DNA from: Azoarcus sp. CIB | Lineage (GTDB): Bacteria > Pseudomonadota > Gammaproteobacteria > Burkholderiales > Rhodocyclaceae | Assembly (NCBI RefSeq): GCF_001190925.1 | Contig: NZ_CP011072.1 | Coordinates: 3,844,001 to 3,908,000, forward strand | DNA length: 64,000 bases | Direction: 5' to 3' | Notes under the pieces: model-generated | Seen by the model: only the letters and a program-made list of their open reading frames with translations | Told to the model about the DNA's origin: nothing | The model's database searches: none | Part shown: positions 1 to 64,000 of the stretch, in pieces | How positions within the stretch are numbered: the stretch's first letter is position 1 | Layout of the letters: every line of letters begins with the position of its first letter | Made by a program: the position numbers and the translations under genes

Positions 1-171
1 GAACGCTACGGTCGACCGGCGACGGCGGTGTTCACGAACCACGCCCACGCGCACCTGCGCGAACGCTGCCGCGCGCTGGGGGTGGATCGTTTTTTCGACA
101 AGGCGTTGGAGATGGACGCCCTGCTCGACTACGTCGAATTCCTGCGCCGAGCGGCCACCGAGACTCACTGA
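1..171 (+). CDS. Response regulator receiver domain, C-terminal fragment
   Basis: Only the last 56 codons are in the window; the gene starts to the left. The residues fit the end of a CheY-like receiver: a beta-strand VFTNHAH, a helix with ERCRALGV, then FFDKALEMDALLDYV, where the lysine of FDKA matches the invariant receiver lysine. The protein stops about 15 residues after that helix, so no DNA-binding output domain follows the receiver. It overlaps the 3' end of the convergent histidine kinase by 7 bp. A link to that kinase is plausible but not shown by the sequence. Confidence 0.6.
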   Translation, partial: ERYGRPATAVFTNHAHAHLRERCRALGVDRFFDKALEMDALLDYVEFLRRAATETH

Positions 172-1589
172 GCGGCGTCGGCGGCCGGTTCTGCCTGGGT
201 GACACGCTCGTACGGAAGACTCGCGCGGATTTGCGTGCCCTCGCCCGGGCGGCTGTCGATCGCGAACTCGCCGGCGAACATCTGCACGCGGTGGCGCATG
301 CCCGCCAGACCGTGCCGGCCGTGTGCCGCGTCTGCGTCGAAACCTGCGCCGTCATCGGCCACGGCGAGTTGCAGGCGCTCGGGACCGACCCGTAGCGACA
401 GGTCGACATGACTGGCATGCGCATGGCGGCGGACGTTGGTGAGGGCTTCCTGCGCGATGCGGAAGAGCGCGAGCGAGGTTTCGGGCGGCAGGGCCAGGTC
501 GCTGTCGGGCAGATCGAGCGCGACGCCGATGCCGGTGTTCTTGGCGAATTCCTCGCCCAGTGTGCGCAGCGCGGCGACGAGGCCCAGCTCCTGCAGCAGC
601 GGCGGGCGCAGGTCGTCGATGATGCGGCGCTTGAGCGCGATGCCGCTGTCGAGCGTGCGCAACAGGCGGTCGAAGCGTTCGCGGTGCGGCGCGAGTGCGG
701 CCGGGTCGAGCTTGCGGGCGATCCACGCGACATCCATGCGCACGGCGGTGAGCAAGGCGCCCAGCTCGTCGTGCAGTTCGCGCGCGAGCCGCGCCTTTTC
801 GGCCTCGCGCGTGGTGGTGAGGTAGCTGGCGAGGTCGGAGAGCTCGGCCGTGCGAGCGCGCACCTGCCTTTCGAGGCGGACGTTTTCCTGTGCGAACAGC
901 CGCGTGATCTGTTCGCGCAGGCGCACCTGGGCGCGCAACACGAGGAACAGGACCACCAGCAGCGCGAGCGCACCGCCCGCCAGCGTCGCGACGACCCAGC
1001 GCGTGCGGTCGACGTGGGCGATCGACTCGTCGAAGGACTGCTGGCCCTGCACGCGGGTGCGGCGCTTGATCTCGCCCAGCGTCTTGCGGATCTCGTCCAT
1101 GTAGCGCCGCCCGTCCGCGGAGGCCGAGCGGTCGACAAGCTGGCCGCGCTCGACTTCGTCGGAGAGGATGCGCATGCGCAGCGTGATGAGCCCGGTGAGC
1201 TGGGCGAGGATCTGCTCGTTCTCCGGCCCCTTGCCGAGGTCGAGATGGATGTCGTCCAGCGTGTAGGTGACCGTCGCGAGGCTGTTGAGGTAGGGCTCCA
1301 GATAAGCACGGTTGCGCGTGAGCAGGTAGCCGCGCACGCCGTTCTCCGCTTCGACAAGCTGGATCATCAGGCTGTCGACGCGCCCGGTGCGCTCGGCGTG
1401 CCGTTGCAGGTCCCCGAGCGCCTGCAGGCTGGTGCCGGCCTGCCAGAAGCTCGAGCCGAAGAGCGACAGCACCAGCGCGCAGCCCAGCGCCAGCAGGCCG
1501 TGGCGGCCGAAGCGCGCGATGCGCTCGGCGCGCATGTACGCGCGAAGGGACGTACCAAGGGACACACCTAAGGGCGTGATCAGTTTCAT
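165..1589 (-). CDS. Sensor histidine kinase with CHASE3 domain (NarX/DegS-like HisKA_3)
   Basis: A 474-residue membrane histidine kinase. A first membrane helix at about residues 31-50 is followed by a helical periplasmic segment to about 195 containing ENGVRGYLLTRN, typical of CHASE3. A second membrane helix lies at about 198-220, then a coiled-coil linker. The dimerisation box LARELHDELGALL (His273) is of the HisKA_3 type, which pairs with NarL/LuxR-type regulators. The C-terminal ATPase has DDGAGFD and a GLAGMRHRV G-box. No LuxR-type regulator is visible here; the candidate partner is the receiver protein ending at 171, which is convergent and lacks an output domain. The signal is unknown. 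Confidence 0.88.
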   Translation of the reverse strand: MKLITPLGVSLGTSLRAYMRAERIARFGRHGLLALGCALVLSLFGSSFWQAGTSLQALGDLQRHAERTGRVDSLMIQLVEAENGVRGYLLTRNRAYLEPYLNSLATVTYTLDDIHLDLGKGPENEQILAQLTGLITLRMRILSDEVERGQLVDRSASADGRRYMDEIRKTLGEIKRRTRVQGQQSFDESIAHVDRTRWVVATLAGGALALLVVLFLVLRAQVRLREQITRLFAQENVRLERQVRARTAELSDLASYLTTTREAEKARLARELHDELGALLTAVRMDVAWIARKLDPAALAPHRERFDRLLRTLDSGIALKRRIIDDLRPPLLQELGLVAALRTLGEEFAKNTGIGVALDLPDSDLALPPETSLALFRIAQEALTNVRRHAHASHVDLSLRVGPERLQLAVADDGAGFDADAAHGRHGLAGMRHRVQMFAGEFAIDSRPGEGTQIRASLPYERVTQAEPAADAAQ

Positions 1590-1791
1590 GGCGAATCTCC
1601 ACGACGGGCCGCGTGCGCCCCGTGTCTTGCAGGAATCGTCCTACACGCGATTCCGCCTCGTCCGACAGACCCTCTCCTGCGCGATCCCTAACATGGGTCT
1701 TGCTCGCAGCGAGCCCCGCACATGGCGCGAAGCAGCACCGCCCAGCGAGGCCGCGAACGAACGATAGCCCCACAACTGCAGGAGAAGAGCG

Positions 1792-2211
1792 ATGAAAAAC
1801 ATTCTTACCGTGCTCGCACTGGCAGTCGCCGGCTCGCTGCCGGTCGCAGTGACGGCGGCAGACCCGGCACAACCCGCGACACCGGCCCAGCGTGCAACGC
1901 CGGCAACGCCCGCGACGCCGACGCAGTCCGTAACGCCGGCAGTGCCTGCGACCCCGGCCCAGCCCGCGACACCGGCAGGCGCCGCGAAGACCCCGCCGCA
2001 GGGCGTGGCGCCCGAGGCCGGCCGCACCGAGCTGCCGCCGATGTTCAAGGAGCTGGACCAGGACAAGGACGGGCAGATCTCGAAGGATGAGAGCAAGCGC
2101 TCCGCCGAGACCCAGTCGAGCTTCGATTCGATGGACACCGACCGCAACGGAAAGATCTCGCTGGTCGAGTGGAGCGCGGCCGACAAGGCCAAACAACGCC
2201 CGAAACAGTAA
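1792..2211 (+). CDS. Secreted EF-hand protein with Ala/Pro/Thr-rich linker
   Basis: A 139-residue exported protein with an AGGAGA-type ribosome site. A signal peptide (about 1-22, ending AVTAA) is followed by about 45 residues of imperfect ATPAQPATPA-like low-complexity repeats. Two EF-hand loops come next: DQDKDGQISKDE and DTDRNGKISLVE, both with Asp at 1, 3 and 5, Gly at 6 and acidic residue at 12. It should bind two Ca2+ ions in the periplasm or envelope. It opens a run of four small same-strand envelope genes (1792-3511). Function beyond calcium binding is unknown. Confidence 0.85.
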   Translation: MKNILTVLALAVAGSLPVAVTAADPAQPATPAQRATPATPATPTQSVTPAVPATPAQPATPAGAAKTPPQGVAPEAGRTELPPMFKELDQDKDGQISKDESKRSAETQSSFDSMDTDRNGKISLVEWSAADKAKQRPKQ

Positions 2212-2274
2212 GCACGGCCCGCTTCGACTGGAGTTTCAGCCGAACGACCGCCGCCCACTGCAAGGAGACCTTCC

Positions 2275-2913
2275 ATGATCCGACAACTGAGAACCTGCCT
2301 CGTCTGCCTGCCGCTGATGCTCGCGCCCGTGGCGCTCCACGCGCAGGAAAGCAGCCCCGATGTGCTCGTCAAGGGCGTGACCGAGGACGTGCTGACCGTG
2401 CTGCGCGAGGACAAGGCGCTGCAGGCCGGCGACCAGCGCAAGGCGATGACGCTGATCGAGGAGAAGATCGGCCCCCACTTCGACTTCCCGCGCATGACCA
2501 GCCTGGCAGTCGGCCAAGGGTGGCGCCAGGCGGCGCCCGAGCAGCGCGAGGCGCTGACCCGCGAGTTCCGCACGCTGCTGGTACGCACCTACGCGAACGC
2601 GCTGACTTCGTACAAGAACCAGACGGTGAGCTACAAGCCGGCGACGCCGGGCCGTGAGGACGGTGCGGCGATGGTGCGCACGCAGATCAACCAGCCGGGT
2701 GGCCAGCCGATCGCGGTGGATTATCGGCTCGCGAAGAACTCCGGTACGTGGAAGGTGTTCGACGTGAGCATCGACAACGTGAGCCTGGTGACGAACTACC
2801 GCGGCAGCTTCGCGACCGAGCTGTCCAAGGGCGGCCCGGATGGGCTGATCCGCACGCTGCAGGAGAAGAACCGCGGCGCGGGGCCGCAGCCCGGCAAGGG
2901 CGGCAGTACCTGA
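2275..2913 (+). CDS. MlaC/Ttg2D-family phospholipid-binding periplasmic protein
   Basis: A 212-residue protein with a cleavable signal peptide (about 1-24, VALHAQ) and the MlaC fold signature: FDFPRMTSLAVGQGWRQA, then LTREFRTLLVRTYANAL and a C-terminal VFDVSIDNVSLVTNYRGSF. MlaC shuttles phospholipid between the outer membrane lipoprotein MlaA and the inner membrane MlaFEDB transporter. No mlaFEDB genes are nearby, so this is an orphan paralogue or serves a distant transporter. It follows the EF-hand gene by 63 bp with a GGAG ribosome site, so it may be co-transcribed with it. Confidence 0.9.
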   Translation: MIRQLRTCLVCLPLMLAPVALHAQESSPDVLVKGVTEDVLTVLREDKALQAGDQRKAMTLIEEKIGPHFDFPRMTSLAVGQGWRQAAPEQREALTREFRTLLVRTYANALTSYKNQTVSYKPATPGREDGAAMVRTQINQPGGQPIAVDYRLAKNSGTWKVFDVSIDNVSLVTNYRGSFATELSKGGPDGLIRTLQEKNRGAGPQPGKGGST

Positions 2914-2938
2914 TCGCCGATAACAAGGAGGACTCATC

Positions 2939-3247
2939 ATGCAACGCATCATTGCCAGAACGACCGTGCTCTTCGCCCTGCTGACCGCGCTGTCGGCGTG
3001 CAGCGGCTCGCCGACACGCGAAAGCACGGGCGAATACCTCGACGACAGCGTGATCACGACCAAGGTCAAGGCGGCCTTCGTCGAAGACAAGGCGGTCAAT
3101 GCCCTGGACATCAAGGTCGTGACCTTCAAGGGCGCCGTGCAGCTCTCGGGCTTCGCGAACAACCCGCAGGAGATCGACCGGGCCGTGCAGATCGCCCGCA
3201 CAGTGAAAGGCGTGACGTCGGTGAAGAACGACATCCGCCTGAAGTGA
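2939..3247 (+). CDS. BON-domain lipoprotein (OsmY-like)
   Basis: A 102-residue lipoprotein. Residues 1-19 form a lipoprotein signal with lipobox LSAC, so the mature protein starts at the cysteine. One BON domain fills the rest: DDSVITTKVKAAFVED, then IKVVTFKGAVQLSGF and VKGVTSVKNDIRL at the end. BON domains are thought to contact phospholipid surfaces and are common in osmotic or envelope stress proteins. It starts 26 bp after the MlaC-like gene behind AAGGAGG, which suggests one transcript. Confidence 0.88.
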   Translation: MQRIIARTTVLFALLTALSACSGSPTRESTGEYLDDSVITTKVKAAFVEDKAVNALDIKVVTFKGAVQLSGFANNPQEIDRAVQIARTVKGVTSVKNDIRLK

Positions 3248-3313
3248 AGTAAGCGCGGCAACGCCGGCCCCGCCGGTTGAACCGGCGGACCAGCCTCCCG
3301 CAAGGAGCACATC

Positions 3314-3511
3314 ATGAACAGCCAAAGCCTGAAATCGATTCTCGTCGTCGTGGCCACCGCCTTCAGCCTGTCGGCCTGCTCGACGACCGGCGGCACCATC
3401 CTCGGCGCCACGGTCGGCGCGGGTGTCGGTCACGCCGTGACCGGTTCGACTGCCGGCGCCGTTGGCGGTGCAGCAGTCGGCGGCATCATCGGCCACGAGA
3501 TCACGCACTGA
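3314..3511 (+). CDS. Glycine-zipper lipoprotein (OsmB-like)
   Basis: A 65-residue protein with a lipoprotein signal (lipobox LSAC) followed by a glycine zipper, GGTILGATVGAGVGHAV then AGAVGGAAVGGIIGHE. This is the usual layout of OsmB/SlyB-like outer membrane lipoproteins. It has an AAGGAG ribosome site and is followed directly by a strong terminator, so it is the last gene of the 1792-3511 envelope cluster. Confidence 0.82.
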   Translation: MNSQSLKSILVVVATAFSLSACSTTGGTILGATVGAGVGHAVTGSTAGAVGGAAVGGIIGHEITH

Positions 3512-3536
3512 TCCCGACGGCAACATGCCACCCCAT

Positions 3537-3563
3537 GCCCCCGGCACTCCGCCGGGGGCTTTT
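3537..3563 (+). terminator. Rho-independent terminator
   Basis: A perfect 9-bp stem GCCCCCGGC / GCCGGGGGC with a 5-nt loop is followed by TTTT. It ends the small envelope-protein cluster. Confidence 0.88.
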
Positions 3564-3670
3564 CATTTCCGCGCATCCTCATCAACCGGCATTCGATACT
3601 TCAAGTATCGACAGAAATGATCCCCGCTCCAATTCATTCCGGCGGCGCTCTCCCCTATCCTGCATCCAAC

Positions 3671-3796
3671 ATGCCGAATACGGCGACCACGCAGGAACTG
3701 TTCAACGCCTGTGCCGCACACGGGGGCGCCGGCCGCGTCCACTCGGCGATGGCGCAGGCGCTGCAGAAGATGGGGAACTTCGGGATCGGACAGTGA
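3671..3796 (+). pseudogene. C-terminal remnant of tartronate semialdehyde reductase (glxR-like)
   Basis: The 41-codon reading frame starts MPNTATTQELFNACAAHGG and ends QALQKMGNFGIGQ. From memory, this matches the last ~40 residues of GlxR-type 2-hydroxy-3-oxopropionate reductase (LPNTAT.QELFN.CAA.GG...HSA..QALE.M). The Rossmann and catalytic parts are absent, since a terminator stands only 110 bp upstream, so this is a deletion scar. In many proteobacteria glxR sits directly before the glycerate kinase gene, as this stump does. The whole gene-free stretch 3564-3968 holds only this remnant. Confidence 0.75.
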
Positions 3797-3968
3797 GTGG
3801 CCAATGCGTTGCCGGCAAGGCACCGGCGTGCGCATACGCGTAATACCGGATATTCCCCGCGCCCCGCGCGGGCGAACATCCGGTCGCAGTTTGCCGACAA
3901 ACGCGAAAGTGCCCTGTCGAATGCCCGAGCGTGCTGCCCCCCCCTTCTTCCCCGATACGGATCCCGCC

Positions 3969-5237
3969 ATGAGCATTGAAACCGACATCCGCGCCCTACT
4001 GCGACAGATGTTCGCTGCGGCCGTGCAGGCCGCCCAGCCCGAGCGCTGCATCCCGTGTCACCTGCCTGCGCCGCCGAAGGGCCGCACCGTCGTCATCGGC
4101 GCCGGCAAAGCCTCGGCGGCGATGGCGCAGGCGCTGGAACGCAGCTGGCCAGGGCCGCTCTCCGGCCTCGTCGTCACCCGCTACGGCTACGCCGTGCCGT
4201 GCGAGCGCATCACCATCGTCGAGGCCGCCCATCCCGTGCCCGACGCCGCGGGGCTCGACGCCGCACGCGCCATGCTGGAAACCGTGAAAGGCCTCACCGC
4301 GGACGACCTCGTGATCTGCCTGATCTCGGGTGGCGGCTCGGCGCTGATGCCGCTGCCGGCCGAAGGCATCACGCTGGAGGACAAGCAGGCGATCAACCGC
4401 GCGCTGCTGAAGTCCGGCGCAACGATCTCCGAGATGAACTGCGTGCGCCGCCACCTCTCCGCGATCAAGGGCGGGCGGCTGGCCGCGGCCTGCCACCCGG
4501 CACGCGTCGTGAACCTGCTGATCTCCGACGTGCCCGGCGACAACCCGATCGACATCGCCTCCGGCCCTACCGTCGGCGACCCGACGCGCTGCGCCGACGC
4601 GCTGGAGCTCGTCGCGCGCTACGGCATCGATCTGCCTGCGGCCGCGCGCGCGCAGCTCGAGAGCGGCGCCGGCGAATCGATCAAGCCGGGTGACCCGCGC
4701 CTCGCGCGCGTGACGACAACGCTAATCGCGACGCCGCAGATGGCGCTCGAAGCCGCCGCCAAGGTCGCCGCCTGCGCGGGCTACACGCCGGTGCTGCTGG
4801 GCGACAGCATCGAGGGCGAGGCGCGCGACGTCGGCAAGGTCATGGCCGGCATCGCGCTGCAGGCGCGCCGCCACCGCCAGCCGGTCGCCGCCCCCTGCGT
4901 GCTGCTCTCGGGCGGCGAAACGACCGTGACCGTGCGCGGCCAGGGGCGCGGCGGACGCAACGTCGAGTTTCTGCTGGCGCTCGCGGTCGCCCTCGATGGC
5001 GAACCGGGCGTCTATGCGGTCGCGGGCGACACCGACGGCGTGGACGGCCTCGAAGAGATTGCCGGCGCCTTCGTCACCCCCGACACCCTGGCACGCGCCT
5101 GGGCTCTGGGTATACGTCCGCGCGATGCCCTCGCGAACAACGACGGCCACGGCTTTTTCGAAGCGCTGGGCGACTCGCTCGTCACCGGCCCGACGCTCAC
5201 CAACGTCAATGATTTCCGCGCGATCGTCGTGCTGTAA
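3969..5237 (+). CDS. ttuD: Glycerate 2-kinase (GckA/TtuD, MOFRL family)
   Basis: A 422-residue glycerate kinase: D-glycerate plus ATP gives 2-phosphoglycerate, feeding lower glycolysis. Features are VVIGAGKASAAMAQA near the N-terminus, LISGGGSALMPLP, LLISDVPGDNPIDIASGP, and the MOFRL end with LLSGGETTVTVRG, GGRNVEFLLA, AGDTDGVDG and NNDGHGFFEALGDSL. The frame stays open back to 3711, but family length and the MSIETDIRALLRQMF start favour 3969. No strong Shine-Dalgarno site is visible. It lies with a pyruvate kinase gene, as in ttu/glx clusters of the glyoxylate-glycerate route, but the gcl-hyi-glxR partners are missing. Confidence 0.92.
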   Translation: MSIETDIRALLRQMFAAAVQAAQPERCIPCHLPAPPKGRTVVIGAGKASAAMAQALERSWPGPLSGLVVTRYGYAVPCERITIVEAAHPVPDAAGLDAARAMLETVKGLTADDLVICLISGGGSALMPLPAEGITLEDKQAINRALLKSGATISEMNCVRRHLSAIKGGRLAAACHPARVVNLLISDVPGDNPIDIASGPTVGDPTRCADALELVARYGIDLPAAARAQLESGAGESIKPGDPRLARVTTTLIATPQMALEAAAKVAACAGYTPVLLGDSIEGEARDVGKVMAGIALQARRHRQPVAAPCVLLSGGETTVTVRGQGRGGRNVEFLLALAVALDGEPGVYAVAGDTDGVDGLEEIAGAFVTPDTLARAWALGIRPRDALANNDGHGFFEALGDSLVTGPTLTNVNDFRAIVVL

Positions 5238-5276
5238 CGCCGACGCCGCACCATCACACATCAGGAGAAAACTGCA

Positions 5277-5678
5277 ATGAAAACCATCAAGGCCCTCACC
5301 CTCGACGACGTCAAAAACATCGCTGCGGCGGCCGAAGCCGAGGCCCTCAGGAACGGCTGGGCCGTCACGATCGCCGTGTGCGACGCGGGCGGTCACGCGT
5401 TGTGGCTGCAGCGCCTGGACGGCGCCCCGCTCTCGAGCGCGCTGATCGCCCCCGAGAAGGCACGCACCAGCGTGATGGCGGGCAAGCCGAGCAAGGCGCT
5501 GGAGGATATGATCAACGGTGGCCGCTTCGCGGCGCTCGCGATGCCGGTCGTGCCGCTGGAAGGCGGAGAGCCCATCGTCGTCGATGGCGCGGTGATCGGC
5601 GCGGTCGGCGTGTCGGGCGTCAAGGCCTCCGACGACGCGCAGATCGCCCGCGCCGGCATCGCCGCGCTGGGCGAGTAA
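5277..5678 (+). CDS. GlcG/HbpS family protein
   Basis: A 133-residue protein of the GlcG/HbpS (DUF336) family, with VTIAVCDAGGHALWLQRLDGA, IAPEKARTSVMAGKPS, FAALAMPVVPLEGGEP and GAVIGAVGVSGVKASDDAQIA. Relatives bind haem or accompany glycolate/glycerate genes; the enzymatic role is unclear. It starts 39 bp after the glycerate kinase with an AGGAGAA ribosome site and is probably co-transcribed. A 147-bp palindromic repeat begins 35 bp after its stop. Confidence 0.88.
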   Translation: MKTIKALTLDDVKNIAAAAEAEALRNGWAVTIAVCDAGGHALWLQRLDGAPLSSALIAPEKARTSVMAGKPSKALEDMINGGRFAALAMPVVPLEGGEPIVVDGAVIGAVGVSGVKASDDAQIARAGIAALGE

Positions 5679-5713
5679 CACAATTGAAAAAGCGACCGCT
5701 GTCGCACGCCTTG

Positions 5714-5860
5714 TTCCTCCCCCTTCAAGGGGGGAGGTTAGGAGGGGGATGGGTTTCTGCCGCGTCCGTTTAACCCATCCCCACCCCAGCCCTCCCCTTG
5801 AAGGGGAGGGAGCGGCCGCACCACACTCAGCCTGACATCACGTAAATGAATCCCGGGCTA
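5714..5860 (+). repeat. 147-bp interspersed palindromic repeat, copy 1
   Basis: Composite inverted repeat. The left hairpin is CCTCCCCCTTCAAGGGGGGAGG, written here as CCTCCCCC-TTCA-AGGGGGGAGG; the central arms are GGGGGATGGGTTT and AACCCATCCCC; the right hairpin is CCCTCCCC-TT-GAAGGGGAGGG. A tail (ACTCAGCCTGACATCACGTAA to CGGGCTA) follows. Copy 3 at 46044-46190 has the same length without indels, and copy 2 lies at 39410-39507 in inverse orientation. It separates the GlcG-like gene from pyk. Confidence 0.88.
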
Positions 5861-5883
5861 GGAGAAACAATGAGGAGACACCC

Positions 5884-7302
5884 ATGAGACGCCACCGCCA
5901 GTCGCGCATCCTCGCGACGCTCGGCCCGTCGAGTTCCACCCCCGAGCGCATCCGCGCGCTGGTCGACGCCGGTGCCGACGTGTTCCGCCTGAACTTCAGC
6001 CACGGCTCCCACGCCGACCACGCCGAACGGCTGCGCCAGATCCGCGACCTCGAGCGCGAGGTCGGCCGTCCGATCGGCATCCTGATGGATCTGCAGGGGC
6101 CGAAGCTGCGCATCGGCAAGCTCGCCGCAGGCAAGGTCATGCTCGCGGCCGGCAGCCGCTTCCGTCTCGACCTCGACGCGGCAGAGGGCGACGCCACGCG
6201 CGCCAACCTGCCCCACCCCGAGATCTTCGCCGCCCTCGAAACCGGCACCGAGCTGCTGCTCGACGACGGCAAACTGCGCTTGCGCGTGGAGGCTTTCGGC
6301 CCCGACTTCGCCGACACCACGGTGCTCGTCGGCGGCCCGCTGTCCGACCGCAAGGGCGTCAATGTACCCGGCGTCGTGCTGCCGATCTCGCCGCTCACAC
6401 CCAAGGATCTCGCCGACCTCGATTACGGCCTGTCGCTCGGCGTCGACTGGGTCGCGCTATCCTTTGTGCAGCGCCCCGAGGACGTCCGCGAGGCGCGCGA
6501 AATCATCGGCGAGCGCGCGTGGATCATGGCCAAACTGGAAAAGCCGGCCGCGATCGAGCGCCTCGACGAGATCGTCGCGCTCGCCGACGGCATCATGGTG
6601 GCGCGCGGCGACCTCGGCGTGGAACTGCCGCCGCAGCAGGTGCCCATCCTGCAGAAGCGCATCGTCCGCGCCGCCCGCGCCGCCGGCAAACCGGTCGTCG
6701 TCGCGACGCAGATGCTCGAATCGATGATCAGTTCACCGGTGCCCACCCGCGCCGAAGCCTCCGACGTCGCCACCGCGATCTATGACGGCGCCGACGCGGT
6801 GATGCTGTCGGCGGAATCCGCCTCGGGCCAGTACCCGATCGAGGCGGTGACGATCATGGACCGCATCATCACCGAGGTCGAGCAGGACCCCGAATGGCGC
6901 GTGGGGCTGGATGCGAGCCACGTGCCCGCACAGGCGAACACGCCGGACGCCATCTGCTGCGCGCTGCGCGACGTCACCGCGCTGCTCAACCCGGCGGCGA
7001 CCGTCGCGTATTCCAGCAGCGGCTTCAGCTGCCTGCGCGCGAGCCGCGAGCGCCCGAGCACGCCGATCCTCGGCCTCACGCCGCACCTGGCGACCGCCCG
7101 CCGCCTCGCCCTCGTGTGGGGCGTGCATCCGGTGCCCTTCGAGGACGTGCATGACGTCGCGGAGATGGTCGAGCACGCGAGCGCGGCGGTCGTCACGCAC
7201 GGCTTCGCGCAACCCGGCGACAACGTCGTGATCATCGCCGGGCTGCCCTTCGGGCGCAGCGGCAGCACCAACCTGCTCCACGTCGTGAAGATCCCGCAGT
7301 AA
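5884..7302 (+). CDS. pyk: Pyruvate kinase
   Basis: A 472-residue pyruvate kinase (PEP plus ADP to pyruvate plus ATP). It starts RRHRQSRILATLGPSS and has FRLNFSHG, MDLQGPKLRIG, the active-site motif IMAKLEKPAAIERL (catalytic Lys), MVARGDLGVELP, VVVATQMLESMI and MLSAESASGQYPIEAV, followed by the C-terminal allosteric domain. Length is normal for the family. With the glycerate kinase upstream it completes glycerate to 2-phosphoglycerate to PEP to pyruvate, enolase being elsewhere. Confidence 0.95.
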   Translation: MRRHRQSRILATLGPSSSTPERIRALVDAGADVFRLNFSHGSHADHAERLRQIRDLEREVGRPIGILMDLQGPKLRIGKLAAGKVMLAAGSRFRLDLDAAEGDATRANLPHPEIFAALETGTELLLDDGKLRLRVEAFGPDFADTTVLVGGPLSDRKGVNVPGVVLPISPLTPKDLADLDYGLSLGVDWVALSFVQRPEDVREAREIIGERAWIMAKLEKPAAIERLDEIVALADGIMVARGDLGVELPPQQVPILQKRIVRAARAAGKPVVVATQMLESMISSPVPTRAEASDVATAIYDGADAVMLSAESASGQYPIEAVTIMDRIITEVEQDPEWRVGLDASHVPAQANTPDAICCALRDVTALLNPAATVAYSSSGFSCLRASRERPSTPILGLTPHLATARRLALVWGVHPVPFEDVHDVAEMVEHASAAVVTHGFAQPGDNVVIIAGLPFGRSGSTNLLHVVKIPQ

Positions 7303-7416
7303 TCCCTGCCGGCAGCGCCTCCGCAGGCCGTTCCGCACCGGGACGGCCTGCAAATGCGTCACATTTCGACTACATCCATAGGAGGGCGACACGCCCGATC
7401 CTGAAAGGAGAGGTCG

Positions 7417-7806
7417 ATGAAAGACGCAACCGTGCTCGTCGCGCGCATTCTTCTCGCACTCATCTTCATCATCGCCGGCTGGGGCAAGCTCGGCGCCGGC
7501 TACGCCGGCACACAACAATACATGGCTTCGATGGGTGTCGCCGGCGCCCTGCTGCCGCTCGTGATCTTCGCCGAGCTCGGTGGCGGTCTCGGCGTGCTGT
7601 TCGGTGCGCTCACCCGGTTCGCGGCCGCCGGGCTTGCCGCGTTCTGCATCCTCAGCGCGCTGTTCTTCCATACCGACTTCGCGAACCAGACGCAGTCCAT
7701 CATGTTCATGAAGAACCTCGCGATCGCGGGCGGCATGCTGATGCTGGCCGTGCATGGCGCGGGCGCGTGGAGTCTCGACGCTTGGTGGCAGACACGCAGA
7801 CACTGA
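7417..7806 (+). CDS. DoxX family membrane protein
   Basis: A 129-residue protein with four predicted membrane helices. It begins VARILLALIFIIAGWGKL, and LLPLVIFAELGGGLGVLFG, AAAGLAAFCILSALFFH and FMKNLAIAGGMLMLAVHG follow, which is the DoxX/YphA layout. The ribosome site is AAAGGAGAGG. Relatives are linked to redox or thiol stress, but no specific function can be read here. It converges on the Ehr operon. Confidence 0.88.
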   Translation: MKDATVLVARILLALIFIIAGWGKLGAGYAGTQQYMASMGVAGALLPLVIFAELGGGLGVLFGALTRFAAAGLAAFCILSALFFHTDFANQTQSIMFMKNLAIAGGMLMLAVHGAGAWSLDAWWQTRRH

Positions 7807-7834
7807 ACTGCCGGGGCGTTTCCCGGCTGCGGCG

Positions 7835-8398
7835 TCAGTTGAATCCGGGCGCGAAATCCGCCTGCGCGGCCTCGCCCTCGCCGATCGACGGCCGCGCCTG
7901 CACAGCGGCCAGGATCCCGGCGAGGATCTCCGCCGGCGGAGGCGGACAGCCCGGCACGGTCACGTCGACCGGGATCACGTTCGACACGCCGCCGCAGCTC
8001 GCATAGCTCTCGCCGAAGATCCCGCCGTTGCAGCCGCAGTCCCCCACCGCGACGACCAGCTTGGGCGCCGGCGTCGCGTCATAGGTACGCCGCAGCGCGA
8101 CCTCCATGTGGCGCGACACCGGCCCGGTCACGAGCAGCATGTCGGCATGACGCGGACTGGCGACGAAGCGGATGCCGAGGCCCTCGATGTTGTAGTAGGG
8201 GTTGTTCAGCGCATTGATCTCGAGCTCGCAGCCGTTGCACGAGCCGGCATCGACGTGCCGGATCGCCAGCGCACGGCCGAGGATGGCGAGGAGCTCGTCA
8301 TGGATCAGGTGCGCGGGGTGGCGCGCGCCCGCCAGCGGTTCGGGCGGCGGCTCGGTGACACGGCCGCGGCGCGCGACGTATTTCAGGATGTGCCACAT
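7835..8398 (-). CDS. NuoB/HyfI-like [4Fe-4S] small subunit of an Ehr-type complex
   Basis: A 187-residue homologue of HycG/HyfI and NuoB. The proximal [4Fe-4S] ligands are intact: CNGCELE (Cys54, Cys57), GDCGCNGG (Cys121/123) and VPGCPPPPAEIL (Cys151). Its start overlaps the stop of the large-subunit gene by one base (TAATG), implying translational coupling. As last gene of the minus-strand operon it should sit at the interface between the large subunit and the membrane arm. The cluster is preserved although the NiFe site of its partner is not. Confidence 0.9.
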   Translation of the reverse strand: MWHILKYVARRGRVTEPPPEPLAGARHPAHLIHDELLAILGRALAIRHVDAGSCNGCELEINALNNPYYNIEGLGIRFVASPRHADMLLVTGPVSRHMEVALRRTYDATPAPKLVVAVGDCGCNGGIFGESYASCGGVSNVIPVDVTVPGCPPPPAEILAGILAAVQARPSIGEGEAAQADFAPGFN

Positions 8399-9942
8399 TA
8401 CAGGTCCTGCCCCGAATAGCTGAGATTGAAGGACTTGTTGATCAGCGGGAAGTCCGGAACGATGTTGCCGATGATCGCGTGCTCCAGCACCGGCCAGTTC
8501 TGCCACGACGGATCGTGGCAATGGCAGCGCGCGATGCGCCCCTGCGCGTTGGTCTCCAGCGCGACGAACACTTCGCCGCGCCAGCCCTCGACCCAGCCGG
8601 CGCCGACGCCGTCCCGCGTCGCGAGGACCGGCTCGTGGATCGCGCCGCCCGGCAGCCCGGCGATTAGCGCCTCGATCAGCCGCAGCGACTCGAAACACTC
8701 CTCGAAGCGCATCGCGACACGGGCCGCGACGTCGCCGTTGCGATGCGTGCAGGCCGTGACCGCGAGGCCGTCGTAGGGCGGCCACGGGAAGTCTGCGCGC
8801 AAGTCGGCCGCCTGCCCGCTCGCCCGTCCGGCAAGCCCCGTCAGCCCCAGGCGCGCGGCAAGTTCCGGGGTGACCCGGCCGGTCGTCACGAGACGGTCCT
8901 GCAGCCCGGCGTGCTCGTCGTAGATGTCCTTCAGCTCGGCGACTTCGCGCGCGATGTCCGCGACCTGGCGGCGCAGCTGCGCGCAGCCGTCCGCGTCGAG
9001 ATCGCGCGCGACCCCGCCGGGACGGACGCCGTCCATCATCAGGCGGTGGCCGAAGCACTCGCGGTTCAGGCGCAGCCAGTCCTCGCGCAGGCGCGAGAAC
9101 TGCGCGAGGGCGAAGCCGAACGCGGCGTCGTTGCCGAGCGCCCCGAGGTCGCCGAGGTGATTCGCCACGCGCTCGCGCTCGAGCATCAGTGCCCGCAGCC
9201 ACACTGCACGCTCGGGCGCCTTCGCGCCGACCAGCGACTCGGCCGCCATCGCGTAGGCCCACGCGTACGCGACGGTGCTGTCGCCCGACACCCGCCCGGC
9301 GAGGCGTGCGCCCTCGTCGGTGTCCACGCCCATGAAACGGCGCTCGATGCCCTTGTGCTTGTAGCCCAGCCGCTCCTCGAGCCGCAGCACCTTCTCGCCG
9401 ACCACCGAGAAGCGGAAATGCCCCGGTTCGATCGTGCCGGCATGCACCGGCCCGACCGGGATCTCATGCACGCCGTCGCCTTCGACGACCACGAAGGGGT
9501 AGGCATCGGCCTGCGCCTCGAAGCGCTCCTGGCCGGTGTTGTCGAGGCGCAGCGGGAAATAGTCCGCAGGCCACGCGCCGTGACGCAGCCACGGGCGATC
9601 GTCGCCCGCGTCCTCGGCCTCGACACCGACGAGGTCGCGCGTGGCGCGCTGCATGCGGATCGCGGCGGGGAAGAAGCGCGAGATGTCCGGGTAGACCGGC
9701 TTTGCCGCATCCAGGCCCAGCTTCGCCCACAGCAGTCCGTCCGCGCTCGCGTACGCCGCCGACACCGCGAAGCCGTCGCCCGCGGCGCGCTCGTCGCTGC
9801 CCCACAGGCTCACGAGCCGCCCCTTCGCCTCCGCCACGGCCAGCGCCAGCGCGCTCCACTGCGCGGCATGCACCCGTGCGGCGAAGATCGGCACGGGCGC
9901 ATCGATCCGTTCGAAGCGGCAATCGAGTCCGAAAAACTCCAC
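8398..9942 (-). CDS. Hydrogenase-4-like large subunit without NiFe ligands (NuoC-NuoD fusion, Ehr type)
   Basis: A 514-residue fusion of an N-terminal NuoC-like domain (about 1-130, YPDISRFFPAAIRMQRATRD) and a NuoD/HycE-like domain. A GTG start is chosen because GGAGG lies 6 nt upstream and family similarity begins there. GYKHKGIERRFMG is the usual lead into the first metal-binding motif, but where NiFe enzymes have RVCGxC this protein has RVSGDS (Ser219, Ser222). The C-terminal DPCxxC is DPSWQN (477-482). All four Ni-Fe cysteines are therefore absent, so it should not be an H2-active enzyme. Electron donor and acceptor are unknown. Confidence 0.9.
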   Translation of the reverse strand: MEFFGLDCRFERIDAPVPIFAARVHAAQWSALALAVAEAKGRLVSLWGSDERAAGDGFAVSAAYASADGLLWAKLGLDAAKPVYPDISRFFPAAIRMQRATRDLVGVEAEDAGDDRPWLRHGAWPADYFPLRLDNTGQERFEAQADAYPFVVVEGDGVHEIPVGPVHAGTIEPGHFRFSVVGEKVLRLEERLGYKHKGIERRFMGVDTDEGARLAGRVSGDSTVAYAWAYAMAAESLVGAKAPERAVWLRALMLERERVANHLGDLGALGNDAAFGFALAQFSRLREDWLRLNRECFGHRLMMDGVRPGGVARDLDADGCAQLRRQVADIAREVAELKDIYDEHAGLQDRLVTTGRVTPELAARLGLTGLAGRASGQAADLRADFPWPPYDGLAVTACTHRNGDVAARVAMRFEECFESLRLIEALIAGLPGGAIHEPVLATRDGVGAGWVEGWRGEVFVALETNAQGRIARCHCHDPSWQNWPVLEHAIIGNIVPDFPLINKSFNLSYSGQDL

Positions 9943-10024
9943 GTCAGGCCTCCCGCCGGGCCGCCCCAAGGGAGGCCTGCGCCCCCCCGGGGGGTAGCGA
10001 ACAAAGTGAGCATGGGGGTTGTTG
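9943..10024. repeat. GC-rich palindromic intergenic repeat inside the Ehr operon
   Basis: Contains GCGCCCCCCCGGGGGG next to TAGCGAACAAAGTGAGCATGGGGGT and CCGCCCCAAGGGAGGCC. On the minus strand the pattern CCCCCATGCTCACTTTGTTCGC followed by a CCCCCCGGGGGG core resembles, in parts, a repeat widespread in betaproteobacterial intergenic regions. It occupies the whole 86-bp gap between the HyfF-like and HyfG-like genes and may act as an mRNA stem-loop. Confidence 0.6.
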
Positions 10025-10028
10025 CACT

Positions 10029-11483
10029 CTAGCCTCCGATCATCTGGGCCGCCTGCCGGTACCAGCCGTCGAGATAGGGCGGGATGTAAAGCCCGAGCAT
10101 CAGCGCGAGCCCGAGATGGACGAACACCGGCAGCAGCGCCGGCGGGTGGGCGAGCGGGCGCAGCGAGGTCTCGCCGAACACCATCGGCTGCACGCGCCCG
10201 AAGATCGCCGCGAACGCGACGCCCAGCGCGACCAGCAGGAAGGGCGTGGCCCACGGCGCCTCGCGCATCGCCGTCGTCAGGATCAGGAACTCGCTCGCGA
10301 ATACGCCAAAGGGCGGCATGCCGAGGATCGCCAGCGAGCCCAGCATCAGGCCCCAGCCGACCGTCGGACTCACCTTCAGCAGGCCGCGGATGTCCTCCAT
10401 CGCCTGCGAACCGGCCTTCTGCACCGCATGCCCGACGGCGAAGAAGATCGCCGACTTCACCAGCGCATGCACGGTCATGTGCAGCAACCCGGCGAAGTTC
10501 GCGATCGGGCCGCCCAGGCCGAAGGCGAAGGTCATCAGGCCCATGTGCTCGATCGACGAATACGCGAACATGCGCTTGACGTCGCGCTGGCGCGACAGGA
10601 AGAAGGCCGCGACGACGACCGTGACGAGGCCGAAGCCGATCATCATGCGCCCCGGCAGGCCGTTCGCGAGCGCCCCGTCGGCTAGCACCTTGCAACGCAG
10701 CACCGCGTACAGCGCGACGTTCAGCAGCAGACCCGACAGCACCGCCGAGATCGGCGTCGGGCCTTCCGCATGCGCGTCGGGCAGCCAGTTGTGCACCGGC
10801 ACCAGGCCCACTTTCGTGCCGTAGCCGAGGAGCAGGAAGACGAAGGCCAGCGACAGGATCTCCGGGTCGAGCAGATGCTTGGACTGGGCCAGGTGCGTCC
10901 ATAGCAACGCCTCGTCGCCGCCGCCGATCGCGCGCTCGGCCGCGAGGTAGAGCAGGATGGTGCCGAACAGCGCCTGCGCGATGCCCACGCCGCACAGGAT
11001 GAAGTACTTCCACGCCGCCTCCAGGCTCGCCGGCGTGCGATACACCGACACCAGCAGCACCGTCGTCAGCGTCGCTGCCTCCATCGCCACCCACAGGATG
11101 CCGAGGTTGTTGGTCGTCAGCGCGACCAGCATCATGCCGTTGAAGAGCTGGTACATGCTGTGGAACAGCCGCATCCGACCGGGCGTCATCTTGCCGTGGT
11201 CGCGCTCGATGCGCATGTAGGGGCGCGAGAAGAGCGAAGTCGTGAAGCCGACGAAGGCGGTGAGGGTGACGAGGAAGACGTTGAGCGGATCGACGAAGAA
11301 CCACTCGCCCCACGCCGTGAGCGGCCCGTCGCGCACGACGATCGCCGTGAGCCAGACGGACGCCGCCAGGGTGAGCAGGCTCACCGCGGCGTTCAGGTCG
11401 CCGGCCCGCTCGCGGTCGCCCCACACCGCGAGCAGCACGCCACCAAGCAGCGGAAACGCGAGGACGAGGAGGAGCGGGTCCAT
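10029..11483 (-). CDS. HyfF/NuoL-N-like proton-translocating membrane subunit
   Basis: A 484-residue polytopic protein of the antiporter-like family (NuoL/M/N, MrpA/D, HyfF). Features are WVAMEAATLTTVLLVSVYR, FLLLGYGTKVGLVPVHNWLPDAH with the conserved Lys and His, and MFAYSSIEHMGLMTFAFG followed by FAGLLHMTVHALVKSAIFF. Its ATG overlaps the stop of the HyfE-like gene (ATGA), so the two are coupled. It is expected to form one of the two ion channels in the membrane arm. Confidence 0.9.
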   Translation of the reverse strand: MDPLLLVLAFPLLGGVLLAVWGDRERAGDLNAAVSLLTLAASVWLTAIVVRDGPLTAWGEWFFVDPLNVFLVTLTAFVGFTTSLFSRPYMRIERDHGKMTPGRMRLFHSMYQLFNGMMLVALTTNNLGILWVAMEAATLTTVLLVSVYRTPASLEAAWKYFILCGVGIAQALFGTILLYLAAERAIGGGDEALLWTHLAQSKHLLDPEILSLAFVFLLLGYGTKVGLVPVHNWLPDAHAEGPTPISAVLSGLLLNVALYAVLRCKVLADGALANGLPGRMMIGFGLVTVVVAAFFLSRQRDVKRMFAYSSIEHMGLMTFAFGLGGPIANFAGLLHMTVHALVKSAIFFAVGHAVQKAGSQAMEDIRGLLKVSPTVGWGLMLGSLAILGMPPFGVFASEFLILTTAMREAPWATPFLLVALGVAFAAIFGRVQPMVFGETSLRPLAHPPALLPVFVHLGLALMLGLYIPPYLDGWYRQAAQMIGG

Positions 11484-12142
11484 CAGTCTTCCTTCAGCTT
11501 TTCGAGATGGCGGATGTCCAGACTGTCGAACTGCTCGCGGATCTGGAACATGAATACGCCGAGGATCAGGATGCCGACCAGCACGTCGAACGCGATGCCC
11601 AGCTCGACGATCATCGGCATGCCGCTGGTCGCCGCAGTCGCCGCGAAGAACAGGCCGTTCTCCATCGACAGGAAGCCGATCACCTGCGGCACCGCCTTCG
11701 CGCGCACGATCATCATCAGGAAGGACAGCAGCACGCACGCGAGCGCGATGCCGAGCGTGCCGCGCGCGATCGAGGTCGACAGCCCCGCGATCGGCGCCGC
11801 CAGATTGAAGGCGAAGATCACCAGCACGATGCCGATCAGCATCGTCGTCGGGATGTTGAACAGGGTCTCGACGTCCCAGCGCACGTTCAGGCGCTGGATG
11901 ACCCGGTGCAGCAGGATCGGGATCAGGATCACCTTCAGCACGAAGGTCAGCGCTGCGGAGAAGTACAGGTGGTGCTGGCCGGTGAGATAGCCGACGATCA
12001 GCGTCGCCACCGCCAGCGCCGCCCCCTGCAAGGTGAACAGGTGGATCAGCGTCAGGATGCGGCGCTGCGCGATCATCGCGAACGCGAGCACGAGCAGCAC
12101 CACCGCGAAGAGGTTGATCGACTGGGCGAGGAGCGTGTTCAT
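11483..12142 (-). CDS. HyfE-like (NuoK-type) membrane subunit
   Basis: A 219-residue membrane protein with about six helices. It starts MNTLLAQSINLFAVVLLVLAF and contains LTFVLKVILIPILLHRVI, GLFFAATAATSGMPMIVELGIAFDVLVG and the charged end FQIREQFDSLDIRHLEKLKED, as in HyfE. The family corresponds to the NuoK position of complex I. It lies 6 bp after the HyfC-like gene. Confidence 0.88.
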   Translation of the reverse strand: MNTLLAQSINLFAVVLLVLAFAMIAQRRILTLIHLFTLQGAALAVATLIVGYLTGQHHLYFSAALTFVLKVILIPILLHRVIQRLNVRWDVETLFNIPTTMLIGIVLVIFAFNLAAPIAGLSTSIARGTLGIALACVLLSFLMMIVRAKAVPQVIGFLSMENGLFFAATAATSGMPMIVELGIAFDVLVGILILGVFMFQIREQFDSLDIRHLEKLKED

Positions 12143-12148
12143 GAGGGT

Positions 12149-13096
12149 CTAGGCTCCAAGCAGCACATGCACCAACAACGCGATCACCGCGAGCAGGAAG
12201 GCCGTCGCGAGGAACTCCGGCACGCGGAACAGGCGCATCTTCGCGTTGATCGTCTCGATCAGCGCAAGCACCACGCCGCCGACGGCGAGCTTCACCACCA
12301 GCATCGGGATCGCGAACAGGATCGCGACCGGCGTCCCCGCCTCGGCCACGCCCCACGGTACGAACAGCGCGAGGCCGATACACGAATACGCGAAAAGCTT
12401 CAGCGACGCCGCCCATTCGACCAGCGCGAGATGGCGCCCCGAGTATTCGAGGATCAGCGCCTCGTGGATCATCGTCAACTCGAGGTGGGTGGCCGGGTTG
12501 TCGACCGGCACGCGCGCGTTCTCCGCCAGCGACACCATCGTGAAGGCGACGCCCGCCACCGCCAGGCTCGGGTAGATCGCGAAGGGCTGGTGCGCGAGCG
12601 TTTCGACGATCATCGCGAGCGAAGTCGACTGCGTGATCAGCGAGGCCGAGAACAGCACCATCAGCAGCGCCGGCTCGGCGAGGAAGCCGATCAGCATCTC
12701 GCGCCGCGCGCCGAGCGTGCCGAAGGACGTGCCGATGTCCATCGCCGCGAGCGAGATGAACACGCGCGCGAGCGCGAACAGGCCGACCAGCGCGATCGCG
12801 TCGGCCGCGGGCGCCAGCGGCAGGTCGGTCGACAGCGTCGGTGCGATGCCGCACGCGAGTGCCATGCAGCCGAACATGATGTAGGGCGCGACGCGGAAGA
12901 TCGGCGTTGCGTGCTCGGCGACGACCGACTCCTTGTTGAACAGCTTGTGCAGCACGCGATAGGGCTGCAGCAGGCCCGGCGCGCGCCGCCCCTGCAGCCA
13001 CGCGCGCCACTGGTTCCCCCACCCCGTCAGCAGGGGAGCCAGCGCCAGCGCGAGGAGGATGGCGAGCAACTGCGCGAACAGGCCGACGACGCTCAT
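12149..13096 (-). CDS. HyfC/HycD-like (NuoH-type) membrane subunit
   Basis: A 315-residue NuoH-family subunit, which links the membrane arm to the hydrophilic module. Motifs are LLQPYRVLHKLFNKE, DIGTSFGTLGARREMLIGFLAEPALL, SLAENARVPVDNPATHLELTMIHEA and LEYSGRHLALVEWAASLKLF. These acidic and arginine residues belong to the conserved E-channel region. The ATG overlaps the stop of the HyfB-like gene (ATGA). Confidence 0.9.
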   Translation of the reverse strand: MSVVGLFAQLLAILLALALAPLLTGWGNQWRAWLQGRRAPGLLQPYRVLHKLFNKESVVAEHATPIFRVAPYIMFGCMALACGIAPTLSTDLPLAPAADAIALVGLFALARVFISLAAMDIGTSFGTLGARREMLIGFLAEPALLMVLFSASLITQSTSLAMIVETLAHQPFAIYPSLAVAGVAFTMVSLAENARVPVDNPATHLELTMIHEALILEYSGRHLALVEWAASLKLFAYSCIGLALFVPWGVAEAGTPVAILFAIPMLVVKLAVGGVVLALIETINAKMRLFRVPEFLATAFLLAVIALLVHVLLGA

Positions 13097-15093
13097 GACT
13101 TCACCACCAGCAGCAGGACGATCAAGGTCACGAAGCTGTACAGCAGGTAGATCGCGATGCGCCCCTGCTGCAGCCGCCCGACGCCGCGCGCGATGCCGGA
13201 CGTGAGGCGCGCGACCGGCAGGTACAGCCAGTGCCAGAAATGGTCCTCGATCGTGACACGGTAATGCGGTTTCGCATCGAACGGCGACGGCAGCTCGCGC
13301 CGCATGCGGAAGAAGGGCTCGAAGATCTGGCGGATCGGCTGGCCGAAACCCTCCGCCGTATCCTGCATTCGCGCGGTCTGCGCCGGATAGCCGCAGTCCC
13401 ACGCAGGCGCACGGCGCAGGCGACCGTGGTAGAACTTGCGCACGAGCACGACCGCGAGCAGCACCGCGACACTGACGACCAACAGGAATACCAGCGGACC
13501 GTAGCTTGCACGATCGATCGAGCTCGGCGACAGCAGCAGCCAGCCGTTCGCGCGCACCGTGTCGGCAATGCCGCCGCCGACCAGCAGCTGCGTTACCCGG
13601 TCGATCAGGCCGATGACCTGCACCGGAAAGAGGCCCAGCAATACGCAGCCCGCGCCGAGCCACACCAGGCCTGCACGTTCGAGCGGGGACGCCGGGTGCG
13701 CGTCGGCGAGCTTCGGCTCGCGCGGCTGGCCGAGAAAGATCACGCCGTAGAACTTCACCATCGTGTAGCCGGCCAGCGCGGCGACCAGCGCGATGCCCGC
13801 CGCGAGCACCGGCACGAGCATGTTGAGGAAGGAGTCCGGCAGCCCCGTCGTGAACAGGAAGCTCTGCAGCAGCAGCCATTCGGACACGAAGCCGGAGAAC
13901 GGCGGCAGGCCCGAACTCGCCAGCACGCCGACGAGCGACAGCCACGCCACCCAGGGCATGCGCCGCATCAGGCCGCCGAGCTTGCCGAGACTGCGCTCGC
14001 CGGTCGCGTGCAGCACCGAACCGGTCGCGAGGAACAGCAGGCTCTTGAAGAAGGCATGGCCGACGACGTGGTACAGCGCCGCGGTCAGCGCCAGCGCGGA
14101 CAGCGCCTTCATGCCGTAGGCGTTGAACAGCACGCCGAGGCCGATGCCGACGAAGAGCAGGCCGATGTTCTCGATCGACGAATACGCGAGCAGGCGCTTC
14201 ATGTCCGTCTGCACCGCGCTGAACACCACGCCATACAGCGCGGTCGCGAGGCCTACCGCCATGAGCAGCACGCCCCACCACCATTGCTGCGCGCCGAGCA
14301 GATCGAAGCTCACGCGCAGCAGGCCGTAGATCGCGGTCTTCAGCATCACGGCGCTCATCAGCGCGGACACCGGCGACGGCGCCGCCGGATGGGCCTCCGG
14401 CAGCCACACATGCAGCGGCAGGATGCCGGCCTTCGCGCCGAAGCCCACGGTCGCGAGCAGGAACGCGGCCGAGGCCCACAGCGGCGACAGCGACTGAGCG
14501 CGCATGTTGGCGAAGGTGTAGTCGCCGGTGTTGGCCTGCAGCACGCCGAAGCACAGCAGGATGCCGATCGCGCCGATATGGGCGATGAGCAGGTACAGGA
14601 AACCCGCCTCGCGGATCGCCGGCACGCGATGGTTCGCGGTGACGAGGAAGAACGAGGACAGTGCCATCGTCTCCCACATCACCATGAAGGCGTAGGCGTC
14701 GTCGGCCAGCACGACCAGCGCCATGCTGGCGAGGAAGAGATGGTATTCGAGGCACATCAGCCCGGGCGGCGTGCCCTCGCCGTGGCGGAAGTAGCCCGCG
14801 GCGAAGATCGAGATGCCGAAGGAGATCGCGCCGATCACGAGCAGGAAGAAGGCCGACAGCCCGTCGAGCCGCAGGTGGAAAGGCAGATCCGGCAGGCCCA
14901 GCGCGAGCACCGCGGTTTCCGGGGTGCCGAGCAGCCCGGCGACGGCGAGCCCTGCGAGCGCCACCGCCAGCACGGCCCCGGCCGGAAACAGCACGCGGGC
15001 GACGAACGCGGTGTTGCGCAGTGCGCCGATCCCGGCGACCCCCAACGCGAGCCAGCCCGCGATGACGATCAGGATCCAGTCGAGAACCAGCAC
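13093..15093 (-). CDS. HyfB/HycC-like proton-translocating membrane subunit
   Basis: First gene of the operon, 666 residues and about 16 membrane helices. The antiporter core shows MVMWETMALSSFFLVTANHR, GFGAKAGILPLHVWLPEAHP, LLAYSSIENIGLLFVGIGLG and LYHVVGHAFFKSLLFLATG. The GTG at 15093 is preferred because GGAGGAGGG precedes it by 4 nt; an ATG 48 bp upstream lacks a ribosome site. It is longer than HyfF, like HycC and HyfB. No HyfA/HyfH-type ferredoxin subunit follows, so the complex would be six subunits: B, C, E, F, G and I types. Confidence 0.9.
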   Translation of the reverse strand: MLVLDWILIVIAGWLALGVAGIGALRNTAFVARVLFPAGAVLAVALAGLAVAGLLGTPETAVLALGLPDLPFHLRLDGLSAFFLLVIGAISFGISIFAAGYFRHGEGTPPGLMCLEYHLFLASMALVVLADDAYAFMVMWETMALSSFFLVTANHRVPAIREAGFLYLLIAHIGAIGILLCFGVLQANTGDYTFANMRAQSLSPLWASAAFLLATVGFGAKAGILPLHVWLPEAHPAAPSPVSALMSAVMLKTAIYGLLRVSFDLLGAQQWWWGVLLMAVGLATALYGVVFSAVQTDMKRLLAYSSIENIGLLFVGIGLGVLFNAYGMKALSALALTAALYHVVGHAFFKSLLFLATGSVLHATGERSLGKLGGLMRRMPWVAWLSLVGVLASSGLPPFSGFVSEWLLLQSFLFTTGLPDSFLNMLVPVLAAGIALVAALAGYTMVKFYGVIFLGQPREPKLADAHPASPLERAGLVWLGAGCVLLGLFPVQVIGLIDRVTQLLVGGGIADTVRANGWLLLSPSSIDRASYGPLVFLLVVSVAVLLAVVLVRKFYHGRLRRAPAWDCGYPAQTARMQDTAEGFGQPIRQIFEPFFRMRRELPSPFDAKPHYRVTIEDHFWHWLYLPVARLTSGIARGVGRLQQGRIAIYLLYSFVTLIVLLLVVKS

Positions 15094-15109
15094 GCGCCCT
15101 CCTCCGAGG

Positions 15110-15200
15110 AGTGTTTCATTGCGTTCGTATTTGTTGCACACTACATTAATATCAATGCTGCTTTCAATGTTAATTTGATGTTAATCGCCGCAATCGCCAA
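15110..15200. promoter_or_regulatory. AT-rich divergent promoter region, Ehr operon / RHH gene
   Basis: A sharp AT-rich stretch between the divergent HyfB-like and RHH genes. It carries spaced TTAAT/ATTAA and TCAAT elements (CATTAATATCAATG, TCAATGTTAATTTGATGTTAAT). Such repeats are plausible sites for the ribbon-helix-helix protein encoded at 15207. No clear -35/-10 pair can be assigned. Confidence 0.4.
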
Positions 15201-15206
15201 CGCGTG

Positions 15207-15392
15207 ATGAAAGAGAATCGAACCGCCCGCCTGACCGTGCTGATCGACCCGGAGAAGAAGAAGCTCTTCGAGGAAATCTGCGCCAGCAAGGACCTGACGC
15301 CCTCGCAGGTCGTGCGCCGTCTGATCCGTCAGTACGTGCAGGAGAATGCCGGCAACCGGACGCTGCCGGAGTGGCTGAAGGACAACGACTGA
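15207..15392 (+). CDS. Ribbon-helix-helix (CopG/Arc-like) DNA-binding protein
   Basis: A 61-residue protein. RTARLTVLIDPEKKKLFEEIC forms the expected beta-strand and first helix, and LTPSQVVRRLIRQYVQ the second helix of an RHH fold. A GTG directly before the ATG (15204) is an alternative start. It is divergent from the Ehr operon over an AT-rich region with repeated TTAAT elements, so it is a candidate regulator of that operon. No toxin gene is adjacent, which argues against an antitoxin role. Confidence 0.75.
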   Translation: MKENRTARLTVLIDPEKKKLFEEICASKDLTPSQVVRRLIRQYVQENAGNRTLPEWLKDND

Positions 15393-15464
15393 AAGGTGTA
15401 GGCCGGCGCCGACGCTCGGGGCGCCGGACGCGCCCCCGTGATCCGTGCCCGTGGATGGGGACGC

Positions 15465-15564
15465 CGTAGGGCGGATGAGCCGCGCAGCGGCGTTATCCGC
15501 CGAATGCGAGGCGTGCGAGCGTGACCGCTGCATGGCGGAAGGCGCTGCGCTTTTCCGCCCTACG
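15465..15564. repeat. Palindromic GTAGGGCGGAT-type intergenic repeat
   Basis: A 100-bp inverted repeat with outer arms CGTAGGGCGGA and TCCGCCCTACG and inner copies GCGGCGTTATCCGCCGAATG and TGGCGGAAGGCGCTGCGC. It is of the type GTAGGGCGGATAAGCGnAGCG, common between genes in proteobacterial chromosomes. It lies between the RHH gene and the LpxH-like gene and may act as a bidirectional stem-loop. Confidence 0.7.
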
Positions 15565-15587
15565 ATCCGTTCATGCGGTTGAGCTGA

Positions 15588-16436
15588 TCAGGGCATGCGC
15601 CGGCGCACGTCGCCCGATGCGGCAGGGTCCGCCATGCGGGCGGTCACCAGCCCCGGCAGATCCGCCCGATCGAACACCGGCTGTGCCGCAGCGTATGCGC
15701 GCGGCAAGCCCCAGCGCACCACCTCCATGCGCCCGTCGAGGTGCTCGACGATCGCGGTGCAGCTGTCCACCCAGTCGCCGCAGTTGAGGTAGCGCACGCC
15801 CTCGACCTCGGAGTCCGCCGCCCAGTGGATGTGGCCGCAGATCACCCCGTCCAGCCCCTTGCGCCGCGTCGCGTGGGCGATCGACGCCTCGAAGTCGAAG
15901 ATGAAATTCACCGCGCGCTTCACCTTCTGCTTCGCGTAGCCCGCCAGCGACCAGTAGCCGGGCCGACGCAACAGCCGGCGCACGCGCGACAGCCACAGGT
16001 TGATGCGCACCAGCGTGTTGTACGCAACGTCGCCCAGCAGCGCGACCCAGCGGTGATGGCGCGTGACCTGGTCGTACTCGTCGCCATGCACGATCCAGTA
16101 GCGGCGGCCGTCGGCGGCTTCATGCACCCATTCGGATTCCACGCGAATGTCGCCGAACGCGATCCCCGCATACTCGCGCAGCGCCTCGTCGTGATTGCCG
16201 GGAACGAGGAACACCTTGCAGCCCTGGCGCGCGCGGCGCAGCACCTTCTGCACCACGGTGTTCTGCATCACGCTCCACTGGATGCCACGGTTCATGGCCC
16301 AGAAATCGACGATGTCGCCGACCATGTAGAGGTAGTCCGAAGGGTGCTCGCGCAGGAAATCGAGCAGCCGGTCGGCCTGGCACGCGCGGGTGCCGAGATG
16401 GACGTCGGAGATGAAAACGGAACGAACCTGGGGCAT
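15588..16436 (-). CDS. LpxH-like metallophosphoesterase (UDP-2,3-diacylglucosamine diphosphatase family)
   Basis: A 282-residue calcineurin-like phosphoesterase with all metal-binding motifs: SDVHLGT, GDIVDFW, PGNHDE, VHGDEYD and CGHIHWA. RGIQWSVMQNTVVQKVLRRA is typical of the longer LpxH-type enzymes that cleave UDP-diacylglucosamine in lipid A synthesis. No other lpx gene is nearby, and its partner is a glycosyltransferase 2 bp upstream. A specialised role on a glycolipid pyrophosphate is equally possible. Confidence 0.85.
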   Translation of the reverse strand: MPQVRSVFISDVHLGTRACQADRLLDFLREHPSDYLYMVGDIVDFWAMNRGIQWSVMQNTVVQKVLRRARQGCKVFLVPGNHDEALREYAGIAFGDIRVESEWVHEAADGRRYWIVHGDEYDQVTRHHRWVALLGDVAYNTLVRINLWLSRVRRLLRRPGYWSLAGYAKQKVKRAVNFIFDFEASIAHATRRKGLDGVICGHIHWAADSEVEGVRYLNCGDWVDSCTAIVEHLDGRMEVVRWGLPRAYAAAQPVFDRADLPGLVTARMADPAASGDVRRRMP

Positions 16437-16438
16437 CG

Positions 16439-17665
16439 CTAACGCACCGTGGCCTTGAAGGGAAGAAAATCGGGAAGCGCGGCCTGCGCCTCGTCCACCA
16501 CGCGCTGCAGCGAGGTCGCGAAGTGGTCGTTGATGCGCTCCCAGTCGAGCGATTCGCTGCGCCGGCGGGCTGCTTCGGCGATCCGCGCGCGCAGATCCCG
16601 GTCGGACGCAGCGACCACCGATTCGGCCACGAAGGCCGCCGCCGCACCGGGCCGCACCAGCAAGCCGTCGCAGCCGCTCGAGATAACCTCGGCGGCCGCT
16701 GCGCAGTCGTAGGCCACGACGCACAGCCCGCTCGCCATCGCCTCCAGCGTGACGTTGCCCCAGGTTTCCGACAGGCTGGGGAACAGGAACAGATCACCCG
16801 ACGCGTAGTGCGCGGCCAGGTCCTCGCCGCGGCGCGCACCGGCGAACACGACATCCGGGTTGCCCTCCTGCAGGGACTTGCGCAGCGGCCCGTCGCCCAC
16901 GATCACCAGCCGCGCGTTCGGCCTCCGGCGGCGGATCGCCGCGAACGCCTCCAGCACCAGCGGCAGGTTCTTCTCCGGCGCCACGCGCCCGACCCACACC
17001 ACCGCCAGTGCGTCCGCAGCGACGCCCCAAGCCTCGCGCAAGGCCGCGCTGCGGCGCGCCGGGCTGAACAGCTCCGTATCCACCCCGCGCGCGACCACCT
17101 CCACGGAGCGGTAGCCGCGAGCGCGCAGGTCGTGCGCCATCACGCGCGTCGGCACGAAGGTCACGGCCGTGCGGTTGTGCATGCGCTTGAGCCACGCGGC
17201 GACCGGGCGCTCCAGCCAGCCGACGCCGTAATGCGCGCTGTAGCTGTCGAAGTTGGTATGGAAGTCCGACGTCACCGGAATGCCGAGGCGGATCGACGCG
17301 GACACCGCCGACCACCCCAGCGGCCCCTCGGTCGCCACATGCACGAGGTCCGGCCGCTGACGCGACCACAGGCGGAACAGCCGCGTGCGTGCGGGTAGCC
17401 CGAAGCGCAGGCCGTCGTAGTTCGGGATCTTCATCCCGTGCGCCAGCACCTCCTCGAAACCGGGGCCGTCCACCGCCCGGTCCGACAGGGCCTGACGCGG
17501 GCGCACCAGTTGCACCCGGTGCCCGCGCGCGATCAGGCCATCGACCATGCGTCCCAGCGTCATCGCCACGCCGTTGATCTCCGGCGCCCACGTCTCGGTG
17601 ACCAGCGCGATACGCAGGCTGGGCCGCAGACAACGTTCTTCGGTCACGAAATCGACGTCTTTCAT
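16439..17665 (-). CDS. Glycosyltransferase family 4 (GDP-mannose-type)
   Basis: A 408-residue GT-B fold glycosyltransferase. The acceptor domain starts RIALVTETWAPEINGVAMTLGRMVDGL, and SDFHTNFDSYSAHYG follows. The donor domain has WVGRVAPEKNLPLVLEAF and the EX7E motif in FPSLSETWGNVTLEAMASG. It resembles MgtA/PimB-like alpha-mannosyltransferases that act on lipid acceptors. It is followed 2 bp later by the LpxH-like phosphoesterase, suggesting an operon for a membrane glycolipid. Donor and acceptor cannot be fixed from sequence. Confidence 0.87.
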   Translation of the reverse strand: MKDVDFVTEERCLRPSLRIALVTETWAPEINGVAMTLGRMVDGLIARGHRVQLVRPRQALSDRAVDGPGFEEVLAHGMKIPNYDGLRFGLPARTRLFRLWSRQRPDLVHVATEGPLGWSAVSASIRLGIPVTSDFHTNFDSYSAHYGVGWLERPVAAWLKRMHNRTAVTFVPTRVMAHDLRARGYRSVEVVARGVDTELFSPARRSAALREAWGVAADALAVVWVGRVAPEKNLPLVLEAFAAIRRRRPNARLVIVGDGPLRKSLQEGNPDVVFAGARRGEDLAAHYASGDLFLFPSLSETWGNVTLEAMASGLCVVAYDCAAAAEVISSGCDGLLVRPGAAAAFVAESVVAASDRDLRARIAEAARRRSESLDWERINDHFATSLQRVVDEAQAALPDFLPFKATVR

Positions 17666-17754
17666 GAACCCGAACGCTAACGGGCGGAAACGAAAAACTC
17701 GTGACGTATGGATTAAGCTTCGATTACACAGCGCCTCTCACAACCGGACACACA

Positions 17755-18018
17755 ATGCACATGAAACGTACCGCGCTCCTCGGCCTCGCCACCTTCGCCC
17801 TCATGCTGGGGGCCTGCAGCAAGCTCACCGTAGAAAACTACGACAAGCTCACGATGGGCATGACCTATAACGAGGTGAAGCAGCTGCTCGGCGCGCCGGA
17901 CAAGTGCAGCGACCTGCTCGCGGTGAAAAGCTGCACCTGGGGCAACGACGCCCGCTACGTGCAGGTGAATTTCGTCGCCGACCAGGTCGTGCTGTTCAAC
18001 TCCGCGAACCTGCGCTGA
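17755..18018 (+). CDS. Small lipoprotein, BamE/DUF3862-like
   Basis: An 87-residue lipoprotein. A signal peptide ends in lipobox LGAC, then KLTVENYDKLTMGMTYNEVKQLLG, a typical BamE/SmpA-like alpha-alpha-beta start, and WGNDARYVQVNFVADQVVLF. ATG at 17755 or 17761 are equivalent choices; there is no strong ribosome site, and the frame is open further upstream. It stands alone, divergent from the glycosyltransferase gene. Confidence 0.78.
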   Translation: MHMKRTALLGLATFALMLGACSKLTVENYDKLTMGMTYNEVKQLLGAPDKCSDLLAVKSCTWGNDARYVQVNFVADQVVLFNSANLR

Positions 18019-18207
18019 GATCGGTTCCGCCCGGCCGGCCGCGAACGGACCCCGGGCGGGCGACGTAAATAGTTACATTTGCACAAATTCATCTTTCTAA
18101 AATAGTATTAATTCTCTCGATGCCTCTCCAACCTTCCGGATAAATCACTCCCCCGCCGCTGTCGGAGGGAGACAGAACACCACACCGGCTTCGGAGGACT
18201 CCCCTCG

Positions 18208-19410
18208 ATGGATCTGCTGATCTGGCCGGACTGGCCACTGGCGCTTGGCGCCCTTTTTCCCGTTGCGATCGCCCTCGTGCTCACCGCCCTCGTCGGCGAA
18301 GCCGGCGGGCGCTTCGGCCTGCCGCGCGTAAGCGGCTATGCCCTCGCCGGCCTCGTGCTCGGCCCGCTCGTGCTGGGCTGGTTCGACATCAACGACCTTG
18401 CCGGCCACCGCCTCGTCATCGATTTCACGATCGCGCTGGTGCTGTTCGAGCTCGGCATCCGCCTCGATGTGCGCTGGCTCGCCGCGAACCGCTGGGTCGT
18501 CGCGACGAGCACGGGAGAAATCGCCCTCACCTTTGCCCTCACCTTCGGTGCGCTGTGGGCCGCAGGCACCGGCGCGGGCGTCGCCCTGGCCGTCGCCGCG
18601 ATTGCGGTCGGCACCTCGCCGGTCATCCTCATGCACGTCACCAACGAGCTGCGCGCCTCCGGCCAGACCACCGACCGCCTGCTCGCGCTGTGCGCGCTCA
18701 ACGTCGCGGTGTCGGTGATCCTGCTCAAGCTCCTCGTCGGCGCCCTGCACGGCGTGCACTCGGGCTGGCAGCTCGCGCTGCTCCACCCCCTCTACCTGCT
18801 GCTCGGCTCCGCGCTGGCCGGTGCGGTCATCGCCGCGGCCTATCTCGGGCTGCGCCGACTGGTCGACCCGGCCACCGAGCAGGGCCTTGTCGCGATGATC
18901 GCGCTGCTGCTCGCCGCCATCGCGCTGCTCAGCGCGCTGCGCCTGCCTACCGCGCTCGCGCCGCTGTTCGCCGGCGCCCTGATCAAGTGGCGCGACCGGC
19001 GCCCCCACCTGTGGCCACAGCAGTTCGGCAGCTTCGGCGGCGTGCTGGTGATCGTCGCCTTCATGCTCGCGGGCGCAGCCGTCACCGCCGGCGAACTCTT
19101 CGCCGGCGCCGGAATCGGACTCCTCGCGATCCTCGCCCGCGCTGCGGGCAAGCTCGGCGGTGCGATGGCCTTCGGCCCGCCCAGCGGGCTCGACCTGCGC
19201 AAGAGCCTCGCCCTAGGCGTCGGCCTGATGCCCCTGTCGGTGCTGGCGCTATTGCAGGCCGTGGATGTGCGCCTGCTGTATCCCGAATTCGGCTCCCGCC
19301 TGATGCCCATCGTGATCGCGATGACCGTGGTGCTGGGCCTCCTCGGGCCGATCGCGACCCGGCGGGCACTGATCCGCGTACGCGAAACCCGTCGCGGAGA
19401 AACGTCATGA
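18208..19410 (+). CDS. CPA2-type cation:proton antiporter (KefB/Na-H exchanger domain only)
   Basis: A 400-residue protein with about 12 membrane helices. Features are [31 protein letters not shown] and [16 protein letters not shown], with no C-terminal RCK/TrkA-N domain, so it is shorter than KefB/KefC. It likely exchanges K+ or Na+ for H+. Its stop overlaps the start of the GCS2 ligase gene (ATGA), making a coupled three-gene operon. KefB/C channels are glutathione-gated, so pairing with a gamma-glutamyl-type ligase may be meaningful. An AT-rich stretch at 18064-18120 is the likely promoter. Confidence 0.87.
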
Positions 19411-20534
19411 GCCTGGAAAACTTTGCCTCCTCGCGCGCCCTCTCGCTGGGCGTCGAACTCGAACTGCAGCTCGTCAGCACGCACGACTACGACCTCGTTT
19501 CCTCCGCGGAGGACCTGCTGCGCGTGATGGCGAGCAAGGACGTGCCGGGCGAGGTCAAGCCCGAGATGACGTGCTCGATGATCGAAGTATCCACCGGCAT
19601 CTGCAACGACTACGCCAGCGTCGCCGCAGAGCTGGAAGCCCTGCGCGCCGCGCTCACCGACGCCGCACGCAAGCTCAACATCGGCATCTGCGGCGGCGGC
19701 ACCCATGCCTTTCAGGACTGGAGCGAGCGCCGCATCTTCGACAAGCCGCGCTTCCACTATCTCTCCGACCTGTACGGCTACCTCGCCAAGCAATTCACCG
19801 TGTTCGGCCAGCACGTGCACATCGGCTGCCCGGGCCCCGACGCCGCGCTCTACCTGCTGCACGGCATGTCGCGCTACATCCCCCACCTGATCGCGCTGTC
19901 GGCCTCGTCACCCTACGTGCAGGGCAAGGACACGGGTTTCCAGTCCGCCCGCCTCAACTCGGTGTTCGCCTTTCCCCTGTCGGGTCGCGCCCCCTTCGTC
20001 GAGACCTGGCAGGATTTCGAGGCTTACTTCCGCAAAATGAGCGACACCGGTGTCGTCCAGAGCATGAAGGACTTCTACTGGGACATCCGTCCCAAGCCCG
20101 AATACGGCACCATCGAAGTCCGCGTCATGGACACCCCGCTCACCGTCGGCCGCGCCGCCGCGATCGCCGCCTACATCCAGTCGATCGCCCGCTACCTGAT
20201 GATCGAGCGCCCGATCCGGCTCGCCGAGGACGACTATCTCGTCTACACCTTCAACCGCTTCCAGGCCTGCCGCTTCGGCTTCGCCGGCACCTACGTGCAT
20301 CCGGAAACACACGAACACTGCACCATCGCCGAGGAAATCGAGGCCAGCTTCGCCCGCATCGAACAGCACGCCATCGAGCTCGGCTGCGACGGCGCGCTGG
20401 GCGAGTTGCTGCGTCAGGTGCGCGAAGGGCGCAACGACGCGGCCTGGCTGCGCGAACGCCACACCGGCGGCGAATCGCTGCCCGAACTCGTGATGAATCA
20501 GTGCGCCCGCTGGATGGGAGGAGAGGCAATGTGA
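19407..20534 (+). CDS. YbdK-family carboxylate-amine ligase (GCS2)
   Basis: A 375-residue ATP-grasp-like ligase of the GCS2/YbdK family. It starts [19 protein letters not shown] and contains [65 protein letters not shown] and [15 protein letters not shown]. YbdK has weak glutamate-cysteine ligase activity in E. coli; the real substrate of this subgroup is unknown. It is coupled by overlap to the antiporter gene before it and the C26 hydrolase after it. Confidence 0.9.
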
Positions 20535-21313
20535 GCAGGACTCCGCTGCGCATCGGCCTCTCGGCCCGCCTGCTGCACACGCCGCCGGCGGAACTCGGCT
20601 TTCCGGGCAAGACGTTGCAGTACCTGGAACAGTCGATGGCCCACTGGATCATGTCGCACGGCGCGCTCGTCCTCATGGTGCCCACCATAGGCCAGCACCT
20701 CGGCCTGCGGCGGGCGCAGATCTCGGTGCACGACTACGTCAGCGTCCTGGACGGGCTCGTGCTGCAGGGCGGCGCCGACGTCAGCCCCACCACCTACCGG
20801 CAGGAACCGCTGCGCCCCGAATGGACCGGCGACCGCGTGCGCGATCTCTACGAGATCGAGCTGCTGTGGGAATTCGCAATCCAGGGCAAGCCGGTGCTGG
20901 GCGTATGCCGCGGCGCGCAGCTCATCAACGTCGCGTGCGGCGGCACACTGTGGCAGGACATCTCGGAATATGTGCCCGGCGCTACCGCGCACCGCGATGT
21001 CGACCTCTACGACAAGCACCACCACGAGATCGAGTTCGTCGCCGACAGCCGCCTCACCACGCTGTACGGCGGCACCGCCGGCGGCCTCGTGAATAGCATC
21101 CACCACCAGGCCGTGCGCGACCTCGGCTCCGACCTGCGTATCGAGGCCTACTCGCGCGGCGACAACGTCGTCGAGGCGATCCGCTGGCAGGGCAACGGCT
21201 ACCTCTTCGGCTGCCAGTGGCACCCGGAATTCCACGGCGGGGCCGGCGGCCTGCTCGACGGCAGCCCCATCCTGCAGGACTTCCTCGACGCCGCCGAGCG
21301 CGCCCGCGGCTAG
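20531..21313 (+). CDS. Class I GATase-like gamma-glutamyl hydrolase (peptidase C26, PuuD-like)
   Basis: A 260-residue hydrolase. A GTG start overlaps the ligase stop (ATGTGA). [14 protein letters not shown], the nucleophile elbow [14 protein letters not shown] with catalytic Cys, NSIHHQAV, and CQWHPEFH with catalytic His are intact. PuuD cleaves gamma-glutamyl-GABA. Here it is translated with a GCS2-type ligase, so the pair may make and break the same gamma-glutamyl compound. The substrate is unknown. Confidence 0.88.
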
Positions 21314-22230
21314 CCCCTCGTCCCCGAATCCGCGCGCGCCGGCAGCGCATTGCGCCCGCGCATCGCGATCGCGCTGATCCCCACCAGCGCCGCGCCGATG
21401 CACACCATGCCCCATGACTCCATCGTGCTCGGCCGCTCACCGAGCTCGATCCAGCCGCTCAACACCCCCACCGCGGGAATGACCAGCGACGACAGTCCCG
21501 CCAGCCCCGCCGGCAAGCGGTCGAGGATGAACAGCCACATCAGCCACGCCAGGCCCGTCGCGAACAGCGCGTTGTACGCCAGCGCACCGACGAAATAAGG
21601 CGTGATGCGCGGCGGCTCGGACGGCAGCAGCCACGCAATCACGCACAGCACCAGCGAACCGAGCAGCATCTGCCACGCCGTCAGCGACAACAGGTCGATC
21701 TGCACGTTGCCGCGCAGCCGCTTCGCCCACACCGCGCTCGCAGCCCACACCAACCCTGCCAGGACCGCCAGCAGCGTGCTCTGCAAATCGCCGCGCAAGG
21801 TCCACGGCTCCACAATCAGCATCAGGCCGGCGAACGCCAGCCCCACCGCAACCCACTGCGAGCCGCGCATCCGCTCGCCGAGGAAGGTGCGCGCGAGCAT
21901 CAGCAGCCAGAACGGCATCGTGTACACCAGCACCGCCGTCTTGCCCGCACCGCCGCTCACCAGCGCCCACTGGATCAGGCCCGTAAACGCCGCCGTCTGC
22001 AGCAAACCCAGCCACAAGGTCCCGCCCAGCGCCACCGGCCGCAGCGAGCGCCTGCGCAAGGCGAGCACGACGAACAGGGAGAGCGCGCCGAAGAAGGTGC
22101 GCAGCGCGGAGAAGTCGAAGGGATCGACGTCGCGCAGCACCTTCTTCATCACCACCCAGTTGTAGCCCCAGATCAGGGAGAGGAGAAGAAGCACCCCCGC
22201 CGCGACCAGCAGCCTGCGATCACGAATCAT
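21310..22230 (-). CDS. EamA/DMT-family permease
   Basis: A 306-residue protein with ten membrane helices in two EamA halves: LLSLIWGYNWVVMKKVLRD near the start, and LPAGLAGLSSLVIPAVGVLSGWIELGE in the second half. ATG at 22230 is chosen because similarity starts there; the frame is open further upstream. The family exports metabolites or amino acids. Its 3' end overlaps the C26 hydrolase gene by 4 bp, convergently. Confidence 0.87.
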   Translation of the reverse strand: MIRDRRLLVAAGVLLLLSLIWGYNWVVMKKVLRDVDPFDFSALRTFFGALSLFVVLALRRRSLRPVALGGTLWLGLLQTAAFTGLIQWALVSGGAGKTAVLVYTMPFWLLMLARTFLGERMRGSQWVAVGLAFAGLMLIVEPWTLRGDLQSTLLAVLAGLVWAASAVWAKRLRGNVQIDLLSLTAWQMLLGSLVLCVIAWLLPSEPPRITPYFVGALAYNALFATGLAWLMWLFILDRLPAGLAGLSSLVIPAVGVLSGWIELGERPSTMESWGMVCIGAALVGISAIAMRGRNALPARADSGTRG

Positions 22231-22488
22231 CAGCGAATCCCGGAGTCGGGGTACCGTCGGCACGGAACCCGTATTTTGTATGCAATTTGCCCATTGATTG
22301 TACGCGGCCAGCAACCCGAGCCGGCCGCCCCATCATGTTGCATGGATGCGCACCATAACAAACGCGCCGCGGGACAGAACGCCCCAGTTTCGTGCGCATT
22401 TTCATGCTCGCGCACCACATCGGGGCTGCACACGCTTCAAATTCGTGCGTTACGCCTGCAAGCCATTGTTTTATCGCAACAACACAAT

Positions 22489-22505
22489 CGGCACGCGAGT
22501 TGCTA
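22489..22505 (+). promoter_or_regulatory. Sigma-54 promoter of amt
   Basis: CGGCACGCGAGTTGCTA fits the -24/-12 consensus TGGCACG-N4-TTGCW with correct GG to GC spacing, and lies 34 bp before the amt start codon. It fits NtrC-controlled expression under nitrogen limitation. The 308-bp gap 22231-22538 also contains GCGCACCA-type elements upstream that could be NtrC sites. Confidence 0.75.
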
Positions 22506-22538
22506 CAAGCGACCATTCACGCCATCCGGAGCACACCA

Positions 22539-23741
22539 ATGGAGCAGTTCAAGACATCCGCCGACGTCCTCTTCGTTCTACTGGGCGCCATCATGGTGCT
22601 CGCGATGCACGCCGGCTTCGCCTTCCTCGAACTCGGCACCGTGCGCAAGAAGAACCAGGTGAACGCCCTCGTGAAGATCCTCAGCGACTTCGCGATGTCG
22701 ACCCTGGCCTACTTCCTGATCGGCTACTCCCTCGCCTACGGCAACGGCTTCTTCGTCAACGCCGAGCAGCTCGCCGCCAACTCCGGCTACGAGCTGGTGA
22801 AGTTCTTCTTCCTGCTCACCTTCGCGGCCGCGATTCCCGCGATCATCTCGGGCGGCATCGCCGAACGCGCGCGCTTCATGCCGCAACTCATCGCCACCTT
22901 CCTGATCGTCGGCGTCCTCTACCCCTTCTTCGAAGGCATCGTGTGGAACGGCAACCTCGGCCTGCAAGACTGGCTCGAAGGCGCGTTCGGCGCGAAGTTC
23001 CACGACTTCGCCGGCAGCGTGGTCGTGCACGCCTTCGGCGGGTGGATCGCGCTCCCCGCCGTGCTGCTGCTCGGCGCCCGCCGCGGCCGCTACCACAAGA
23101 ACGGCCAGATCTCGGCGCACCCGCCGTCGAGCATCCCCTTCCTTGCGCTGGGCGCGTGGATCCTCGCCGTCGGCTGGTTCGGCTTCAACGTCATGAGCGC
23201 CCAGCGCCTCGACGCCATCAACGGCCTCGTCGCCCTCAACTCGCTGATGGCCATGATCGGCGGCACCCTCGCCGCGCTCGCCGCCGGCAAGAACGACCCC
23301 GGCTTCGTGCATAACGGCCCCCTCGCCGGCCTGGTCGCCGTGTGCGCCGGCTCCGACCTCATGCACCCGCTTGGTGCGCTCGCCGTCGGCACCATCGCCG
23401 GCGTGCTCTTCGTGCAGCTCTTCACCATCGCGCAGAACCGCTGGAAGATCGACGACGTCCTCGGCGTGTGGCCCCTGCACGGCCTGTGCGGCGCCTGGGG
23501 CGGCATCGCCGCCGGCATCTTCGGCACCAAGGCCCTCGGCGGCATCGGCGGCGTCAGCTTCGCCGCCCAGCTCATCGGCACCCTCGGCGGCATCGCCATC
23601 GCGCTCGCCGGCGGCGTCGTGGTTTATGGGCTGATCCGCGCAACCTTGGGCCTGCGCCTCGACCCGGAAGAAGAGTTCGCCGGCGCCGACCTCTCGATCC
23701 ACAAGATCTCGTCGACCGCAGAGCACGAGACCTCGTGGTGA
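22539..23741 (+). CDS. amt: Ammonium transporter (Amt family)
   Basis: A 400-residue ammonium channel with 11 membrane helices and no signal peptide. FAFLELGTVRKKNQVNALVKI, AIPAIISGGIAERARF, the first pore histidine in DFAGSVVVHAFGGW, and the second in WPLHGLCGAWGG are present. The start at MEQFKTS follows GGAGCACACC; an upstream ATG would add a non-homologous tail. A sigma-54 promoter precedes it and a strong terminator follows. No glnK is adjacent, so the PII partner must be encoded elsewhere. Confidence 0.92.
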   Translation: MEQFKTSADVLFVLLGAIMVLAMHAGFAFLELGTVRKKNQVNALVKILSDFAMSTLAYFLIGYSLAYGNGFFVNAEQLAANSGYELVKFFFLLTFAAAIPAIISGGIAERARFMPQLIATFLIVGVLYPFFEGIVWNGNLGLQDWLEGAFGAKFHDFAGSVVVHAFGGWIALPAVLLLGARRGRYHKNGQISAHPPSSIPFLALGAWILAVGWFGFNVMSAQRLDAINGLVALNSLMAMIGGTLAALAAGKNDPGFVHNGPLAGLVAVCAGSDLMHPLGALAVGTIAGVLFVQLFTIAQNRWKIDDVLGVWPLHGLCGAWGGIAAGIFGTKALGGIGGVSFAAQLIGTLGGIAIALAGGVVVYGLIRATLGLRLDPEEEFAGADLSIHKISSTAEHETSW

Positions 23742-23804
23742 GCTGGGACGAGAAAATCGGCTTGCCCGGAGCGGAATGAAGCCAGCCGGGCCGGCCCGAT
23801 GAAG

Positions 23805-23834
23805 ATGGCGCGACCAGGGTCGCGCCATTTTTTT
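23805..23834 (+). terminator. Rho-independent terminator of amt
   Basis: Stem ATGGCGCGAC / GTCGCGCCAT with a 4-nt loop, followed by seven T. Confidence 0.92.
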
Positions 23835-24010
23835 GCCCCTTGCGTGCGCGGCGCGATCGTCACCGCACGCGGGATCGATGTCGTGACCGGGGGAGTCAAT
23901 CGAACTTGCGTCCCGTGCGGGAGCAAGCCCTCGCTTTTTCGCCCTGCGGTTCTAAGGTACGAGAAGCGGCGACAACAGCCGCGAATCCAACCCCGACGAA
24001 AGGAGCGATC

Positions 24011-24457
24011 ATGCCTACCGGTACCGTCCGCCTGCATCGCGTGCTGCGCGCAAAACCCGAGAAGATCTACCGTGCCTTCCTCGATGCGGAGGCCCTTGCC
24101 CGTTGGTTGCCGCCCAACGGCTTCACCTGCACGGTCGACCACCTGGATGCCACGGTGGGCGGCACCTTCAGGATGGCGTTCAGGAATTTCAGCACGGGCA
24201 ACGGCCAGTCCTTCGGCGGCAGCTATCTGGAACTCGTGCCGAACGAGCGCATCCGCTACACGGACAAGTTCGACGACGCGAACCTGCCCGGCGAGATGGT
24301 GACGACGGTCACCCTGCGCGCGGTGGTCTGCGGGGCGGAGATGAACATCGTGCAGGAAGGCATCCCCGAGGCGGTTCCGGTGGAGTTCTGCTACCTCGGC
24401 TGGCAGGAGTCGCTCGAGCATCTGGCGCGGCTCGTCGAGCCCGAAATTCCGGACTGA
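24011..24457 (+). CDS. SRPBCC (AHSA1-like) protein
   Basis: A 148-residue single-domain protein. VRLHRVLRAKPEKIYRAFLD, ALARWLPPNGFTC, GGTFRMAFRNF, NERIRYTDKFDD and the C-terminal helix GWQESLEHLARLVEPE match the AHSA1 ligand-binding or chaperone fold. It is probably cytoplasmic because it has no signal peptide. The start is set by AAAGGAGCGATC. It is monocistronic; the ligand is unknown. The stretch 23835-24010 shows nothing recognisable. Confidence 0.85.
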   Translation: MPTGTVRLHRVLRAKPEKIYRAFLDAEALARWLPPNGFTCTVDHLDATVGGTFRMAFRNFSTGNGQSFGGSYLELVPNERIRYTDKFDDANLPGEMVTTVTLRAVVCGAEMNIVQEGIPEAVPVEFCYLGWQESLEHLARLVEPEIPD

Positions 24458-24476
24458 AACCCTGCGCGCCCATCGG

Positions 24477-24509
24477 ATCCGGAGCGCAGCGAGCGAAGCC
24501 GCTCCGGAT
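24477..24509 (+). terminator. Stem-loop after the SRPBCC gene
   Basis: Perfect 10-bp stem ATCCGGAGCG / CGCTCCGGAT around a 13-nt loop, 20 bp after the stop codon. There is no T-tract, so termination is not certain. Confidence 0.5.
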
Positions 24510-24651
24510 ATCGAATTGTTGCGCATTTAGCAATCTAATATTTGCGATTGTTGTCTTTTTGGCCGAGATCGACGCACGTAGAGTTCACCCAACGCCGCGA
24601 ACAAGCGGCTGGACGAATCGCCTCGATCCCTTATCCAACTGGAGCCTTCAA

Positions 24652-25230
24652 ATGCACAACTTCGCCAAACTCTTCGCCGCCATCGCCCTCTCGACCGCCG
24701 CTGCTGCTCCCGCACTGGCCGCGCCGGAAACCTACACGGTCGACGGCACGCATACCTTCCCGCGCTTCTCGTACAGCCACTTCGGCATGTCGACGCAGCT
24801 GAGCCGCTTCAACTCGACGACCGGCACCGTGGTGCTGGACAAGGCGGCGAAGACCGGCGCGGTCGACGTCGTGATCGACATGAAGTCGGTCGACACCGGC
24901 TACGCGACCTTCAACGGCCACATCCAGGGCGAGGACTTCCTCGACACCGCGAAGTACCCGACCGCGAGCTTCAAGTCGACCAAGGTGACTTTCCAGGGTG
25001 ACAAGCCGGTGAGCATCGACGGCAACCTGACGATCAAAGGCGTGACCAAGCCGGTGACGCTGAAGGTGACGAACTTCATCAACATGCCGCACCCGATGCT
25101 GAAGGCGGACGCGATCGGCGCCGACGCCAGCGTCGTGATCAAGCGCTCCGAGTTCAACGCGGGCAAGTTCGCCCCCCACGTCGGCGACGACGTGACGGTC
25201 ACGATCTCGCTCGAAGCGGTCAAGGGCTGA
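24652..25230 (+). CDS. YceI family periplasmic lipid-binding protein
   Basis: A 192-residue secreted protein. A signal peptide ends APALAAPE; YTVDGTHTFPRFSYSHFGMS opens the lipocalin-like barrel, with VDTGYATFNGHIQGEDFLD, GNLTIKGVTKPVTLKV and VVIKRSEFNAGKF following. YceI proteins bind isoprenoid chains such as polyprenyl quinones. The ribosome site is GGAGCCTTCAA, and an AT-rich promoter-like stretch lies at 24515-24560. No adjacent cytochrome b561 gene, a frequent partner, is present. Confidence 0.92.
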   Translation: MHNFAKLFAAIALSTAAAAPALAAPETYTVDGTHTFPRFSYSHFGMSTQLSRFNSTTGTVVLDKAAKTGAVDVVIDMKSVDTGYATFNGHIQGEDFLDTAKYPTASFKSTKVTFQGDKPVSIDGNLTIKGVTKPVTLKVTNFINMPHPMLKADAIGADASVVIKRSEFNAGKFAPHVGDDVTVTISLEAVKG

Positions 25231-25248
25231 GCGAAACCTTCGCCGGAT

Positions 25249-25274
25249 GCGGGCGCCCTTCGCGGGGCGCCCGC
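25249..25274 (+). terminator. Stem-loop after yceI-like gene
   Basis: Perfect 10-bp stem GCGGGCGCCC / GGGCGCCCGC with a 6-nt loop, without a T-tract. A second GC-rich inverted stretch follows. Confidence 0.45.
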
Positions 25275-25320
25275 CGCCCGCCGGCGGGGGACGACCGCCT
25301 TCCGGCAACAGGGGAAATCG

Positions 25321-26073
25321 ATGAATGACGCATTCCGGTACCTCCCCGAGTTGCACGGCGCGATCGTCGGCGCGGAAGCGTCCGGGCTGCGCATCTCGAA
25401 CGAGATGCTCGCCGCGTGGGATGTCCAGGCGCACGCCCGCGGCCTCGGCGCGAATTGGCGGGTGTCGGACGACGCCCTCGAAGCATCCCGCCGTGCCACG
25501 CTCTCGGGCATCGCGGCGTCGCAGGACCTGTGGATCTTCGCCTACGGATCGCTGATGTGGGATCCGGGCTTTCACTTCGCCGAGGTGCGTCGCGCCTCGC
25601 TGCCGGGCTACCAGCGCCGCTTCACGCACAAGACCACGATCGGACGCGGATCTCCCGAACACCCCGGCTTGGTCCTGTCGCTGGAACCGCGGGCGGGACG
25701 CTGCGATGGCCTGGCCTTCAGGATCGAACGCTCGCTGCTCGAGCGGGAATCCCTCATCTTCTGGCGCAGGGAAATGATCCTGGGCGGGTACCAGCCCAGC
25801 ATCCTGCCGGTTTCGACGCCCCAGGGCGCGCTCGACGCCCTGGTGCTGGTGTCGGACCCCGCGGATGAAAACGGGGCAGCGGAAATGCCGCTCGATGACG
25901 TGGCGAACGTGATCATGCATGCCTGCGGCAATCGCGGCACCAATCTCGACTACCTCCGCCAGGTGGTGGAGCAGCTCGATCGCCTGAGCGTGACGGACGA
26001 CTATGTCAGGCGCCTTGCCTGCCTGGTCGGCATCGGCCCGCGCACCGGATGCGCGGCGACGCCGGCTAACTGA
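25321..26073 (+). CDS. ChaC-like gamma-glutamylcyclotransferase
   Basis: A 250-residue enzyme of the ChaC family, which releases 5-oxoproline from the gamma-glutamyl group of glutathione. LWIFAYGSLMWDPGFHF is the substrate loop, followed by LPGYQRRFTHKTTIGRG, GLVLSLEPRAGRCDGLAF and a block with REMILGGYQPS. An N-terminal 70-residue extension precedes the domain and is a little longer than usual. The gene overlaps the convergent FUSC gene by 8 bp. Two other gamma-glutamyl enzymes lie at 19.4-21.3 kb. Confidence 0.87.
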   Translation: MNDAFRYLPELHGAIVGAEASGLRISNEMLAAWDVQAHARGLGANWRVSDDALEASRRATLSGIAASQDLWIFAYGSLMWDPGFHFAEVRRASLPGYQRRFTHKTTIGRGSPEHPGLVLSLEPRAGRCDGLAFRIERSLLERESLIFWRREMILGGYQPSILPVSTPQGALDALVLVSDPADENGAAEMPLDDVANVIMHACGNRGTNLDYLRQVVEQLDRLSVTDDYVRRLACLVGIGPRTGCAATPAN

Positions 26074-27160
26074 AGAGGCGCGCGGGAACCAGCCGCCGCA
26101 TCTGCGCACCGACGACGGCCCGGAAACGCGGGCTGTGCAGGCAGATGCCGCCGGCGAAGCCGACCAGGCAACCGAGCAGGGTGTCGAAGAAGCGCGCCTG
26201 GATCAGTTCGGTGGCCGAGCCGTGCCCCAGCGTCGCGGCCTCCGCCAGCAGGATCGTCAGCGGCGTGATGAAGATCGCCGCGAAGCCGTAGTGGCGCACC
26301 ACGGCGGTTTCGACGACGAAGGCCAGCCCGATCATCACCAGCGAGATGGACCATTTGTCCAGCGGCAGGCTCAGCAGGCCCCACGACACGAGCATGCCGA
26401 TGGCGGTGCCGAGCAGGCGGTGCATCTGCTTGTCCCACACGGCGCGCAGATTCATGCCCTGCATCACCGCGAGGCAGCTTACCGGCACCCAGTAGGCCCG
26501 TTCCAGTTGCAGCAGCTGCGCGAGCGCGAGCGACACGCCGACGCTCAGGCCGATGACAACCGAGTCGAACACGACGAAATCGAAGGTCGGCGCGGGCAGC
26601 GGCTCGACCGGACTGGGATCGCGCCGGCGCAGGATATACACGCTGTAGAAGAACGCGATCAGGCTCGCCAGCAGGCAGCCCATCGCAAACAAACCGACCT
26701 TGAGCGGCACCTCCAGGAGGTCGCCGGGCGAATACGCGCCGATCGACGCCGCCATGATGAAGAACAGGCTCCCCGGCGGCCCGACGCGGTAGAAGCGGCA
26801 CACCATCGTGACGAGGATCGCGGTGAAGGTCAGCACCATCATCATGACCGGCGGAACGAGGTGGCTCATCACCCCCAGCGCGTAGCTCGCCGTCATCGCG
26901 AACGCACTCGCCATCAGCGCGACCATGCGATGATGCAGCGGCGTTTCGGGCAGATACAGGAAGACCAGCCCGCCCAGCGACGAGATCAGGCCATAGTCCA
27001 TGCGGTCGAACCAGGCGCCCACCAGCAGCGGCAGGCCCGTGGCCAGCGCCGCGGCGAACGGCATCTGCCACGGGCGGTCGCTCGGCTTGATCGTCATGAG
27101 CTGGCGCAGTTCTTCACGGAGCAGCGCCGCGAGCCTGCTCCACCTACCGGGGACTGTCAT
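26066..27160 (-). CDS. FUSC-family membrane protein (aromatic acid/fusaric acid efflux type)
   Basis: A 364-residue protein with two sets of membrane helices flanking a charged loop. WQMPFAAALATGLPLLVGAWF, LGGLVFLYLPETPLHHRMVALMAS and, in the second half, LERAYWVPVSCLAVMQGMNLRAVWDKQMHRLLGT form the FUSC signature. It is shorter than AaeB or YccS because it lacks the long cytoplasmic domain. The start is uncertain: ATG at 27160 or 27097. No MFP or outer-membrane partner is adjacent. Confidence 0.8.
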   Translation of the reverse strand: MTVPGRWSRLAALLREELRQLMTIKPSDRPWQMPFAAALATGLPLLVGAWFDRMDYGLISSLGGLVFLYLPETPLHHRMVALMASAFAMTASYALGVMSHLVPPVMMMVLTFTAILVTMVCRFYRVGPPGSLFFIMAASIGAYSPGDLLEVPLKVGLFAMGCLLASLIAFFYSVYILRRRDPSPVEPLPAPTFDFVVFDSVVIGLSVGVSLALAQLLQLERAYWVPVSCLAVMQGMNLRAVWDKQMHRLLGTAIGMLVSWGLLSLPLDKWSISLVMIGLAFVVETAVVRHYGFAAIFITPLTILLAEAATLGHGSATELIQARFFDTLLGCLVGFAGGICLHSPRFRAVVGAQMRRLVPARLFS

Positions 27161-27327
27161 GAGTCGGGCTTTTCGAGTGCGGACGTAAGGGTGCAAGGGT
27201 AGCGCAATTCCAGCGTTAAGCTGATGCCGCCGCCGGGGCACTGCAATACGCCCATGCACATGTCCCGCGAACCGATCCGAAGACATTCCATCTAAATGCT
27301 TCCACCAACCCCAGGAAGGAGGAATTC

Positions 27328-28008
27328 ATGCAAAACACGAAGAAGACGGTGAGGATTCTGGCGGGAACCCTGGTCATGTTGGGCGCGTCGCTGCCTGCCG
27401 CGGCGATCGACATGTCCTTCTTCGTCACCAGCGCGGGCCCCGGCAATGGTGCGAATCTCGGTGGCCTGGAAGGTGCCGACCGGCATTGCGAGAAGCTCGC
27501 CGCGGCGGCCGGTGCCGGAAAGCGCAGCTGGCGCGCCTATCTCAGCACGCAGGCCCCGGCGCTCAATGACACCAATGTCGTGCACGCGCGCGACCGCATC
27601 GGCACCGGCCCCTGGTTCAATGCCAAAGGCGTGCTGATCGCGCGCAATGTCGACGAACTGCACTCGCCGCATTCCAACCTGACCAAGGCCACCCTGCTGG
27701 ATGAGAAGGGACAGATGGTGAACGGCCGCACCGAGAAGCCCAACCGCCATGACATCCTCACCGGCTCGCGCCCCGACGGGACGGCCTTCCCGCCCAGCCC
27801 GCCGTTCGATGACATGACCTGCGGAAACTGGACGAAGGGCGGCGACGAGGGCATGGCGATGACCGGCCACCACGACCGCGCCGGCCCGACCGGAGACGCG
27901 TGGGCGACATCGTGGAACTCGGCCCACCCGACGCGCGGCGGCTGCAGCCAGACGGCGTTGCAGAGCACGGGCGGCGACGGGCTGCTCTACTGCTTCGCGG
28001 AGAAGTGA
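27328..28008 (+). CDS. Secreted lectin-like protein (endostatin-like C-type lectin fold)
   Basis: A 226-residue secreted protein. The signal peptide ends LPAAAID, then FFVTSAGPGNGANLGGLEGADRHCEKLA, RSWRAYLST, and later DDMTCGNWTKGG and SWNSAHPTRGGCSQTALQSTGGDGLLYCFAEK. The spaced Cys residues and the GGLxGAD and LYCF motifs are typical of bacterial lectin-like proteins related to collagen XV/XVIII endostatin domains. The ribosome site is GGAAGGAGG. It stands alone and its ligand is unknown. Confidence 0.75.
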   Translation: MQNTKKTVRILAGTLVMLGASLPAAAIDMSFFVTSAGPGNGANLGGLEGADRHCEKLAAAAGAGKRSWRAYLSTQAPALNDTNVVHARDRIGTGPWFNAKGVLIARNVDELHSPHSNLTKATLLDEKGQMVNGRTEKPNRHDILTGSRPDGTAFPPSPPFDDMTCGNWTKGGDEGMAMTGHHDRAGPTGDAWATSWNSAHPTRGGCSQTALQSTGGDGLLYCFAEK

Positions 28009-28035
28009 GCGCAGCGGCAGGCTGACGGCCAGCGC

Positions 28036-29115
28036 CTACGGGCACAGGCAACCGGGGATGATCTGCTCTTCGTAAGTGCAGCATCCCCGGTCGGTCGTCC
28101 CGTCTGCCAATAGGCAGAAACGCCCGCCAAAGCCGATTCTTGCCCGCAGCCGGGCATTGTCTGCGTTGCTACCGCAACCCACGGACGACAGCCTGCCCGC
28201 CGCGATGTCCGACGGCGAGCCGTCGCCGTTCAGGCACGCGCGGTTGGCAATGACGGCGCTCACGGCACATTGTTCCCACGACGGCCGCTCCGACTCCGCC
28301 GCCAGCAACGCACACCCCCGAAGTTCCTCGCGCCGCATCACGTCCACGTCGTCGCGCTCGGCGCGGGTCGCCTGAGTGCACCATTCCCGGTGCACGGCGG
28401 GATTGCCCTGCCAGTGCGCTCCCGAGAAGCCACAGCTACGCGCGGCCATCTCGTTGTAGCGGGCAACGGCCTCCTCGGCATAACGGTCGCACGCCCCGCC
28501 GAGCGTGCGCGCGCGTGTTTCGTACGCGCGATTGTCGGCATCGGCCTGCTCCCGCTCCGCCGGCTCGACGCACACGTGGTCGGTTGGCGATGCTTCGCGC
28601 CACACGTATCCGGGCAGGCAGGCACGGCTGCCACGCGTGTTCGCGGCGTTGGCGTTCTCGTCGCGCACGCGCTGCCGCGCGGCAGGATCGACGCAGACGA
28701 AATCCGTCGGCGACGCCTCGCGCCACACGAAGCCCGGCAGGCAGGTGTCCAGGCCGTCGGGTCCGCCCCTGCGGTTGCGGCGCCTGTCGGCCAGTTCGTT
28801 TTCACGGCGCGCCCTGTCGCGCCCGGACGGCGTGACGCAGGTGGTGTCGCCGGCATAGGCCTCGCGCGCGACGAAGCCCGGACTGCAGGCCCCCGGATTC
28901 AGGCTTCCCGGCGCCCGACGCGAGGTCGCGAGGTCGTTGTCGCGCCGCACGTTGTCGCGCACGTCTGGCGTCACACACACGTAGTCGCCGGGGAAGGCAT
29001 CGCGCCATACGTATCCGGCATCGCATTGCCAGTCGGCCGCCGCTGCCGTCGGGACGGCAAGCGGGCACAGTGCCAGGCACGCAGCGATGCGCACCACCAA
29101 GCGCAGGCTCGCCAA
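28036..29115 (-). CDS. Secreted Cys-rich protein with four tandem C-x-P-G-[FY]-V repeats; function unknown
   Basis: A 359-residue exported protein. A TTG start is preferred because GAGGAGGGG lies 5 nt upstream; an in-frame ATG at 29139 is the alternative. After the signal peptide (ending TAAAAD) come four tandem modules of about 40-48 residues: WQCDAGYVWRDAFPGDYVC, ACSPGFVAREAYAGDTTC, TCLPGFVWREASPTDFVC and ACLPGYVWREASPTDHVC, each followed by V-x-P-x-x-R and a charged helix. The C-terminal half has about 12 more Cys and ends CCTYEEQIIPGCLCP. Disulfide-bonded surface or periplasmic modules are likely. I recognise no functional family. Confidence 0.72.
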   Translation of the reverse strand: MASLRLVVRIAACLALCPLAVPTAAAADWQCDAGYVWRDAFPGDYVCVTPDVRDNVRRDNDLATSRRAPGSLNPGACSPGFVAREAYAGDTTCVTPSGRDRARRENELADRRRNRRGGPDGLDTCLPGFVWREASPTDFVCVDPAARQRVRDENANAANTRGSRACLPGYVWREASPTDHVCVEPAEREQADADNRAYETRARTLGGACDRYAEEAVARYNEMAARSCGFSGAHWQGNPAVHREWCTQATRAERDDVDVMRREELRGCALLAAESERPSWEQCAVSAVIANRACLNGDGSPSDIAAGRLSSVGCGSNADNARLRARIGFGGRFCLLADGTTDRGCCTYEEQIIPGCLCP

Positions 29116-29304
29116 GGAATCCCCTCCTCGTAGTCGCACAGATGTCGCGGCGGGGGCGTACGCGTCACGCCGCCGTCGGATTCATATCGAAGAATAGACG
29201 ACTGGCATGAAATGTAATCCGCCCACCGTGGAAATCCCGGCACCGCGCCACGAAGCGTAAGTTTGTCGCCGGCAACGAACCAGCACGCCCCCAACGCCGC
29301 GCCC

Positions 29305-29946
29305 CTATCGCCCGGCGCCGACCTCAGCGATGGCCGCAACGCCGTTTTCCTGCAGCAGGCTGGCCGCCAGCACGAACATGACCAGCGCCATCAAGGCGTC
29401 GAGCACGCGCCACGCCAGCGCGCGTTCGAAGAGCGGGGCCAGCACGCGGGCGCCGTAGGCCAGCGCGAAGAACCACAGCAGGCTGGCGGCGGCCGAGCCG
29501 GCGCCGAAAACCCAGCGCCCCTGCTCGCCGTGCTGGTTCGCGAGGCCGCCGAGGAGAACCACCGTATCGAGGTACACGTGGGGGTTCAGGAAGGTGAAAC
29601 CGAGGCAGGTGACCACGGCCGTCGCCAGCGGCACCGGCGCCCCCGCCTCGACGTGCAAGCGCTCACCGTGCCACGCGCGCCGGGCGGCGAGCGCGCCATA
29701 GATGAACAGGAAGGCCGCACCGCCGTAGCGCGCAAGGGCCAGGAGGGCCGGGCTGGACTGGATCAGGGCGCCCAGGCCCGCAATCCCGGCACCGATCAGC
29801 AGCGCATCGGACAACGCGCAGATCAGCGTGATCGGCAACAGGTGCTCGCGCCGGATGCCCTGCTGCAGCACGAAGGAATTCTGCGCGCCGATCGCGACGA
29901 TGAGCGCCAGCGAGGCGAGGAATCCGGCCAGAAATTGGGTTTCCAT
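29305..29946 (-). CDS. argO: LysE/ArgO-family amino-acid exporter
   Basis: A 213-residue protein with six membrane helices. LIVAIGAQNSFVLQQGIRREH is the LysE signature, then LICALSDALLIGAGIAGLGAL and TFLNPHVYLDTVVLLGG. ArgO exports arginine (and canavanine) in E. coli. It is divergent from an ArgP-type LysR gene, the normal arrangement, which supports basic amino-acid export. The 96-bp intergenic region is AT-rich at 30003-30040. Confidence 0.9.
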   Translation of the reverse strand: METQFLAGFLASLALIVAIGAQNSFVLQQGIRREHLLPITLICALSDALLIGAGIAGLGALIQSSPALLALARYGGAAFLFIYGALAARRAWHGERLHVEAGAPVPLATAVVTCLGFTFLNPHVYLDTVVLLGGLANQHGEQGRWVFGAGSAAASLLWFFALAYGARVLAPLFERALAWRVLDALMALVMFVLAASLLQENGVAAIAEVGAGR

Positions 29947-30042
29947 GAAACGGGCTCGACGAAGGTTGTCGAAGCCACTCTAGCGGGCGACAATCGATCA
30001 GAAAAACTAAACTTTTTACGTTATCGTTAATTTTTCTAAATC

Positions 30043-31002
30043 ATGAACATCGACAACGCCCAGCTTGCGGCCTTCGCCATGGTGGTCCGCGAAGGTTCGT
30101 TCGAAGCGGCCGCCCGCAGGCTGCACGTCACGCCCTCGGCGGTGAGCCAGCGCATCAAGCTGCTGGAAGAGCGCCTCGGGCAGGTGCTGATCCGGCGCGC
30201 CACCCCCTGCCAAGCGACGGATGCCGGAAAAACGCTGGTGCGCTACACGGAAGAGCTGGCGTTGCTCGAGTCGGAAATGCTCGGCATGCTGGGCGGCGCG
30301 GACACCACAATACAGGCGCCCCTGCGGATGCCCATCGCGGTCAATGCCGACTCGCTGGACAGCTGGTTCCTGGCGGTCTTCGACGCCATGCCGGCCGAGC
30401 CGCCGATCAGCTTCGACCTGCGCGTCGAGGACCAGGACCATTCGGCCGCGCTGCTACGCGAGGGCACCGTGATGGCAGCCGTGAGCGCCAACGCGGCGCC
30501 GATCCAGGGCTGCACGGTCGAGCCCCTCGGCGTGATGCGCTACCTCGCGGCGAGCTCGCCGGCATACGTTGCCCGCCATTTCCCGACCGGTGTCGATGCC
30601 GCCACCCTCGGCAGCGCGCCGATGCTGCGCTTCAACCTGAAGGACGCGCTGCAGCAGCAGTTCATCGAACTCTTCACGACGGAGACGCTGCAGCCGCCGA
30701 CCCACATGGTGCCGTCGGTACATGGCTTCGTCGCGCTCGCGAAGCGCGGGCTGGGCTGGGGCATGGTGCCCGAGCATTTCGCGCAGTCGGCCATCGCGGC
30801 GGGCGAACTCACCGAGATCGCGCCCGGCCACTACCTCGACGTGCCGCTCCACTGGCACCGCTGGCGCCTGGGATCACAGGCCCTGAATGCGCTGACGTCC
30901 GCGGTGCGGGCGGTCGCCCGGAATGCCTTGCGCCAGCAAGCGCGCGAGATCACGGAATGCGAGCTGTCACCCGACGGAGGCCGGCCGTCACCGTCGTCGT
31001 AA
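30043..31002 (+). CDS. argP: LysR-family regulator ArgP (IciA)
   Basis: A 319-residue LysR regulator. The winged HTH at 1-60 reads QLAAFAMVVREGSFEAAARRLHVTPSAVSQRIKLLEERLG, split here as QLAAFAMVVREGSF and AVSQRIKLLEERLG. The effector domain has VNADSLDSWFLAVFDA, typical of ArgP. It should sense lysine or arginine and activate the divergent argO from the shared 96-bp AT-rich region. Confidence 0.9.
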   Translation: MNIDNAQLAAFAMVVREGSFEAAARRLHVTPSAVSQRIKLLEERLGQVLIRRATPCQATDAGKTLVRYTEELALLESEMLGMLGGADTTIQAPLRMPIAVNADSLDSWFLAVFDAMPAEPPISFDLRVEDQDHSAALLREGTVMAAVSANAAPIQGCTVEPLGVMRYLAASSPAYVARHFPTGVDAATLGSAPMLRFNLKDALQQQFIELFTTETLQPPTHMVPSVHGFVALAKRGLGWGMVPEHFAQSAIAAGELTEIAPGHYLDVPLHWHRWRLGSQALNALTSAVRAVARNALRQQAREITECELSPDGGRPSPSS

Positions 31003-31033
31003 CCTATCCGGCACGGGCGGCGTCAGGTCATCC

Positions 31034-31912
31034 TCAGCGTTGGAAATAACCGACGCCGACCAGCTTTCCATCCACGGTGCGGAAGTAGCTGTGCTTCTTT
31101 TCGATCTTGCCCGTGGTCGGGTTTCGCCAACTGTAGTCGAGTTCGCCCTCGCCCTTCTTCGCCGCGAGCCTGACCATCTCGGTGACGACAGGCTTGCCGT
31201 TCGGGTCGCGCACCTCGAAGCCGTTGCTGCCCACCAGCGCGGGGGTGGCGCCGTGCGCAAGAAAGCGGCCATCCGCCGTGTCGATGACGAAGACGTAGAG
31301 GTCGTCATGGACGAATGGTCCGTCGAGACGCTGGAACTGAGCCAGCGCGCCCTTCACATCCGCCGTCATCGCCTTGACCGCATCCTTGAGCAAGGCCCTG
31401 GCCTGCACCGGCGTGGCACGAGGCGGGTAGAAACCGACGGCGACGACAATCTCGCCGACCTTGCGGAACATTGTCATCTTCGGCTCGCCGCGGCTGTCGG
31501 CGGGATTGAACCAGCGGTACTCGACCTGACCGCCCCCCTTCGCTTTCGCCAGTTCGATCATCTCGCGAAAGAACGCCTTGCCTTCGATGTCCGTGTAGTC
31601 GAGCACGTTGTCGCCAATCAGCGCAGCCGACGATCCACCGCTGGCGAGGAAGCGGCCATCCATGCGCACGGCGTAGGCGTAAAGATCGCGATCGACGAAA
31701 GCCGCCTGGCGACTGAAGTCGGCGGCACCTTTTTCGCCCGTTTGTTCGATGTGCCTGACCGCGCGTTCCAGCAGCGCGGTGGCACGCTTGCCGAGTTCGC
31801 TGTCGAACAGGCGGATCGATTCGGCGTCGGCCGCACATGCGGCTGACGGCAGTAAGCCCGTGCCCAGGGCAAGGCCTAGCGTAAGAACGAGTACGCGGAC
31901 TGGAGCAGACAT
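31034..31912 (-). CDS. Periplasmic double-Cache domain protein
   Basis: A 292-residue secreted protein. A signal peptide ends SAACAADAE, followed by two homologous sensor Cache_2 domains (about 40-150 and 165-292). Each has a strand block: DLYAYAVRMDGRFLASGG and GGQVEYRWFNPADSRGEPK, then DLYVFVIDTADGRFLAHG and GEGELDYSWRNPTTGKIEKK. There is no membrane anchor or output domain, so it is a free binding protein. It lies downstream of the TRAP permease gene on the same strand, behind a large stem-loop, and may bind an organic acid or sulfonate. Confidence 0.82.
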   Translation of the reverse strand: MSAPVRVLVLTLGLALGTGLLPSAACAADAESIRLFDSELGKRATALLERAVRHIEQTGEKGAADFSRQAAFVDRDLYAYAVRMDGRFLASGGSSAALIGDNVLDYTDIEGKAFFREMIELAKAKGGGQVEYRWFNPADSRGEPKMTMFRKVGEIVVAVGFYPPRATPVQARALLKDAVKAMTADVKGALAQFQRLDGPFVHDDLYVFVIDTADGRFLAHGATPALVGSNGFEVRDPNGKPVVTEMVRLAAKKGEGELDYSWRNPTTGKIEKKHSYFRTVDGKLVGVGYFQR

Positions 31913-31951
31913 CGTCGAACCTCTTGAGAATGCCGTTTCGGTTGTTGTGTT

Positions 31952-31998
31952 CGCCCGGCAACGCAGGCGTGCGCGATGCATTCTTGCGTTGCCGGGCG
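31952..31998 (-). terminator. Large stem-loop after the TRAP large permease gene
   Basis: Perfect 14-bp stem CGCCCGGCAACGCA / TGCGTTGCCGGGCG around a 19-nt loop, 12 bp past the tauM-type stop codon. It has no T-tract and could terminate or attenuate transcription into the Cache gene. Confidence 0.5.
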
Positions 31999-32010
31999 GA
32001 AGGGACTCGC

Positions 32011-33351
32011 TCAGTAGCCGAGCAGTTGCGGCAGCCACAGCGAGAGTTGCGGCACGAAGGCGATCAGGAAGATCGCGGCCGTCGAGGCGAGCACGAAGGG
32101 ATGGATGCGCGCGACGATTTCCTCGACCGTCGAACCGCCGATTCCGGATGCGACGAACAGGTTCTCGCCCAGCGGCGGCGTCTGGAAGCCGACCGACAGC
32201 GTGCAGATCACGACAATGCCGACGTGGGTAGGATCCGCGCCCATCATGTACATCACCGGCAGCAGCACCGGCACCAGGATCATGATCGCTGCGAGCGTTT
32301 CCATGAACATGCCGACGAAGAGCAGGAACACGATGATCAGTGTCCAGATCATGTAGACGTTGTCGGTGAGGCTCAGCAGCGATTCGGCGATCGTCGCCGG
32401 GATGCGCTGTTCGACCAGCAGACGCCCGAACACCACTGCCGCGAACAGGATCAGCAGCACCCGCCCGGTGATCCACGTCGTGGTCTTCAGCGAGTTCAGG
32501 ATCGCGGCGAACTTGAGCTCGCGGTGCAGCACGAGGCCGACGAAGAGCGTGTAGAAGATCGCGACGATGGCCGACTCGGTCGGGGTAAACAGGCCGGTGT
32601 AGATGCCGCCGAGAATAATCACCGGCGCCAGCACCGACCATATCCCCCTGCGCAGCGCCTGGCCGATGTCACCGTACGACCATTTCTCGGTCAGCCCGCG
32701 GTAGCCGCGCTTGTTCGAGATCAGGTAATTCGTGATCAGCAGGGCGATGGCCATGATGATGCCGGGGATGACGCCGGCCACGAACAGCTTGGGAATCGAC
32801 AGCGACGCGAACTCGCCGTATTTCTCGATGGCGTCGGACGGAGGGGCCATGCCGAGCGCCGAGATGCCGAAGATCACCATCGGGATCGACGGCGGGATGA
32901 TGATGCCCAGCCCCCCCGAGGCAGCCGTGACCGCCGAAGCGTAGCTGCGCTCGTACTTGCGGTTGACCATCGCCGGGATCATCAGCATGCCGACAGCGGC
33001 GGTCGTGGCCGGCCCCGAGCCCGAGATCGCGCCGAAGAACAGGCACGCGAGCACCGTCGCCGCCCCCAGGCCGCCGGTGATCGGCCCGGCCAGGGATTCG
33101 GCGATGTCCACCAGTCGCTTCGAGATACCGGCGGCCTCCATCAGCGCACCGGCGAGCACGAAGGCCGGCAGCGCCATCAGCGGGAAACTGCCCACCGACG
33201 TGAAGGCGATCTGCACGAAGGCGATGGGGTTCTTCCCCAGCACCAGGAAGGCGACCATCGCCGCGCCGGCCAGCGACACCGTGATCGGCGCGCCCAGCAG
33301 CAGCAATGCAAAGAAGCCGCCGAACAGGATTTCTACCACATACGCTTCCAT
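32011..33351 (-). CDS. tauM: TRAP transporter large permease (DctM family, TauM-type)
   Basis: A 446-residue DctM protein with about 12 membrane helices. The start at MEAYVVEILFGG is preferred. LMALPAFVLAGALMEAAGISKRLVDIA, SGSGPATTAAVGMLMIPAM, GGLGIIIPPSIPMVIFG and GFQTPPLGENLFVASGIGG are family motifs. It is the Na+-coupled translocating subunit. With the neighbouring small permease, binding protein and TauXY genes it is read as a taurine (sulfonate) importer like TauKLM; the substrate is inferred from context only. Confidence 0.85.
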   Translation of the reverse strand: MEAYVVEILFGGFFALLLLGAPITVSLAGAAMVAFLVLGKNPIAFVQIAFTSVGSFPLMALPAFVLAGALMEAAGISKRLVDIAESLAGPITGGLGAATVLACLFFGAISGSGPATTAAVGMLMIPAMVNRKYERSYASAVTAASGGLGIIIPPSIPMVIFGISALGMAPPSDAIEKYGEFASLSIPKLFVAGVIPGIIMAIALLITNYLISNKRGYRGLTEKWSYGDIGQALRRGIWSVLAPVIILGGIYTGLFTPTESAIVAIFYTLFVGLVLHRELKFAAILNSLKTTTWITGRVLLILFAAVVFGRLLVEQRIPATIAESLLSLTDNVYMIWTLIIVFLLFVGMFMETLAAIMILVPVLLPVMYMMGADPTHVGIVVICTLSVGFQTPPLGENLFVASGIGGSTVEEIVARIHPFVLASTAAIFLIAFVPQLSLWLPQLLGY

Positions 33352-33376
33352 TGTCTTGTCTCCGCGGAGGTCCGTG

Positions 33377-33925
33377 TCAGGCATTCGCCGCGGCGGCGGC
33401 ACGCTTCAGGTTCTCGATTTCCTCGGCTTCCGGATCGAGGATCTCGACGCCCTTGAACAGCGACAGGTAGTTGTTCCAGACGATGCGGATCGACATCAGC
33501 GTGAAGGCGATCGGCAGGATCATGTAGAAGTACTTCATCGGCAGACCGATGGTCTGCGACTTCCAGAACAGGTTCATGCGGTTGAAGACGAAGTCGTAGC
33601 TCAGGAAGACGAAGTAGAGGTTGAAGCCGACCCACAGCAGGTCCGCGATCGCTTCACTGACCTTCTTCACGATCGGCGGGAAGAACTTGAAGTGAAAGGC
33701 CACGCGGTTGTGCGCCGACATCTTGGCCGCGACGCAGGCGCCGAGGTAGGCGAACCAGACGAAGAGATAGGTTGCGAGTTCTTCACCCCAGGGCAGCGAG
33801 TACTGGAAGAACTGGCGCAGCAGGATCTGAACGAAAAGCAGCACGACGAAGAACGCGAGCAGCGCCTCGCACAGATACTCTTCGATGTTGCTGATGAATT
33901 TGAGGAAGATGCGCCCTACGGCCAT
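33377..33925 (-). CDS. tauL: TRAP transporter small permease (DctQ family, TauL-type)
   Basis: A 182-residue protein with four membrane helices. LLAFFVVLLFVQILLRQFF, LPWGEELATYLFVWFAYLGACVA and the conserved KMSAHNRVAFHF are typical DctQ features. The C-terminal tail after the last helix is charged. It lies 25 bp before the large permease gene and about 195 bp after the binding-protein gene, with a stable stem-loop in between. Confidence 0.85.
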   Translation of the reverse strand: MAVGRIFLKFISNIEEYLCEALLAFFVVLLFVQILLRQFFQYSLPWGEELATYLFVWFAYLGACVAAKMSAHNRVAFHFKFFPPIVKKVSEAIADLLWVGFNLYFVFLSYDFVFNRMNLFWKSQTIGLPMKYFYMILPIAFTLMSIRIVWNNYLSLFKGVEILDPEAEEIENLKRAAAAANA

Positions 33926-34050
33926 GACAAACTCCAGAATATCCGGTGCGCCCGATTACGCCGGGACGGCCCCTGCCGCCAGCTGGAGTCGTCCGGAATC
34001 GTAGCGACGTGTTGTGCGCGAGATCGGCGGTCGTCGCGGCTCAGGCGTCG

Positions 34051-34086
34051 GCATGCGGCATGAGCCGTGGCTCGTGCACCGCATGC
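34051..34086 (-). other. Intercistronic stem-loop between TRAP binding-protein and permease genes
   Basis: Outer arms GCATGCGG / CCGCATGC and inner arms GAGCC / GGCTC form a near-continuous hairpin 35 bp past the binding-protein stop codon. Such structures often protect the upstream mRNA, so that the binding protein is made in excess of the permease. Confidence 0.55.
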
Positions 34087-34120
34087 CTTGCTGCCGGAAG
34101 CCGCCTCCGCCCGCGGTGGT

Positions 34121-35119
34121 TCAGCGGCCGAGCACCTTCTGCGCGCGGTCGAGCTTTTCCTTGCCGCCGATGCTCTTGTAGTACTTAGGCCACACCGTGG
34201 TGGTCGCCTTGGCAATCCACGCCTTCTCGCCATCGGCCGGGTCGGTGATCTGCATGCCGCGCGCCGCGAGATCCTTCTTGATCTTGTCTTCGGTTTCGAG
34301 CAGGTACTTGAAGCTGTGCTCGGTGGCTTCCTGGCCGGCTTCGAGAATGGCCTTCTGCACGTCGGGCTTCTGCGACTTGAAGACCGACTCGCTGACCACC
34401 AGCGGCTCGAGCGAGAAGATGTAGCGGATGTTGGTGATGTACTTCTGCACTTCGTAGAACTTCATCGCCGACACGGTGATGTAGGGGTTGTCCTGCCCGT
34501 CGACGACGCGCTGCTGCAGGCCGGTGAAGGTTTCCGACCACGACATCGGGGTCGGGTTGATGCCCCACGCCTGATACGACGAAATCATGATCTCGTTCTT
34601 CGGTACGCGGATCACCAGGCCCTTGAGATCTTCCAGCGTCTTGACGGGACGCTTCGAATTGGTGAGCACGCGGAAGCCCGAATAGGCCCAGCCGACGATG
34701 CGTACGCCGGCGTCGCGCACCGTGTTGTCGGTCAGTTCCTTGCCGACTTCACCCTGGGTCAGCTTCTTCGCTTCGTCGGCGCTCTGGATCAGGTAGGGCA
34801 TCGTCAGCAGACCGACCGTCGGCGAGAACGGCGTGATGTTGTTCACCGCCAGGATCGAGAAATCCAGCGTCCCCATCGCGGCGTTGTTGATCGTGTCTTC
34901 CTCGCTGCCGAGCTGGCCGTTGGGGAACAGGTCTACCTTGTGCTTGCCGCCGGTCTTTTGCTGGAACAGCTTGGCGAAAGTCGTGCCGAGCTCCCACTGC
35001 GTGCCGCCCGCGGCGTCGCCAACGGCCATCTTGAAAGTCTCGGCGAGCGCGACAGGCGCGGCCACCAGCAGGCTGGCGGCGGTGACGAGCGGCATCAGTA
35101 CGTTCTTGCTGAATTTCAT
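34121..35119 (-). CDS. tauK: TRAP transporter substrate-binding protein (DctP family, TauK-type)
   Basis: A 332-residue periplasmic binding protein with a signal peptide ending APVALAE. FKMAVGDAAGGTQWELGTTFAKLF, KVDLFPNGQLGSEEDTINNAAMG, the conserved LVIRVPKNEIM arginine strand, WSETFTGLQQRVVDGQDNPYI and LEAGQEATEHSFKYL are DctP features. It follows the TauY-type gene by 77 bp. Ligand assignment to taurine rests on the cluster. Confidence 0.86.
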   Translation of the reverse strand: MKFSKNVLMPLVTAASLLVAAPVALAETFKMAVGDAAGGTQWELGTTFAKLFQQKTGGKHKVDLFPNGQLGSEEDTINNAAMGTLDFSILAVNNITPFSPTVGLLTMPYLIQSADEAKKLTQGEVGKELTDNTVRDAGVRIVGWAYSGFRVLTNSKRPVKTLEDLKGLVIRVPKNEIMISSYQAWGINPTPMSWSETFTGLQQRVVDGQDNPYITVSAMKFYEVQKYITNIRYIFSLEPLVVSESVFKSQKPDVQKAILEAGQEATEHSFKYLLETEDKIKKDLAARGMQITDPADGEKAWIAKATTTVWPKYYKSIGGKEKLDRAQKVLGR

Positions 35120-35196
35120 TTTTGTCTCCTCGATCTCGTTATGTTTTGGCAGGTCGTGCTGCCGAGGGGTATCAAGGTGCTGCTTACAACGGTTTG

Positions 35197-36633
35197 TTAC
35201 AGGACTTCATCCTTCATGTGGTACCAGCGGTACAACCACCACTGGCCGAAGCGGCGGAAGGGCGCGAACATTTCCGATTCGACCATCTCGCGCACGTTCG
35301 GGAAGGGCAGCTTCGAGCGGAAGATCGGCAGCTCCGGCGTGCGGATGCCGGCGATGTTCTCCGCCAGCCGCCGGCCGGCCTGCGCCGAATACATGACGCC
35401 ATTGCCGCCGTAGCCGAGCGCGTAGTAGATCGTTTCCTTCGGGTCCGGCTGGTAGATGCGCGGCATCATGTCGTGGCTCACATCCACCCAGCCCCACCAC
35501 GAGTAGTCGATCTGGATGCCTCCGAGCGCCGGGAACTTGCGGTGCAGGTCGCGGATGAGGAACTGCTTGTACTTGTCCTCGGGCGCGTCGCGGCCGCTGA
35601 TCGCGCTGCGGCTGCCGATCTGCACGCGGCCGTCGGGCATCAGGCGGTAGTAGTGGCGCAGGATGCGCGTGTCGGTGATGACCTGGGTCGTGCGGAAATT
35701 GCACGCGTCGATCTCGGCCTGGGTCAGCGGGCGCGTGACGATCGAGTTCGACAGGATCGGCAGCAGGCGATTCTTGAGCTCGCGGTGCAGGCCGTTCGAC
35801 GTGTAGCCCCCCGTGGCGATGCCGACCGCGCGGGCGCGTACGATGCCGCCGGGCGTGCGCAGGTAATGCACGCCGTTCTTCGTCTCCCAGCCCATCACCG
35901 GGCTGGCCGGGTGCACCTTCACGCCCAGCGCGCGCGCCTTCTTCAGGTAGCCGAAAGCGAGCTTGCCGGCGTGGATGCCGATGCCTTCGGGTTCGTGCAT
36001 CGCGCCCGCGGCTTCCTTGTCATCGACGTATTCGCGCTTCACGGTGTCGGCATCGAGGATGCGCGCGTCGTACTTGAAGACCTCGCGCAGGATCTTGGCT
36101 TCTTTCTCCAGCACCGGCATGACCTTCGGGCGATGCGCGATGTAGAGATGGCCGCCGGGCTGCGGCTCGCAGTCGATGTCGCGGATCATCTCCTTGAAGT
36201 ACGCCATCGCATCGCACACTTCTTCGTGCAGGCGCAGCGCGGTGTCGAGGCCGTAGCGTGCGATCCACTGCGAGCGCTTCAGTCGCCCGGAGGCGCACTG
36301 CGCCTGGCCGCCGTTGCGCGTGCTGCAGCCCCAGGCCGTGCGGTTGGCTTCGAGCACGGTGGCCTTGATGCCGTGCTTTTCCGCGAGCGAGATCGCCGCG
36401 GTCAGGCCGGTGAAGCCGGAGCCGATGATCGCGACATCGACGTCGATGTCGTGGGTGATCGGACCGTCGTCGGCGGGCGGCGCGCCGGCGGTGCCGATCC
36501 AGTAGGTCGGCGCATAGTCGCGCCCCTGCCCCGGCGTGGTCGATACCAGCGGGTCGTAGGCCGGATCGTAAGGCTGCGCCGGCGCCGTGGCGCGCTCGCT
36601 CGTTACGGTCCGCTTTTCTGCAATGGCTTCCAT
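35197..36633 (-). CDS. tauY: FAD-dependent taurine dehydrogenase large subunit (TauY-type)
   Basis: A 478-residue DAO-family flavoprotein. The Rossmann motif VAIIGSGFTGLTAAISLA lies at 67-84, then VLEANRTAWGCSTRNGGQAQCASGRLK, close to gamma-glutamylputrescine oxidase and related amine oxidases. GYGGNGVMYSAQAGRRLAE is the C-terminal FAD-contact motif. AGGAG precedes the chosen ATG. Paired with a SnoaL-like small subunit and beside a TRAP transporter and xsc, it fits TauY of TauXY, which oxidises taurine to sulfoacetaldehyde and ammonia with cytochrome c as acceptor. Another primary amine is possible. Confidence 0.75.
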   Translation of the reverse strand: MEAIAEKRTVTSERATAPAQPYDPAYDPLVSTTPGQGRDYAPTYWIGTAGAPPADDGPITHDIDVDVAIIGSGFTGLTAAISLAEKHGIKATVLEANRTAWGCSTRNGGQAQCASGRLKRSQWIARYGLDTALRLHEEVCDAMAYFKEMIRDIDCEPQPGGHLYIAHRPKVMPVLEKEAKILREVFKYDARILDADTVKREYVDDKEAAGAMHEPEGIGIHAGKLAFGYLKKARALGVKVHPASPVMGWETKNGVHYLRTPGGIVRARAVGIATGGYTSNGLHRELKNRLLPILSNSIVTRPLTQAEIDACNFRTTQVITDTRILRHYYRLMPDGRVQIGSRSAISGRDAPEDKYKQFLIRDLHRKFPALGGIQIDYSWWGWVDVSHDMMPRIYQPDPKETIYYALGYGGNGVMYSAQAGRRLAENIAGIRTPELPIFRSKLPFPNVREMVESEMFAPFRRFGQWWLYRWYHMKDEVL

Positions 36634-36661
36634 GTCCCGACTCCTGATGTGTCCGGGGGGC

Positions 36662-37081
36662 TCAGTTGCTTCCCGTGGCGACCGGCGGGCGGTCCTTGCG
36701 GTAGGCGTTCTTGACCGCGATCTTGCCGTCGCGGAAGGTGAAGACATCGACCATGCGCGCCTCGATGCGCGTGCCGTCGGCCTTGGTGCCGCTGAAGGTC
36801 GATTCCGATACGCCGCGGTCGCCGCAGACGAAATGGTCGCCGTCGAGCCAGGCCGCATCGGGGAAGGTCTGCCACGCGAGCTGGAAGCCGGCGCGTACCA
36901 CTTCGCGGCCTTCGAAACTCTTGCCGAGGAGGTCGGGGCCGGCGACCGCATGGAATACGCAGTCCTCGGCCATGAAGCTCATCAGGGCCTCGATGTCGTG
37001 ACGGTTCCAGGCGTCGGCGAAGGCCTTCAGCGTGTCGACGGTGGCTTCGCTGCGGATCGGGGTGGCGGTGAGGCTGCTCAT
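36662..37081 (-). CDS. tauX: SnoaL/NTF2-like protein, taurine dehydrogenase small subunit (TauX-type)
   Basis: A 139-residue NTF2-fold protein: VDTLKAFADAWNRHDIEALMSFMAEDCVF, split as VDTLKAFADAWNRHD and ALMSFMAEDCVF, then GREVVRAGFQLAWQTFPDA and VDVFTFRDGKIAVKNAY. It is the first gene of the minus-strand unit tauX-tauY-tauKLM and lies 28 bp before tauY. The TauX role is inferred from pairing with the flavoprotein; on sequence alone it is only a SnoaL-like protein. A 30-bp operator lies 36 bp upstream of its start. Confidence 0.7.
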   Translation of the reverse strand: MSSLTATPIRSEATVDTLKAFADAWNRHDIEALMSFMAEDCVFHAVAGPDLLGKSFEGREVVRAGFQLAWQTFPDAAWLDGDHFVCGDRGVSESTFSGTKADGTRIEARMVDVFTFRDGKIAVKNAYRKDRPPVATGSN

Positions 37082-37116
37082 GAAAGTCGGTCTCCGAATA
37101 TCTGTTTTTTGGTTAA

Positions 37117-37146
37117 TACGAAACGTCTTGTACCGTTTTTTGAAAC
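37117..37146. promoter_or_regulatory. Tripartite operator upstream of tauXY
   Basis: TACGAAAC-gtctt-GTACCG-ttt-TTTGAAAC. The same architecture (two TTCGRWAC direct repeats 22 bp apart with GTWCCG between) occurs at 41423, 43255 and 51021. GTWCCG-N5-YGAWAC also reads as an imperfect inverted repeat. It lies 36 bp before tauX and probably overlaps its promoter. The IclR protein at 51152 is the likely binder. Confidence 0.75.
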
Positions 37147-37187
37147 TTGATTTACATTAGGACTGCGCCGATACGCTGTCAAGCAAT

Positions 37188-37204
37188 ATTTCGAATATCG
37201 GTAC
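37188..37204 (-). promoter_or_regulatory. Second, single operator half upstream of tauXY
   Basis: On the minus strand this reads GTACCG-ATATT-CGAAAT, one base from the GTWCCG-N5-CGAWAC core found in the other operators. It lacks the additional direct repeat 22 bp away. It may be an auxiliary site between the tauX promoter and the thiG 3' end. Confidence 0.55.
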
Positions 37205-37249
37205 GAATTTCTATATTTTTTGAAATTCAATCGACTTTGCGCGCAGCGC

Positions 37250-38071
37250 TCACGCGATGCGACCGGCCATCGGCGACGACGGCGAGGCGGCGAAGCGGCG
37301 CGGCATGCGTCCCGCGAGGAAGGCCTCGCGCCCGCCCTGCACCGCCAGGCGCATCGCCCGCGCCATGCGCACCGGCTCGCGCGCATGGGCGATCGCGGTG
37401 TTCATCAGCACCCCGTCGCAACCGAGCTCCATCGCGATCGCCGCATCGGACGCGGTGCCCACGCCGGCATCGACGATCACCGGCACCCGCGCCTGCTCGA
37501 TGATGAGCGACAGGTTCCACGGGTTGAGGATGCCCATGCCCGAGCCGATCAGGCTCGCCAGCGGCATCACCGCGACGCAGCCGATGTCCTCGAGGATGCG
37601 CGCCTGGATCGGGTCGTCGCTGCAATACACCATCACCTGAAAACCGTCCTTCACGAGAGTCTCGGCCGCCTTCAGCGTCTCGGGCATGTTCGGGAACAGG
37701 GTCTTGTCGTCACCGAGCACCTCGAGCTTGCACAAGCTGTGGCCGCCGAGCAGTTCGCGCGCGAGCTGCAAGGTGTAGACCGCGTCCTTCGCGTTGTAGC
37801 AGCCGCCGGTGTTCGGCAGGATCGTGAAACGGTCGGGCGGCACGGCGTCGAGCAGGCTCGGCTCGTGGGCGTGCTGGCCGATGTTCACGCGGCGGATCGT
37901 CACGGTGACGATGTCGGTGCCGCTCGCGTCGACCGCGGCGCGGGTCTCGTCGAAATCGCGGTACTTGCCGGTGCCCACCAGCAGGCGCGACGCGTAGGTC
38001 CGCCCGGCGATCGTGAGCCCCGCGTCGGTCGCGGCGGGCCGGGTTTCATCCGGGGTGTCGTTCAAGTTCAT
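37250..38071 (-). CDS. thiG: Thiazole synthase ThiG
   Basis: A 273-residue Thi[46 protein letters not shown], the Schiff-base lysine in CKLEVLGD (Lys115), [13 protein letters not shown] and [15 protein letters not shown]. It condenses 1-deoxy-xylulose 5-phosphate, dehydroglycine and ThiS thiocarboxylate into the thiazole of thiamine. It lies 27 bp after thiS, within the sulfonate cluster and away from other thi genes. Xsc in the same strand group requires thiamine diphosphate, a possible reason for the placement. Confidence 0.93.
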
Positions 38072-38098
38072 TCCGTTCGCTCCTCATCTAATTGCTTT

Positions 38099-38308
38099 TT
38101 AGCCGCCGCCGATCGCGACGACGACCTCGACGCGATCGTCCGGCTTCAGGATCCGGCCCGGCCAGCGCGGCGACGGGACCACTTCGCGGTTGATCGCGAC
38201 GGCGACGCGCTTGCCCAGCAGGTCGAGGCTCGCGATGAGGTCGTGCAGCGTGCGGCCGGCGCGCAACACATGCGCAGCGCCGTTCAGTTCTATCGTTACG
38301 CTTACCAC
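38099..38308 (-). CDS. thiS: Sulfur carrier protein ThiS
   Basis: A 69-residue ubiquitin-like sulfur carrier. TIELNGAAHVL opens the beta-grasp, LLGKRVAVAINREVVPSPRWPG follows, and the protein ends VVVAIGGG with the C-terminal Gly-Gly needed for adenylation and thiocarboxylation. It is placed between the YeiH-type exporter (13 bp upstream) and thiG, so it is probably co-transcribed with xsc. Confidence 0.9.
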   Translation of the reverse strand: MVSVTIELNGAAHVLRAGRTLHDLIASLDLLGKRVAVAINREVVPSPRWPGRILKPDDRVEVVVAIGGG

Positions 38309-38321
38309 GGTCAGTCCTCCG

Positions 38322-39365
38322 TCATTGCACCGCGATCAGGCGGGCGGCGAAGACCACTGCCAGCATGTAGGCAGCGACGAACAGCGCTTCGCCCGACAGC
38401 AGCACGATCGGCTTCCAGCCCAGTTCGGCGAGCTTCTCCAGCGACGTCTTCACGCCCAGCGCGGCGATCGAGATCACCAGGCACCAGCGCGACAGCGTCG
38501 AGCTCGCCTCGACCACCTCGTGCGACAGCAGGCCCAGGCTGTTGAGCGCCGCCAGCGCCGCGAAGGCGACCAGGAAGAGCGGCAGGATCGGCGTCTTTCC
38601 GGCCTTGCCGCCGTTTTCCTTCTTGCGCTCGGCGTGGAACACCAGCGCAAGCACGACGACCACCGGCATCAGCATCGCGACACGGAACATCTTCGCCAGC
38701 GTCGCCGCGTCGCCCACTTCCGGCGAGATGATCAGGCCCGCGCCGACGACCTGCGCGACGTCGTGGATCGAGCCGCCGAGGAAGAGCCCCGCCTCGCTCA
38801 CCGAGAGGCCCGCGGCCTTCACGACCAGGGGGTACAGCACCATCGCGACAGTCGAGAAGATCGCCACGCCGATCGCGGTGAGCAGCGTGTAGCGCTCGGT
38901 CTCGCGGGTGGCGGGCAGGGTCGAGGAGATCGCGAGCGTCGCCGAGATGCCGCAGATGCCCGTACCGCCGCCCGACAGCAGGCCCAGCAGCGGCGGCAGC
39001 CCGAGCACGCGGGCGAGCAGCAGGCCGAAGCCGATGGTCAGCACCACCGCGCCGACGAGCGCACCGACGCCGATCAGACCCAGGTCGCTGACGTCGCTCG
39101 CGACGATGCGCGCCCCGAGCAGCGCGACGCCGAAGCGCACGAGCTTCTTGGCGGAGACCTCGATGCCGGGGATGCACTTGTCGTTGTCGGAGAGGAAATG
39201 GAACGCGATGCCCAGCAGCAGCGCGTAGAGAAACTGCGGTCCGCCGTAATGCTCGGACACGAAAGTTGCCGCGACCGCGATCACGGCGCACAGCATGAAT
39301 CCCGGCATCAGCACACGCACCTCGCTGAACATCGCGGGCGGCGCAATTGTCGTTTGAGTGGTCAT
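38322..39365 (-). CDS. YeiH-family putative sulfate exporter (TauZ-type)
   Basis: A 347-residue membrane protein with ten or so helices: LMPGFMLCAVIAVAATFVSEHYGG, AKKLVRFGVALLGARI, LLSGGGTGICGISATLA and LGGSIHDVAQVVGAGLIISPEVG. The YeiH family is annotated as sulfate exporters, and a member (TauZ) accompanies taurine genes in other bacteria. Downstream of xsc on the same strand, it probably disposes of sulfate or sulfite. A copy of the 147-bp-type repeat separates it from xsc. Confidence 0.85.
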   Translation of the reverse strand: MTTQTTIAPPAMFSEVRVLMPGFMLCAVIAVAATFVSEHYGGPQFLYALLLGIAFHFLSDNDKCIPGIEVSAKKLVRFGVALLGARIVASDVSDLGLIGVGALVGAVVLTIGFGLLLARVLGLPPLLGLLSGGGTGICGISATLAISSTLPATRETERYTLLTAIGVAIFSTVAMVLYPLVVKAAGLSVSEAGLFLGGSIHDVAQVVGAGLIISPEVGDAATLAKMFRVAMLMPVVVVLALVFHAERKKENGGKAGKTPILPLFLVAFAALAALNSLGLLSHEVVEASSTLSRWCLVISIAALGVKTSLEKLAELGWKPIVLLSGEALFVAAYMLAVVFAARLIAVQ

Positions 39366-39409
39366 TGGATCGGGGTCCGGTGGGGAGTCAGTTTGAGAGC
39401 TGCGCGTGC

Positions 39410-39507
39410 TCCCTCCCCTTCAAGGGGAGGGCTGGGGTGGGGATGGGTTACGCAGGCGTCGGCCGAAACCCATCCCCCTCCTGACCTCCCCCTTGAAGGG
39501 GGAGGAA
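39410..39507 (-). repeat. Interspersed palindromic repeat, copy 2
   Basis: Minus-strand copy of the element at 5714 and 46044. Arms are CCTCCCCC / GGGGGAGG, GGGGGATGGGTTT / AACCCATCCCC and CCCTCCCC / GGGGAGGG. The left and right hairpins are conserved, the centre differs, and only a weak trace of the tail (CTCAAACTGAC) follows. It lies between xsc and the YeiH-type gene. Confidence 0.85.
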
Positions 39508-39565
39508 CGCCATGCCCGGCAGACTCACATCCTTGTTTGCCGGGTCAGTCGTCAGGCTCTACGAA

Positions 39566-41377
39566 TCACACGTAGTCCTTGTACTTATCCAGGAACCGCA
39601 CCGGCTTCGACAGCGCGTCGCGGCGGAACGGGTCGCCCAGTTCGCGCGTGCACATGATCTCGATGATGCAGGTCTTGCCGTGGTTCATCTGCAGGTCGAT
39701 GGCCTTCGTCAGCGCCGGGCCCACGTCCTCCAGCCGATCCACGGTGATGCCTTCGGCGCCCATCGCCCGCGCGATCTCGGCGAAGCTCTGGTTGTCGAGC
39801 TCCCCGGCAACGAAGCGGCGGTTGTAGAAGTCCACCTGGTTCTTCTTCTCCGCGCCCCATTGGCGGTTGTGGAACACCACCGCCGTCACCGGGATGTTGT
39901 GCCGCACGCAGGTCATCGTCTCCATCAGGCTCATGCCCCAGGCGCCGTCACCGGCGTAGGACACCGCCGGACGATGCGGCGCAGCCACCTTGGCGCCGAT
40001 GATCGTCGGGAACGCATAGCCGCAGTTGCCGAAGCTCATCGCGGCAAAGAAGCTGCGCGGCTTCTCGAAACGCAGATAGCTGTTGGCGACCGAGTTGATG
40101 TTGCCGATGTCGGTCGACACCATCACGTCGGGCGGCATCGCCTTTTCGAGCTCGCGCAGCACCTGGCGCGGATGCAGGTATTCGCCGCCGGAGAAGGGCT
40201 TCTCCTTGGCGTTCTCCTCGATCATGTCGAGACTGAAGGGGTCGCGCTCGTGCGTCCACTCGTCGAGCTCGCGCTCCCAGGCTTCCTTCTCGGCCTGCAC
40301 CTTGGCGAAGCGCTGCTCGCGCGTCGCATCGCATTCCAGCGTGCGGCCGGTCAGGCGCCAGGTCAGCGCCTTGGCCGCGGCCTTGGCGTCGCCGCAGATG
40401 CCCACCGAGATCTTCTTCACCAGGCCGAGCATCTTGTTGTCGGCGTCGATCTGGATGATCTTGGCGTTCTTCGGCCAGTAGTCCATGCCGTGCTGCGGCA
40501 GCGTACCGAAGGGGCCGAGGCGCGAACCGAGCGCGATCACGACGTCGGCTTGCGCCATCAACTTCATCGCCGCCTTCGACCCCTGGTAGCCGAGCGGGCC
40601 GCACCACAGCGGGTGGCTCGCGGGGAAGGAGTCGTTGTGCAGGTAGCTATTGACGACCGGCGCGCCCAGGCGCTCGGCGAGCGCCTTGCACTCCTCGATT
40701 GCGTCGGCCATCACGACGCCGCCGCCGGAGATGATCACCGGGAACTTGGCGGTTGCCAGCAATTCGGCCGCTTCGTTGAGGCTCGCTTCGCCACCGGCAC
40801 CACGGTCGAGGCGGCTCGGCTTGGGGATCTCGCAGGTGATCTCGCCGTAGAAGTAGTCGCGCGGGATGTTGAGCTGGGTCGGGCCCATCTCGCTCATCGC
40901 GCGGTCGAAGCAGCGCCCGGTGTATTCGGCCATGCGCGCCGGGTGGGTCACGTGACCCTGGTACTTGGTGAACTCCTGGAACATCGGCAGCTGCTTGCAT
41001 TCCTGGAAGCCGCCGAGACCCATCGTCATCGTGCCGGTTTCGGGGGTCACGATCACCACCGGGCTGTGCGCCCAGTAGGCCGCCGCAATCGAGGTCACGC
41101 AGTTGGAGATGCCCGGGCCGTTCTGGCCGATCACCACGCCATGGCGGCCCGACACGCGCGAAAAGCCGTCGGCCATGTGGCCGGCGCCCTGTTCATGCAC
41201 CACCGGGATCAGGCGGATGCCGGCCGGCGCGAAGATGTCCATCGCGTCCATGAAGGCCGAGCCCATGATCCCGAACATGTCGGTCACGCCGTTGGCCACC
41301 ATGGTTTCCACGAAGGCTTCGGACGGGGTCATCTTGTGCGGGCCGCTGACGACGGTGCGGCGGTCTTGTTCGCTCAT
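39566..41377 (-). CDS. xsc: Sulfoacetaldehyde acetyltransferase
   Basis: A 603-residue thiamine-diphosphate enzyme. Pyr domain: VANGVTDMFGIMGSAFMDAMDIF and VVHEQGAGHMADGFSRV, with the catalytic Glu62. PP domain: YAGDGAWGMSLMETMTCVRH and FHNRQWGAEKKNQ, the Mg/ThDP-binding motif. Length and the unusual GTMTMGLGGFQECKQLPMF block match Xsc rather than acetolactate synthase. It converts sulfoacetaldehyde and phosphate to acetyl phosphate and sulfite. AGGAGACAG supports the ATG at 41377. A 30-bp operator lies 46 bp upstream. Confidence 0.94.
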   Translation of the reverse strand: MSEQDRRTVVSGPHKMTPSEAFVETMVANGVTDMFGIMGSAFMDAMDIFAPAGIRLIPVVHEQGAGHMADGFSRVSGRHGVVIGQNGPGISNCVTSIAAAYWAHSPVVIVTPETGTMTMGLGGFQECKQLPMFQEFTKYQGHVTHPARMAEYTGRCFDRAMSEMGPTQLNIPRDYFYGEITCEIPKPSRLDRGAGGEASLNEAAELLATAKFPVIISGGGVVMADAIEECKALAERLGAPVVNSYLHNDSFPASHPLWCGPLGYQGSKAAMKLMAQADVVIALGSRLGPFGTLPQHGMDYWPKNAKIIQIDADNKMLGLVKKISVGICGDAKAAAKALTWRLTGRTLECDATREQRFAKVQAEKEAWERELDEWTHERDPFSLDMIEENAKEKPFSGGEYLHPRQVLRELEKAMPPDVMVSTDIGNINSVANSYLRFEKPRSFFAAMSFGNCGYAFPTIIGAKVAAPHRPAVSYAGDGAWGMSLMETMTCVRHNIPVTAVVFHNRQWGAEKKNQVDFYNRRFVAGELDNQSFAEIARAMGAEGITVDRLEDVGPALTKAIDLQMNHGKTCIIEIMCTRELGDPFRRDALSKPVRFLDKYKDYV

Positions 41378-41422
41378 TGCTGCTGTCTCCTTGTCGAGTA
41401 TTCGCGAGGGCAAGATATCGTT

Positions 41423-41452
41423 TTCGGTACGTTTTGTTCCGATTTTCGATAC
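41423..41452. promoter_or_regulatory. Tripartite operator upstream of xsc
   Basis: TTCGGTAC-gtttt-GTTCCG-att-TTCGATAC, with the two TTTTCGRTAC direct repeats 22 bp apart. It matches the operators at 37117, 43255 and 51021 and lies 46 bp before the xsc start codon. Confidence 0.78.
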
Positions 41453-41571
41453 TTGAATTCAATGTACGTCGACATTTTCGAGACGTCAACACGAATTTCG
41501 TTTTTCTGAACTTTTTGTCTCTTTTATTGAAATTAATTCGATCGCAGCAAAATCTGCGCGGCGCAGACGTG

Positions 41572-41610
41572 AAAACGGCATCCGTGCCGATCGGCGCCGG
41601 ATGCCGTTTT
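41572..41610. terminator. Bidirectional terminator between APC permease and xsc promoter
   Basis: Arms AAAACGGCATCC / GGATGCCGTTTT enclose a second short stem. With T-runs on both strands it can act in both directions; it lies 56 bp past the permease stop codon and shields the xsc promoter. Confidence 0.85.
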
Positions 41611-41665
41611 CCGCGGGTGCGGCGACGTGAGGCCGGTGGCGGCCCCTGCCCCGCGCGCGAGGGGA

Positions 41666-43093
41666 TCAGGACTTCTCGAAGGCCTGTGTATCGATCATGA
41701 CGGATGTGAGATCTGGTTTCGCCCTCCACAGGCTTTTCATGCCGTACAGGGCGAGCAGGATGGCCAAGCTCACGACGCCCAGCAGGAGCGGTGTGCGCTG
41801 CTCGGGGATGAAGGCCATCGCGACGACGATCGCGAGCATGCCGACGATCGCGACCCAGGTGAGGTAGGGGTAGCACCACATCTTCACGCGCAGCCGGCTG
41901 GGGTCTTCCTTCTCCAGTCGCGCGCGCAGGCGCAGTTGCGAGATGGCGATCGACACGTAGACAAAGATCGCGACCGTGCCGTAGGAATTGACGAGGAAGG
42001 CGAATACCGTGTCGGGCGAGACGTAGGACATGACGACCGCCACGTACCCGAACAGCGTGCCGAGGAGGATCGCGCGCACCGGTACGCCGTTGCGGCTCAC
42101 CTTTGCAAGGCCCTTGGGCGCGTCGCCGCGACGCGTCAGCGCGAAGAGCATGCGCGAGGAAGCGTAGAGGCCCGAATTCAGCGCCGAGAGCACGGCCGTC
42201 AGGACGATTGCGTTCATGATCTGCGCAGCCGCCGGAATGCCGATTGCGTTGAGCGCGCTGACATAGGGCGTCGCCATCGCGGCGGAATTCCACGGTACGA
42301 GACATACGACCAGCAACACCGAGCCGACGTAGAAGAACAGCACGCGCGTGATCACGGAGTTCGTCGCCTTCGCCACGGCACGCTCGGGCTCTGCCGTTTC
42401 GGCCGCTGCGACCGTGACGATTTCGGCGCCGAAGTAAAAGCCCGTCGCTGCAACCGCTCCGGTCAGCACCGGTACGATGCCGTTCGGCATGAAGCCGCCG
42501 TGCTCGGTCAGGTTGGCGAGGCTGGCCGTGGCGTCCGGCCACATCCCCAGCACGTACAGGCCGCCGAGGAACAGGAACACGACGATCGCCGCGACCTTGA
42601 TCGACGCGAACCAGAACTCGAACTCGCCGAAGGACTTCACCGATATCAGGTTGGTCATCGTGAGGGTTACGAGCAACACCAGGCTGATGATCCAGGCAGG
42701 CACGTCGGGCAACCAGTAGCGCACCAGGTCTGCGCCGGCAACGGCTTCGAGCGCGACGACGATGACCCAGAAGTACCAGTACATCCAGCCCGTGAGGAAG
42801 CCGGCGAGATCGCCGACGGCCGGCCTGTCCGCCCAGGCGGTGCGCGCGAACTCATAGAAGGCGCCGACTGAAGGCATCGCGACGGCCATCTCGCCGAGCA
42901 TGCGCATCACCAGCACCACCAGCCCGCCGGTGATCAGGAAGGACAACACCGCGGCCGGACCGGCCGACTTGATCACCACGCCGCTGCCGACGAAGAGGCC
43001 GGCGCCGATCACGCCGCCCAGCGCGATCATCGTCATGTGCCGCTGCTTGAGGCCGTGCTGCAGCCCGCCTGAATTTCCAGATTCCGCTTTCAC
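41666..43093 (-). CDS. APC-family amino-acid permease (GabP/AroP type)
   Basis: A 475-residue permease with 12 membrane helices. LKQRHMTMIALGGVIGAGLFVGSG is the APC helix-1 substrate motif, then GLVVLVMRMLGEMAVAMPSVGAFYEFA, split here by length, and SRMLFALTRRGDAPKGLAKVSRNGVPVRA. GTG at 43093 is chosen for its GGAGGAG site 6 nt upstream. The substrate may be taurine or a related omega-amino acid given its place in the cluster, but GABA or alanine permeases look alike. It is divergent from cobS and shares its operator region. Confidence 0.85.
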   Translation of the reverse strand: MKAESGNSGGLQHGLKQRHMTMIALGGVIGAGLFVGSGVVIKSAGPAAVLSFLITGGLVVLVMRMLGEMAVAMPSVGAFYEFARTAWADRPAVGDLAGFLTGWMYWYFWVIVVALEAVAGADLVRYWLPDVPAWIISLVLLVTLTMTNLISVKSFGEFEFWFASIKVAAIVVFLFLGGLYVLGMWPDATASLANLTEHGGFMPNGIVPVLTGAVAATGFYFGAEIVTVAAAETAEPERAVAKATNSVITRVLFFYVGSVLLVVCLVPWNSAAMATPYVSALNAIGIPAAAQIMNAIVLTAVLSALNSGLYASSRMLFALTRRGDAPKGLAKVSRNGVPVRAILLGTLFGYVAVVMSYVSPDTVFAFLVNSYGTVAIFVYVSIAISQLRLRARLEKEDPSRLRVKMWCYPYLTWVAIVGMLAIVVAMAFIPEQRTPLLLGVVSLAILLALYGMKSLWRAKPDLTSVMIDTQAFEKS

Positions 43094-43254
43094 GTCCGTC
43101 TCCTCCGTTGGCGCGGCCATCTCGGCCACGACAGGTGCTTGTCGTCTTGTTGTGCGTCCGGTTGTGGCCCAGCCCATCCAGCCTTATGCACCGATTCGCT
43201 GTTTTGATCTGAATGTAGGATCAAGCCTCGACGACGTCAAGACTTATTTACGTT

Positions 43255-43284
43255 TCCGGAACTCCTTGTATCTTTTATTGGAAC
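43255..43284. promoter_or_regulatory. Tripartite operator between APC permease and cobS-like genes
   Basis: TCCGGAAC-tcctt-GTATCT-ttt-ATTGGAAC. Spacing is identical to the three other sites, with more substitutions (GGAAC half-sites). It lies 40 bp before the cobS-like start codon and 162 bp from the divergent permease start. Confidence 0.6.
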
Positions 43285-43323
43285 ATGTCTATCATGAATT
43301 GCACAAAACCCAAGGAGACTGCC

Positions 43324-44319
43324 GTGACGGAACTCGCGCTCGACACCCCGGACCAGCTGGTTCCGGTCCGCTCGCTGTTCGGAATCGATTCCGACCTGAA
43401 GGTGCCGGCCTTCGCTACCCGCGACGACCACGTGCCCGAGATCGACGCGGCCTACCGCTTCAATCCGGACGTGACGCTCGCGATCCTCGCCGGCTTCACG
43501 CGCGACCGCCGCGTGATGGTGCAAGGCCTGCACGGCACCGGTAAATCGACCCACATCGAACAGGTCGCCGCACGCCTGAACTGGCCTTGCGTGCGCGTGA
43601 ACCTCGACGGCCACATCAGCCGCCTGGACCTCGTCGGCAAGGATGCGATCGTCGTGCGCGACGGCCGGCAGGTCACCGAATTCCAGGAAGGCATCGTGCC
43701 GTGGGCACTACAGCGCCCCGTCGCGCTGATCTTCGACGAGTACGACGCCGGCCGCCCCGACGTGATGTTCGTGATCCAGCGCATCCTCGAGCGCGACGGC
43801 AAGTTCACGCTGCTCGACCAGAACCGCGTGATCCGCCCGCATCCCTTCTTCCGCCTGTTCGCGACCTCGAACACGGTGGGCCTGGGCAACCTCACCGGCA
43901 TGTACCACGGCACCCAGGTGCTCAACCACGCGCAGATCGACCGCTGGAACATCGTCGCGACGCTGAACTACCTGCCGCGCGACGAGGAGGTCGCGATCGT
44001 GCTCGCGCGCGTGCCGGCGAAGAACTACGACAAGGGCCGCCAGCTCGTCGCGTCGATGGTCGCCGTGGCGGCGCTCACGCGCCAAGGCTTCGCCGCGGGC
44101 GACCTGTCGACGCTGATGTCGCCACGCACCGTGATCACCTGGGCCGAGAACTGCGAGATCTTCCGCAATCCCGCGCTCGCCTTCCGTCTCTCCTTCCTCA
44201 ACAAGTGCGACGAGGTCGAACGCCCCATCGTCGCCGAGTACTACCAGCGCTGCTTCGGCGAGGAGCTCGACGAATCGTGGAGCGGTGAATCAAGAATCGG
44301 CGAAGCGGCGGCGAAGTGA
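43324..44319 (+). CDS. CobS-like AAA+ ATPase (MoxR/CobS family)
   Basis: A 331-residue AAA+ protein. The GTG start with AAGGAG 7 nt upstream gives the usual N-terminus [20 protein letters not shown]. Walker [10 protein letters not shown] (68-76), Walker [10 protein letters not shown] (133-141) and [15 protein letters not shown] sensor 1 are intact. It matches the CobS subunit of aerobic cobaltochelatase, but no cobN or other cobalamin genes are here. With its VWA partner it may act as a metal-insertion or enzyme-activation motor for a protein of the taurine pathway. It overlaps the cobT-like gene (GTGA). Confidence 0.88.
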
Positions 44320-46175
44320 CGCAGAGCGCGCAACAGAAGGCGAGGCGCCAGCAGAAGGTCGAGGAACTGTGCGCGGCGACGCTGCGCGCGCTCACCGGCC
44401 GGCCCGCCCTGCACTACCGCGGCCGGCGCCTGTACGCCGGCGAGCGCCTCGTGCCGCAGCACGCGCCGCACCTGCGCGTCGATCCCGGCGAAGACAGCTT
44501 CGCGGACTGCCGCGCCGCCGCCGACGGCGCCGCGCTGCGCCTGCTGCACTCCGACGCCGGCCTTCACGCGCGCCTGTGCCCCGACGACCCGGTCGAGCGC
44601 CTGGTGTTCGAGCTCCAGGAACAGCTGCGCGTCGAGACCCTCGCGCCCGCCGACATGCCCGGCATGGCGGCGAACCTGCATCATCGCTTCGAGAACTGGT
44701 CGCGCGCCTTCTACCGCTCGGGCCTCACCGAGGGCAGCGTCGGCATCCTGCTGTACACGGTCGCGCAGATGTGCTGGTCGCGCCTCACCGCGCGGCCGGT
44801 GCTGGAAGACACCGAGGACTACATCGAGAGCACGCGCATGGGACTCGTCGCGGCGCTCGGCACCGCGCTCTCCGGCATCCGCCGCCATCGTCACGAACAG
44901 CACGCCTTTGCGCGGCACGCGCTGGAGATCGCGCGCGTCGTCGGCGACCGCGTGCGCGCCGAGCGCGCGGCGCAGGACGACGAATCCGGCGAGAAGGACG
45001 ACAAGGACGCCGACGCACAGGCCGGCTTCGCGCTGCTGCTGGACTTCGACGACGCCGCGGACGGCGGCGACGGCATCGCGGCCGCCACGACCGGCGCCAG
45101 CAAAGTCTTCACCGACGCCGCCCTCGCCTACCGCGTCTACACCACCCGCTTCGACACCGAAGTCGCCGCCGGCACGCTGGTGCGCCGCGCGCTGCTGCGC
45201 GAATACCGCGAACGGCTCGACCGCCGCGTCGCCGAACAGGGCGTGAACCTCTCCCGCCTCGCGCGCCAGCTCGCCACCGTGCTCACCCGCCCCGCCCCGG
45301 ACGGCTGGCGCTTCGGTGAGGAGGAAGGCCACATCGACGGCCGCCGCCTCGCCCAGCTCATCAGCTCGCCCGCCGACCGCCGCGTGTTCCGGCAGGAGCG
45401 CCACGTCCCGCAGGCCGACTGCGCGGTGAGCTTCCTTGTCGACTGCTCGGGCTCGATGAAGGGGCACATCGAACCGGTCGCCGTGCTGCTCGACCTGCTG
45501 ATGCGCGCGCTGGAGACGATCGGCGTCGCCACCGAACTGCTGGGCTTCACGACCGGCGCGTGGAACGGCGGCCGCGCCTACCGCGACTGGATGAGCCGCG
45601 GGCGCCCGCCCCACCCCGGCCGCCTCAACGAGGTCTGCCACCTCGTGTTCAAGGGCGCCGACCGCCCGTGGCGGCGCGCGCGCGCGGACATCGCCGCGCT
45701 CCTCAAGGCAGACCTCTTCCGCGAAGGCATCGACGGCGAGGCCGTCGACTGGGCGTGCAACCGCCTGCTCGCGCGCAGCGAGGCGCGCCGCATCCTGATC
45801 GTCGTCTCCGACGGCTGCCCCTCCGACGGTGCCACCGGACTCGCCAACGCCCCCTTCTATCTGGACAATCACCTCAAGGACGTCGTCGCGCGGCGCGAAC
45901 GCGAGGGCGCGGTCGAGATCCTGGCGCTGGGCGTCGGGCTCGACCTGAGCCCCTTCTACCGCCGCAGCCTCGCCACCGACATGACGCAGGGGCTGGAGAA
46001 CTCACTATTCACCGAAATCGTGCAGCTCATCGGCGGCACCTGGTTCCTCCCCCTTCAAGGGGGGAGGTTAGGAGGGGGATGGGTTTCTGCGGCGCATGCT
46101 AAACCCATCCCCACCCCAACCCTCCCCTTGAAGGGGAGGGAGCAAACGTACATGACTCAACCTGACATCGCGTAA
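44316..46175 (+). CDS. CobT-like VWA-domain protein with repeat-encoded C-terminal tail
   Basis: A 619-residue protein. The N-terminal helical CobT region covers about 1-220, an acidic linker ([13 protein letters not shown]) about 221-234, and a C-terminal von Willebrand A domain has an intact MIDAS motif DCSGSMKG (376-383) and [13 protein letters not shown]. The GTG start overlaps the cobS-like stop. Residues 577-619 are encoded by copy 3 of the interspersed repeat, beginning exactly at codon 577 ([13 protein letters not shown]). The native end was presumably at about residue 576, and the repeat supplies the present stop codon. It acts with the AAA+ partner; the target is unknown. Confidence 0.87.
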
Positions 46176-46190
46176 TTGATTGTCGGGCTA
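46044..46190 (+). repeat. 147-bp interspersed palindromic repeat, copy 3, overlapping the cobT-like 3' end
   Basis: Nearly identical over its outer parts to 5714-5860 and of exactly equal length; the tail ACTCAACCTGACATCGCGTAA to CGGGCTA is shared. It starts in frame within the cobT-like coding sequence, provides its last 43 codons and stop, and ends 37 bp before the first Lin0512 gene. Its hairpins may also attenuate read-through into the Lin0512 pair. Confidence 0.9.
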
Positions 46191-46227
46191 ATAATTCCGC
46201 CAATTTCGCACAGGAGGAACACACGCA

Positions 46228-46581
46228 ATGGCCAAGACCCGCATGGCCGTGCAGTTCGGCATGGGGACCTCGATCCGCAGCCAGGACTACACGCAGGCTG
46301 CAGCGCGCGCAATCCGCGACGCGTTGTGGCACAACTCCCTCAATATCGCGAGCGCCTTCGGCTTCCCGAAGGAGGAAATGCTGATCGACGTCGAGATCGG
46401 CATCCAGAAGCCCGAAGCGGTCGACATCGCCCCGCTGCTGGAGGTATTCCCCTACGGCAAACCCTCGATCAAGGTCGTCCGCGGCGGCCTCGACATTCCC
46501 AAGCACGACGGCACCGGCGTCACCGTAATCGCCAACGCCGCCGTCATCGTTTCCTTCGACCTGGAGCCCGGCCATGCCTGA
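46228..46581 (+). CDS. Lin0512 family protein (first of two)
   Basis: A 117-residue protein of the uncharacterised Lin0512 family (TIGR02058): RMAVQFGMGTSIRSQDYTQAAARAIRDALWHNS, split as RMAVQFGMGTS and YTQAAARAIRDALWHN, then MLIDVEIGIQKPEAVD and VVRGGLDIPKHDGTGVTVIANAA. An AGGAGGA ribosome site precedes it. It overlaps the next gene by 8 bp. The fold is alpha-beta with no recognised catalytic motif. Its operon partners are the CobS/CobT-like pair. Confidence 0.87.
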   Translation: MAKTRMAVQFGMGTSIRSQDYTQAAARAIRDALWHNSLNIASAFGFPKEEMLIDVEIGIQKPEAVDIAPLLEVFPYGKPSIKVVRGGLDIPKHDGTGVTVIANAAVIVSFDLEPGHA

Positions 46582-46948
46582 AAAGCGCCTGATCCTCGAA
46601 ATGGGCACCGGCAACGACCTCCTCGGCGGCGACTACACCAAGGCCGCCTGCCGCGCCGTGCAGGACGCCCTGCATCATTCCGTGCTGTCCTTGTTCCGCT
46701 CTCTCGCCTACGACACGCAGGACATGCGTGTGCAGGTCACCATCGGCGTGCAGCAACCCGACCAGGTCGACGCCGAGGTCGTGCGCGCCGAGTTGCCGCG
46801 CGGCAGGCCCGAGGTAAAAGTGGTCTTCGGCGGGCTCGACGTGCACGACCCCGAGCAGGGCACGAAGCACGTCATCGCCACCGCTGCGATCGAGGCCTGG
46901 CTGCCGATCGAATCGGATGCGTGGCGGTTGGCTCCAGCGCAGACTTAA
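46574..46948 (+). CDS. Lin0512 family protein (second of two)
   Basis: A 124-residue paralogue of the preceding protein: RLILEMGTGNDLLGGDYTKAACRAVQDALHHS, split as RLILEMGTGNDLLGGDYT and AACRAVQDALHHS, then MRVQVTIGVQQPDQVDAEVV and VVFGGLDVHDPEQGTKHVIATAAIEA. Two divergent paralogues translated from overlapping frames suggest a hetero-oligomer. No function is known. Confidence 0.87.
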   Translation: MPEKRLILEMGTGNDLLGGDYTKAACRAVQDALHHSVLSLFRSLAYDTQDMRVQVTIGVQQPDQVDAEVVRAELPRGRPEVKVVFGGLDVHDPEQGTKHVIATAAIEAWLPIESDAWRLAPAQT

Positions 46949-47150
46949 CGGCGGGCGTCCGGCGGCGGGGGTTGCCGGTGCCCGCCGGCTGCTCGCTCCT
47001 GACGACCCCGAGCGGTCATTCCGGCCTGTCGAAAGCTGACGCCCAACTCGTCGGCTAACCAGCGCGAGGCGCGCACCACTTGATGTCCAAGCGCAACGGA
47101 CAGTTACGTCACGCCCCCATCGTAAGTGTCTTTCTCCTATTGGAATTAAT

Positions 47151-47804
47151 TTAGTGACCGTTGCACATACGCAAGTACCACTGCGGTTCCATGCGACGAT
47201 AGATACACTGGAACTCACGCCAGCGAATTGGAAATCGATTTAGCGACGCCCGCACTGGGCTGCGGAAGGTATACTCTCCGCCACTATTGACGGGCCCCAG
47301 CAACTCTCCATTTTCTATACGAGGCACTTCGGGAAAGAAATGGAAATCCTTCCAAACCCAGCCATGTCGGAGCGTAAATGCGTAATAGAGATTGGACGGT
47401 TCAGGCTTAATGCGCAGCGATCCGTATTTGTGCAATCGCGAAAGATCACCTCGATCACCTTCTACGCGCTTTCCTGTCTCCATCAAATAGGGATTTGAAT
47501 ACCACGGATACCCGATTGCGCTGTAGGAAACGTCGTAAACCTTGGCCCGCGTAATCAACCCCCTAGTATCTCCCTGTTCCAGCCAACCGGTATGCGATTG
47601 ATTGGAAGGGGGTTCAAACTCGCGATAACGTCGCACTATTTCTTCCAGGTCGCTGCGATTTTCGTGGAAAGTGGAAATCATCGATTCGTCAGACGGTAAT
47701 GGGTTTCGGGTCCAGGCCAACCATCCAACGGTAAGCAAAAAAACGACGATCAGTATCGTCCGCGCCAAATTCCGTTTAATCGCACCTTGAATGTACATCA
47801 TCAT
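47151..47804 (-). CDS. Membrane-anchored protein of unknown function, low GC
   Basis: A 217-residue protein with one N-terminal helix (about 12-31, LARTILIVVFLLTVGWLAW) and a periplasmic domain rich in Trp, Tyr and Arg: YDVSYSAIGYPWYSNPYLMETGKR, split as YDVSYSAIGYPWYS and PYLMETGKR, and WREFQCIYRRMEPQWYLRMC. Base composition is visibly lower in G+C than its neighbours, with ATA, AGA and AAA codons, pointing to recent acquisition. I recognise no family. It stands alone between the Lin0512 genes and the TerB gene; the flanks 46949-47150 and 47805-48045 show nothing assignable. Confidence 0.6.
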   Translation of the reverse strand: MMMYIQGAIKRNLARTILIVVFLLTVGWLAWTRNPLPSDESMISTFHENRSDLEEIVRRYREFEPPSNQSHTGWLEQGDTRGLITRAKVYDVSYSAIGYPWYSNPYLMETGKRVEGDRGDLSRLHKYGSLRIKPEPSNLYYAFTLRHGWVWKDFHFFPEVPRIENGELLGPVNSGGEYTFRSPVRASLNRFPIRWREFQCIYRRMEPQWYLRMCNGH

Positions 47805-48045
47805 TCCGCCACACGGACATCGAAGAAATGCGCCTTTGTCGCGCGGTTCTCACATTCTAACCGATCAGCATGTGCACTTCGTGCGCGGATGGCTGCTTCG
47901 GGCGCTCTGCCTGACCGACTGCTCGTGACCGATAACGGCCCCGCAACATCACTCGCCACATGGCCGCCGCAATGAAACAGGAACTCTTCACCGCCCGCGC
48001 TACACTCATCCCTCAATCGCATTCGAATTTGGATGATCCGCAACG

Positions 48046-48540
48046 ATGTTTGCCAGCCTGAAGGACTTGTTCAACGCCCTCACCGCTACGCCGGCCGGTG
48101 GCGCAACGACGTCGGGCGGTGCGGATCACGCTCTCCAGCTCGCGGCCGCGGTGCTCTTGGTCGAGGTGATGCGTGCGGATGCGGACTACTCGGCGGCCGA
48201 GCGCACCACCGTGGTCCAGGCCCTGCGCGACAAGTTTGCCCTTCGCGACGACGAGGTCGCGCGTCTGGTGGAACTCGCCGAGACCACCTCGCGTGATGCG
48301 CCGGATCTCTACAGCTTCACATCACGGCTCAACAAGGGCTTCAGCGTCGAGCAGAAGCTGCGCATGGTCGAGTACCTGTGGCAGGTGGCGTATGCAGACG
48401 GCACACTGAGCCATCATGAGAACCACCTGATGCGCAAGCTCGGCGGCCTGCTCTACATTCCCCGCGCGGACTTCATCGCGGCAAAGCAGCGGGGACGGAC
48501 GGCAGCCGGGGCGAGCGCACCGGGCAACCCGGCGCCCTAG
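48046..48540 (+). CDS. TerB-family protein
   Basis: A 164-residue helical protein: LAAAVLLVEVMRADADYSAAERTTVVQALRDKF, split as LAAAVLLVEVMRADADYS and AERTTVVQALRDKF, then FSVEQKLRMVEYLWQVAYADGTLSHHENHLMRKLGGLL, of which ADGTLSHHENHLMRKL carries the second acidic D-x-x-x-x-x-x-E motif. TerB folds carry two acidic metal-binding motifs and occur in tellurite or stress contexts. No ter operon is present here; a TerC homologue lies 10 kb away. Confidence 0.87.
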   Translation: MFASLKDLFNALTATPAGGATTSGGADHALQLAAAVLLVEVMRADADYSAAERTTVVQALRDKFALRDDEVARLVELAETTSRDAPDLYSFTSRLNKGFSVEQKLRMVEYLWQVAYADGTLSHHENHLMRKLGGLLYIPRADFIAAKQRGRTAAGASAPGNPAP

Positions 48541-48571
48541 CCCCGCCGCCAGCGCTTGCCCGCGCGCAGCG

Positions 48572-48874
48572 CTAACGCAAACGCGCGAGCGCGCCGCGAT
48601 CCTCCGCCGACAGCCGCAGCCCGAGGGGCGCGAGGCGGCGCAGCGTCTCCTCGACCTCCCACGGCGCGGCCACCATGCGCTTGCAGCCGTTTCGGAACTC
48701 CACGTGCAGCCAGTAGGCATCCACGTCCGAAGCCCGCCTCAGGTAGAGCCGCGCGACGTCCTGCGGCCGGCTCTCCAGCCACGCCAGCCCTTCCTGCTTG
48801 CGCGCGCGACCGAGCACGTACGCGGCGGACACGAAGGTGAGCGCTGCTGCAGCGACGACGACGAGTTCGGACAT
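48572..48874 (-). CDS. Small membrane-anchored protein, unknown function
   Basis: A 100-residue protein with one N-terminal helix (LVVVAAAALTFVSAAYVLG) and a basic soluble part: EGLAWLESRPQDVARLYLRRASDVDAYWLHVEF, split as EGLAWLESRPQDVARLYLR and DAYWLHVEF, then WEVEETLRRLAPLGLRL. A GGAGGTCC ribosome site on the minus strand supports it. It converges on the TerB gene. I recognise no family. Confidence 0.6.
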   Translation of the reverse strand: MSELVVVAAAALTFVSAAYVLGRARKQEGLAWLESRPQDVARLYLRRASDVDAYWLHVEFRNGCKRMVAAPWEVEETLRRLAPLGLRLSAEDRGALARLR

Positions 48875-48998
48875 AGCGGGACCTCCACGAGCGATGAAAC
48901 ATCGAAGTGGAGGATACCCGCTCCGGGGTTATTAGAACCCCATATCCTTATTGCCAATTACCATATAAGCATTGACCTGCGAGCGCGCCGCACGGACG

Positions 48999-49763
48999 CT
49001 ACCAACCCACTACGATCGCCGGCAGGGCCGACATCACCAGATAAGCGCCGATCGCCATCAACAGCGCGAAGACGAGGCGGCGCATCGTACGGGCGGCGAG
49101 CGGCGGCGGATACCGGCGCCCGATTACGGTCGCGAGCGCCACGACGGGCACCGCCACGGCGAACAGCGTCCAGATCTCCGCATCGAGCCGCCCCTGCACG
49201 CCGAGGTAGAACGAGCGCGCGGCCGAGGTGATCGTGAACAGCAGCAGCAGGATGTTGCGCACGCCGACCGGGTCCATCGGCTGGCGATAGAACTGGAAGA
49301 TCAGCGGCGGGCCGGCAACACCGAAGAGGCCGCCGCTCAGGCCGGAAAAGAAGCCGCTCGCGGCGAAGCTGATGTCCGACGAACGTTCGTCGAGCTGCAC
49401 TGGACGCAGCGCGAAGCCCACGCTGCCCTGCACGATCACGATGCCGAGGATCAGCTGCAGCACCCCGGCCGCCGCACTGCTGAGGTATTCCAGCAGCATC
49501 ACCCCGCCGACGATGGCCGGCAGGCTGCCGAGCGTCGCCGCCCGCGCCGCGCGCCAGTCGATGCCGTGCAGGCGTCCGGGCAGCGCGACGGCGCTGTTGG
49601 CGAGCGTCACCAGGCTCACGATCGCGGCAACGGTCGCCACCGGCAGGAGGTTCATGCCGCTGGTCGCCCCCATGACGATCATGCCCAGGCCGAAACCCGT
49701 CACCGTCTGGAAATAGGTCGCCGCCGCCAGCACCAGGATCAACGGCAGAGCCTCGGCGCTCAT
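48999..49763 (-). CDS. TauE/SafE-family anion exporter
   Basis: A 254-residue membrane protein with about eight helices in two halves. TYFQTVTGFGLGMIVMGATS and FFSGLSGGLFGVAGPPLIFQFY are the paired TauE/SafE motifs. Members export sulfite, sulfoacetate or organic sulfur compounds. It starts 1 bp after the pta stop, so it is co-transcribed with pta and probably exports the sulfite made by Xsc. A second exporter of a different family lies at 38322. Confidence 0.87.
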   Translation of the reverse strand: MSAEALPLILVLAAATYFQTVTGFGLGMIVMGATSGMNLLPVATVAAIVSLVTLANSAVALPGRLHGIDWRAARAATLGSLPAIVGGVMLLEYLSSAAAGVLQLILGIVIVQGSVGFALRPVQLDERSSDISFAASGFFSGLSGGLFGVAGPPLIFQFYRQPMDPVGVRNILLLLFTITSAARSFYLGVQGRLDAEIWTLFAVAVPVVALATVIGRRYPPPLAARTMRRLVFALLMAIGAYLVMSALPAIVVGW

Positions 49764-49764
49764 G

Positions 49765-50799
49765 TCACACCGACACCGCAGAAGAGGCCAGGCGGGCCTC
49801 GGCGGCGGCCTGCGCCTGCACCACCGTCACCGCGATCACGTAGAACACGTCCTCGGCGCTGCAGCCGCGCGACAGGTCGTTCGCCGGCTTGTCCAGCCCC
49901 TGCAACAGCGGCCCGATCGCGACCGCGCCGCCGACGCGCTCGGCCAATTTGTAGCCGATGTTGCCCGCCTCGAGGTTCGGGAACACCAGTACGTTCGCCC
50001 GCCCCTTGACCTGCGAATCCGGCAGCTTGCGGTTCGCGATCTCGGCGACGATCGCCGCGTCGAGCTGCACGTCGCCGTCGATCGCGAGTCCGGGGCGCAT
50101 CTCGCGCACGCGCTGCGCGGCGGCCACCACCTTGTCCACGGCCGCATGCTTCGCGCTGCCGCTCGTCGAGAACGACAGCATCGCCACGCGCGGCTCCTCC
50201 ATCAGCAGGCTGCGCGCGCTGTCGGCCGCCGCCATCGCGATCTCGGACAGCTCCTCGGCATCCGGGTCGACCACCAGCCCGCAGTCCGAGAAAACCAGGC
50301 CGCCCTTCAGGCTGTGGAAGGGCTCGCACAGCATCATCAGGAAGAAGCTCGACACGAGCTTGAACGCCTTGTTCGGGCCGATGATCTGGATCGCGGTGCG
50401 CACCACGTCGGCGGTCGTGCGCACCGCGCCCGACACTGATCCGTCGGCATGTCCCAAGCGCACCATCAGGTTCGCGAAGCACAGCGGGTCGAGCACGTCG
50501 CGCTGTGCCTGCTCCAGCGTCATGCCCTTGTGCGCGCGCAGGCGCAGCAGCACCCGCACGAACCCCTCGGTGAGATGCGAACGCGCCGGATCGACCAGCT
50601 CGATGCCCGCCAGATCCAGCCCCTCACGGAAGGCACACGCCTCTATCGCGGCGCAGCTGCCGACGAGGATGATCTTCGCCGTGCCTTCGCGCGTCGCGCG
50701 TACCGCGGCCTGCAGCACGCGCGGGTCGTCGCCCTCGCTGAGCACGATCCGTCGGGGTTCCGCGCGTGCCGTCTCGATGATGCGGTTGATCGCTTTCAT
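49765..50799 (-). CDS. pta: Phosphate acetyltransferase
   Basis: A 344-residue phosphotransacetylase, the short form with only the PTA_PTB domain. [48 protein letters not shown], split here by length, and [34 protein letters not shown] define the family. It converts acetyl phosphate from Xsc to acetyl-CoA. MKAINRII is taken as the start. It is divergent from the iclR gene over a 352-bp region holding an operator, and is coupled to the TauE-type gene. Confidence 0.93.
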
Positions 50800-51020
50800 T
50801 CCATTCACCAAAAAAATGCCGGAACCGCAGGGGTTGGGAGAAGACGCGGTTCCGGCCAGGTAACGGCCCCGTCCGGGTAAGCGGGGCCGTGGAGGGAAAT
50901 GCCAAGGATGGAGCACCGCCGGAGGAGCGACGCAGGTCACGCGCCCGCCGGCGTCGCCGCCCACATGCCGGTCAGGCGCGGGGGCGGCAACACGCATCAA
51001 GGACTTCAGATACAATCAAT

Positions 51021-51050
51021 TTCGATACGATTCGTTCCGTTATTCGAAAC
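51021..51050. promoter_or_regulatory. Tripartite operator in the pta/iclR divergent region
   Basis: TTCGATAC-gattc-GTTCCG-tta-TTCGAAAC, the best match of the four to the consensus. It lies 102 bp before the iclR start and 222 bp before pta. Location beside the regulator gene supports autoregulation and identifies the likely binder. The rest of the 50800-51151 gap shows no other feature except AT-rich promoter-like sequence at 51085-51130. Confidence 0.78.
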
Positions 51051-51151
51051 TTGATCGAACTCTAGATGCAAAACCGGGCACGGTCAACTAGTATTCTTAT
51101 AAACCGGTACGTGGTGTATTATTTATCGAAATCCATCTCAGCGAGGTCACC

Positions 51152-51970
51152 ATGAAGATCACCCGCAGCTCCGGATCGGAGCCCGCCCGCATCGATGGAG
51201 ACACCCCGACCATGCGGCTTTTCAGCCTGCTGGAAGTCATCGCGGCCAAGGACCAGACCTTCTCGCTGCAGAGCCTCGTCGAGGAAACGGGACTGCCCAA
51301 GCCCACGCTGCACCGCATGCTGCAGCAGCTCGAGTCCGAGGGCCTGCTGCACCGCGAAGGTGACGGCCGGCACTACAGCACCGGGGTACGCCTGCGCCGC
51401 CTCGCGGAGAACCTGCTCCTCAACAGCACCACCCACGGCGCGCGCCATGTCGTCCTGCGGCAGCTGGTCGAAGAGGTCGGCGAGAGCTGCAACATCACGG
51501 CCTTCTCGGGCAGCGAAGTGATGTACCTCGACCGCCTCGAATCGACCGCGCCCCTGCGCTTCTACCTGCATCCGGGTTCGCGCGTGCCGGCCCACTGCTC
51601 CGCCACCGGCAAGCTCTTCCTCGCCCAGATGACGCCCGCCCAGCGCCGGCGCCTGCTCGCCTTCGCGCCGCTGGAAAAATTCACGCCGAACACGATTACG
51701 GATCTCGATGCGCTCGAACGCGAGATCGAGGACGTCAAGCGCAACGGTTACGCGCTCGACAACGAGGAATTCCTGCCCGGCCTGCTGTGCATCGGCGTAC
51801 TCGTTCCGACGCAGCGCAAGCAGTCCAACATGGGGCTTGCGATCCAGGCCCCGATCATGCGGCTCACGCGCGAAAAGGCCTTGCAGTTCCTGCCCGCCCT
51901 GCAGCGCGCCGCGACGGCGCTCGCCAGCATCGAAGGAAACGAACCGGATGCGCAGGAGGCCGAAGCCTGA
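51152..51970 (+). CDS. IclR-family transcriptional regulator of the taurine/sulfonate genes
   Basis: A 272-residue IclR protein. The N-terminal winged HTH spans about 25-85: LFSLLEVIAAKDQTFSLQSLVEETGLPKPTLHRMLQQLESEGLL, of which SLVEETGLPKPTLHRMLQQL is the helix-turn-helix. The effector domain contains ESCNITAFSGSEVMYLDRLES, SRVPAHCSATGKLFLAQM and GYALDNEEFLPGLLCIGVLV. TauR of other taurine degraders is a MocR/GntR-type protein, so this would be a different control. Its own promoter region contains the motif found at tauXY, xsc and cobS. The effector may be taurine, sulfoacetaldehyde or acetyl phosphate; this is not shown. Confidence 0.88.
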   Translation: MKITRSSGSEPARIDGDTPTMRLFSLLEVIAAKDQTFSLQSLVEETGLPKPTLHRMLQQLESEGLLHREGDGRHYSTGVRLRRLAENLLLNSTTHGARHVVLRQLVEEVGESCNITAFSGSEVMYLDRLESTAPLRFYLHPGSRVPAHCSATGKLFLAQMTPAQRRRLLAFAPLEKFTPNTITDLDALEREIEDVKRNGYALDNEEFLPGLLCIGVLVPTQRKQSNMGLAIQAPIMRLTREKALQFLPALQRAATALASIEGNEPDAQEAEA

Positions 51971-51993
51971 GGCCTCTCCCGCGGGCCGGACGG

Positions 51994-52554
51994 TCAGTAT
52001 CGCGCGGATCGATGGCGTCGCACCTGCGACGCCCGTCGGCTCCACACGAACACGTACTGGGTGCCCGACCACACGATGGTGACGAAGGTCGCCAACGTCA
52101 GGACGGTGATCCACATCCCGCCGTCCACGAAGCCCGCACCAATCGCGAGGATGCTCGCGAGCAACAAAAATTCCAGCGCGGTATTGAGCTTCGACACCGC
52201 GCTCGGCGCCATCTCCACCGCCCCGATCAGATAGTGATAAGCCAGCGCGCCGCCGACGATCAGCACGTCCCGTGTCACCACGGCCGCGGCGAGCCACCAC
52301 GGCAGCCGCCCGTCGAAGGCCAGCAGCAGCGTCACCGTGAGCATGGTCAGCTTGTCGGCGACCGGATCGGCGATCGCGCCGAAACGCGTGCGCAGGTTCC
52401 AGCGGCGCGCGATCACACCGTCGGCGAGATCCGACAGCGCCGACACGATGAACAGCAGCAGCGCGATCCCGAACTCGCCCTGCCGCAGCAGCGCGGCAAG
52501 CGGCAGGATCAGCGTGACACGCAGCAGCGTGATGGTGTTGGGGACGTTGGGCAT
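51994..52554 (-). CDS. CDP-alcohol phosphatidyltransferase family protein
   Basis: A 186-residue membrane enzyme with the full active-site motif D-x2-D-G-x2-A-R-x8-G-x3-D-x3-D in SDLADGVIARRWNLRTRFGAIADPVADK, given as SDLADGVIARR and GAIADPVADK. It starts MPNVPNTITLLRVTLILPLAALL like PgsA/cardiolipin synthase-type enzymes. The exact acceptor alcohol is not clear. It is isolated, divergently convergent with iclR. Confidence 0.86.
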   Translation of the reverse strand: MPNVPNTITLLRVTLILPLAALLRQGEFGIALLLFIVSALSDLADGVIARRWNLRTRFGAIADPVADKLTMLTVTLLLAFDGRLPWWLAAAVVTRDVLIVGGALAYHYLIGAVEMAPSAVSKLNTALEFLLLASILAIGAGFVDGGMWITVLTLATFVTIVWSGTQYVFVWSRRASQVRRHRSARY

Positions 52555-52639
52555 GTGGCCGGACCACCGTGGGCTCGTCGCCCACATTATGCATGGTCCG
52601 CCGGCGCACGCTTCTGATGCAGCGGCGCGGTCCCCGGTA

Positions 52640-54502
52640 CTAACGCACGAAGCGCCTGCTCTCGCGCACCACGTCGTCCAGCAGCGCCTGCTTGTCCGCC
52701 AGCACCTGCTTGCCTTCCTCGCGCGCAACCGGGTGATCCTGCGCGTCGAACACGCTGTAGCGGAAGAAGGAGCTGCGCGTGTAAGGGAATGAGATCTTGT
52801 GCTCGCCGTCGAAGATGCCCATGAAGTCGTACTCGCCCAGCACGAGGTTGTCCGCGGTGTGATCGAGCGTATCGGCGGAGCTGTAACTGCGCGACGGCGC
52901 GGTGACACCCAGGTATTCCAGCAGCGTCGGCGAAATCTGCAGATGCGAGGTGCGGTGCGTGACGACCTGCGGCTGCTGGCCCGGCAGGCGGATCACCAGC
53001 GGCACGCGGATCTGCTCCTCGGGGAAGGTGTTGCCGTGGCCGTGGCCCCAGTGGCCCTTCTCCATGAATTCCTCGCCGTGGTCACCGGTGAACAGGATCA
53101 CCGTGTTATCCAGTTCACCCTGCGCCCGCAGATGGTCCAGCAGGCGTCCGATCTGCGCGTCGACATGATGCGCGGCGTTGATATAGCGCGCGTGGATCGC
53201 GTCGATGTTGTCGCGCAGGTCGAGCTTCATGTAGTCGAGCTGGCGCAGGTAGTCCTGGCGCAGCGCGGTTTCCTCCGGGAAGGTGTAGGGCGCGTGCGTG
53301 GACTCGAAGAACATGAAGCCGTAGAAGGGCTTGTCGGCATGGCGGTGGTCGAACTTACCGATCAGGTCGTCGATGTTCTGCGCGTCGCGCCGCCACGGCT
53401 CGCCCTTCTGCAGTTCCTGCAGGTTCGCCTCGGGCACGCCGGTGAACACCGTATGGCGCAGCTCCGGGTAGTCGAAGCTCTGGCTGGTGTGGATCGCGAG
53501 CTGGTAGTCGTGGTCGCGCAGGAAGTTCATCAGCGCGGGGGCGACCCGCTGCTGCTCGAAGCTGTACCAGTACGGCGCATACAGGCCGTAGAACATCGAG
53601 AACAGGCCCATGCGCGTGCGGTTGCCGCCGCTGTAGTGCTGCTCGTAGCGCGTACCCTGCTGCGAGAGCTTCCACAGGTTGGGCGTGATCTCCGGGCTCA
53701 GCAGATCCCAGCGGAACGATTCGCCGACCAGCATGATCACGTTGGGCCGCTTCGCGACCTCCTTCGCGGGGAGATCGTGGCCGGGATAATCGACGGTGCC
53801 GCCCGCGAGACGCAGCTCCTTCACCGCCGCCTGCTCGATGCCCATGCGCTTGAACACCTTGCGCGCGCCGGTGTGCAGGTGGAAGGGGATCGCCTCCGCC
53901 GCCTGCAGGTAGTCCTCCTTGCCGACGTGCTCGCTGTAGGCATACACCACCTCCTCCACCGAGAGCACCGAAAACAGCACCATCACGGCGGTGACGAGGG
54001 TGCGCGGCGACGGCGCCCAGCCATGCGTCGCGTGGCGGTACAGCAGCACCAGCGCGGCGGCGCACAGGACCGGGAAGACGGACACCTGCATCGCCAGCGA
54101 ACGCGTCGTCGCCTCGGTCGCGCCCAGCGCCTCGACGCCGCCCGGCGTCGTGAGCAGGTTCCACACGAAGGCGTTGAAGTGGAACTGGTACAACTCGTAC
54201 AGACGGTAGTCCGCAAAGATCGCCAGCAGCACGGCGCTGCCGCCGACGAAGGCCACCGCGTAGGGCAACCGCACCCGCCATCCGGGGACGCTGCGCAGCA
54301 GCCGGGCCAGCGCCGAGCTGAGGATCCACAGTGGCGCAACGTACAAGGCCGCGTAGCCCGCCGTCGCCGCAACGAGGAACATGCGTGCGCTGGACGACGC
54401 CACTTCGGCATGCGGCCAGAAGAGCACGATCATCGCGAAAACCGCGACGTAGAGCAGCGCGTAGTAGCGTCGCAGCACGAGCTGGGTCTGGGTGAAAGGC
54501 AT
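52640..54502 (-). CDS. YejM-like membrane sulfatase-family protein
   Basis: A 620-residue protein. An N-terminal membrane domain of about five helices (1-200) contains FADYRLYELYQFHFNAFVWNLLTTPGG, split as FADYRLYELYQFHFN and FVWNLLTTPGG; a periplasmic alkaline phosphatase-superfamily domain has KRPNVIMLVGESFRWDLLS, HYSGGNRTRMGLFSMFYG, FFESTHAPYTFPEE and LFTGDHGEEFMEKGHWGHG. It resembles YejM/PbgA (DUF3413), which controls lipid A synthesis via LapB; many such proteins are not active sulfatases. The start is either 54502 or 54538. Confidence 0.87.
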   Translation of the reverse strand: MPFTQTQLVLRRYYALLYVAVFAMIVLFWPHAEVASSSARMFLVAATAGYAALYVAPLWILSSALARLLRSVPGWRVRLPYAVAFVGGSAVLLAIFADYRLYELYQFHFNAFVWNLLTTPGGVEALGATEATTRSLAMQVSVFPVLCAAALVLLYRHATHGWAPSPRTLVTAVMVLFSVLSVEEVVYAYSEHVGKEDYLQAAEAIPFHLHTGARKVFKRMGIEQAAVKELRLAGGTVDYPGHDLPAKEVAKRPNVIMLVGESFRWDLLSPEITPNLWKLSQQGTRYEQHYSGGNRTRMGLFSMFYGLYAPYWYSFEQQRVAPALMNFLRDHDYQLAIHTSQSFDYPELRHTVFTGVPEANLQELQKGEPWRRDAQNIDDLIGKFDHRHADKPFYGFMFFESTHAPYTFPEETALRQDYLRQLDYMKLDLRDNIDAIHARYINAAHHVDAQIGRLLDHLRAQGELDNTVILFTGDHGEEFMEKGHWGHGHGNTFPEEQIRVPLVIRLPGQQPQVVTHRTSHLQISPTLLEYLGVTAPSRSYSSADTLDHTADNLVLGEYDFMGIFDGEHKISFPYTRSSFFRYSVFDAQDHPVAREEGKQVLADKQALLDDVVRESRRFVR

Positions 54503-54624
54503 GTAGGGTTTCCCGGTACGTGGTTCGGACGGATTCACAATCGCAACAGGATGGAGCGGGCGCCGTCAAACGCCCGTCGAACCCATGTCAAGACATCGTG
54601 AAACTCGCCCGCACGGGACGCGCC

Positions 54625-55920
54625 CTATCCCGCCCCACCCGCCATCACTGTCAGCGCATGCAGCAACACCCCGATCGCCCCGCCCACCAGCGTGCCGTTG
54701 AGGCGGATGAACTGCAGGTCGCGGCCCACGCTCAGCTCCAGCTCGCGCACCAGGTCCTCGTCCTTCCAGCCGCGGATGGTCGACGCGATGTGGTCCGCCA
54801 GCCCGTCGCGGAAGTCGTCCGCAAGCGCAACGACGGCCGACTGCAGGTGGTCGTCGAGCGATTCGTGCAGCGCCGGATTGGCGGCGAGCGTCGCCCCGAA
54901 GGCCATCGCGGCGCCGCGCAGCCGGATCGCGAGATGCGAGTCGGCACGCTGCAGGTCGCTGCGCAGCCACGTCTTCATGTCGTCCCACAAACCGTTCAGG
55001 TACTCGGCCATCGCCGGGTGCGCGAGCATGTCGCGCTTGGCGGCCTCGATGCGCGCCGCCAGATCCGCGTCCGTCTTCAGGCGCTCGATGAATTCCGCGA
55101 CCGATTCGTCGAACGCCTGCCGGCGCGGATGCTGCGGGTCGTCGCCGATGTCGTGCAGCCAGCCATTGATGCCGCGCACGAGGCTCCCCGCGATACGGCG
55201 CGAGAACTCGTCGGTGTCGGTCACCATACCCACCGTCCGCAGCACCTTCGGATACTCCTTGCCCGCCACCTCGACGATCATCGCCGCGAAGGCCGCCTGC
55301 ACGTCCGCGTCGTCCAGCCAGCGCGCCAAGCGCGCGAGCGCCGCGTCCAGCACCTCCTGATGGCGCCCGTCGGCCGTCAGCGCGTCGAGGATCTTCCCCG
55401 ACATCGCCGACAGGTCGACCTTCTTCAGCCGCCCGCGGATCGCCGCGGCGAGAAAGCGCCGCACACGCGCATCGTCGATGAAGTCCAGCCAACCGGCGAG
55501 CGCCGACGCCAGCTTTCCGGCGATCAGCGCGGCGTTGTCCGGCTGCTGCAGCCACAGCGCGAGGCGGCCGGCCGGATCGAAAGCGCGCAGCTTGCGCACG
55601 ATGGTGTCGGTGGCGAGGAACTTGTCGCGGATGAAGGTCGCCAGGTTGCCCGCGATGCGGTCCTTGTTGGCCGGGATGATCGCCGTGTGCGGGATCGGCA
55701 GGCCCAGCGGATGGCGGAACAGCGCAACGACGGCGAACCAGTCGGCGAGCGCGCCGATCATCGCCGCCTCGGCGAAAGCGGCAACCCAGGCCCAGATTCC
55801 CGCGCCGTGCTGCAGGCGCGCCAGCACGAACAGGAGCGTCACCGTCGCCAGCAGCGCGAGCGCCACGCGCTTCATCTTCGCCAGCTCGCGGGCCTTGACC
55901 GCGGCCGAAGGCCCGCTCAT
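54625..55920 (-). CDS. DUF445 family membrane protein
   Basis: A 431-residue DUF445 protein. An N-terminal helix pair LALLATVTLLFVLARL and WAWVAAFAEAAMIGALADWFAVVALFRHPLGLPIPHTAIIP, of which GALADWFAVVALFRHPLG is the diagnostic block, precedes long amphipathic helices. The last helix, GTLVGGAIGVLLHALTVMAG, is a second membrane anchor. GGAGGCGG supports the ATG at 55920. Function is unknown; the family may form a membrane-tethered coiled structure. Confidence 0.88.
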   Translation of the reverse strand: MSGPSAAVKARELAKMKRVALALLATVTLLFVLARLQHGAGIWAWVAAFAEAAMIGALADWFAVVALFRHPLGLPIPHTAIIPANKDRIAGNLATFIRDKFLATDTIVRKLRAFDPAGRLALWLQQPDNAALIAGKLASALAGWLDFIDDARVRRFLAAAIRGRLKKVDLSAMSGKILDALTADGRHQEVLDAALARLARWLDDADVQAAFAAMIVEVAGKEYPKVLRTVGMVTDTDEFSRRIAGSLVRGINGWLHDIGDDPQHPRRQAFDESVAEFIERLKTDADLAARIEAAKRDMLAHPAMAEYLNGLWDDMKTWLRSDLQRADSHLAIRLRGAAMAFGATLAANPALHESLDDHLQSAVVALADDFRDGLADHIASTIRGWKDEDLVRELELSVGRDLQFIRLNGTLVGGAIGVLLHALTVMAGGAG

Positions 55921-56464
55921 TCCGCCGCCTCCGGCCCGATCCCGGAACACACTTTCACAGCCGTGGAAAGCACACCTGCCATACTTCCGCGCTCCATGCT
56001 CCGCACCATGCATTCAGCTTACACGCGCAAGCGCCGCACCGGACAGCAGCCCGGTTGCGCGACCCCGAAACGGATCACGCCGCCGCCCTTCCTTGCGTCG
56101 CGCGCCGCGCGCCATTCGTCGGCGGTGAAGTTGTAACAGAGTCCCTTCGCGCTACATAGCGAGCGCTGCAGGCCGCGCTCCACAGGTTTCTCACGCAGCC
56201 GGCACCGACGTCGGAGGGGGAAACCGTATGGTCGCAGGACGATTGAAACAATTACTCACAACCTCACCTACCCCCCAACGGAATGAGGATTACACTAGCA
56301 CTTGCAAATACGCGGGAATTTTTACCACGCAGATGTGTTCACGGTATGGGGCCCGACCATTCGCCCCGCGCCAGAAACGCACAGGCTGCGCGAACGGTGA
56401 GCATTCCCGCAACGACGCAACGACGTCCCGAATTACCCTGTAGAAGCCCGTTAGGAGACTGCAC
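55921..56464. other. 544-bp intergenic region upstream of the RTX gene
   Basis: No convincing gene. A minus-strand frame from a GTG at 56183 to 56019 encodes 54 residues with YNFTADEWRAARDARKGGG, possibly a small protein, without ribosome site or recognisable family. AT-rich sequence around 56285-56330 probably contains the RTX promoter. The leader near 56440-56460 ends AGGAGACTGCAC, which is a fair ribosome site. Confidence 0.5.
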
Positions 56465-58081
56465 ATGGCAACGATTACTACCACCCTGACCCATGACCAG
56501 GTTGAAGACCTGGTCGGCGACATCAGCGCGACCACCGTCCAATCGGCCTCGACGACGGCGATCACCCTCGGCCTGACCTATCAGGGCGACGACCTGCCGC
56601 ATGCGAGTACCCTCGTGATCACCGGCACCTTCCCGACGAGCGACCTCAGCAGCGGCACGATCGCCAGTCTGGACTTCCGCGATGCGGGCGGTGCCTCGCT
56701 CCTTCTGGTCGCCGACCTGTCGCTGTCGACGACTGATCTGAACGCAATGATTACCAACACCGAACTGTTCGAGGACTTCGTGGATCACATGGTCCCCGGC
56801 CTTGAATTCGACGATCACGGCGGCCAGCGCGACGACGACACTTACAACGGCACCGGCGGCGATGACACCGTCCACTACGACGACTCGGCGAAGAAAGTGA
56901 CCGTTAACCTCACGAGCGGCAGTTCCCGCGGCCAGGGCAACGACACGCTTGTCGGCATCGAGAACATCGTCGGCTCGCGCGGCAGCGACAGCATCACCGG
57001 CAGTGACGACAACAACGAAATCGACGGCAACGACGGCAATGACAAGGTCTTCGGCCAGGCCGGCGACGACGACCTCCTTGGCGGCAAGGGCAACGACCAG
57101 CTCGATGGCGGCACCGGTGACGACGTCATCGAGGGCGACGACGGCAATGACAAGCTGTTCGGCCGCGAAGGCTTTGACGACCTGATCGGCGGCAAGGGCA
57201 ACGACCACCTCGACGGCGGCGCCGATGACGACTTCCTCGACGGCGGCGACGGCAACGACAAGCTGACCGGCGGCGACGGCAACGACGAGATCCTCGGCGG
57301 CAGCGGCAACGACAACATCATCGCCGGCAGCGGCCTTAACGTGATCTCGGCCGACAGCGGCAACGACAAGATCACCGCCGGTGACGACGCCGACATCATC
57401 GACGGCGGCGACGGCAACGACGTTATCATGTCCGGCGGCGGAGATGACGAGATCCAAGGCGGCTCCGGCAAGGACAACATCAAGGCCGGCGCGGGCGATG
57501 ACCTGATCGACGGCGGCGCCGATGCCGACAACATGGCCGGCGGCGCGGGCAACGACACCTACGTGGTCGATAACGCCAAGGACAAGATCGTCGAGAAGGC
57601 CGGCGAAGGTTCCGACACGGTCGTATCCTCGTCCGACTTCACCCTCGCCAAGCTGGTCAACGTCGAGAACATCACACTAACGGGTTCGGCGGACAGCGAC
57701 GCCACGGGCAACGCCGGCGCCAACGTGCTGAACGGTAACGCCGGCTCCAACGTCCTGACCGGCGGCGCCGGCGCAGACGTCTTCGTGTTCGACGACCTCA
57801 CCGGCACCGACACGATCACCGACTTCGTCCACGGCACCGACGAGATCTGGATCGACAACAGCGTGTTCACCGCGCTGACGACCGATGGCGCACTCGCGAC
57901 CGGCAACTTCGTCAGCGGCGCAGGTGCCGTCGCCCTCGACGGCGACGACTTCCTCGTCTTCGACAGCGCCAACGGCGCGCTGTACTACGACGCGGACGGC
58001 AACGGCGCTGGCGCAGCGGTGCAAATCGCCAACGTGAACGTTGGTTCGGGCCTCGCCTTCGACGACGTCACCGTCATCTAA
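56465..58081 (+). CDS. RTX-repeat calcium-binding secreted protein
   Basis: A 538-residue acidic protein with no signal peptide. The N-terminal ~115 residues are Ser/Thr-rich beta-like sequence; from about 120 to 360 there are many GGxGNDxLx nonapeptide repeats ([35 protein letters not shown]), which form a Ca2+-binding beta-roll. A second group ([26 protein letters not shown]) leads to a C-terminal [14 protein letters not shown]-type domain found in type I secreted proteins. No catalytic domain is seen. No ABC/MFP/TolC genes are adjacent, so the secretion system must be elsewhere. Confidence 0.9.
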
Positions 58082-58100
58082 GTCGCATCAGGCTCACCCC

Positions 58101-58146
58101 GGGGCAAGCCCTCCCGCCGCATCCGGCGGGGCGCTTGCCCCGTTTC
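58101..58146. terminator. Stem-loop terminator between the RTX and terC genes
   Basis: Outer arms GGGGCAAGC / GCTTGCCCC and inner arms CCCGCCG / CGGCGGG form one long hairpin followed by GTTT. It lies between the convergent RTX and TerC genes and can serve both. Confidence 0.8.
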
Positions 58147-58166
58147 CGTTCACGCCGGCACCGTCC

Positions 58167-59156
58167 TCAGGCCCCGCGCCCCTCGGCCGCAGTCTTCGCC
58201 GCTGCCGCGCCACGGCGCAGCGACAGCACGATCGCGCCGCCGATGATCGCCGCCACGACGGCGAGCGACACCGTCGCCGGGATCTTGATCACATCGATGA
58301 GCAGCATCTTCGTGCCGATGAACACCAGCACCAGCGCCAGGCCGTACTTCAGCAGCGAGAAGCGGTCGGCCATGCCCGCAAGCAGGAAGTACATCGCCCG
58401 CAGGCCCAGGATCGCGAACACGTTGGACGTCAGCACGATGAAGGGGTCGGTCGTGATCGCGAAGATCGCGGGGATCGAATCGACCGCGAAGATCACGTCG
58501 GAGACCTCCACCAGCACCAGCGCGAGGAACAGCGGCGTCGCGTAGCGCACGAGGCGCCCGCCTTCATGGCGCATGACGAAGAAGCGTTCGCCCTCGAGAT
58601 GCTCGGTGATGCGCATGTGCCCGCGCAACCAGCGGATCAGCGGGTTGTTCGCGAGGTCCGGCTGCGCCTCCGCGAACCACCACATCTTCACGCCGGTAAA
58701 CAGCAGGAAGGCGCCGAAGACGTACAGGATCCAGTGGAACTTCGCGATCAGCCACACGCCGGCGAAGATCATCACCGTGCGCAGCACGATCGCCCCGATC
58801 ACGCCGTAGGCCAGCACGCGCTTCTGCAGCTCCAGCGGCACGGCGAAGAAGCCGAACAGCATCAGCCACACGAACACGTTGTCGACGGCGAGCGATTTCT
58901 CGATCAGGTAGCCGGTGAGGAACTCCAGCGTCTTCTGGTTCGCCACCTCACGCCCGAGCGAACCGTCGAGATAGCCCCACAAACCGGCCGCAAACGCGAG
59001 TGAAACGGCCACCCAGACTGCCGACCACGTCCCTGCCTCGCGAAATCCCACCCGATGCTGCCGGCCGCCGCCGACGACGAACAGGTCCACCGCGAGCATC
59101 GCCAACACGATGCCGAAGAAGCCCGCCCACATCCACCATGTACCAATCGTTTCCAT
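58167..59156 (-). CDS. TerC-family membrane protein (Alx-like, Mn2+ exporter)
   Basis: A 329-residue protein with about nine membrane helices. [25 protein letters not shown] and [21 protein letters not shown] are the TerC motifs with the acidic metal-binding residues. Alx/MntP-type members export Mn2+ and sit behind Mn2+-sensing riboswitches. Such a riboswitch is visible in its 5' leader. The start is supported by GGAGGGAACCTC. Confidence 0.92.
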
Positions 59157-59210
59157 GAGGTTCCCTCCTAGTCGGATCCACCAGTCCGTCCTGCCGCGCC
59201 GCAGGCGCAC

Positions 59211-59252
59211 AAAACAGAACGGCCCTTTGTCCAGCGAGGACGAAGGGCCGTG
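59211..59252 (-). terminator. Riboswitch-controlled terminator in the terC leader
   Basis: On the minus strand ACGGCCCTT and AAGGGCCGT form a stem around a loop with a second short TCC/GGA stem, followed by TCTGTTTT. It lies between the aptamer and the start codon, as expected of a transcription-level expression platform. Confidence 0.75.
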
Positions 59253-59261
59253 GATCTGACA

Positions 59262-59396
59262 AGGGGACCTCCGCCATCGCGGCAAAGGTCTTGCTCGCAG
59301 CCGTCAGGAACCGACTGCCCGGGCGCCGGGCAACCCCCGCACGGGGACTGCCGAATTGACGACGCCGCGGCGGAGAGCTACTCCCCCTTGGGACGT
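59262..59396 (-). promoter_or_regulatory. yybP-ykoY (manganese) riboswitch aptamer
   Basis: The two invariant loops of the yybP-ykoY family are present on the minus strand: AAGGGGGAGTAGC near 59376-59390 and AAGACCTTTGCCGC near 59279-59293, about 90 nt apart, with complementary arms between. It is directly upstream of a TerC/Alx gene, its classic target. The ligand is Mn2+; binding should prevent the terminator at 59211-59252. Confidence 0.85.
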
Positions 59397-59421
59397 AGGA
59401 AAAATAGAACGTCCGGAGCCA

Positions 59422-60813
59422 TCAGTCAAGGGGCGCCGCCAGCGCTCCGCCGACGGGAAGCTCCAGCTCGACGGCGAGGCCCGGATCGACATTGCGCACG
59501 GACACGCGCCCGCCGTGGGCTTCGACGATTCCCCGCACCAGCGCCAACCCGACGCCGGCCCCGTCGGCCGCGCTGCGGCTCTCGTCGAGGCGGAAGAAGC
59601 GCTCGAACAGCCGCGGCAGCGCGGCGTCGGGAACACCCGCGCCGTGGTCGCGCACGCTCAGCACGACGCTGCGCTCACCGGCCGCAAGATCCAGCGCGAT
59701 ACTCCCCGCCCCATGCTTGAGCGCATTCTCGATCAGATTCTGCAGCACCTGGAACAGCAGGTCGGGGTCGCCGCGCACGGTCGCCGGTGCCAGCGTGCCG
59801 ACGAGCGCCCTGCCCTCGGCCGCGGCGAGCGGTTCGTAGAGTTCGATGGCATCGGCGGCGAGGGCGGCGAGATCCACCGGCCGCCACTTCGGCCCGAGCG
59901 CGCCGGCCTCGATGCGTGCCAGGCTCAGCAGCGCCGCGAAGGTGCGCAACAGGGCATCCGTCTGCGCCCCCAGCCCCTCGAGCCGCTCACCCAGGACCCG
60001 GTCCGCGGCAGCGGCCACGCGCGCCTCGTCAATCGCCCGTCGCAGTGCGATCAGGGGCCGGCGCATGTCGTGCGCGATCGCGCTGGAGACGTGCCGCGAC
60101 GCGTCGACAAGCCGCTCGATCTCGTCGAAGGCGCGATTGAAGCGCCGCGCCAGCGCGTCCAGCTCGTCATTGCGCGCACTGAGGCTCAGACGCTGCGCGA
60201 GGTGGCCTTCCTGGATGCGGGCCGCCTCGCGCGCCAGCGTCTCGAGCCGGCGATGCAGGTGCTGCATGAAGAACCAGCCGATCGCAGCCGCGACGACGAT
60301 GATCAGCACCGCGGATCCCCACAGGCGGGTGGTCATGTGCTCCTGGTAGGACTCCAGCGGCGAGTGGCGCCCGACCAGCAGGCGGTCGCCGCCGAACAGT
60401 ACGAACACCTGCCCTTCCAGCGTACTGCCGTCGGCCGCGCCGACGTGGAACCACGCCTCGTCCACCACCGGCACGCCGTCGGGCCAGCCGGCCAGGTTGC
60501 CGACCACCACCCGCCCGTCGCGCTCGGTCAGCAGATACACGGCGTCGCGGTCCGCCGCGGCATCGACGCGGCGCTGCAGGGCGTCGCGCAGTCCCGCCAA
60601 TCCGCGCTCGTGGAAGTGCTCATCCAGACCGTTGATCTCGAGCGCGATCGCCGCGCGCACTTCGTTGCGGATATGCCCTTCGGCCTCGCGGAAGAGCGGG
60701 TAGAACAGCGCCCCGACGATCAGCGCGATCGCAGTCGGCAGGGCGATGGCGAAGCGGTGGAACGGGCTGCCGAACCAGGCGCGCAGTCCGCCCGGCCGGG
60801 CCTCATGCGACAT
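59422..60813 (-). CDS. Sensor histidine kinase (HAMP, HisKA)
   Basis: A 463-residue EnvZ/QseC-type kinase. Membrane helices lie near residues 20-38 and 165-187 around a periplasmic domain of about 125 residues. A HAMP segment, the H-box SSAIAHDMRRPLIALRRAI, the N-box NLIENALKHG, and the G-boxes VRDHGAGVP and GVGLALVRGI are intact. It overlaps the response regulator gene by 11 bp. The start could also be a GTG 6 bp earlier. The signal is unknown. Confidence 0.88.
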   Translation of the reverse strand: MSHEARPGGLRAWFGSPFHRFAIALPTAIALIVGALFYPLFREAEGHIRNEVRAAIALEINGLDEHFHERGLAGLRDALQRRVDAAADRDAVYLLTERDGRVVVGNLAGWPDGVPVVDEAWFHVGAADGSTLEGQVFVLFGGDRLLVGRHSPLESYQEHMTTRLWGSAVLIIVVAAAIGWFFMQHLHRRLETLAREAARIQEGHLAQRLSLSARNDELDALARRFNRAFDEIERLVDASRHVSSAIAHDMRRPLIALRRAIDEARVAAAADRVLGERLEGLGAQTDALLRTFAALLSLARIEAGALGPKWRPVDLAALAADAIELYEPLAAAEGRALVGTLAPATVRGDPDLLFQVLQNLIENALKHGAGSIALDLAAGERSVVLSVRDHGAGVPDAALPRLFERFFRLDESRSAADGAGVGLALVRGIVEAHGGRVSVRNVDPGLAVELELPVGGALAAPLD

Positions 60814-61492
60814 CGGCACTCAGGCGATAGCCGGCGCCACGCACCGTATGGATCAGCGGCGGCAGGCCCGGCAGGTCGATCTTCGCGCGCAGGTTGGAGA
60901 TATGCACGTCGATGACATTGGTCTGGGGGTCGAAATGGTAGTTCCACACCGCCTCGAGCAGCATCGCGCGCGTCACGACCTGCTCCGAGTGGCGCAGCAG
61001 GAATTCCAGCAACTGGAACTCCTTCGGCTTGAGGTCGATCTTCCGTCCGCCGCGTGCGACGCTGCGGCGCAGGAGATCCATCTCCAGGTCGGCGACGGCG
61101 AGCCGCGTGTTCGGCGCCCCTTCCCGGGACACCGCCCCCCTGCGCGCCAGCGCCTCCAGGCGCGCGACGAGCTCGATCAGCGAAAACGGCTTCACGAGGT
61201 AGTCGTCGCCGCCCGCGCGCAGGCCGGCAACCCGGTCATCGACTTCACCCAGCGCGCTGAGGATCACGACCGGCGTCGCGACATTCGACGCGCGCAACGT
61301 GCGCAGCACCGTGAGGCCGTCCACGCGCGGCAACATGCGGTCGAGGACGAGGACATCGTAGCTTTCGGTGGTGGCGAGAAACAGCCCGTCGCGCCCGTCG
61401 GCGGCGACATCGACGATGTGCCCCGCTTCCTGCAGCCCCTTGCGGATGTAAGCGGCCTGCTGCGGATCGTCTTCGACGAGGAGTATCTTCAT
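60803..61492 (-). CDS. OmpR-family response regulator
   Basis: A 229-residue regulator. The receiver starts MKILLVEDDPQQAAYI and has the phosphorylated Asp in VLVLDRMLPRVDG and the conserved Lys in DDYLVKPFS. The winged-helix domain has LKPKEFQLLEFLLRH, DPQTNVIDVHISNLRAKID and LIHTVRGAGYRLS. It forms a pair with the kinase at 59422. Its ATG overlaps the stop of a small secreted ORF (ATGA). Confidence 0.92.
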   Translation of the reverse strand: MKILLVEDDPQQAAYIRKGLQEAGHIVDVAADGRDGLFLATTESYDVLVLDRMLPRVDGLTVLRTLRASNVATPVVILSALGEVDDRVAGLRAGGDDYLVKPFSLIELVARLEALARRGAVSREGAPNTRLAVADLEMDLLRRSVARGGRKIDLKPKEFQLLEFLLRHSEQVVTRAMLLEAVWNYHFDPQTNVIDVHISNLRAKIDLPGLPPLIHTVRGAGYRLSADVA

Positions 61493-61698
61493 TGGCTTCT
61501 GCGCGGTCCGGCGTCGTGGATCAGGCGGACGACCACGCCACCGTCCGGGGTGATCGCACGCGCGCGCAGTTTATTCCGGTCGGCGCGCAACAGGCTATCG
61601 ATCGCGCACTCGGCCGCAGGGAAAACCATCCAGTCAGGGGCACCTGCCTGAAGCACGAGCGCCCCCAGCAGGGCAAGCCTCGACGAGGCAGCCGTAAG
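61489..61698 (-). CDS. Small secreted protein without a clear start (possible frameshift)
   Basis: The frame reads LTAASSRLALLGALVLQAGA, a signal-peptide-like stretch, then PDWMVFPAAECAIDSLLRA and ITPDGGVVVRLIHDAGPRR, and its TGA overlaps the response-regulator ATG. This coupling and the hydrophobic leader argue for a real gene of about 70 codons. No ATG, GTG or TTG stands in frame before the leader; an ATG at 61706 is out of frame by one base, so either a single-base change broke it or an unusual start is used. It may be a periplasmic accessory of the two-component system. Confidence 0.5.
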   Translation of the reverse strand, partial: LTAASSRLALLGALVLQAGAPDWMVFPAAECAIDSLLRADRNKLRARAITPDGGVVVRLIHDAGPRRSQ

Positions 61699-61723
61699 GC
61701 GCTCATGATCCGGACGGCGGCAT

Positions 61724-62287
61724 TCACTGCCGCCGGACCATCTCGCGGATGATCGCAGAAAACTGCTCGGCGGTTTCGTGCCGCACGAAGGACGGGCCCA
61801 GCAGCGGCGGCAGCCAGAAATCCGGCTGCACTTCGGCGTGGTAGCGCAGCAGCGTGCCGCCCGGTTCGGCCTCGAGCCGCATCAGGCTCTCCATGCGTTT
61901 CACGTTGCCGCCGACCCCCTGCGCGCGGATTTCTTTCGGCGGGGAGACGCGGATTTCGCGCACCGATTCGAAATTCGTCCAGAACACGCCGTAGCGCGCG
62001 ACTCCGGTCTGGTGCACGCGCATGAAGGAATCACCGCGCTCGGTCACCCGGCTCGTCCGCAGGTTCGGCACGAAACTCGCCATATGGTCGAAGTCGGTCA
62101 GGACTTCCCACGCCAGCGCCGGGCTGACTGGCGCGTGGGCGAGCATATCGACGGTGAAGCCGCCCGCATTGCGTTCGACCCGCACGTCCTTGTCCGCGAC
62201 CGCCGCCGCGTCGTCGACCGCCGGCGCACACGGCACCCAGGACAAGATCAGCACGAGCGGCAGCGAGCGACGGAAGAGACGGAACAT
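61724..62287 (-). CDS. Secreted SRPBCC/polyketide-cyclase-like protein
   Basis: A 187-residue protein with a signal peptide (LFRRSLPLVLILSWVPCAPAV), then GGFTVDMLAHAPVSPALAWEVLTDFDHMASFVPNL, of which SPALAWEVLTDFDHMASFVP is the SRPBCC start. VHQTGVARYGVFW and LLGPSFVRHETAEQFSAIIREMVRRQ follow. Export is unusual for this ligand-binding fold but known in a subgroup near two-component genes. It is 25 bp upstream of the small secreted ORF on the same strand and divergent from the second response regulator. Confidence 0.83.
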   Translation of the reverse strand: MFRLFRRSLPLVLILSWVPCAPAVDDAAAVADKDVRVERNAGGFTVDMLAHAPVSPALAWEVLTDFDHMASFVPNLRTSRVTERGDSFMRVHQTGVARYGVFWTNFESVREIRVSPPKEIRAQGVGGNVKRMESLMRLEAEPGGTLLRYHAEVQPDFWLPPLLGPSFVRHETAEQFSAIIREMVRRQ

Positions 62288-62427
62288 GGCGGACGTCCGG
62301 TTGGAAGGTGGGCTGCCCATGACGCCGGGCATGGGGAAACACCGGCAAGCGTAGCGCAGTGCCTCGATGTGCGGCAGTACGATGGCTTAGAATATTCCAA
62401 ACGCACCCGCCGCCCCCAATTGCGACC

Positions 62428-63090
62428 ATGAGACTGCTGCTGATCGAAGACGACCCGATGATCGGTGCCGGCGTGCAGCAGGCGCTGCGCCAGGACGGCT
62501 ATGCCGTCGACTGGGTGCGCGACGGCGTCGCCGGCGAACTCGCGGCACGCGACAACCCCTACGAGCTGCTGCTGCTCGACATCGGCCTGCCGCGCCGTGA
62601 CGGCATCGAGCTGCTGCAGCGCCTGCGCACGGCCGGCCATGCGATGCCGGTGCTCGTGCTCACGGCGCGCGATGCCGTCGCCGACCGCATCCGCGGGCTG
62701 GATGCCGGCGCGGACGACTACCTCGTCAAGCCCTTCGACCTCGACGAACTCTCGGCGCGCGTGCGGGCGCTGCTGCGCCGCCAGCGCGGCCAGGCGAATC
62801 CGGTGCTGACGCTGGGCACGCTGCAGGTCGATCCCGCAAGTCACGCGGTGACGCTCGCGGGCGAGCCGGTGCGGCTCTCGGCGCGCGAATTCGCGCTGCT
62901 GTCGGCGCTGCTGGAACACCCCGGCCGGCCGCTGTCGCGCAGCCAGATCGAGGAGCGCGTCTACGGCTGGGACGAAGAGGTCGACAGCAACGCCGTCGAG
63001 GTGCATATCCACTCGCTGCGGCGCAAGCTCGGCGCGGACTGGATCCGCAACCTGCGCGGCGTCGGCTATTACGTGCCGGAGCGGCCATGA
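62428..63090 (+). CDS. OmpR-family response regulator (QseB/TctD-like)
   Basis: A 220-residue regulator. MRLLLIEDDPMIGAGVQQAL opens the receiver; LLLLDIGLPRRDG holds the phosphoacceptor Asp and DDYLVKPFDLDELSARVRALLRR the conserved Lys, given here as DDYLVKPFDLDELSAR. The DNA-binding domain has LSAREFALLSALLEHPGRPLSRSQIEERVYGWDEEVDSNAVEVHIHSLRRKLG, of which EVDSNAVEVHIHSLRRKLG is the recognition part. Its stop overlaps the kinase start (ATGA). The start at 62428 is set by homology; no strong ribosome site is visible. Confidence 0.92.
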   Translation: MRLLLIEDDPMIGAGVQQALRQDGYAVDWVRDGVAGELAARDNPYELLLLDIGLPRRDGIELLQRLRTAGHAMPVLVLTARDAVADRIRGLDAGADDYLVKPFDLDELSARVRALLRRQRGQANPVLTLGTLQVDPASHAVTLAGEPVRLSAREFALLSALLEHPGRPLSRSQIEERVYGWDEEVDSNAVEVHIHSLRRKLGADWIRNLRGVGYYVPERP

Positions 63091-64000
63091 ACTCGCTGCG
63101 CCGCACGCTGCTGTTCTCGCTGCTCGGTGCGTTGGTGCTGGTGTTCGCGATCGGCGGCATCGCGACCTACCGCATGGCGCACAACGAGATCGACGCGCTG
63201 ATGGACTACAACCTGCGCCAGTTCGCGCTCTCGCTGCGCGACCGGCGCCTTGCCGGGCCGAACGTCGGCCCCCTCGCGCCGCCCGAGGAGTCCCTGGATC
63301 TGGTGATCCAGATCTGGGACGACACCGGCGTGCGCCTCTACCTCTCGCACCCGCACACGGCCCTGCCCGCCCGCGCGCAGCTCGGCTATACGACCGTCAC
63401 GACGGCGGAGGGCGACTGGCGCGTGTATTCCATTCCGCTGCTCGACCACGTGATCCAGATCGCCCAGCCGATGGCCGTGCGCAGCCGTCTCGCAGCCCAT
63501 GCGGCACTGCGCACGCTGATCCCGCTGGTGGCGCTGATGCCGCTGCTGGGCGCGTTGATCTGGTATCTGGTCGGCCGCGGCCTGCGCCCCCTGGAACGGC
63601 TGGCTCGGGAGGTCGCCACGCGCCGCGCCGATTCGCTCGACCCCCTGCCGCTCAAAGGCATTCCCGACGAGGCGCAGCCGCTGGTGCGGGCGCTGAACGA
63701 ACTGCTCGAACAGCTACGGCACGCGATCAGCGCGCAACGCGCCTTCGTCGCCGACGCCGCGCACGAGCTGCGCACGCCGCTGGCGGCGCTGCAGATACAA
63801 CTGCAGCTGTGCGAACGGGCCCGCGATGAAACCACACGCGCCGAAGCGCTCGGGGAATTGCGCACGGGCCTGACACGCGCAGCACATCTCGTGCAGCAGC
63901 TGCTGACGCTGGCCCGCCAGGAGCCGGGAGAGGGCGCTGCGGAGACGCACGAGCGCGTCGCGCTCGCCGACATCGCGCGCAAGTCGCTCGCCGACCACAC
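63087..64000 (+). CDS. Sensor histidine kinase (QseC/TctE-like), cut by the right edge
   Basis: The first 304 residues are in the window. A membrane helix (LLFSLLGALVLVFAIGGIA), a periplasmic 2CSK-type sensor region with LDLVIQIWDDTGVRLYLSH, a second membrane helix (TLIPLVALMPLLGALIWYL), a HAMP-like segment and the H-box RAFVADAAHELRTPLAALQ are visible; the ATPase domain lies beyond 64000. It is coupled to the response regulator by a 4-bp overlap. Confidence 0.9.
   Translation, partial: MNSLRRTLLFSLLGALVLVFAIGGIATYRMAHNEIDALMDYNLRQFALSLRDRRLAGPNVGPLAPPEESLDLVIQIWDDTGVRLYLSHPHTALPARAQLGYTTVTTAEGDWRVYSIPLLDHVIQIAQPMAVRSRLAAHAALRTLIPLVALMPLLGALIWYLVGRGLRPLERLAREVATRRADSLDPLPLKGIPDEAQPLVRALNELLEQLRHAISAQRAFVADAAHELRTPLAALQIQLQLCERARDETTRAEALGELRTGLTRAAHLVQQLLTLARQEPGEGAAETHERVALADIARKSLADH

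Follow-up and report, generated by a model that had tools for sequence, protein, structure and literature searches.

A predicted IclR-family regulon for taurine and sulfoacetaldehyde genes, with paired three-box operators that appear to bracket its promoters

Operators built from three boxes are familiar in the IclR family. In the portions of Suvorova and Gelfand 2021 (PMC8222616) drawn on here, such operators are covered in 32 orthologous groups, the layout is already known for the IclR regulators PcaU, PobR and HmgR, and members of the family can bind DNA as tetramers; the word 'taurine' is absent from the paper's main text. The taurine genes of other bacteria are, according to an excerpt of PMC5320631, activated by the MocR/GntR-type regulator TauR in a pathway that includes TauXY, Xsc and Pta, and an excerpt of PMC7057948 describes SauR as the sulfonatoacetate-inducible regulator of a C2-sulfonate pathway in Cupriavidus necator H16. 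In the open-licence papers searched we found no link between IclR and xsc, and the excerpts used of PMC6829993, PMC7057948, PMC3141670, PMC8369764, PMC12542777, PMC9888536 and PMC2864759 hold none between IclR and taurine or xsc.

The locus that concerns us lies in what we call the window, the whole 64,000-nucleotide stretch of DNA analysed, and its Xsc and Pta proteins both score above the cut-offs of their families, which makes this a sulfoacetaldehyde (Xsc) pathway cluster. We think, with a probability of roughly 0.7, that the three-box sites found here serve as operators for the adjacent IclR-family protein, that they bracket the promoters of a taurine/sulfoacetaldehyde regulon, and that they work as proposed below. 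The principal features are as follows, with mismatches counted against the consensus of the initial annotation and operator bits taken from the matrix described later.

51152..51970, + strand: iclR-type regulator gene, 272 aa (Pfam HTH_IclR and IclR_C); predicted operator binder
51021..51050, + strand: three-box operator, proximal (downstream), of the pta-directed promoter; 0 mismatches, 40.3 bits
51095..51131: distal operator of pta/iclR in two registers, 51095-51124 (-) and 51102-51131 (+), 24.6 bits each
51059..51087, - strand: putative sigma70-like promoter towards pta, TTGACC-N17-TAGAGT, between the two operators
49765..50805, - strand: pta, phosphate acetyltransferase (Pfam PTA_PTB; TIGR00651 356.7 bits, above cut-off)
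41423..41452, + strand: three-box operator, proximal, of the xsc promoter; 0 mismatches, 35.3 bits
41496..41525, - strand: distal operator of the xsc promoter, inverted, 74 bp from the proximal one; 31.7 bits
41461..41489, - strand: putative xsc promoter, TTGACG-N17-TACATT, between the operators, with the spacer seen in all 38 regions discussed below
39566..41377, - strand: xsc, sulfoacetaldehyde acetyltransferase (TIGR03457 1081.6 bits, cut-off 676.4)
37117..37146, + strand: three-box operator, proximal, of the tauX-like promoter; 2 mismatches, 35.5 bits
37188..37218, - strand: distal operator of the tauX-like promoter, 23.1 bits; boxes good at 37188-37204, the third weak
37154..37182, - strand: putative tauX-like promoter, TTGACA-N17-TAATGT, between the operators
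36662..37081, - strand: tauX-like gene with a SnoaL_2 domain, heading a run that includes a DAO oxidoreductase and a TRAP transporter
35197..36633, - strand: tauY-like FAD-dependent oxidoreductase (DAO), by domain match

The gene at 36662..37081 we take to be tauX from its layout and from recall, not from a family model, and the tauY-like protein falls below the cut-off of all 25 NCBIfam models shown. The regulator matches PF09339 (2.2e-12) and PF01614 (2.1e-38) above their gathering scores and stays below the cut-off of the PcaR/PcaU/PobR subfamily TIGR02431 (139.7 bits against 284.75) and below the equivalog cut-offs for BhcR (148.3 against 350), KdgR (115.8 against 275), IclR (112.1 against 380) and AllR (70.8 against 406). 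Among its sequence matches are TtgV (2xrn/2xro) and E. coli IclR (1td5), the operators of which are arranged at their promoters in a manner different from the paired layout here; SauR is also of the IclR type.

The initial annotation had read four sites as sharing one layout, TTCGRWAC, 5 nt, GTWCCG, 3 nt, TTCGRWAC. The letters that it gave are indeed present at all its coordinates, and three of the sites (41423-41452, 51021-51050 and 37117-37146) fit within 3 mismatches, but the one at 43255-43284 has 5, which is worse than a match inside the cobS-like gene (4 mismatches), and fits the layout poorly. At up to 3 mismatches this consensus finds 3 matches in the window, against a mean of 0.00 in 100 shuffles, and across the whole genome (5,257,030 bases) its sole matches are the same three good sites, all within the taurine cluster and none at an unrelated gene, with 2 matches for a backwards control pattern. 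The two-box core alone (up to 1 mismatch) is non-specific and not enriched genome-wide, with 23 matches, 5 of them in the taurine cluster, against 19 for the control; the shorter version that had been noted at 37188-37204 is such a core, on the minus strand with 1 mismatch. The claim of constant spacing held up in 80 related loci, retrieved with the IclR protein as query, where among 36 spacer combinations 5/3 alone is enriched (20 matches, against 0-2 for each of the remaining 35), and where 40 scrambled consensuses at up to 3 mismatches give a mean of 0.075 matches and 1 at most. The motif is kept in orthologous clusters and is real, and each operator consists of three half-sites with alternating directions.

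A matrix made with no use of that consensus leads to the same sites. Motif discovery drew on 94 iclR-upstream regions (80 named loci and 14 loci with G handles, some of identical DNA). Sequences of the window's genus, all G-handle loci, any region with more than 20 30-mers in common with one already kept and any shorter than 60 bp were dropped; the 63 that were kept, all from outside the genus, have as partner xsc (45), no window gene (15), the permease (2) or pta (1). The resulting matrix shows the same boxes again, and the 15 matches that score best in the window all fall in the four promoter regions. As noise controls, 20 simulated 64-kb windows gave maxima of 2.9-17.2 bits, and 100 column-permuted matrices run on the real window gave a mean maximum of 13.2 bits, the largest being 21.4.

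Three further operators, near 41496-41525, 51095-51131 and 37189-37218, are absent from the initial annotation; each is the second at its promoter, and they contradict a reading with one operator per promoter. Going beyond that reading, the unit would appear to be a bracketed promoter, sigma70-like (TTGAC-N17-TANNNT) and flanked by two operators that stand about 74 bp apart (seven helical turns) and are usually inverted, a layout that is present at xsc, tauX and pta in the window. Two sites occur in 51 of the 63 out-of-genus regions, 30 of the pairs being 73-75 bp apart, against a mean of 0.02 such regions for 50 permuted matrices, and 12 regions have only one site above 8 bits; distal operators are often weak, the downstream operator usually being the stronger. 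Thirty-eight of the 45 xsc-partner regions have two sites above 8 bits with 70-86 bp between them, and all 38 hold a bracketed promoter with a 17-bp spacer. The promoter finder favours such spacers by construction, but a positional count, which involves no promoter scoring, does not, and it places TTG at one offset in 26 of the 38 (next best 9) and TANNNT likewise in 26 (next best 8). From the end of the upstream operator to the -35 box is a nearly fixed 6-7 bp or so (25 of 38 regions), and the downstream operator begins about 8-9 bp past the -10 box, over the presumed transcription start, the promoter keeping a nearly constant offset to both operators.

The fourth site brings in a further set of features.

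43247..43284, no strand assigned: fourth, weaker operator between the divergent permease and cobS-like genes; 21.1 and 20.8 bits in two registers
43212..43240, - strand: putative permease promoter, TTGACG-N17-TACATT
41666..43093, - strand: amino-acid permease, GABA permease-related (TIGR01773 548.5 bits, below the cut-off of 678.1); start taken as GTG 43093 from the sequence, longest frame from 43177
43324..44319, + strand: cobS-like AAA gene (CobS_N, AAA_5; TIGR01650 550.5 bits, just below the cut-off of 558.55); start taken as GTG 43324 from the ribosome-binding site, open frame from 43285

With 20.8 bits at 43255-43284 (21.1 in the reverse register), this site exceeds the simulated-window maxima and lies within the permuted-matrix range. 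Five further loci of the genus have it (L023, L024, L025, L027 and L028), and in L023 and L024 the operator starts 36 bp before the permease -35 box. The initial annotation locates it before the cobS-like gene, but an assignment to cobS only is doubtful because the geometry is that of an upstream operator of the permease promoter, and we have set aside the notion of a plain cobS operator. The site would fit as the distal operator of the promoter that drives the permease and diverges from cobS, and it may act at cobS as well. In L029 and L050 the permease lacks both an operator and a promoter of the bracketed kind, and the cobS of L043, L069 and L071 has no operator. The 51021 site, which the initial annotation placed in the pta/iclR region, is to be corrected to the putative downstream operator of a pta-directed promoter, with iclR running the opposite way. 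In iclR/xsc regions, the distal operator might serve iclR just as well.

Throughout the 80 related loci, 197 sites exceed 18 bits, and 147 of these lie upstream of the orthologous iclR, a count that is biased, since this same IclR served to fetch the loci and the DNA upstream of its gene to train the matrix; another 26 precede genes of the window's cluster apart from iclR (xsc, cobS, tauX-like, permease, YeiH-like), other IclR genes (29-44% identity) account for 16, and 8 are assigned to no gene. The iclR orthologue is divergent from xsc in 50 of the 80. We reject the idea that all xsc genes are targets: in a survey of 32 xsc loci (one, L145, without upstream sequence), operators are present at xsc genes of at least 80% identity and absent from the class of 56-61% identity (5 of 5 score 2 bits or less), and one genome has a first xsc with the operator pair and a second, of the 56-61% class, without a site. 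An IclR relative at E <=1e-60 occurs in 16 of 150 genomes of the family, 12 of these at 71% identity or more, and xsc occurs in 22, including 10 of those 12; G115 and G140, family genomes with a close IclR, have no xsc match at the threshold used. Such comparison supports what had been proposed from the outset, a shared operator of a taurine/sulfoacetaldehyde regulon with the adjacent IclR as its most likely binder, and it likewise supports the suggestion that relatives use a different regulator, the MocR-type TauR.

That last point is seen best at tauX. In the Aromatoleum clade, the cassette is present at all nine orthologous tauX promoters, none of which has a MocR-type tauR gene adjoining, and the five relatives with tauR beside tauX are all without the operator. 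A second operator is found at eight of the nine clade loci (at L172 a single site exceeds 6 bits), and TTGAC-N18-TANNNT lies at -100/-101 of tauX in the window and in 8 of 8 clade relatives. The window's genome has no close TauR, its best match being 36% identical, against about 58-100% for the TauR copies near tauXY in relatives, and CTGGAC, the sole motif form sought, is absent from the 300 bp upstream of the window's tauX. Four further tauX-like loci (L181-L184), one of them a second, 60% identical tauX copy in Aromatoleum buckelii, have neither operator nor adjoining tauR. The contrast possibly reflects a swap of regulators at tauX, from TauR to IclR, in one clade only, and, since it is one clade, perhaps a single event.

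We propose the following working for this system. The predicted regulon would comprise the tauXY-TRAP run, xsc, pta and the permease, and probably also iclR itself and cobS. With no inducer, IclR would sit on both operators, perhaps as a tetramer bridging them, and block RNA polymerase. Sulfoacetaldehyde is the likeliest inducer, since the regulator accompanies xsc even in clusters whose entry enzymes differ: a GMC oxidoreductase in L029, and in L047 an altronate-dehydratase-type enzyme together with a TTT transporter. These two clusters, on which the choice of ligand rests, disfavour taurine itself as the only likely ligand and make a shared intermediate likelier. Once inducer is bound, the downstream block would be lifted and the protein at the upstream operator would help the polymerase, and in the Aromatoleum clade the system would also govern tauX, which in several relatives has a MocR-type TauR gene at its side. 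We also entertain, as a rather speculative extension, a promoter clamp in which an IclR tetramer joins the two mirror-image three-box operators across seven helical turns, gripping the core promoter between them, and ligand turns the block into an activating platform, the cassette having arisen at tauX, and TauR having been lost, in the Aromatoleum ancestor.

It is quite conceivable, although we lean against it, that the protein is purely a repressor, with the downstream operator as a roadblock, the upstream one adding cooperative occupancy, and inducer simply releasing the protein. The usually stronger downstream operator, covering the presumed transcription start, would suit this, and several IclR members are called repressors in their molecule names; yet an activator would contact polymerase at the very place where the near-fixed 6-7 bp separate the distal operator from the -35 box, and PcaU is termed an activator in the title of a cited reference. 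We consider it unlikely that each operator serves its own divergent gene (xsc or pta against iclR or cobS), the spacing being merely that of back-to-back promoters with no joint bracket. Most of the pairs studied do lie in divergent iclR regions, the distal sites are often weaker and the fourth site is between divergent genes, but tauX has no divergent gene, because its upstream neighbour thiG runs the same way, and nevertheless has its second operator in eight of nine clade loci; the steady offset of promoter to both operators also speaks against it.

Binding mainly by another IclR paralogue, or by several jointly, with a lesser role for the adjacent IclR, strikes us as improbable. A paralogue could bind too, since other IclR genes in relatives carry similar upstream motifs (the 16 sites mentioned above), and three further IclR relatives, at 20-31% identity, are encoded in the genome of the window, but most strong sites, in an admittedly biased sample, lie upstream of this orthologue, the sites follow the close xsc genes and not the 56-61% class, and the genome has no further three-box site at up to 3 mismatches. 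That the motif is chance, or common descent of intergenic DNA, is scarcely credible even though several loci are closely related: scrambled consensuses average 0.075 matches against 20, regions with many 30-mers in common had been taken out ahead of motif discovery, and the promoters of three different window genes have a common layout. The preferred reading is still that of the adjacent IclR acting at paired operators, and it would supply a likely regulator for sulfoacetaldehyde and taurine breakdown in many Beta- and Gammaproteobacteria, as well as a precise promoter layout, open to test by shifting or deleting one operator.

Set beside the operators in the portions of PMC8222616 drawn on here, ours are alike in having three alternating half-sites, and the inner pair fits the GTT-11-AAC class; at 51034-51050 and 41436-41452 it reads GTWCCG-N5-CGRWAC over 17 bp, a near match, by eye, to the GTTYCRYW3RYGRAAC of group 1. 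The boxes of the outer pair alternate likewise, but AC and GT are 5 nt apart, against 3-4 in group 2 (TGRAACA-N1-2-TGTTYCA), and whereas the pairs here stand about 74 bp apart round a promoter, tandem spacing in that source is 18-22 nt, spacings of three and four turns being in excess less strongly. TauR, in the excerpt of PMC5320631, has direct repeats CTGGACYTAA and belongs to a protein family unlike the IclR found here. At tauX there may be a natural case of one regulator family having replaced another at a promoter. The three-box layout itself was already known; what goes beyond the initial annotation is the pairing of operators round a promoter, together with the tauX/TauR contrast.

The initial annotation had proposed a taurine regulon built on four sites of one layout, TTCGRWAC-N5-GTWCCG-N3-TTCGRWAC, and for three of them the observation is sound: at up to three mismatches this consensus has three matches in the window, which are also the only ones in the genome (one contig of 5.26 Mb, the window being its bases 3844001-3908000; a backwards control pattern has 2), with no three-box site outside the cluster. 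The fourth, by contrast, has five mismatches and is weak. The sites and the gene of their predicted binder are:

37117-37146: main site at tauX
41423-41452: main site at xsc
43255-43284: fourth site
51021-51050: main site at pta/iclR
51152-51970, plus strand: iclR-type gene, encoding the IclR protein

Boxes two and three make up an inverted repeat of 17 bp, GTWCCG-N5-CGRWAC, and box one repeats box three in direct orientation. This two-box core is not specific by itself, with 23 matches genome-wide at up to one mismatch (5 in the cluster) versus 19 for the control. The box spacing, described as constant from the window, proves strict in relatives too, since in 80 related loci enrichment is confined to gaps of 5 and 3 (20 hits at up to three mismatches, against 0-2 for each of the 35 remaining gap pairs and an average of 0.075 for 40 scrambled consensuses).

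Those loci are the best 80 of 540 found by scanning genome contigs for relatives of the IclR protein, which is 99% identical to that of Aromatoleum toluolicum. With the window's genus and near-duplicates removed, 63 regions upstream of orthologous iclR genes were left for a motif search blind to the earlier consensus, and the best six of 60 starts converged on this three-box motif, two of them with a one-base offset. The top 15 hits of the resulting matrix in the window, several of them overlapping registers of one site, all fall in the four promoter regions, and the first outside reaches 11.2 bits. The controls peaked at 2.9-17.2 bits in 20 simulated windows and at 13.2 bits on average (maximum 21.4) for 100 column-permuted matrices. 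At 35-40 bits the three main sites, and at 31.7 a second operator at xsc, stand far above both, and second operators at pta/iclR (24.6) and tauX (23.1) somewhat above both, whereas the fourth site (20.8-21.1) exceeds the simulated windows only and lies within the permuted-matrix range.

Such pairing is widespread, two sites above 8 bits occurring in 51 of the 63 regions (average 0.02 regions for 50 column-permuted matrices), 73-75 bp apart in 30, 76-84 bp in 17 and at 22, 22, 90 and 178 bp in four outliers. The two sites face each other in 32 of the 51; we read the same-orientation calls (14 and 4) as uncertain, because registers overlap. In 45 of the 63 regions the partner gene is xsc; 38 of these carry two sites separated by 70-86 bp, and in all 38 the best xsc-directed promoter lies between the operators with a 17-bp spacer, beginning with TTGAC in 33. 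The promoter finder is biased towards 17-bp spacers, so plain letters were also counted by position: TTG stands at offset -38 from the proximal (promoter-downstream) operator in 26 of 38 (next best offset 9), and TANNNT at -15, also in 26 (next best 8). The promoters of xsc, pta and tauX in the window follow this layout too, and transcription would start there. A strict cassette, at up to three mismatches genome-wide, matches twice, at xsc and pta, with no mismatches (control 0); the tauX promoter is absent from these matches.

The gene next to orthologous iclR and transcribed away from it is xsc in 50 of the 80 loci, pta in 8 and the permease gene in 7; the other 15 have none of the window genes sought at that position. 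To judge from site scores by Xsc identity and from one genome with both kinds of xsc, the motif is tied to one class of xsc. A set of 150 family and 398 phylum genomes supplied 32 xsc loci (one without upstream DNA), whose best site within 350 bp reached 14-33 bits at the 19 with an Xsc 80% or more identical to that of the window, 2-13 bits at 7 of 67-73%, and at most 2 bits at 5 of 56-61%; genome G137 has sites only at its first xsc (L129 versus L153). We infer that the IclR protein binds these operators. The family genomes G139 (L130/L150), G145 (L133/L151) and G067 (L135/L152) each have two equally or nearly equally window-like xsc, and G067 and G145 also two iclR orthologues. Locus L029 has, at 1740-4386, a second IclR-family gene (36% identical), divergent from a GMC oxidoreductase gene beside the xsc cluster, with a similar motif upstream; it perhaps regulates another sulfonate entry route. 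Other IclR-family genes near the cluster in L037, L038, L055, L065 and L077 (40-44% identity) carry related three-box motifs upstream, so the operator type may be common to paralogues.

At tauX the regulator may have been exchanged. Cupriavidus, Azoarcus L1K30 and other relatives have a MocR-type tauR directly upstream of tauX, and none of the five loci with tauR beside tauX has a site above 6 bits, whereas thiG takes that position in the window and in 8 of 8 related genomes of the Aromatoleum clade; there the flank of about 1.5 kb holds no tauR, and the proximal operator scores 22-30 bits in 9 of 9 (second operator above 6 bits in 8 of 9). No close TauR is encoded in the window's genome. The tauX-like genes of L181, L182, L183 and L184 (the last an additional A. 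buckelii copy of 60% identity) have neither operator nor adjoining tauR; in the genome of L181, a MocR-type gene is present within a few kb, on L095. Because the operator-bearing promoters belong to a single clade, one event may explain the contrast. The xsc-tauX interval holds two genes of the same strand (37250-38310), thiG and a gene that its position and length mark as thiS-like, and since Xsc requires thiamine diphosphate, the cluster may include its own cofactor supply. Between xsc and a YeiH-family gene, an inverted repeat rich in G+C, its ends resembling CCCCTTCAAGGGG (39405-39512), looks like a dispersed repeat.

The fourth site probably serves an amino-acid permease, because a TTGAC-N17-TANNNT promoter aimed at that gene is preceded by an operator in the window, L023 (A. 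toluolicum) and L024, the operator starting 36 bp before the -35 box in L023 and L024, as at xsc (43 bp in the window, where it is called in the other register), and because in 7 of 7 Cupriavidus loci two operators bracket a promoter of this kind at the same permease gene; the permease of L029 and L050 has neither. The predicted cobS start codon, GTG 43324, also follows directly downstream of the site. After the permease region come cobS-like and cobT-like genes and two Lin0512-family genes (43324-46945); a cobS relative occurs in 56 of the 80 loci, directly after the IclR orthologue in 44. These chelatase-like proteins accompany sulfonate breakdown.

With motif, pairing, geometry and co-occurrence established by sequence comparison, we would picture the IclR protein bound to the two operators from one face of the helix, blocking the start region until an inducer, most simply sulfoacetaldehyde, lifts the block, after which the protein on the distal operator would aid polymerase. 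In the open-licence literature searched we found neither a three-box operator in taurine or sulfoacetaldehyde control nor a paired bracket of IclR operators. The operator type is already known: Suvorova and Gelfand (PMC8222616) describe an alternating three-box operator in 32 IclR orthologous groups, a type known for PcaU, PobR and HmgR, and the window's motif is of the same alternating three-box type.
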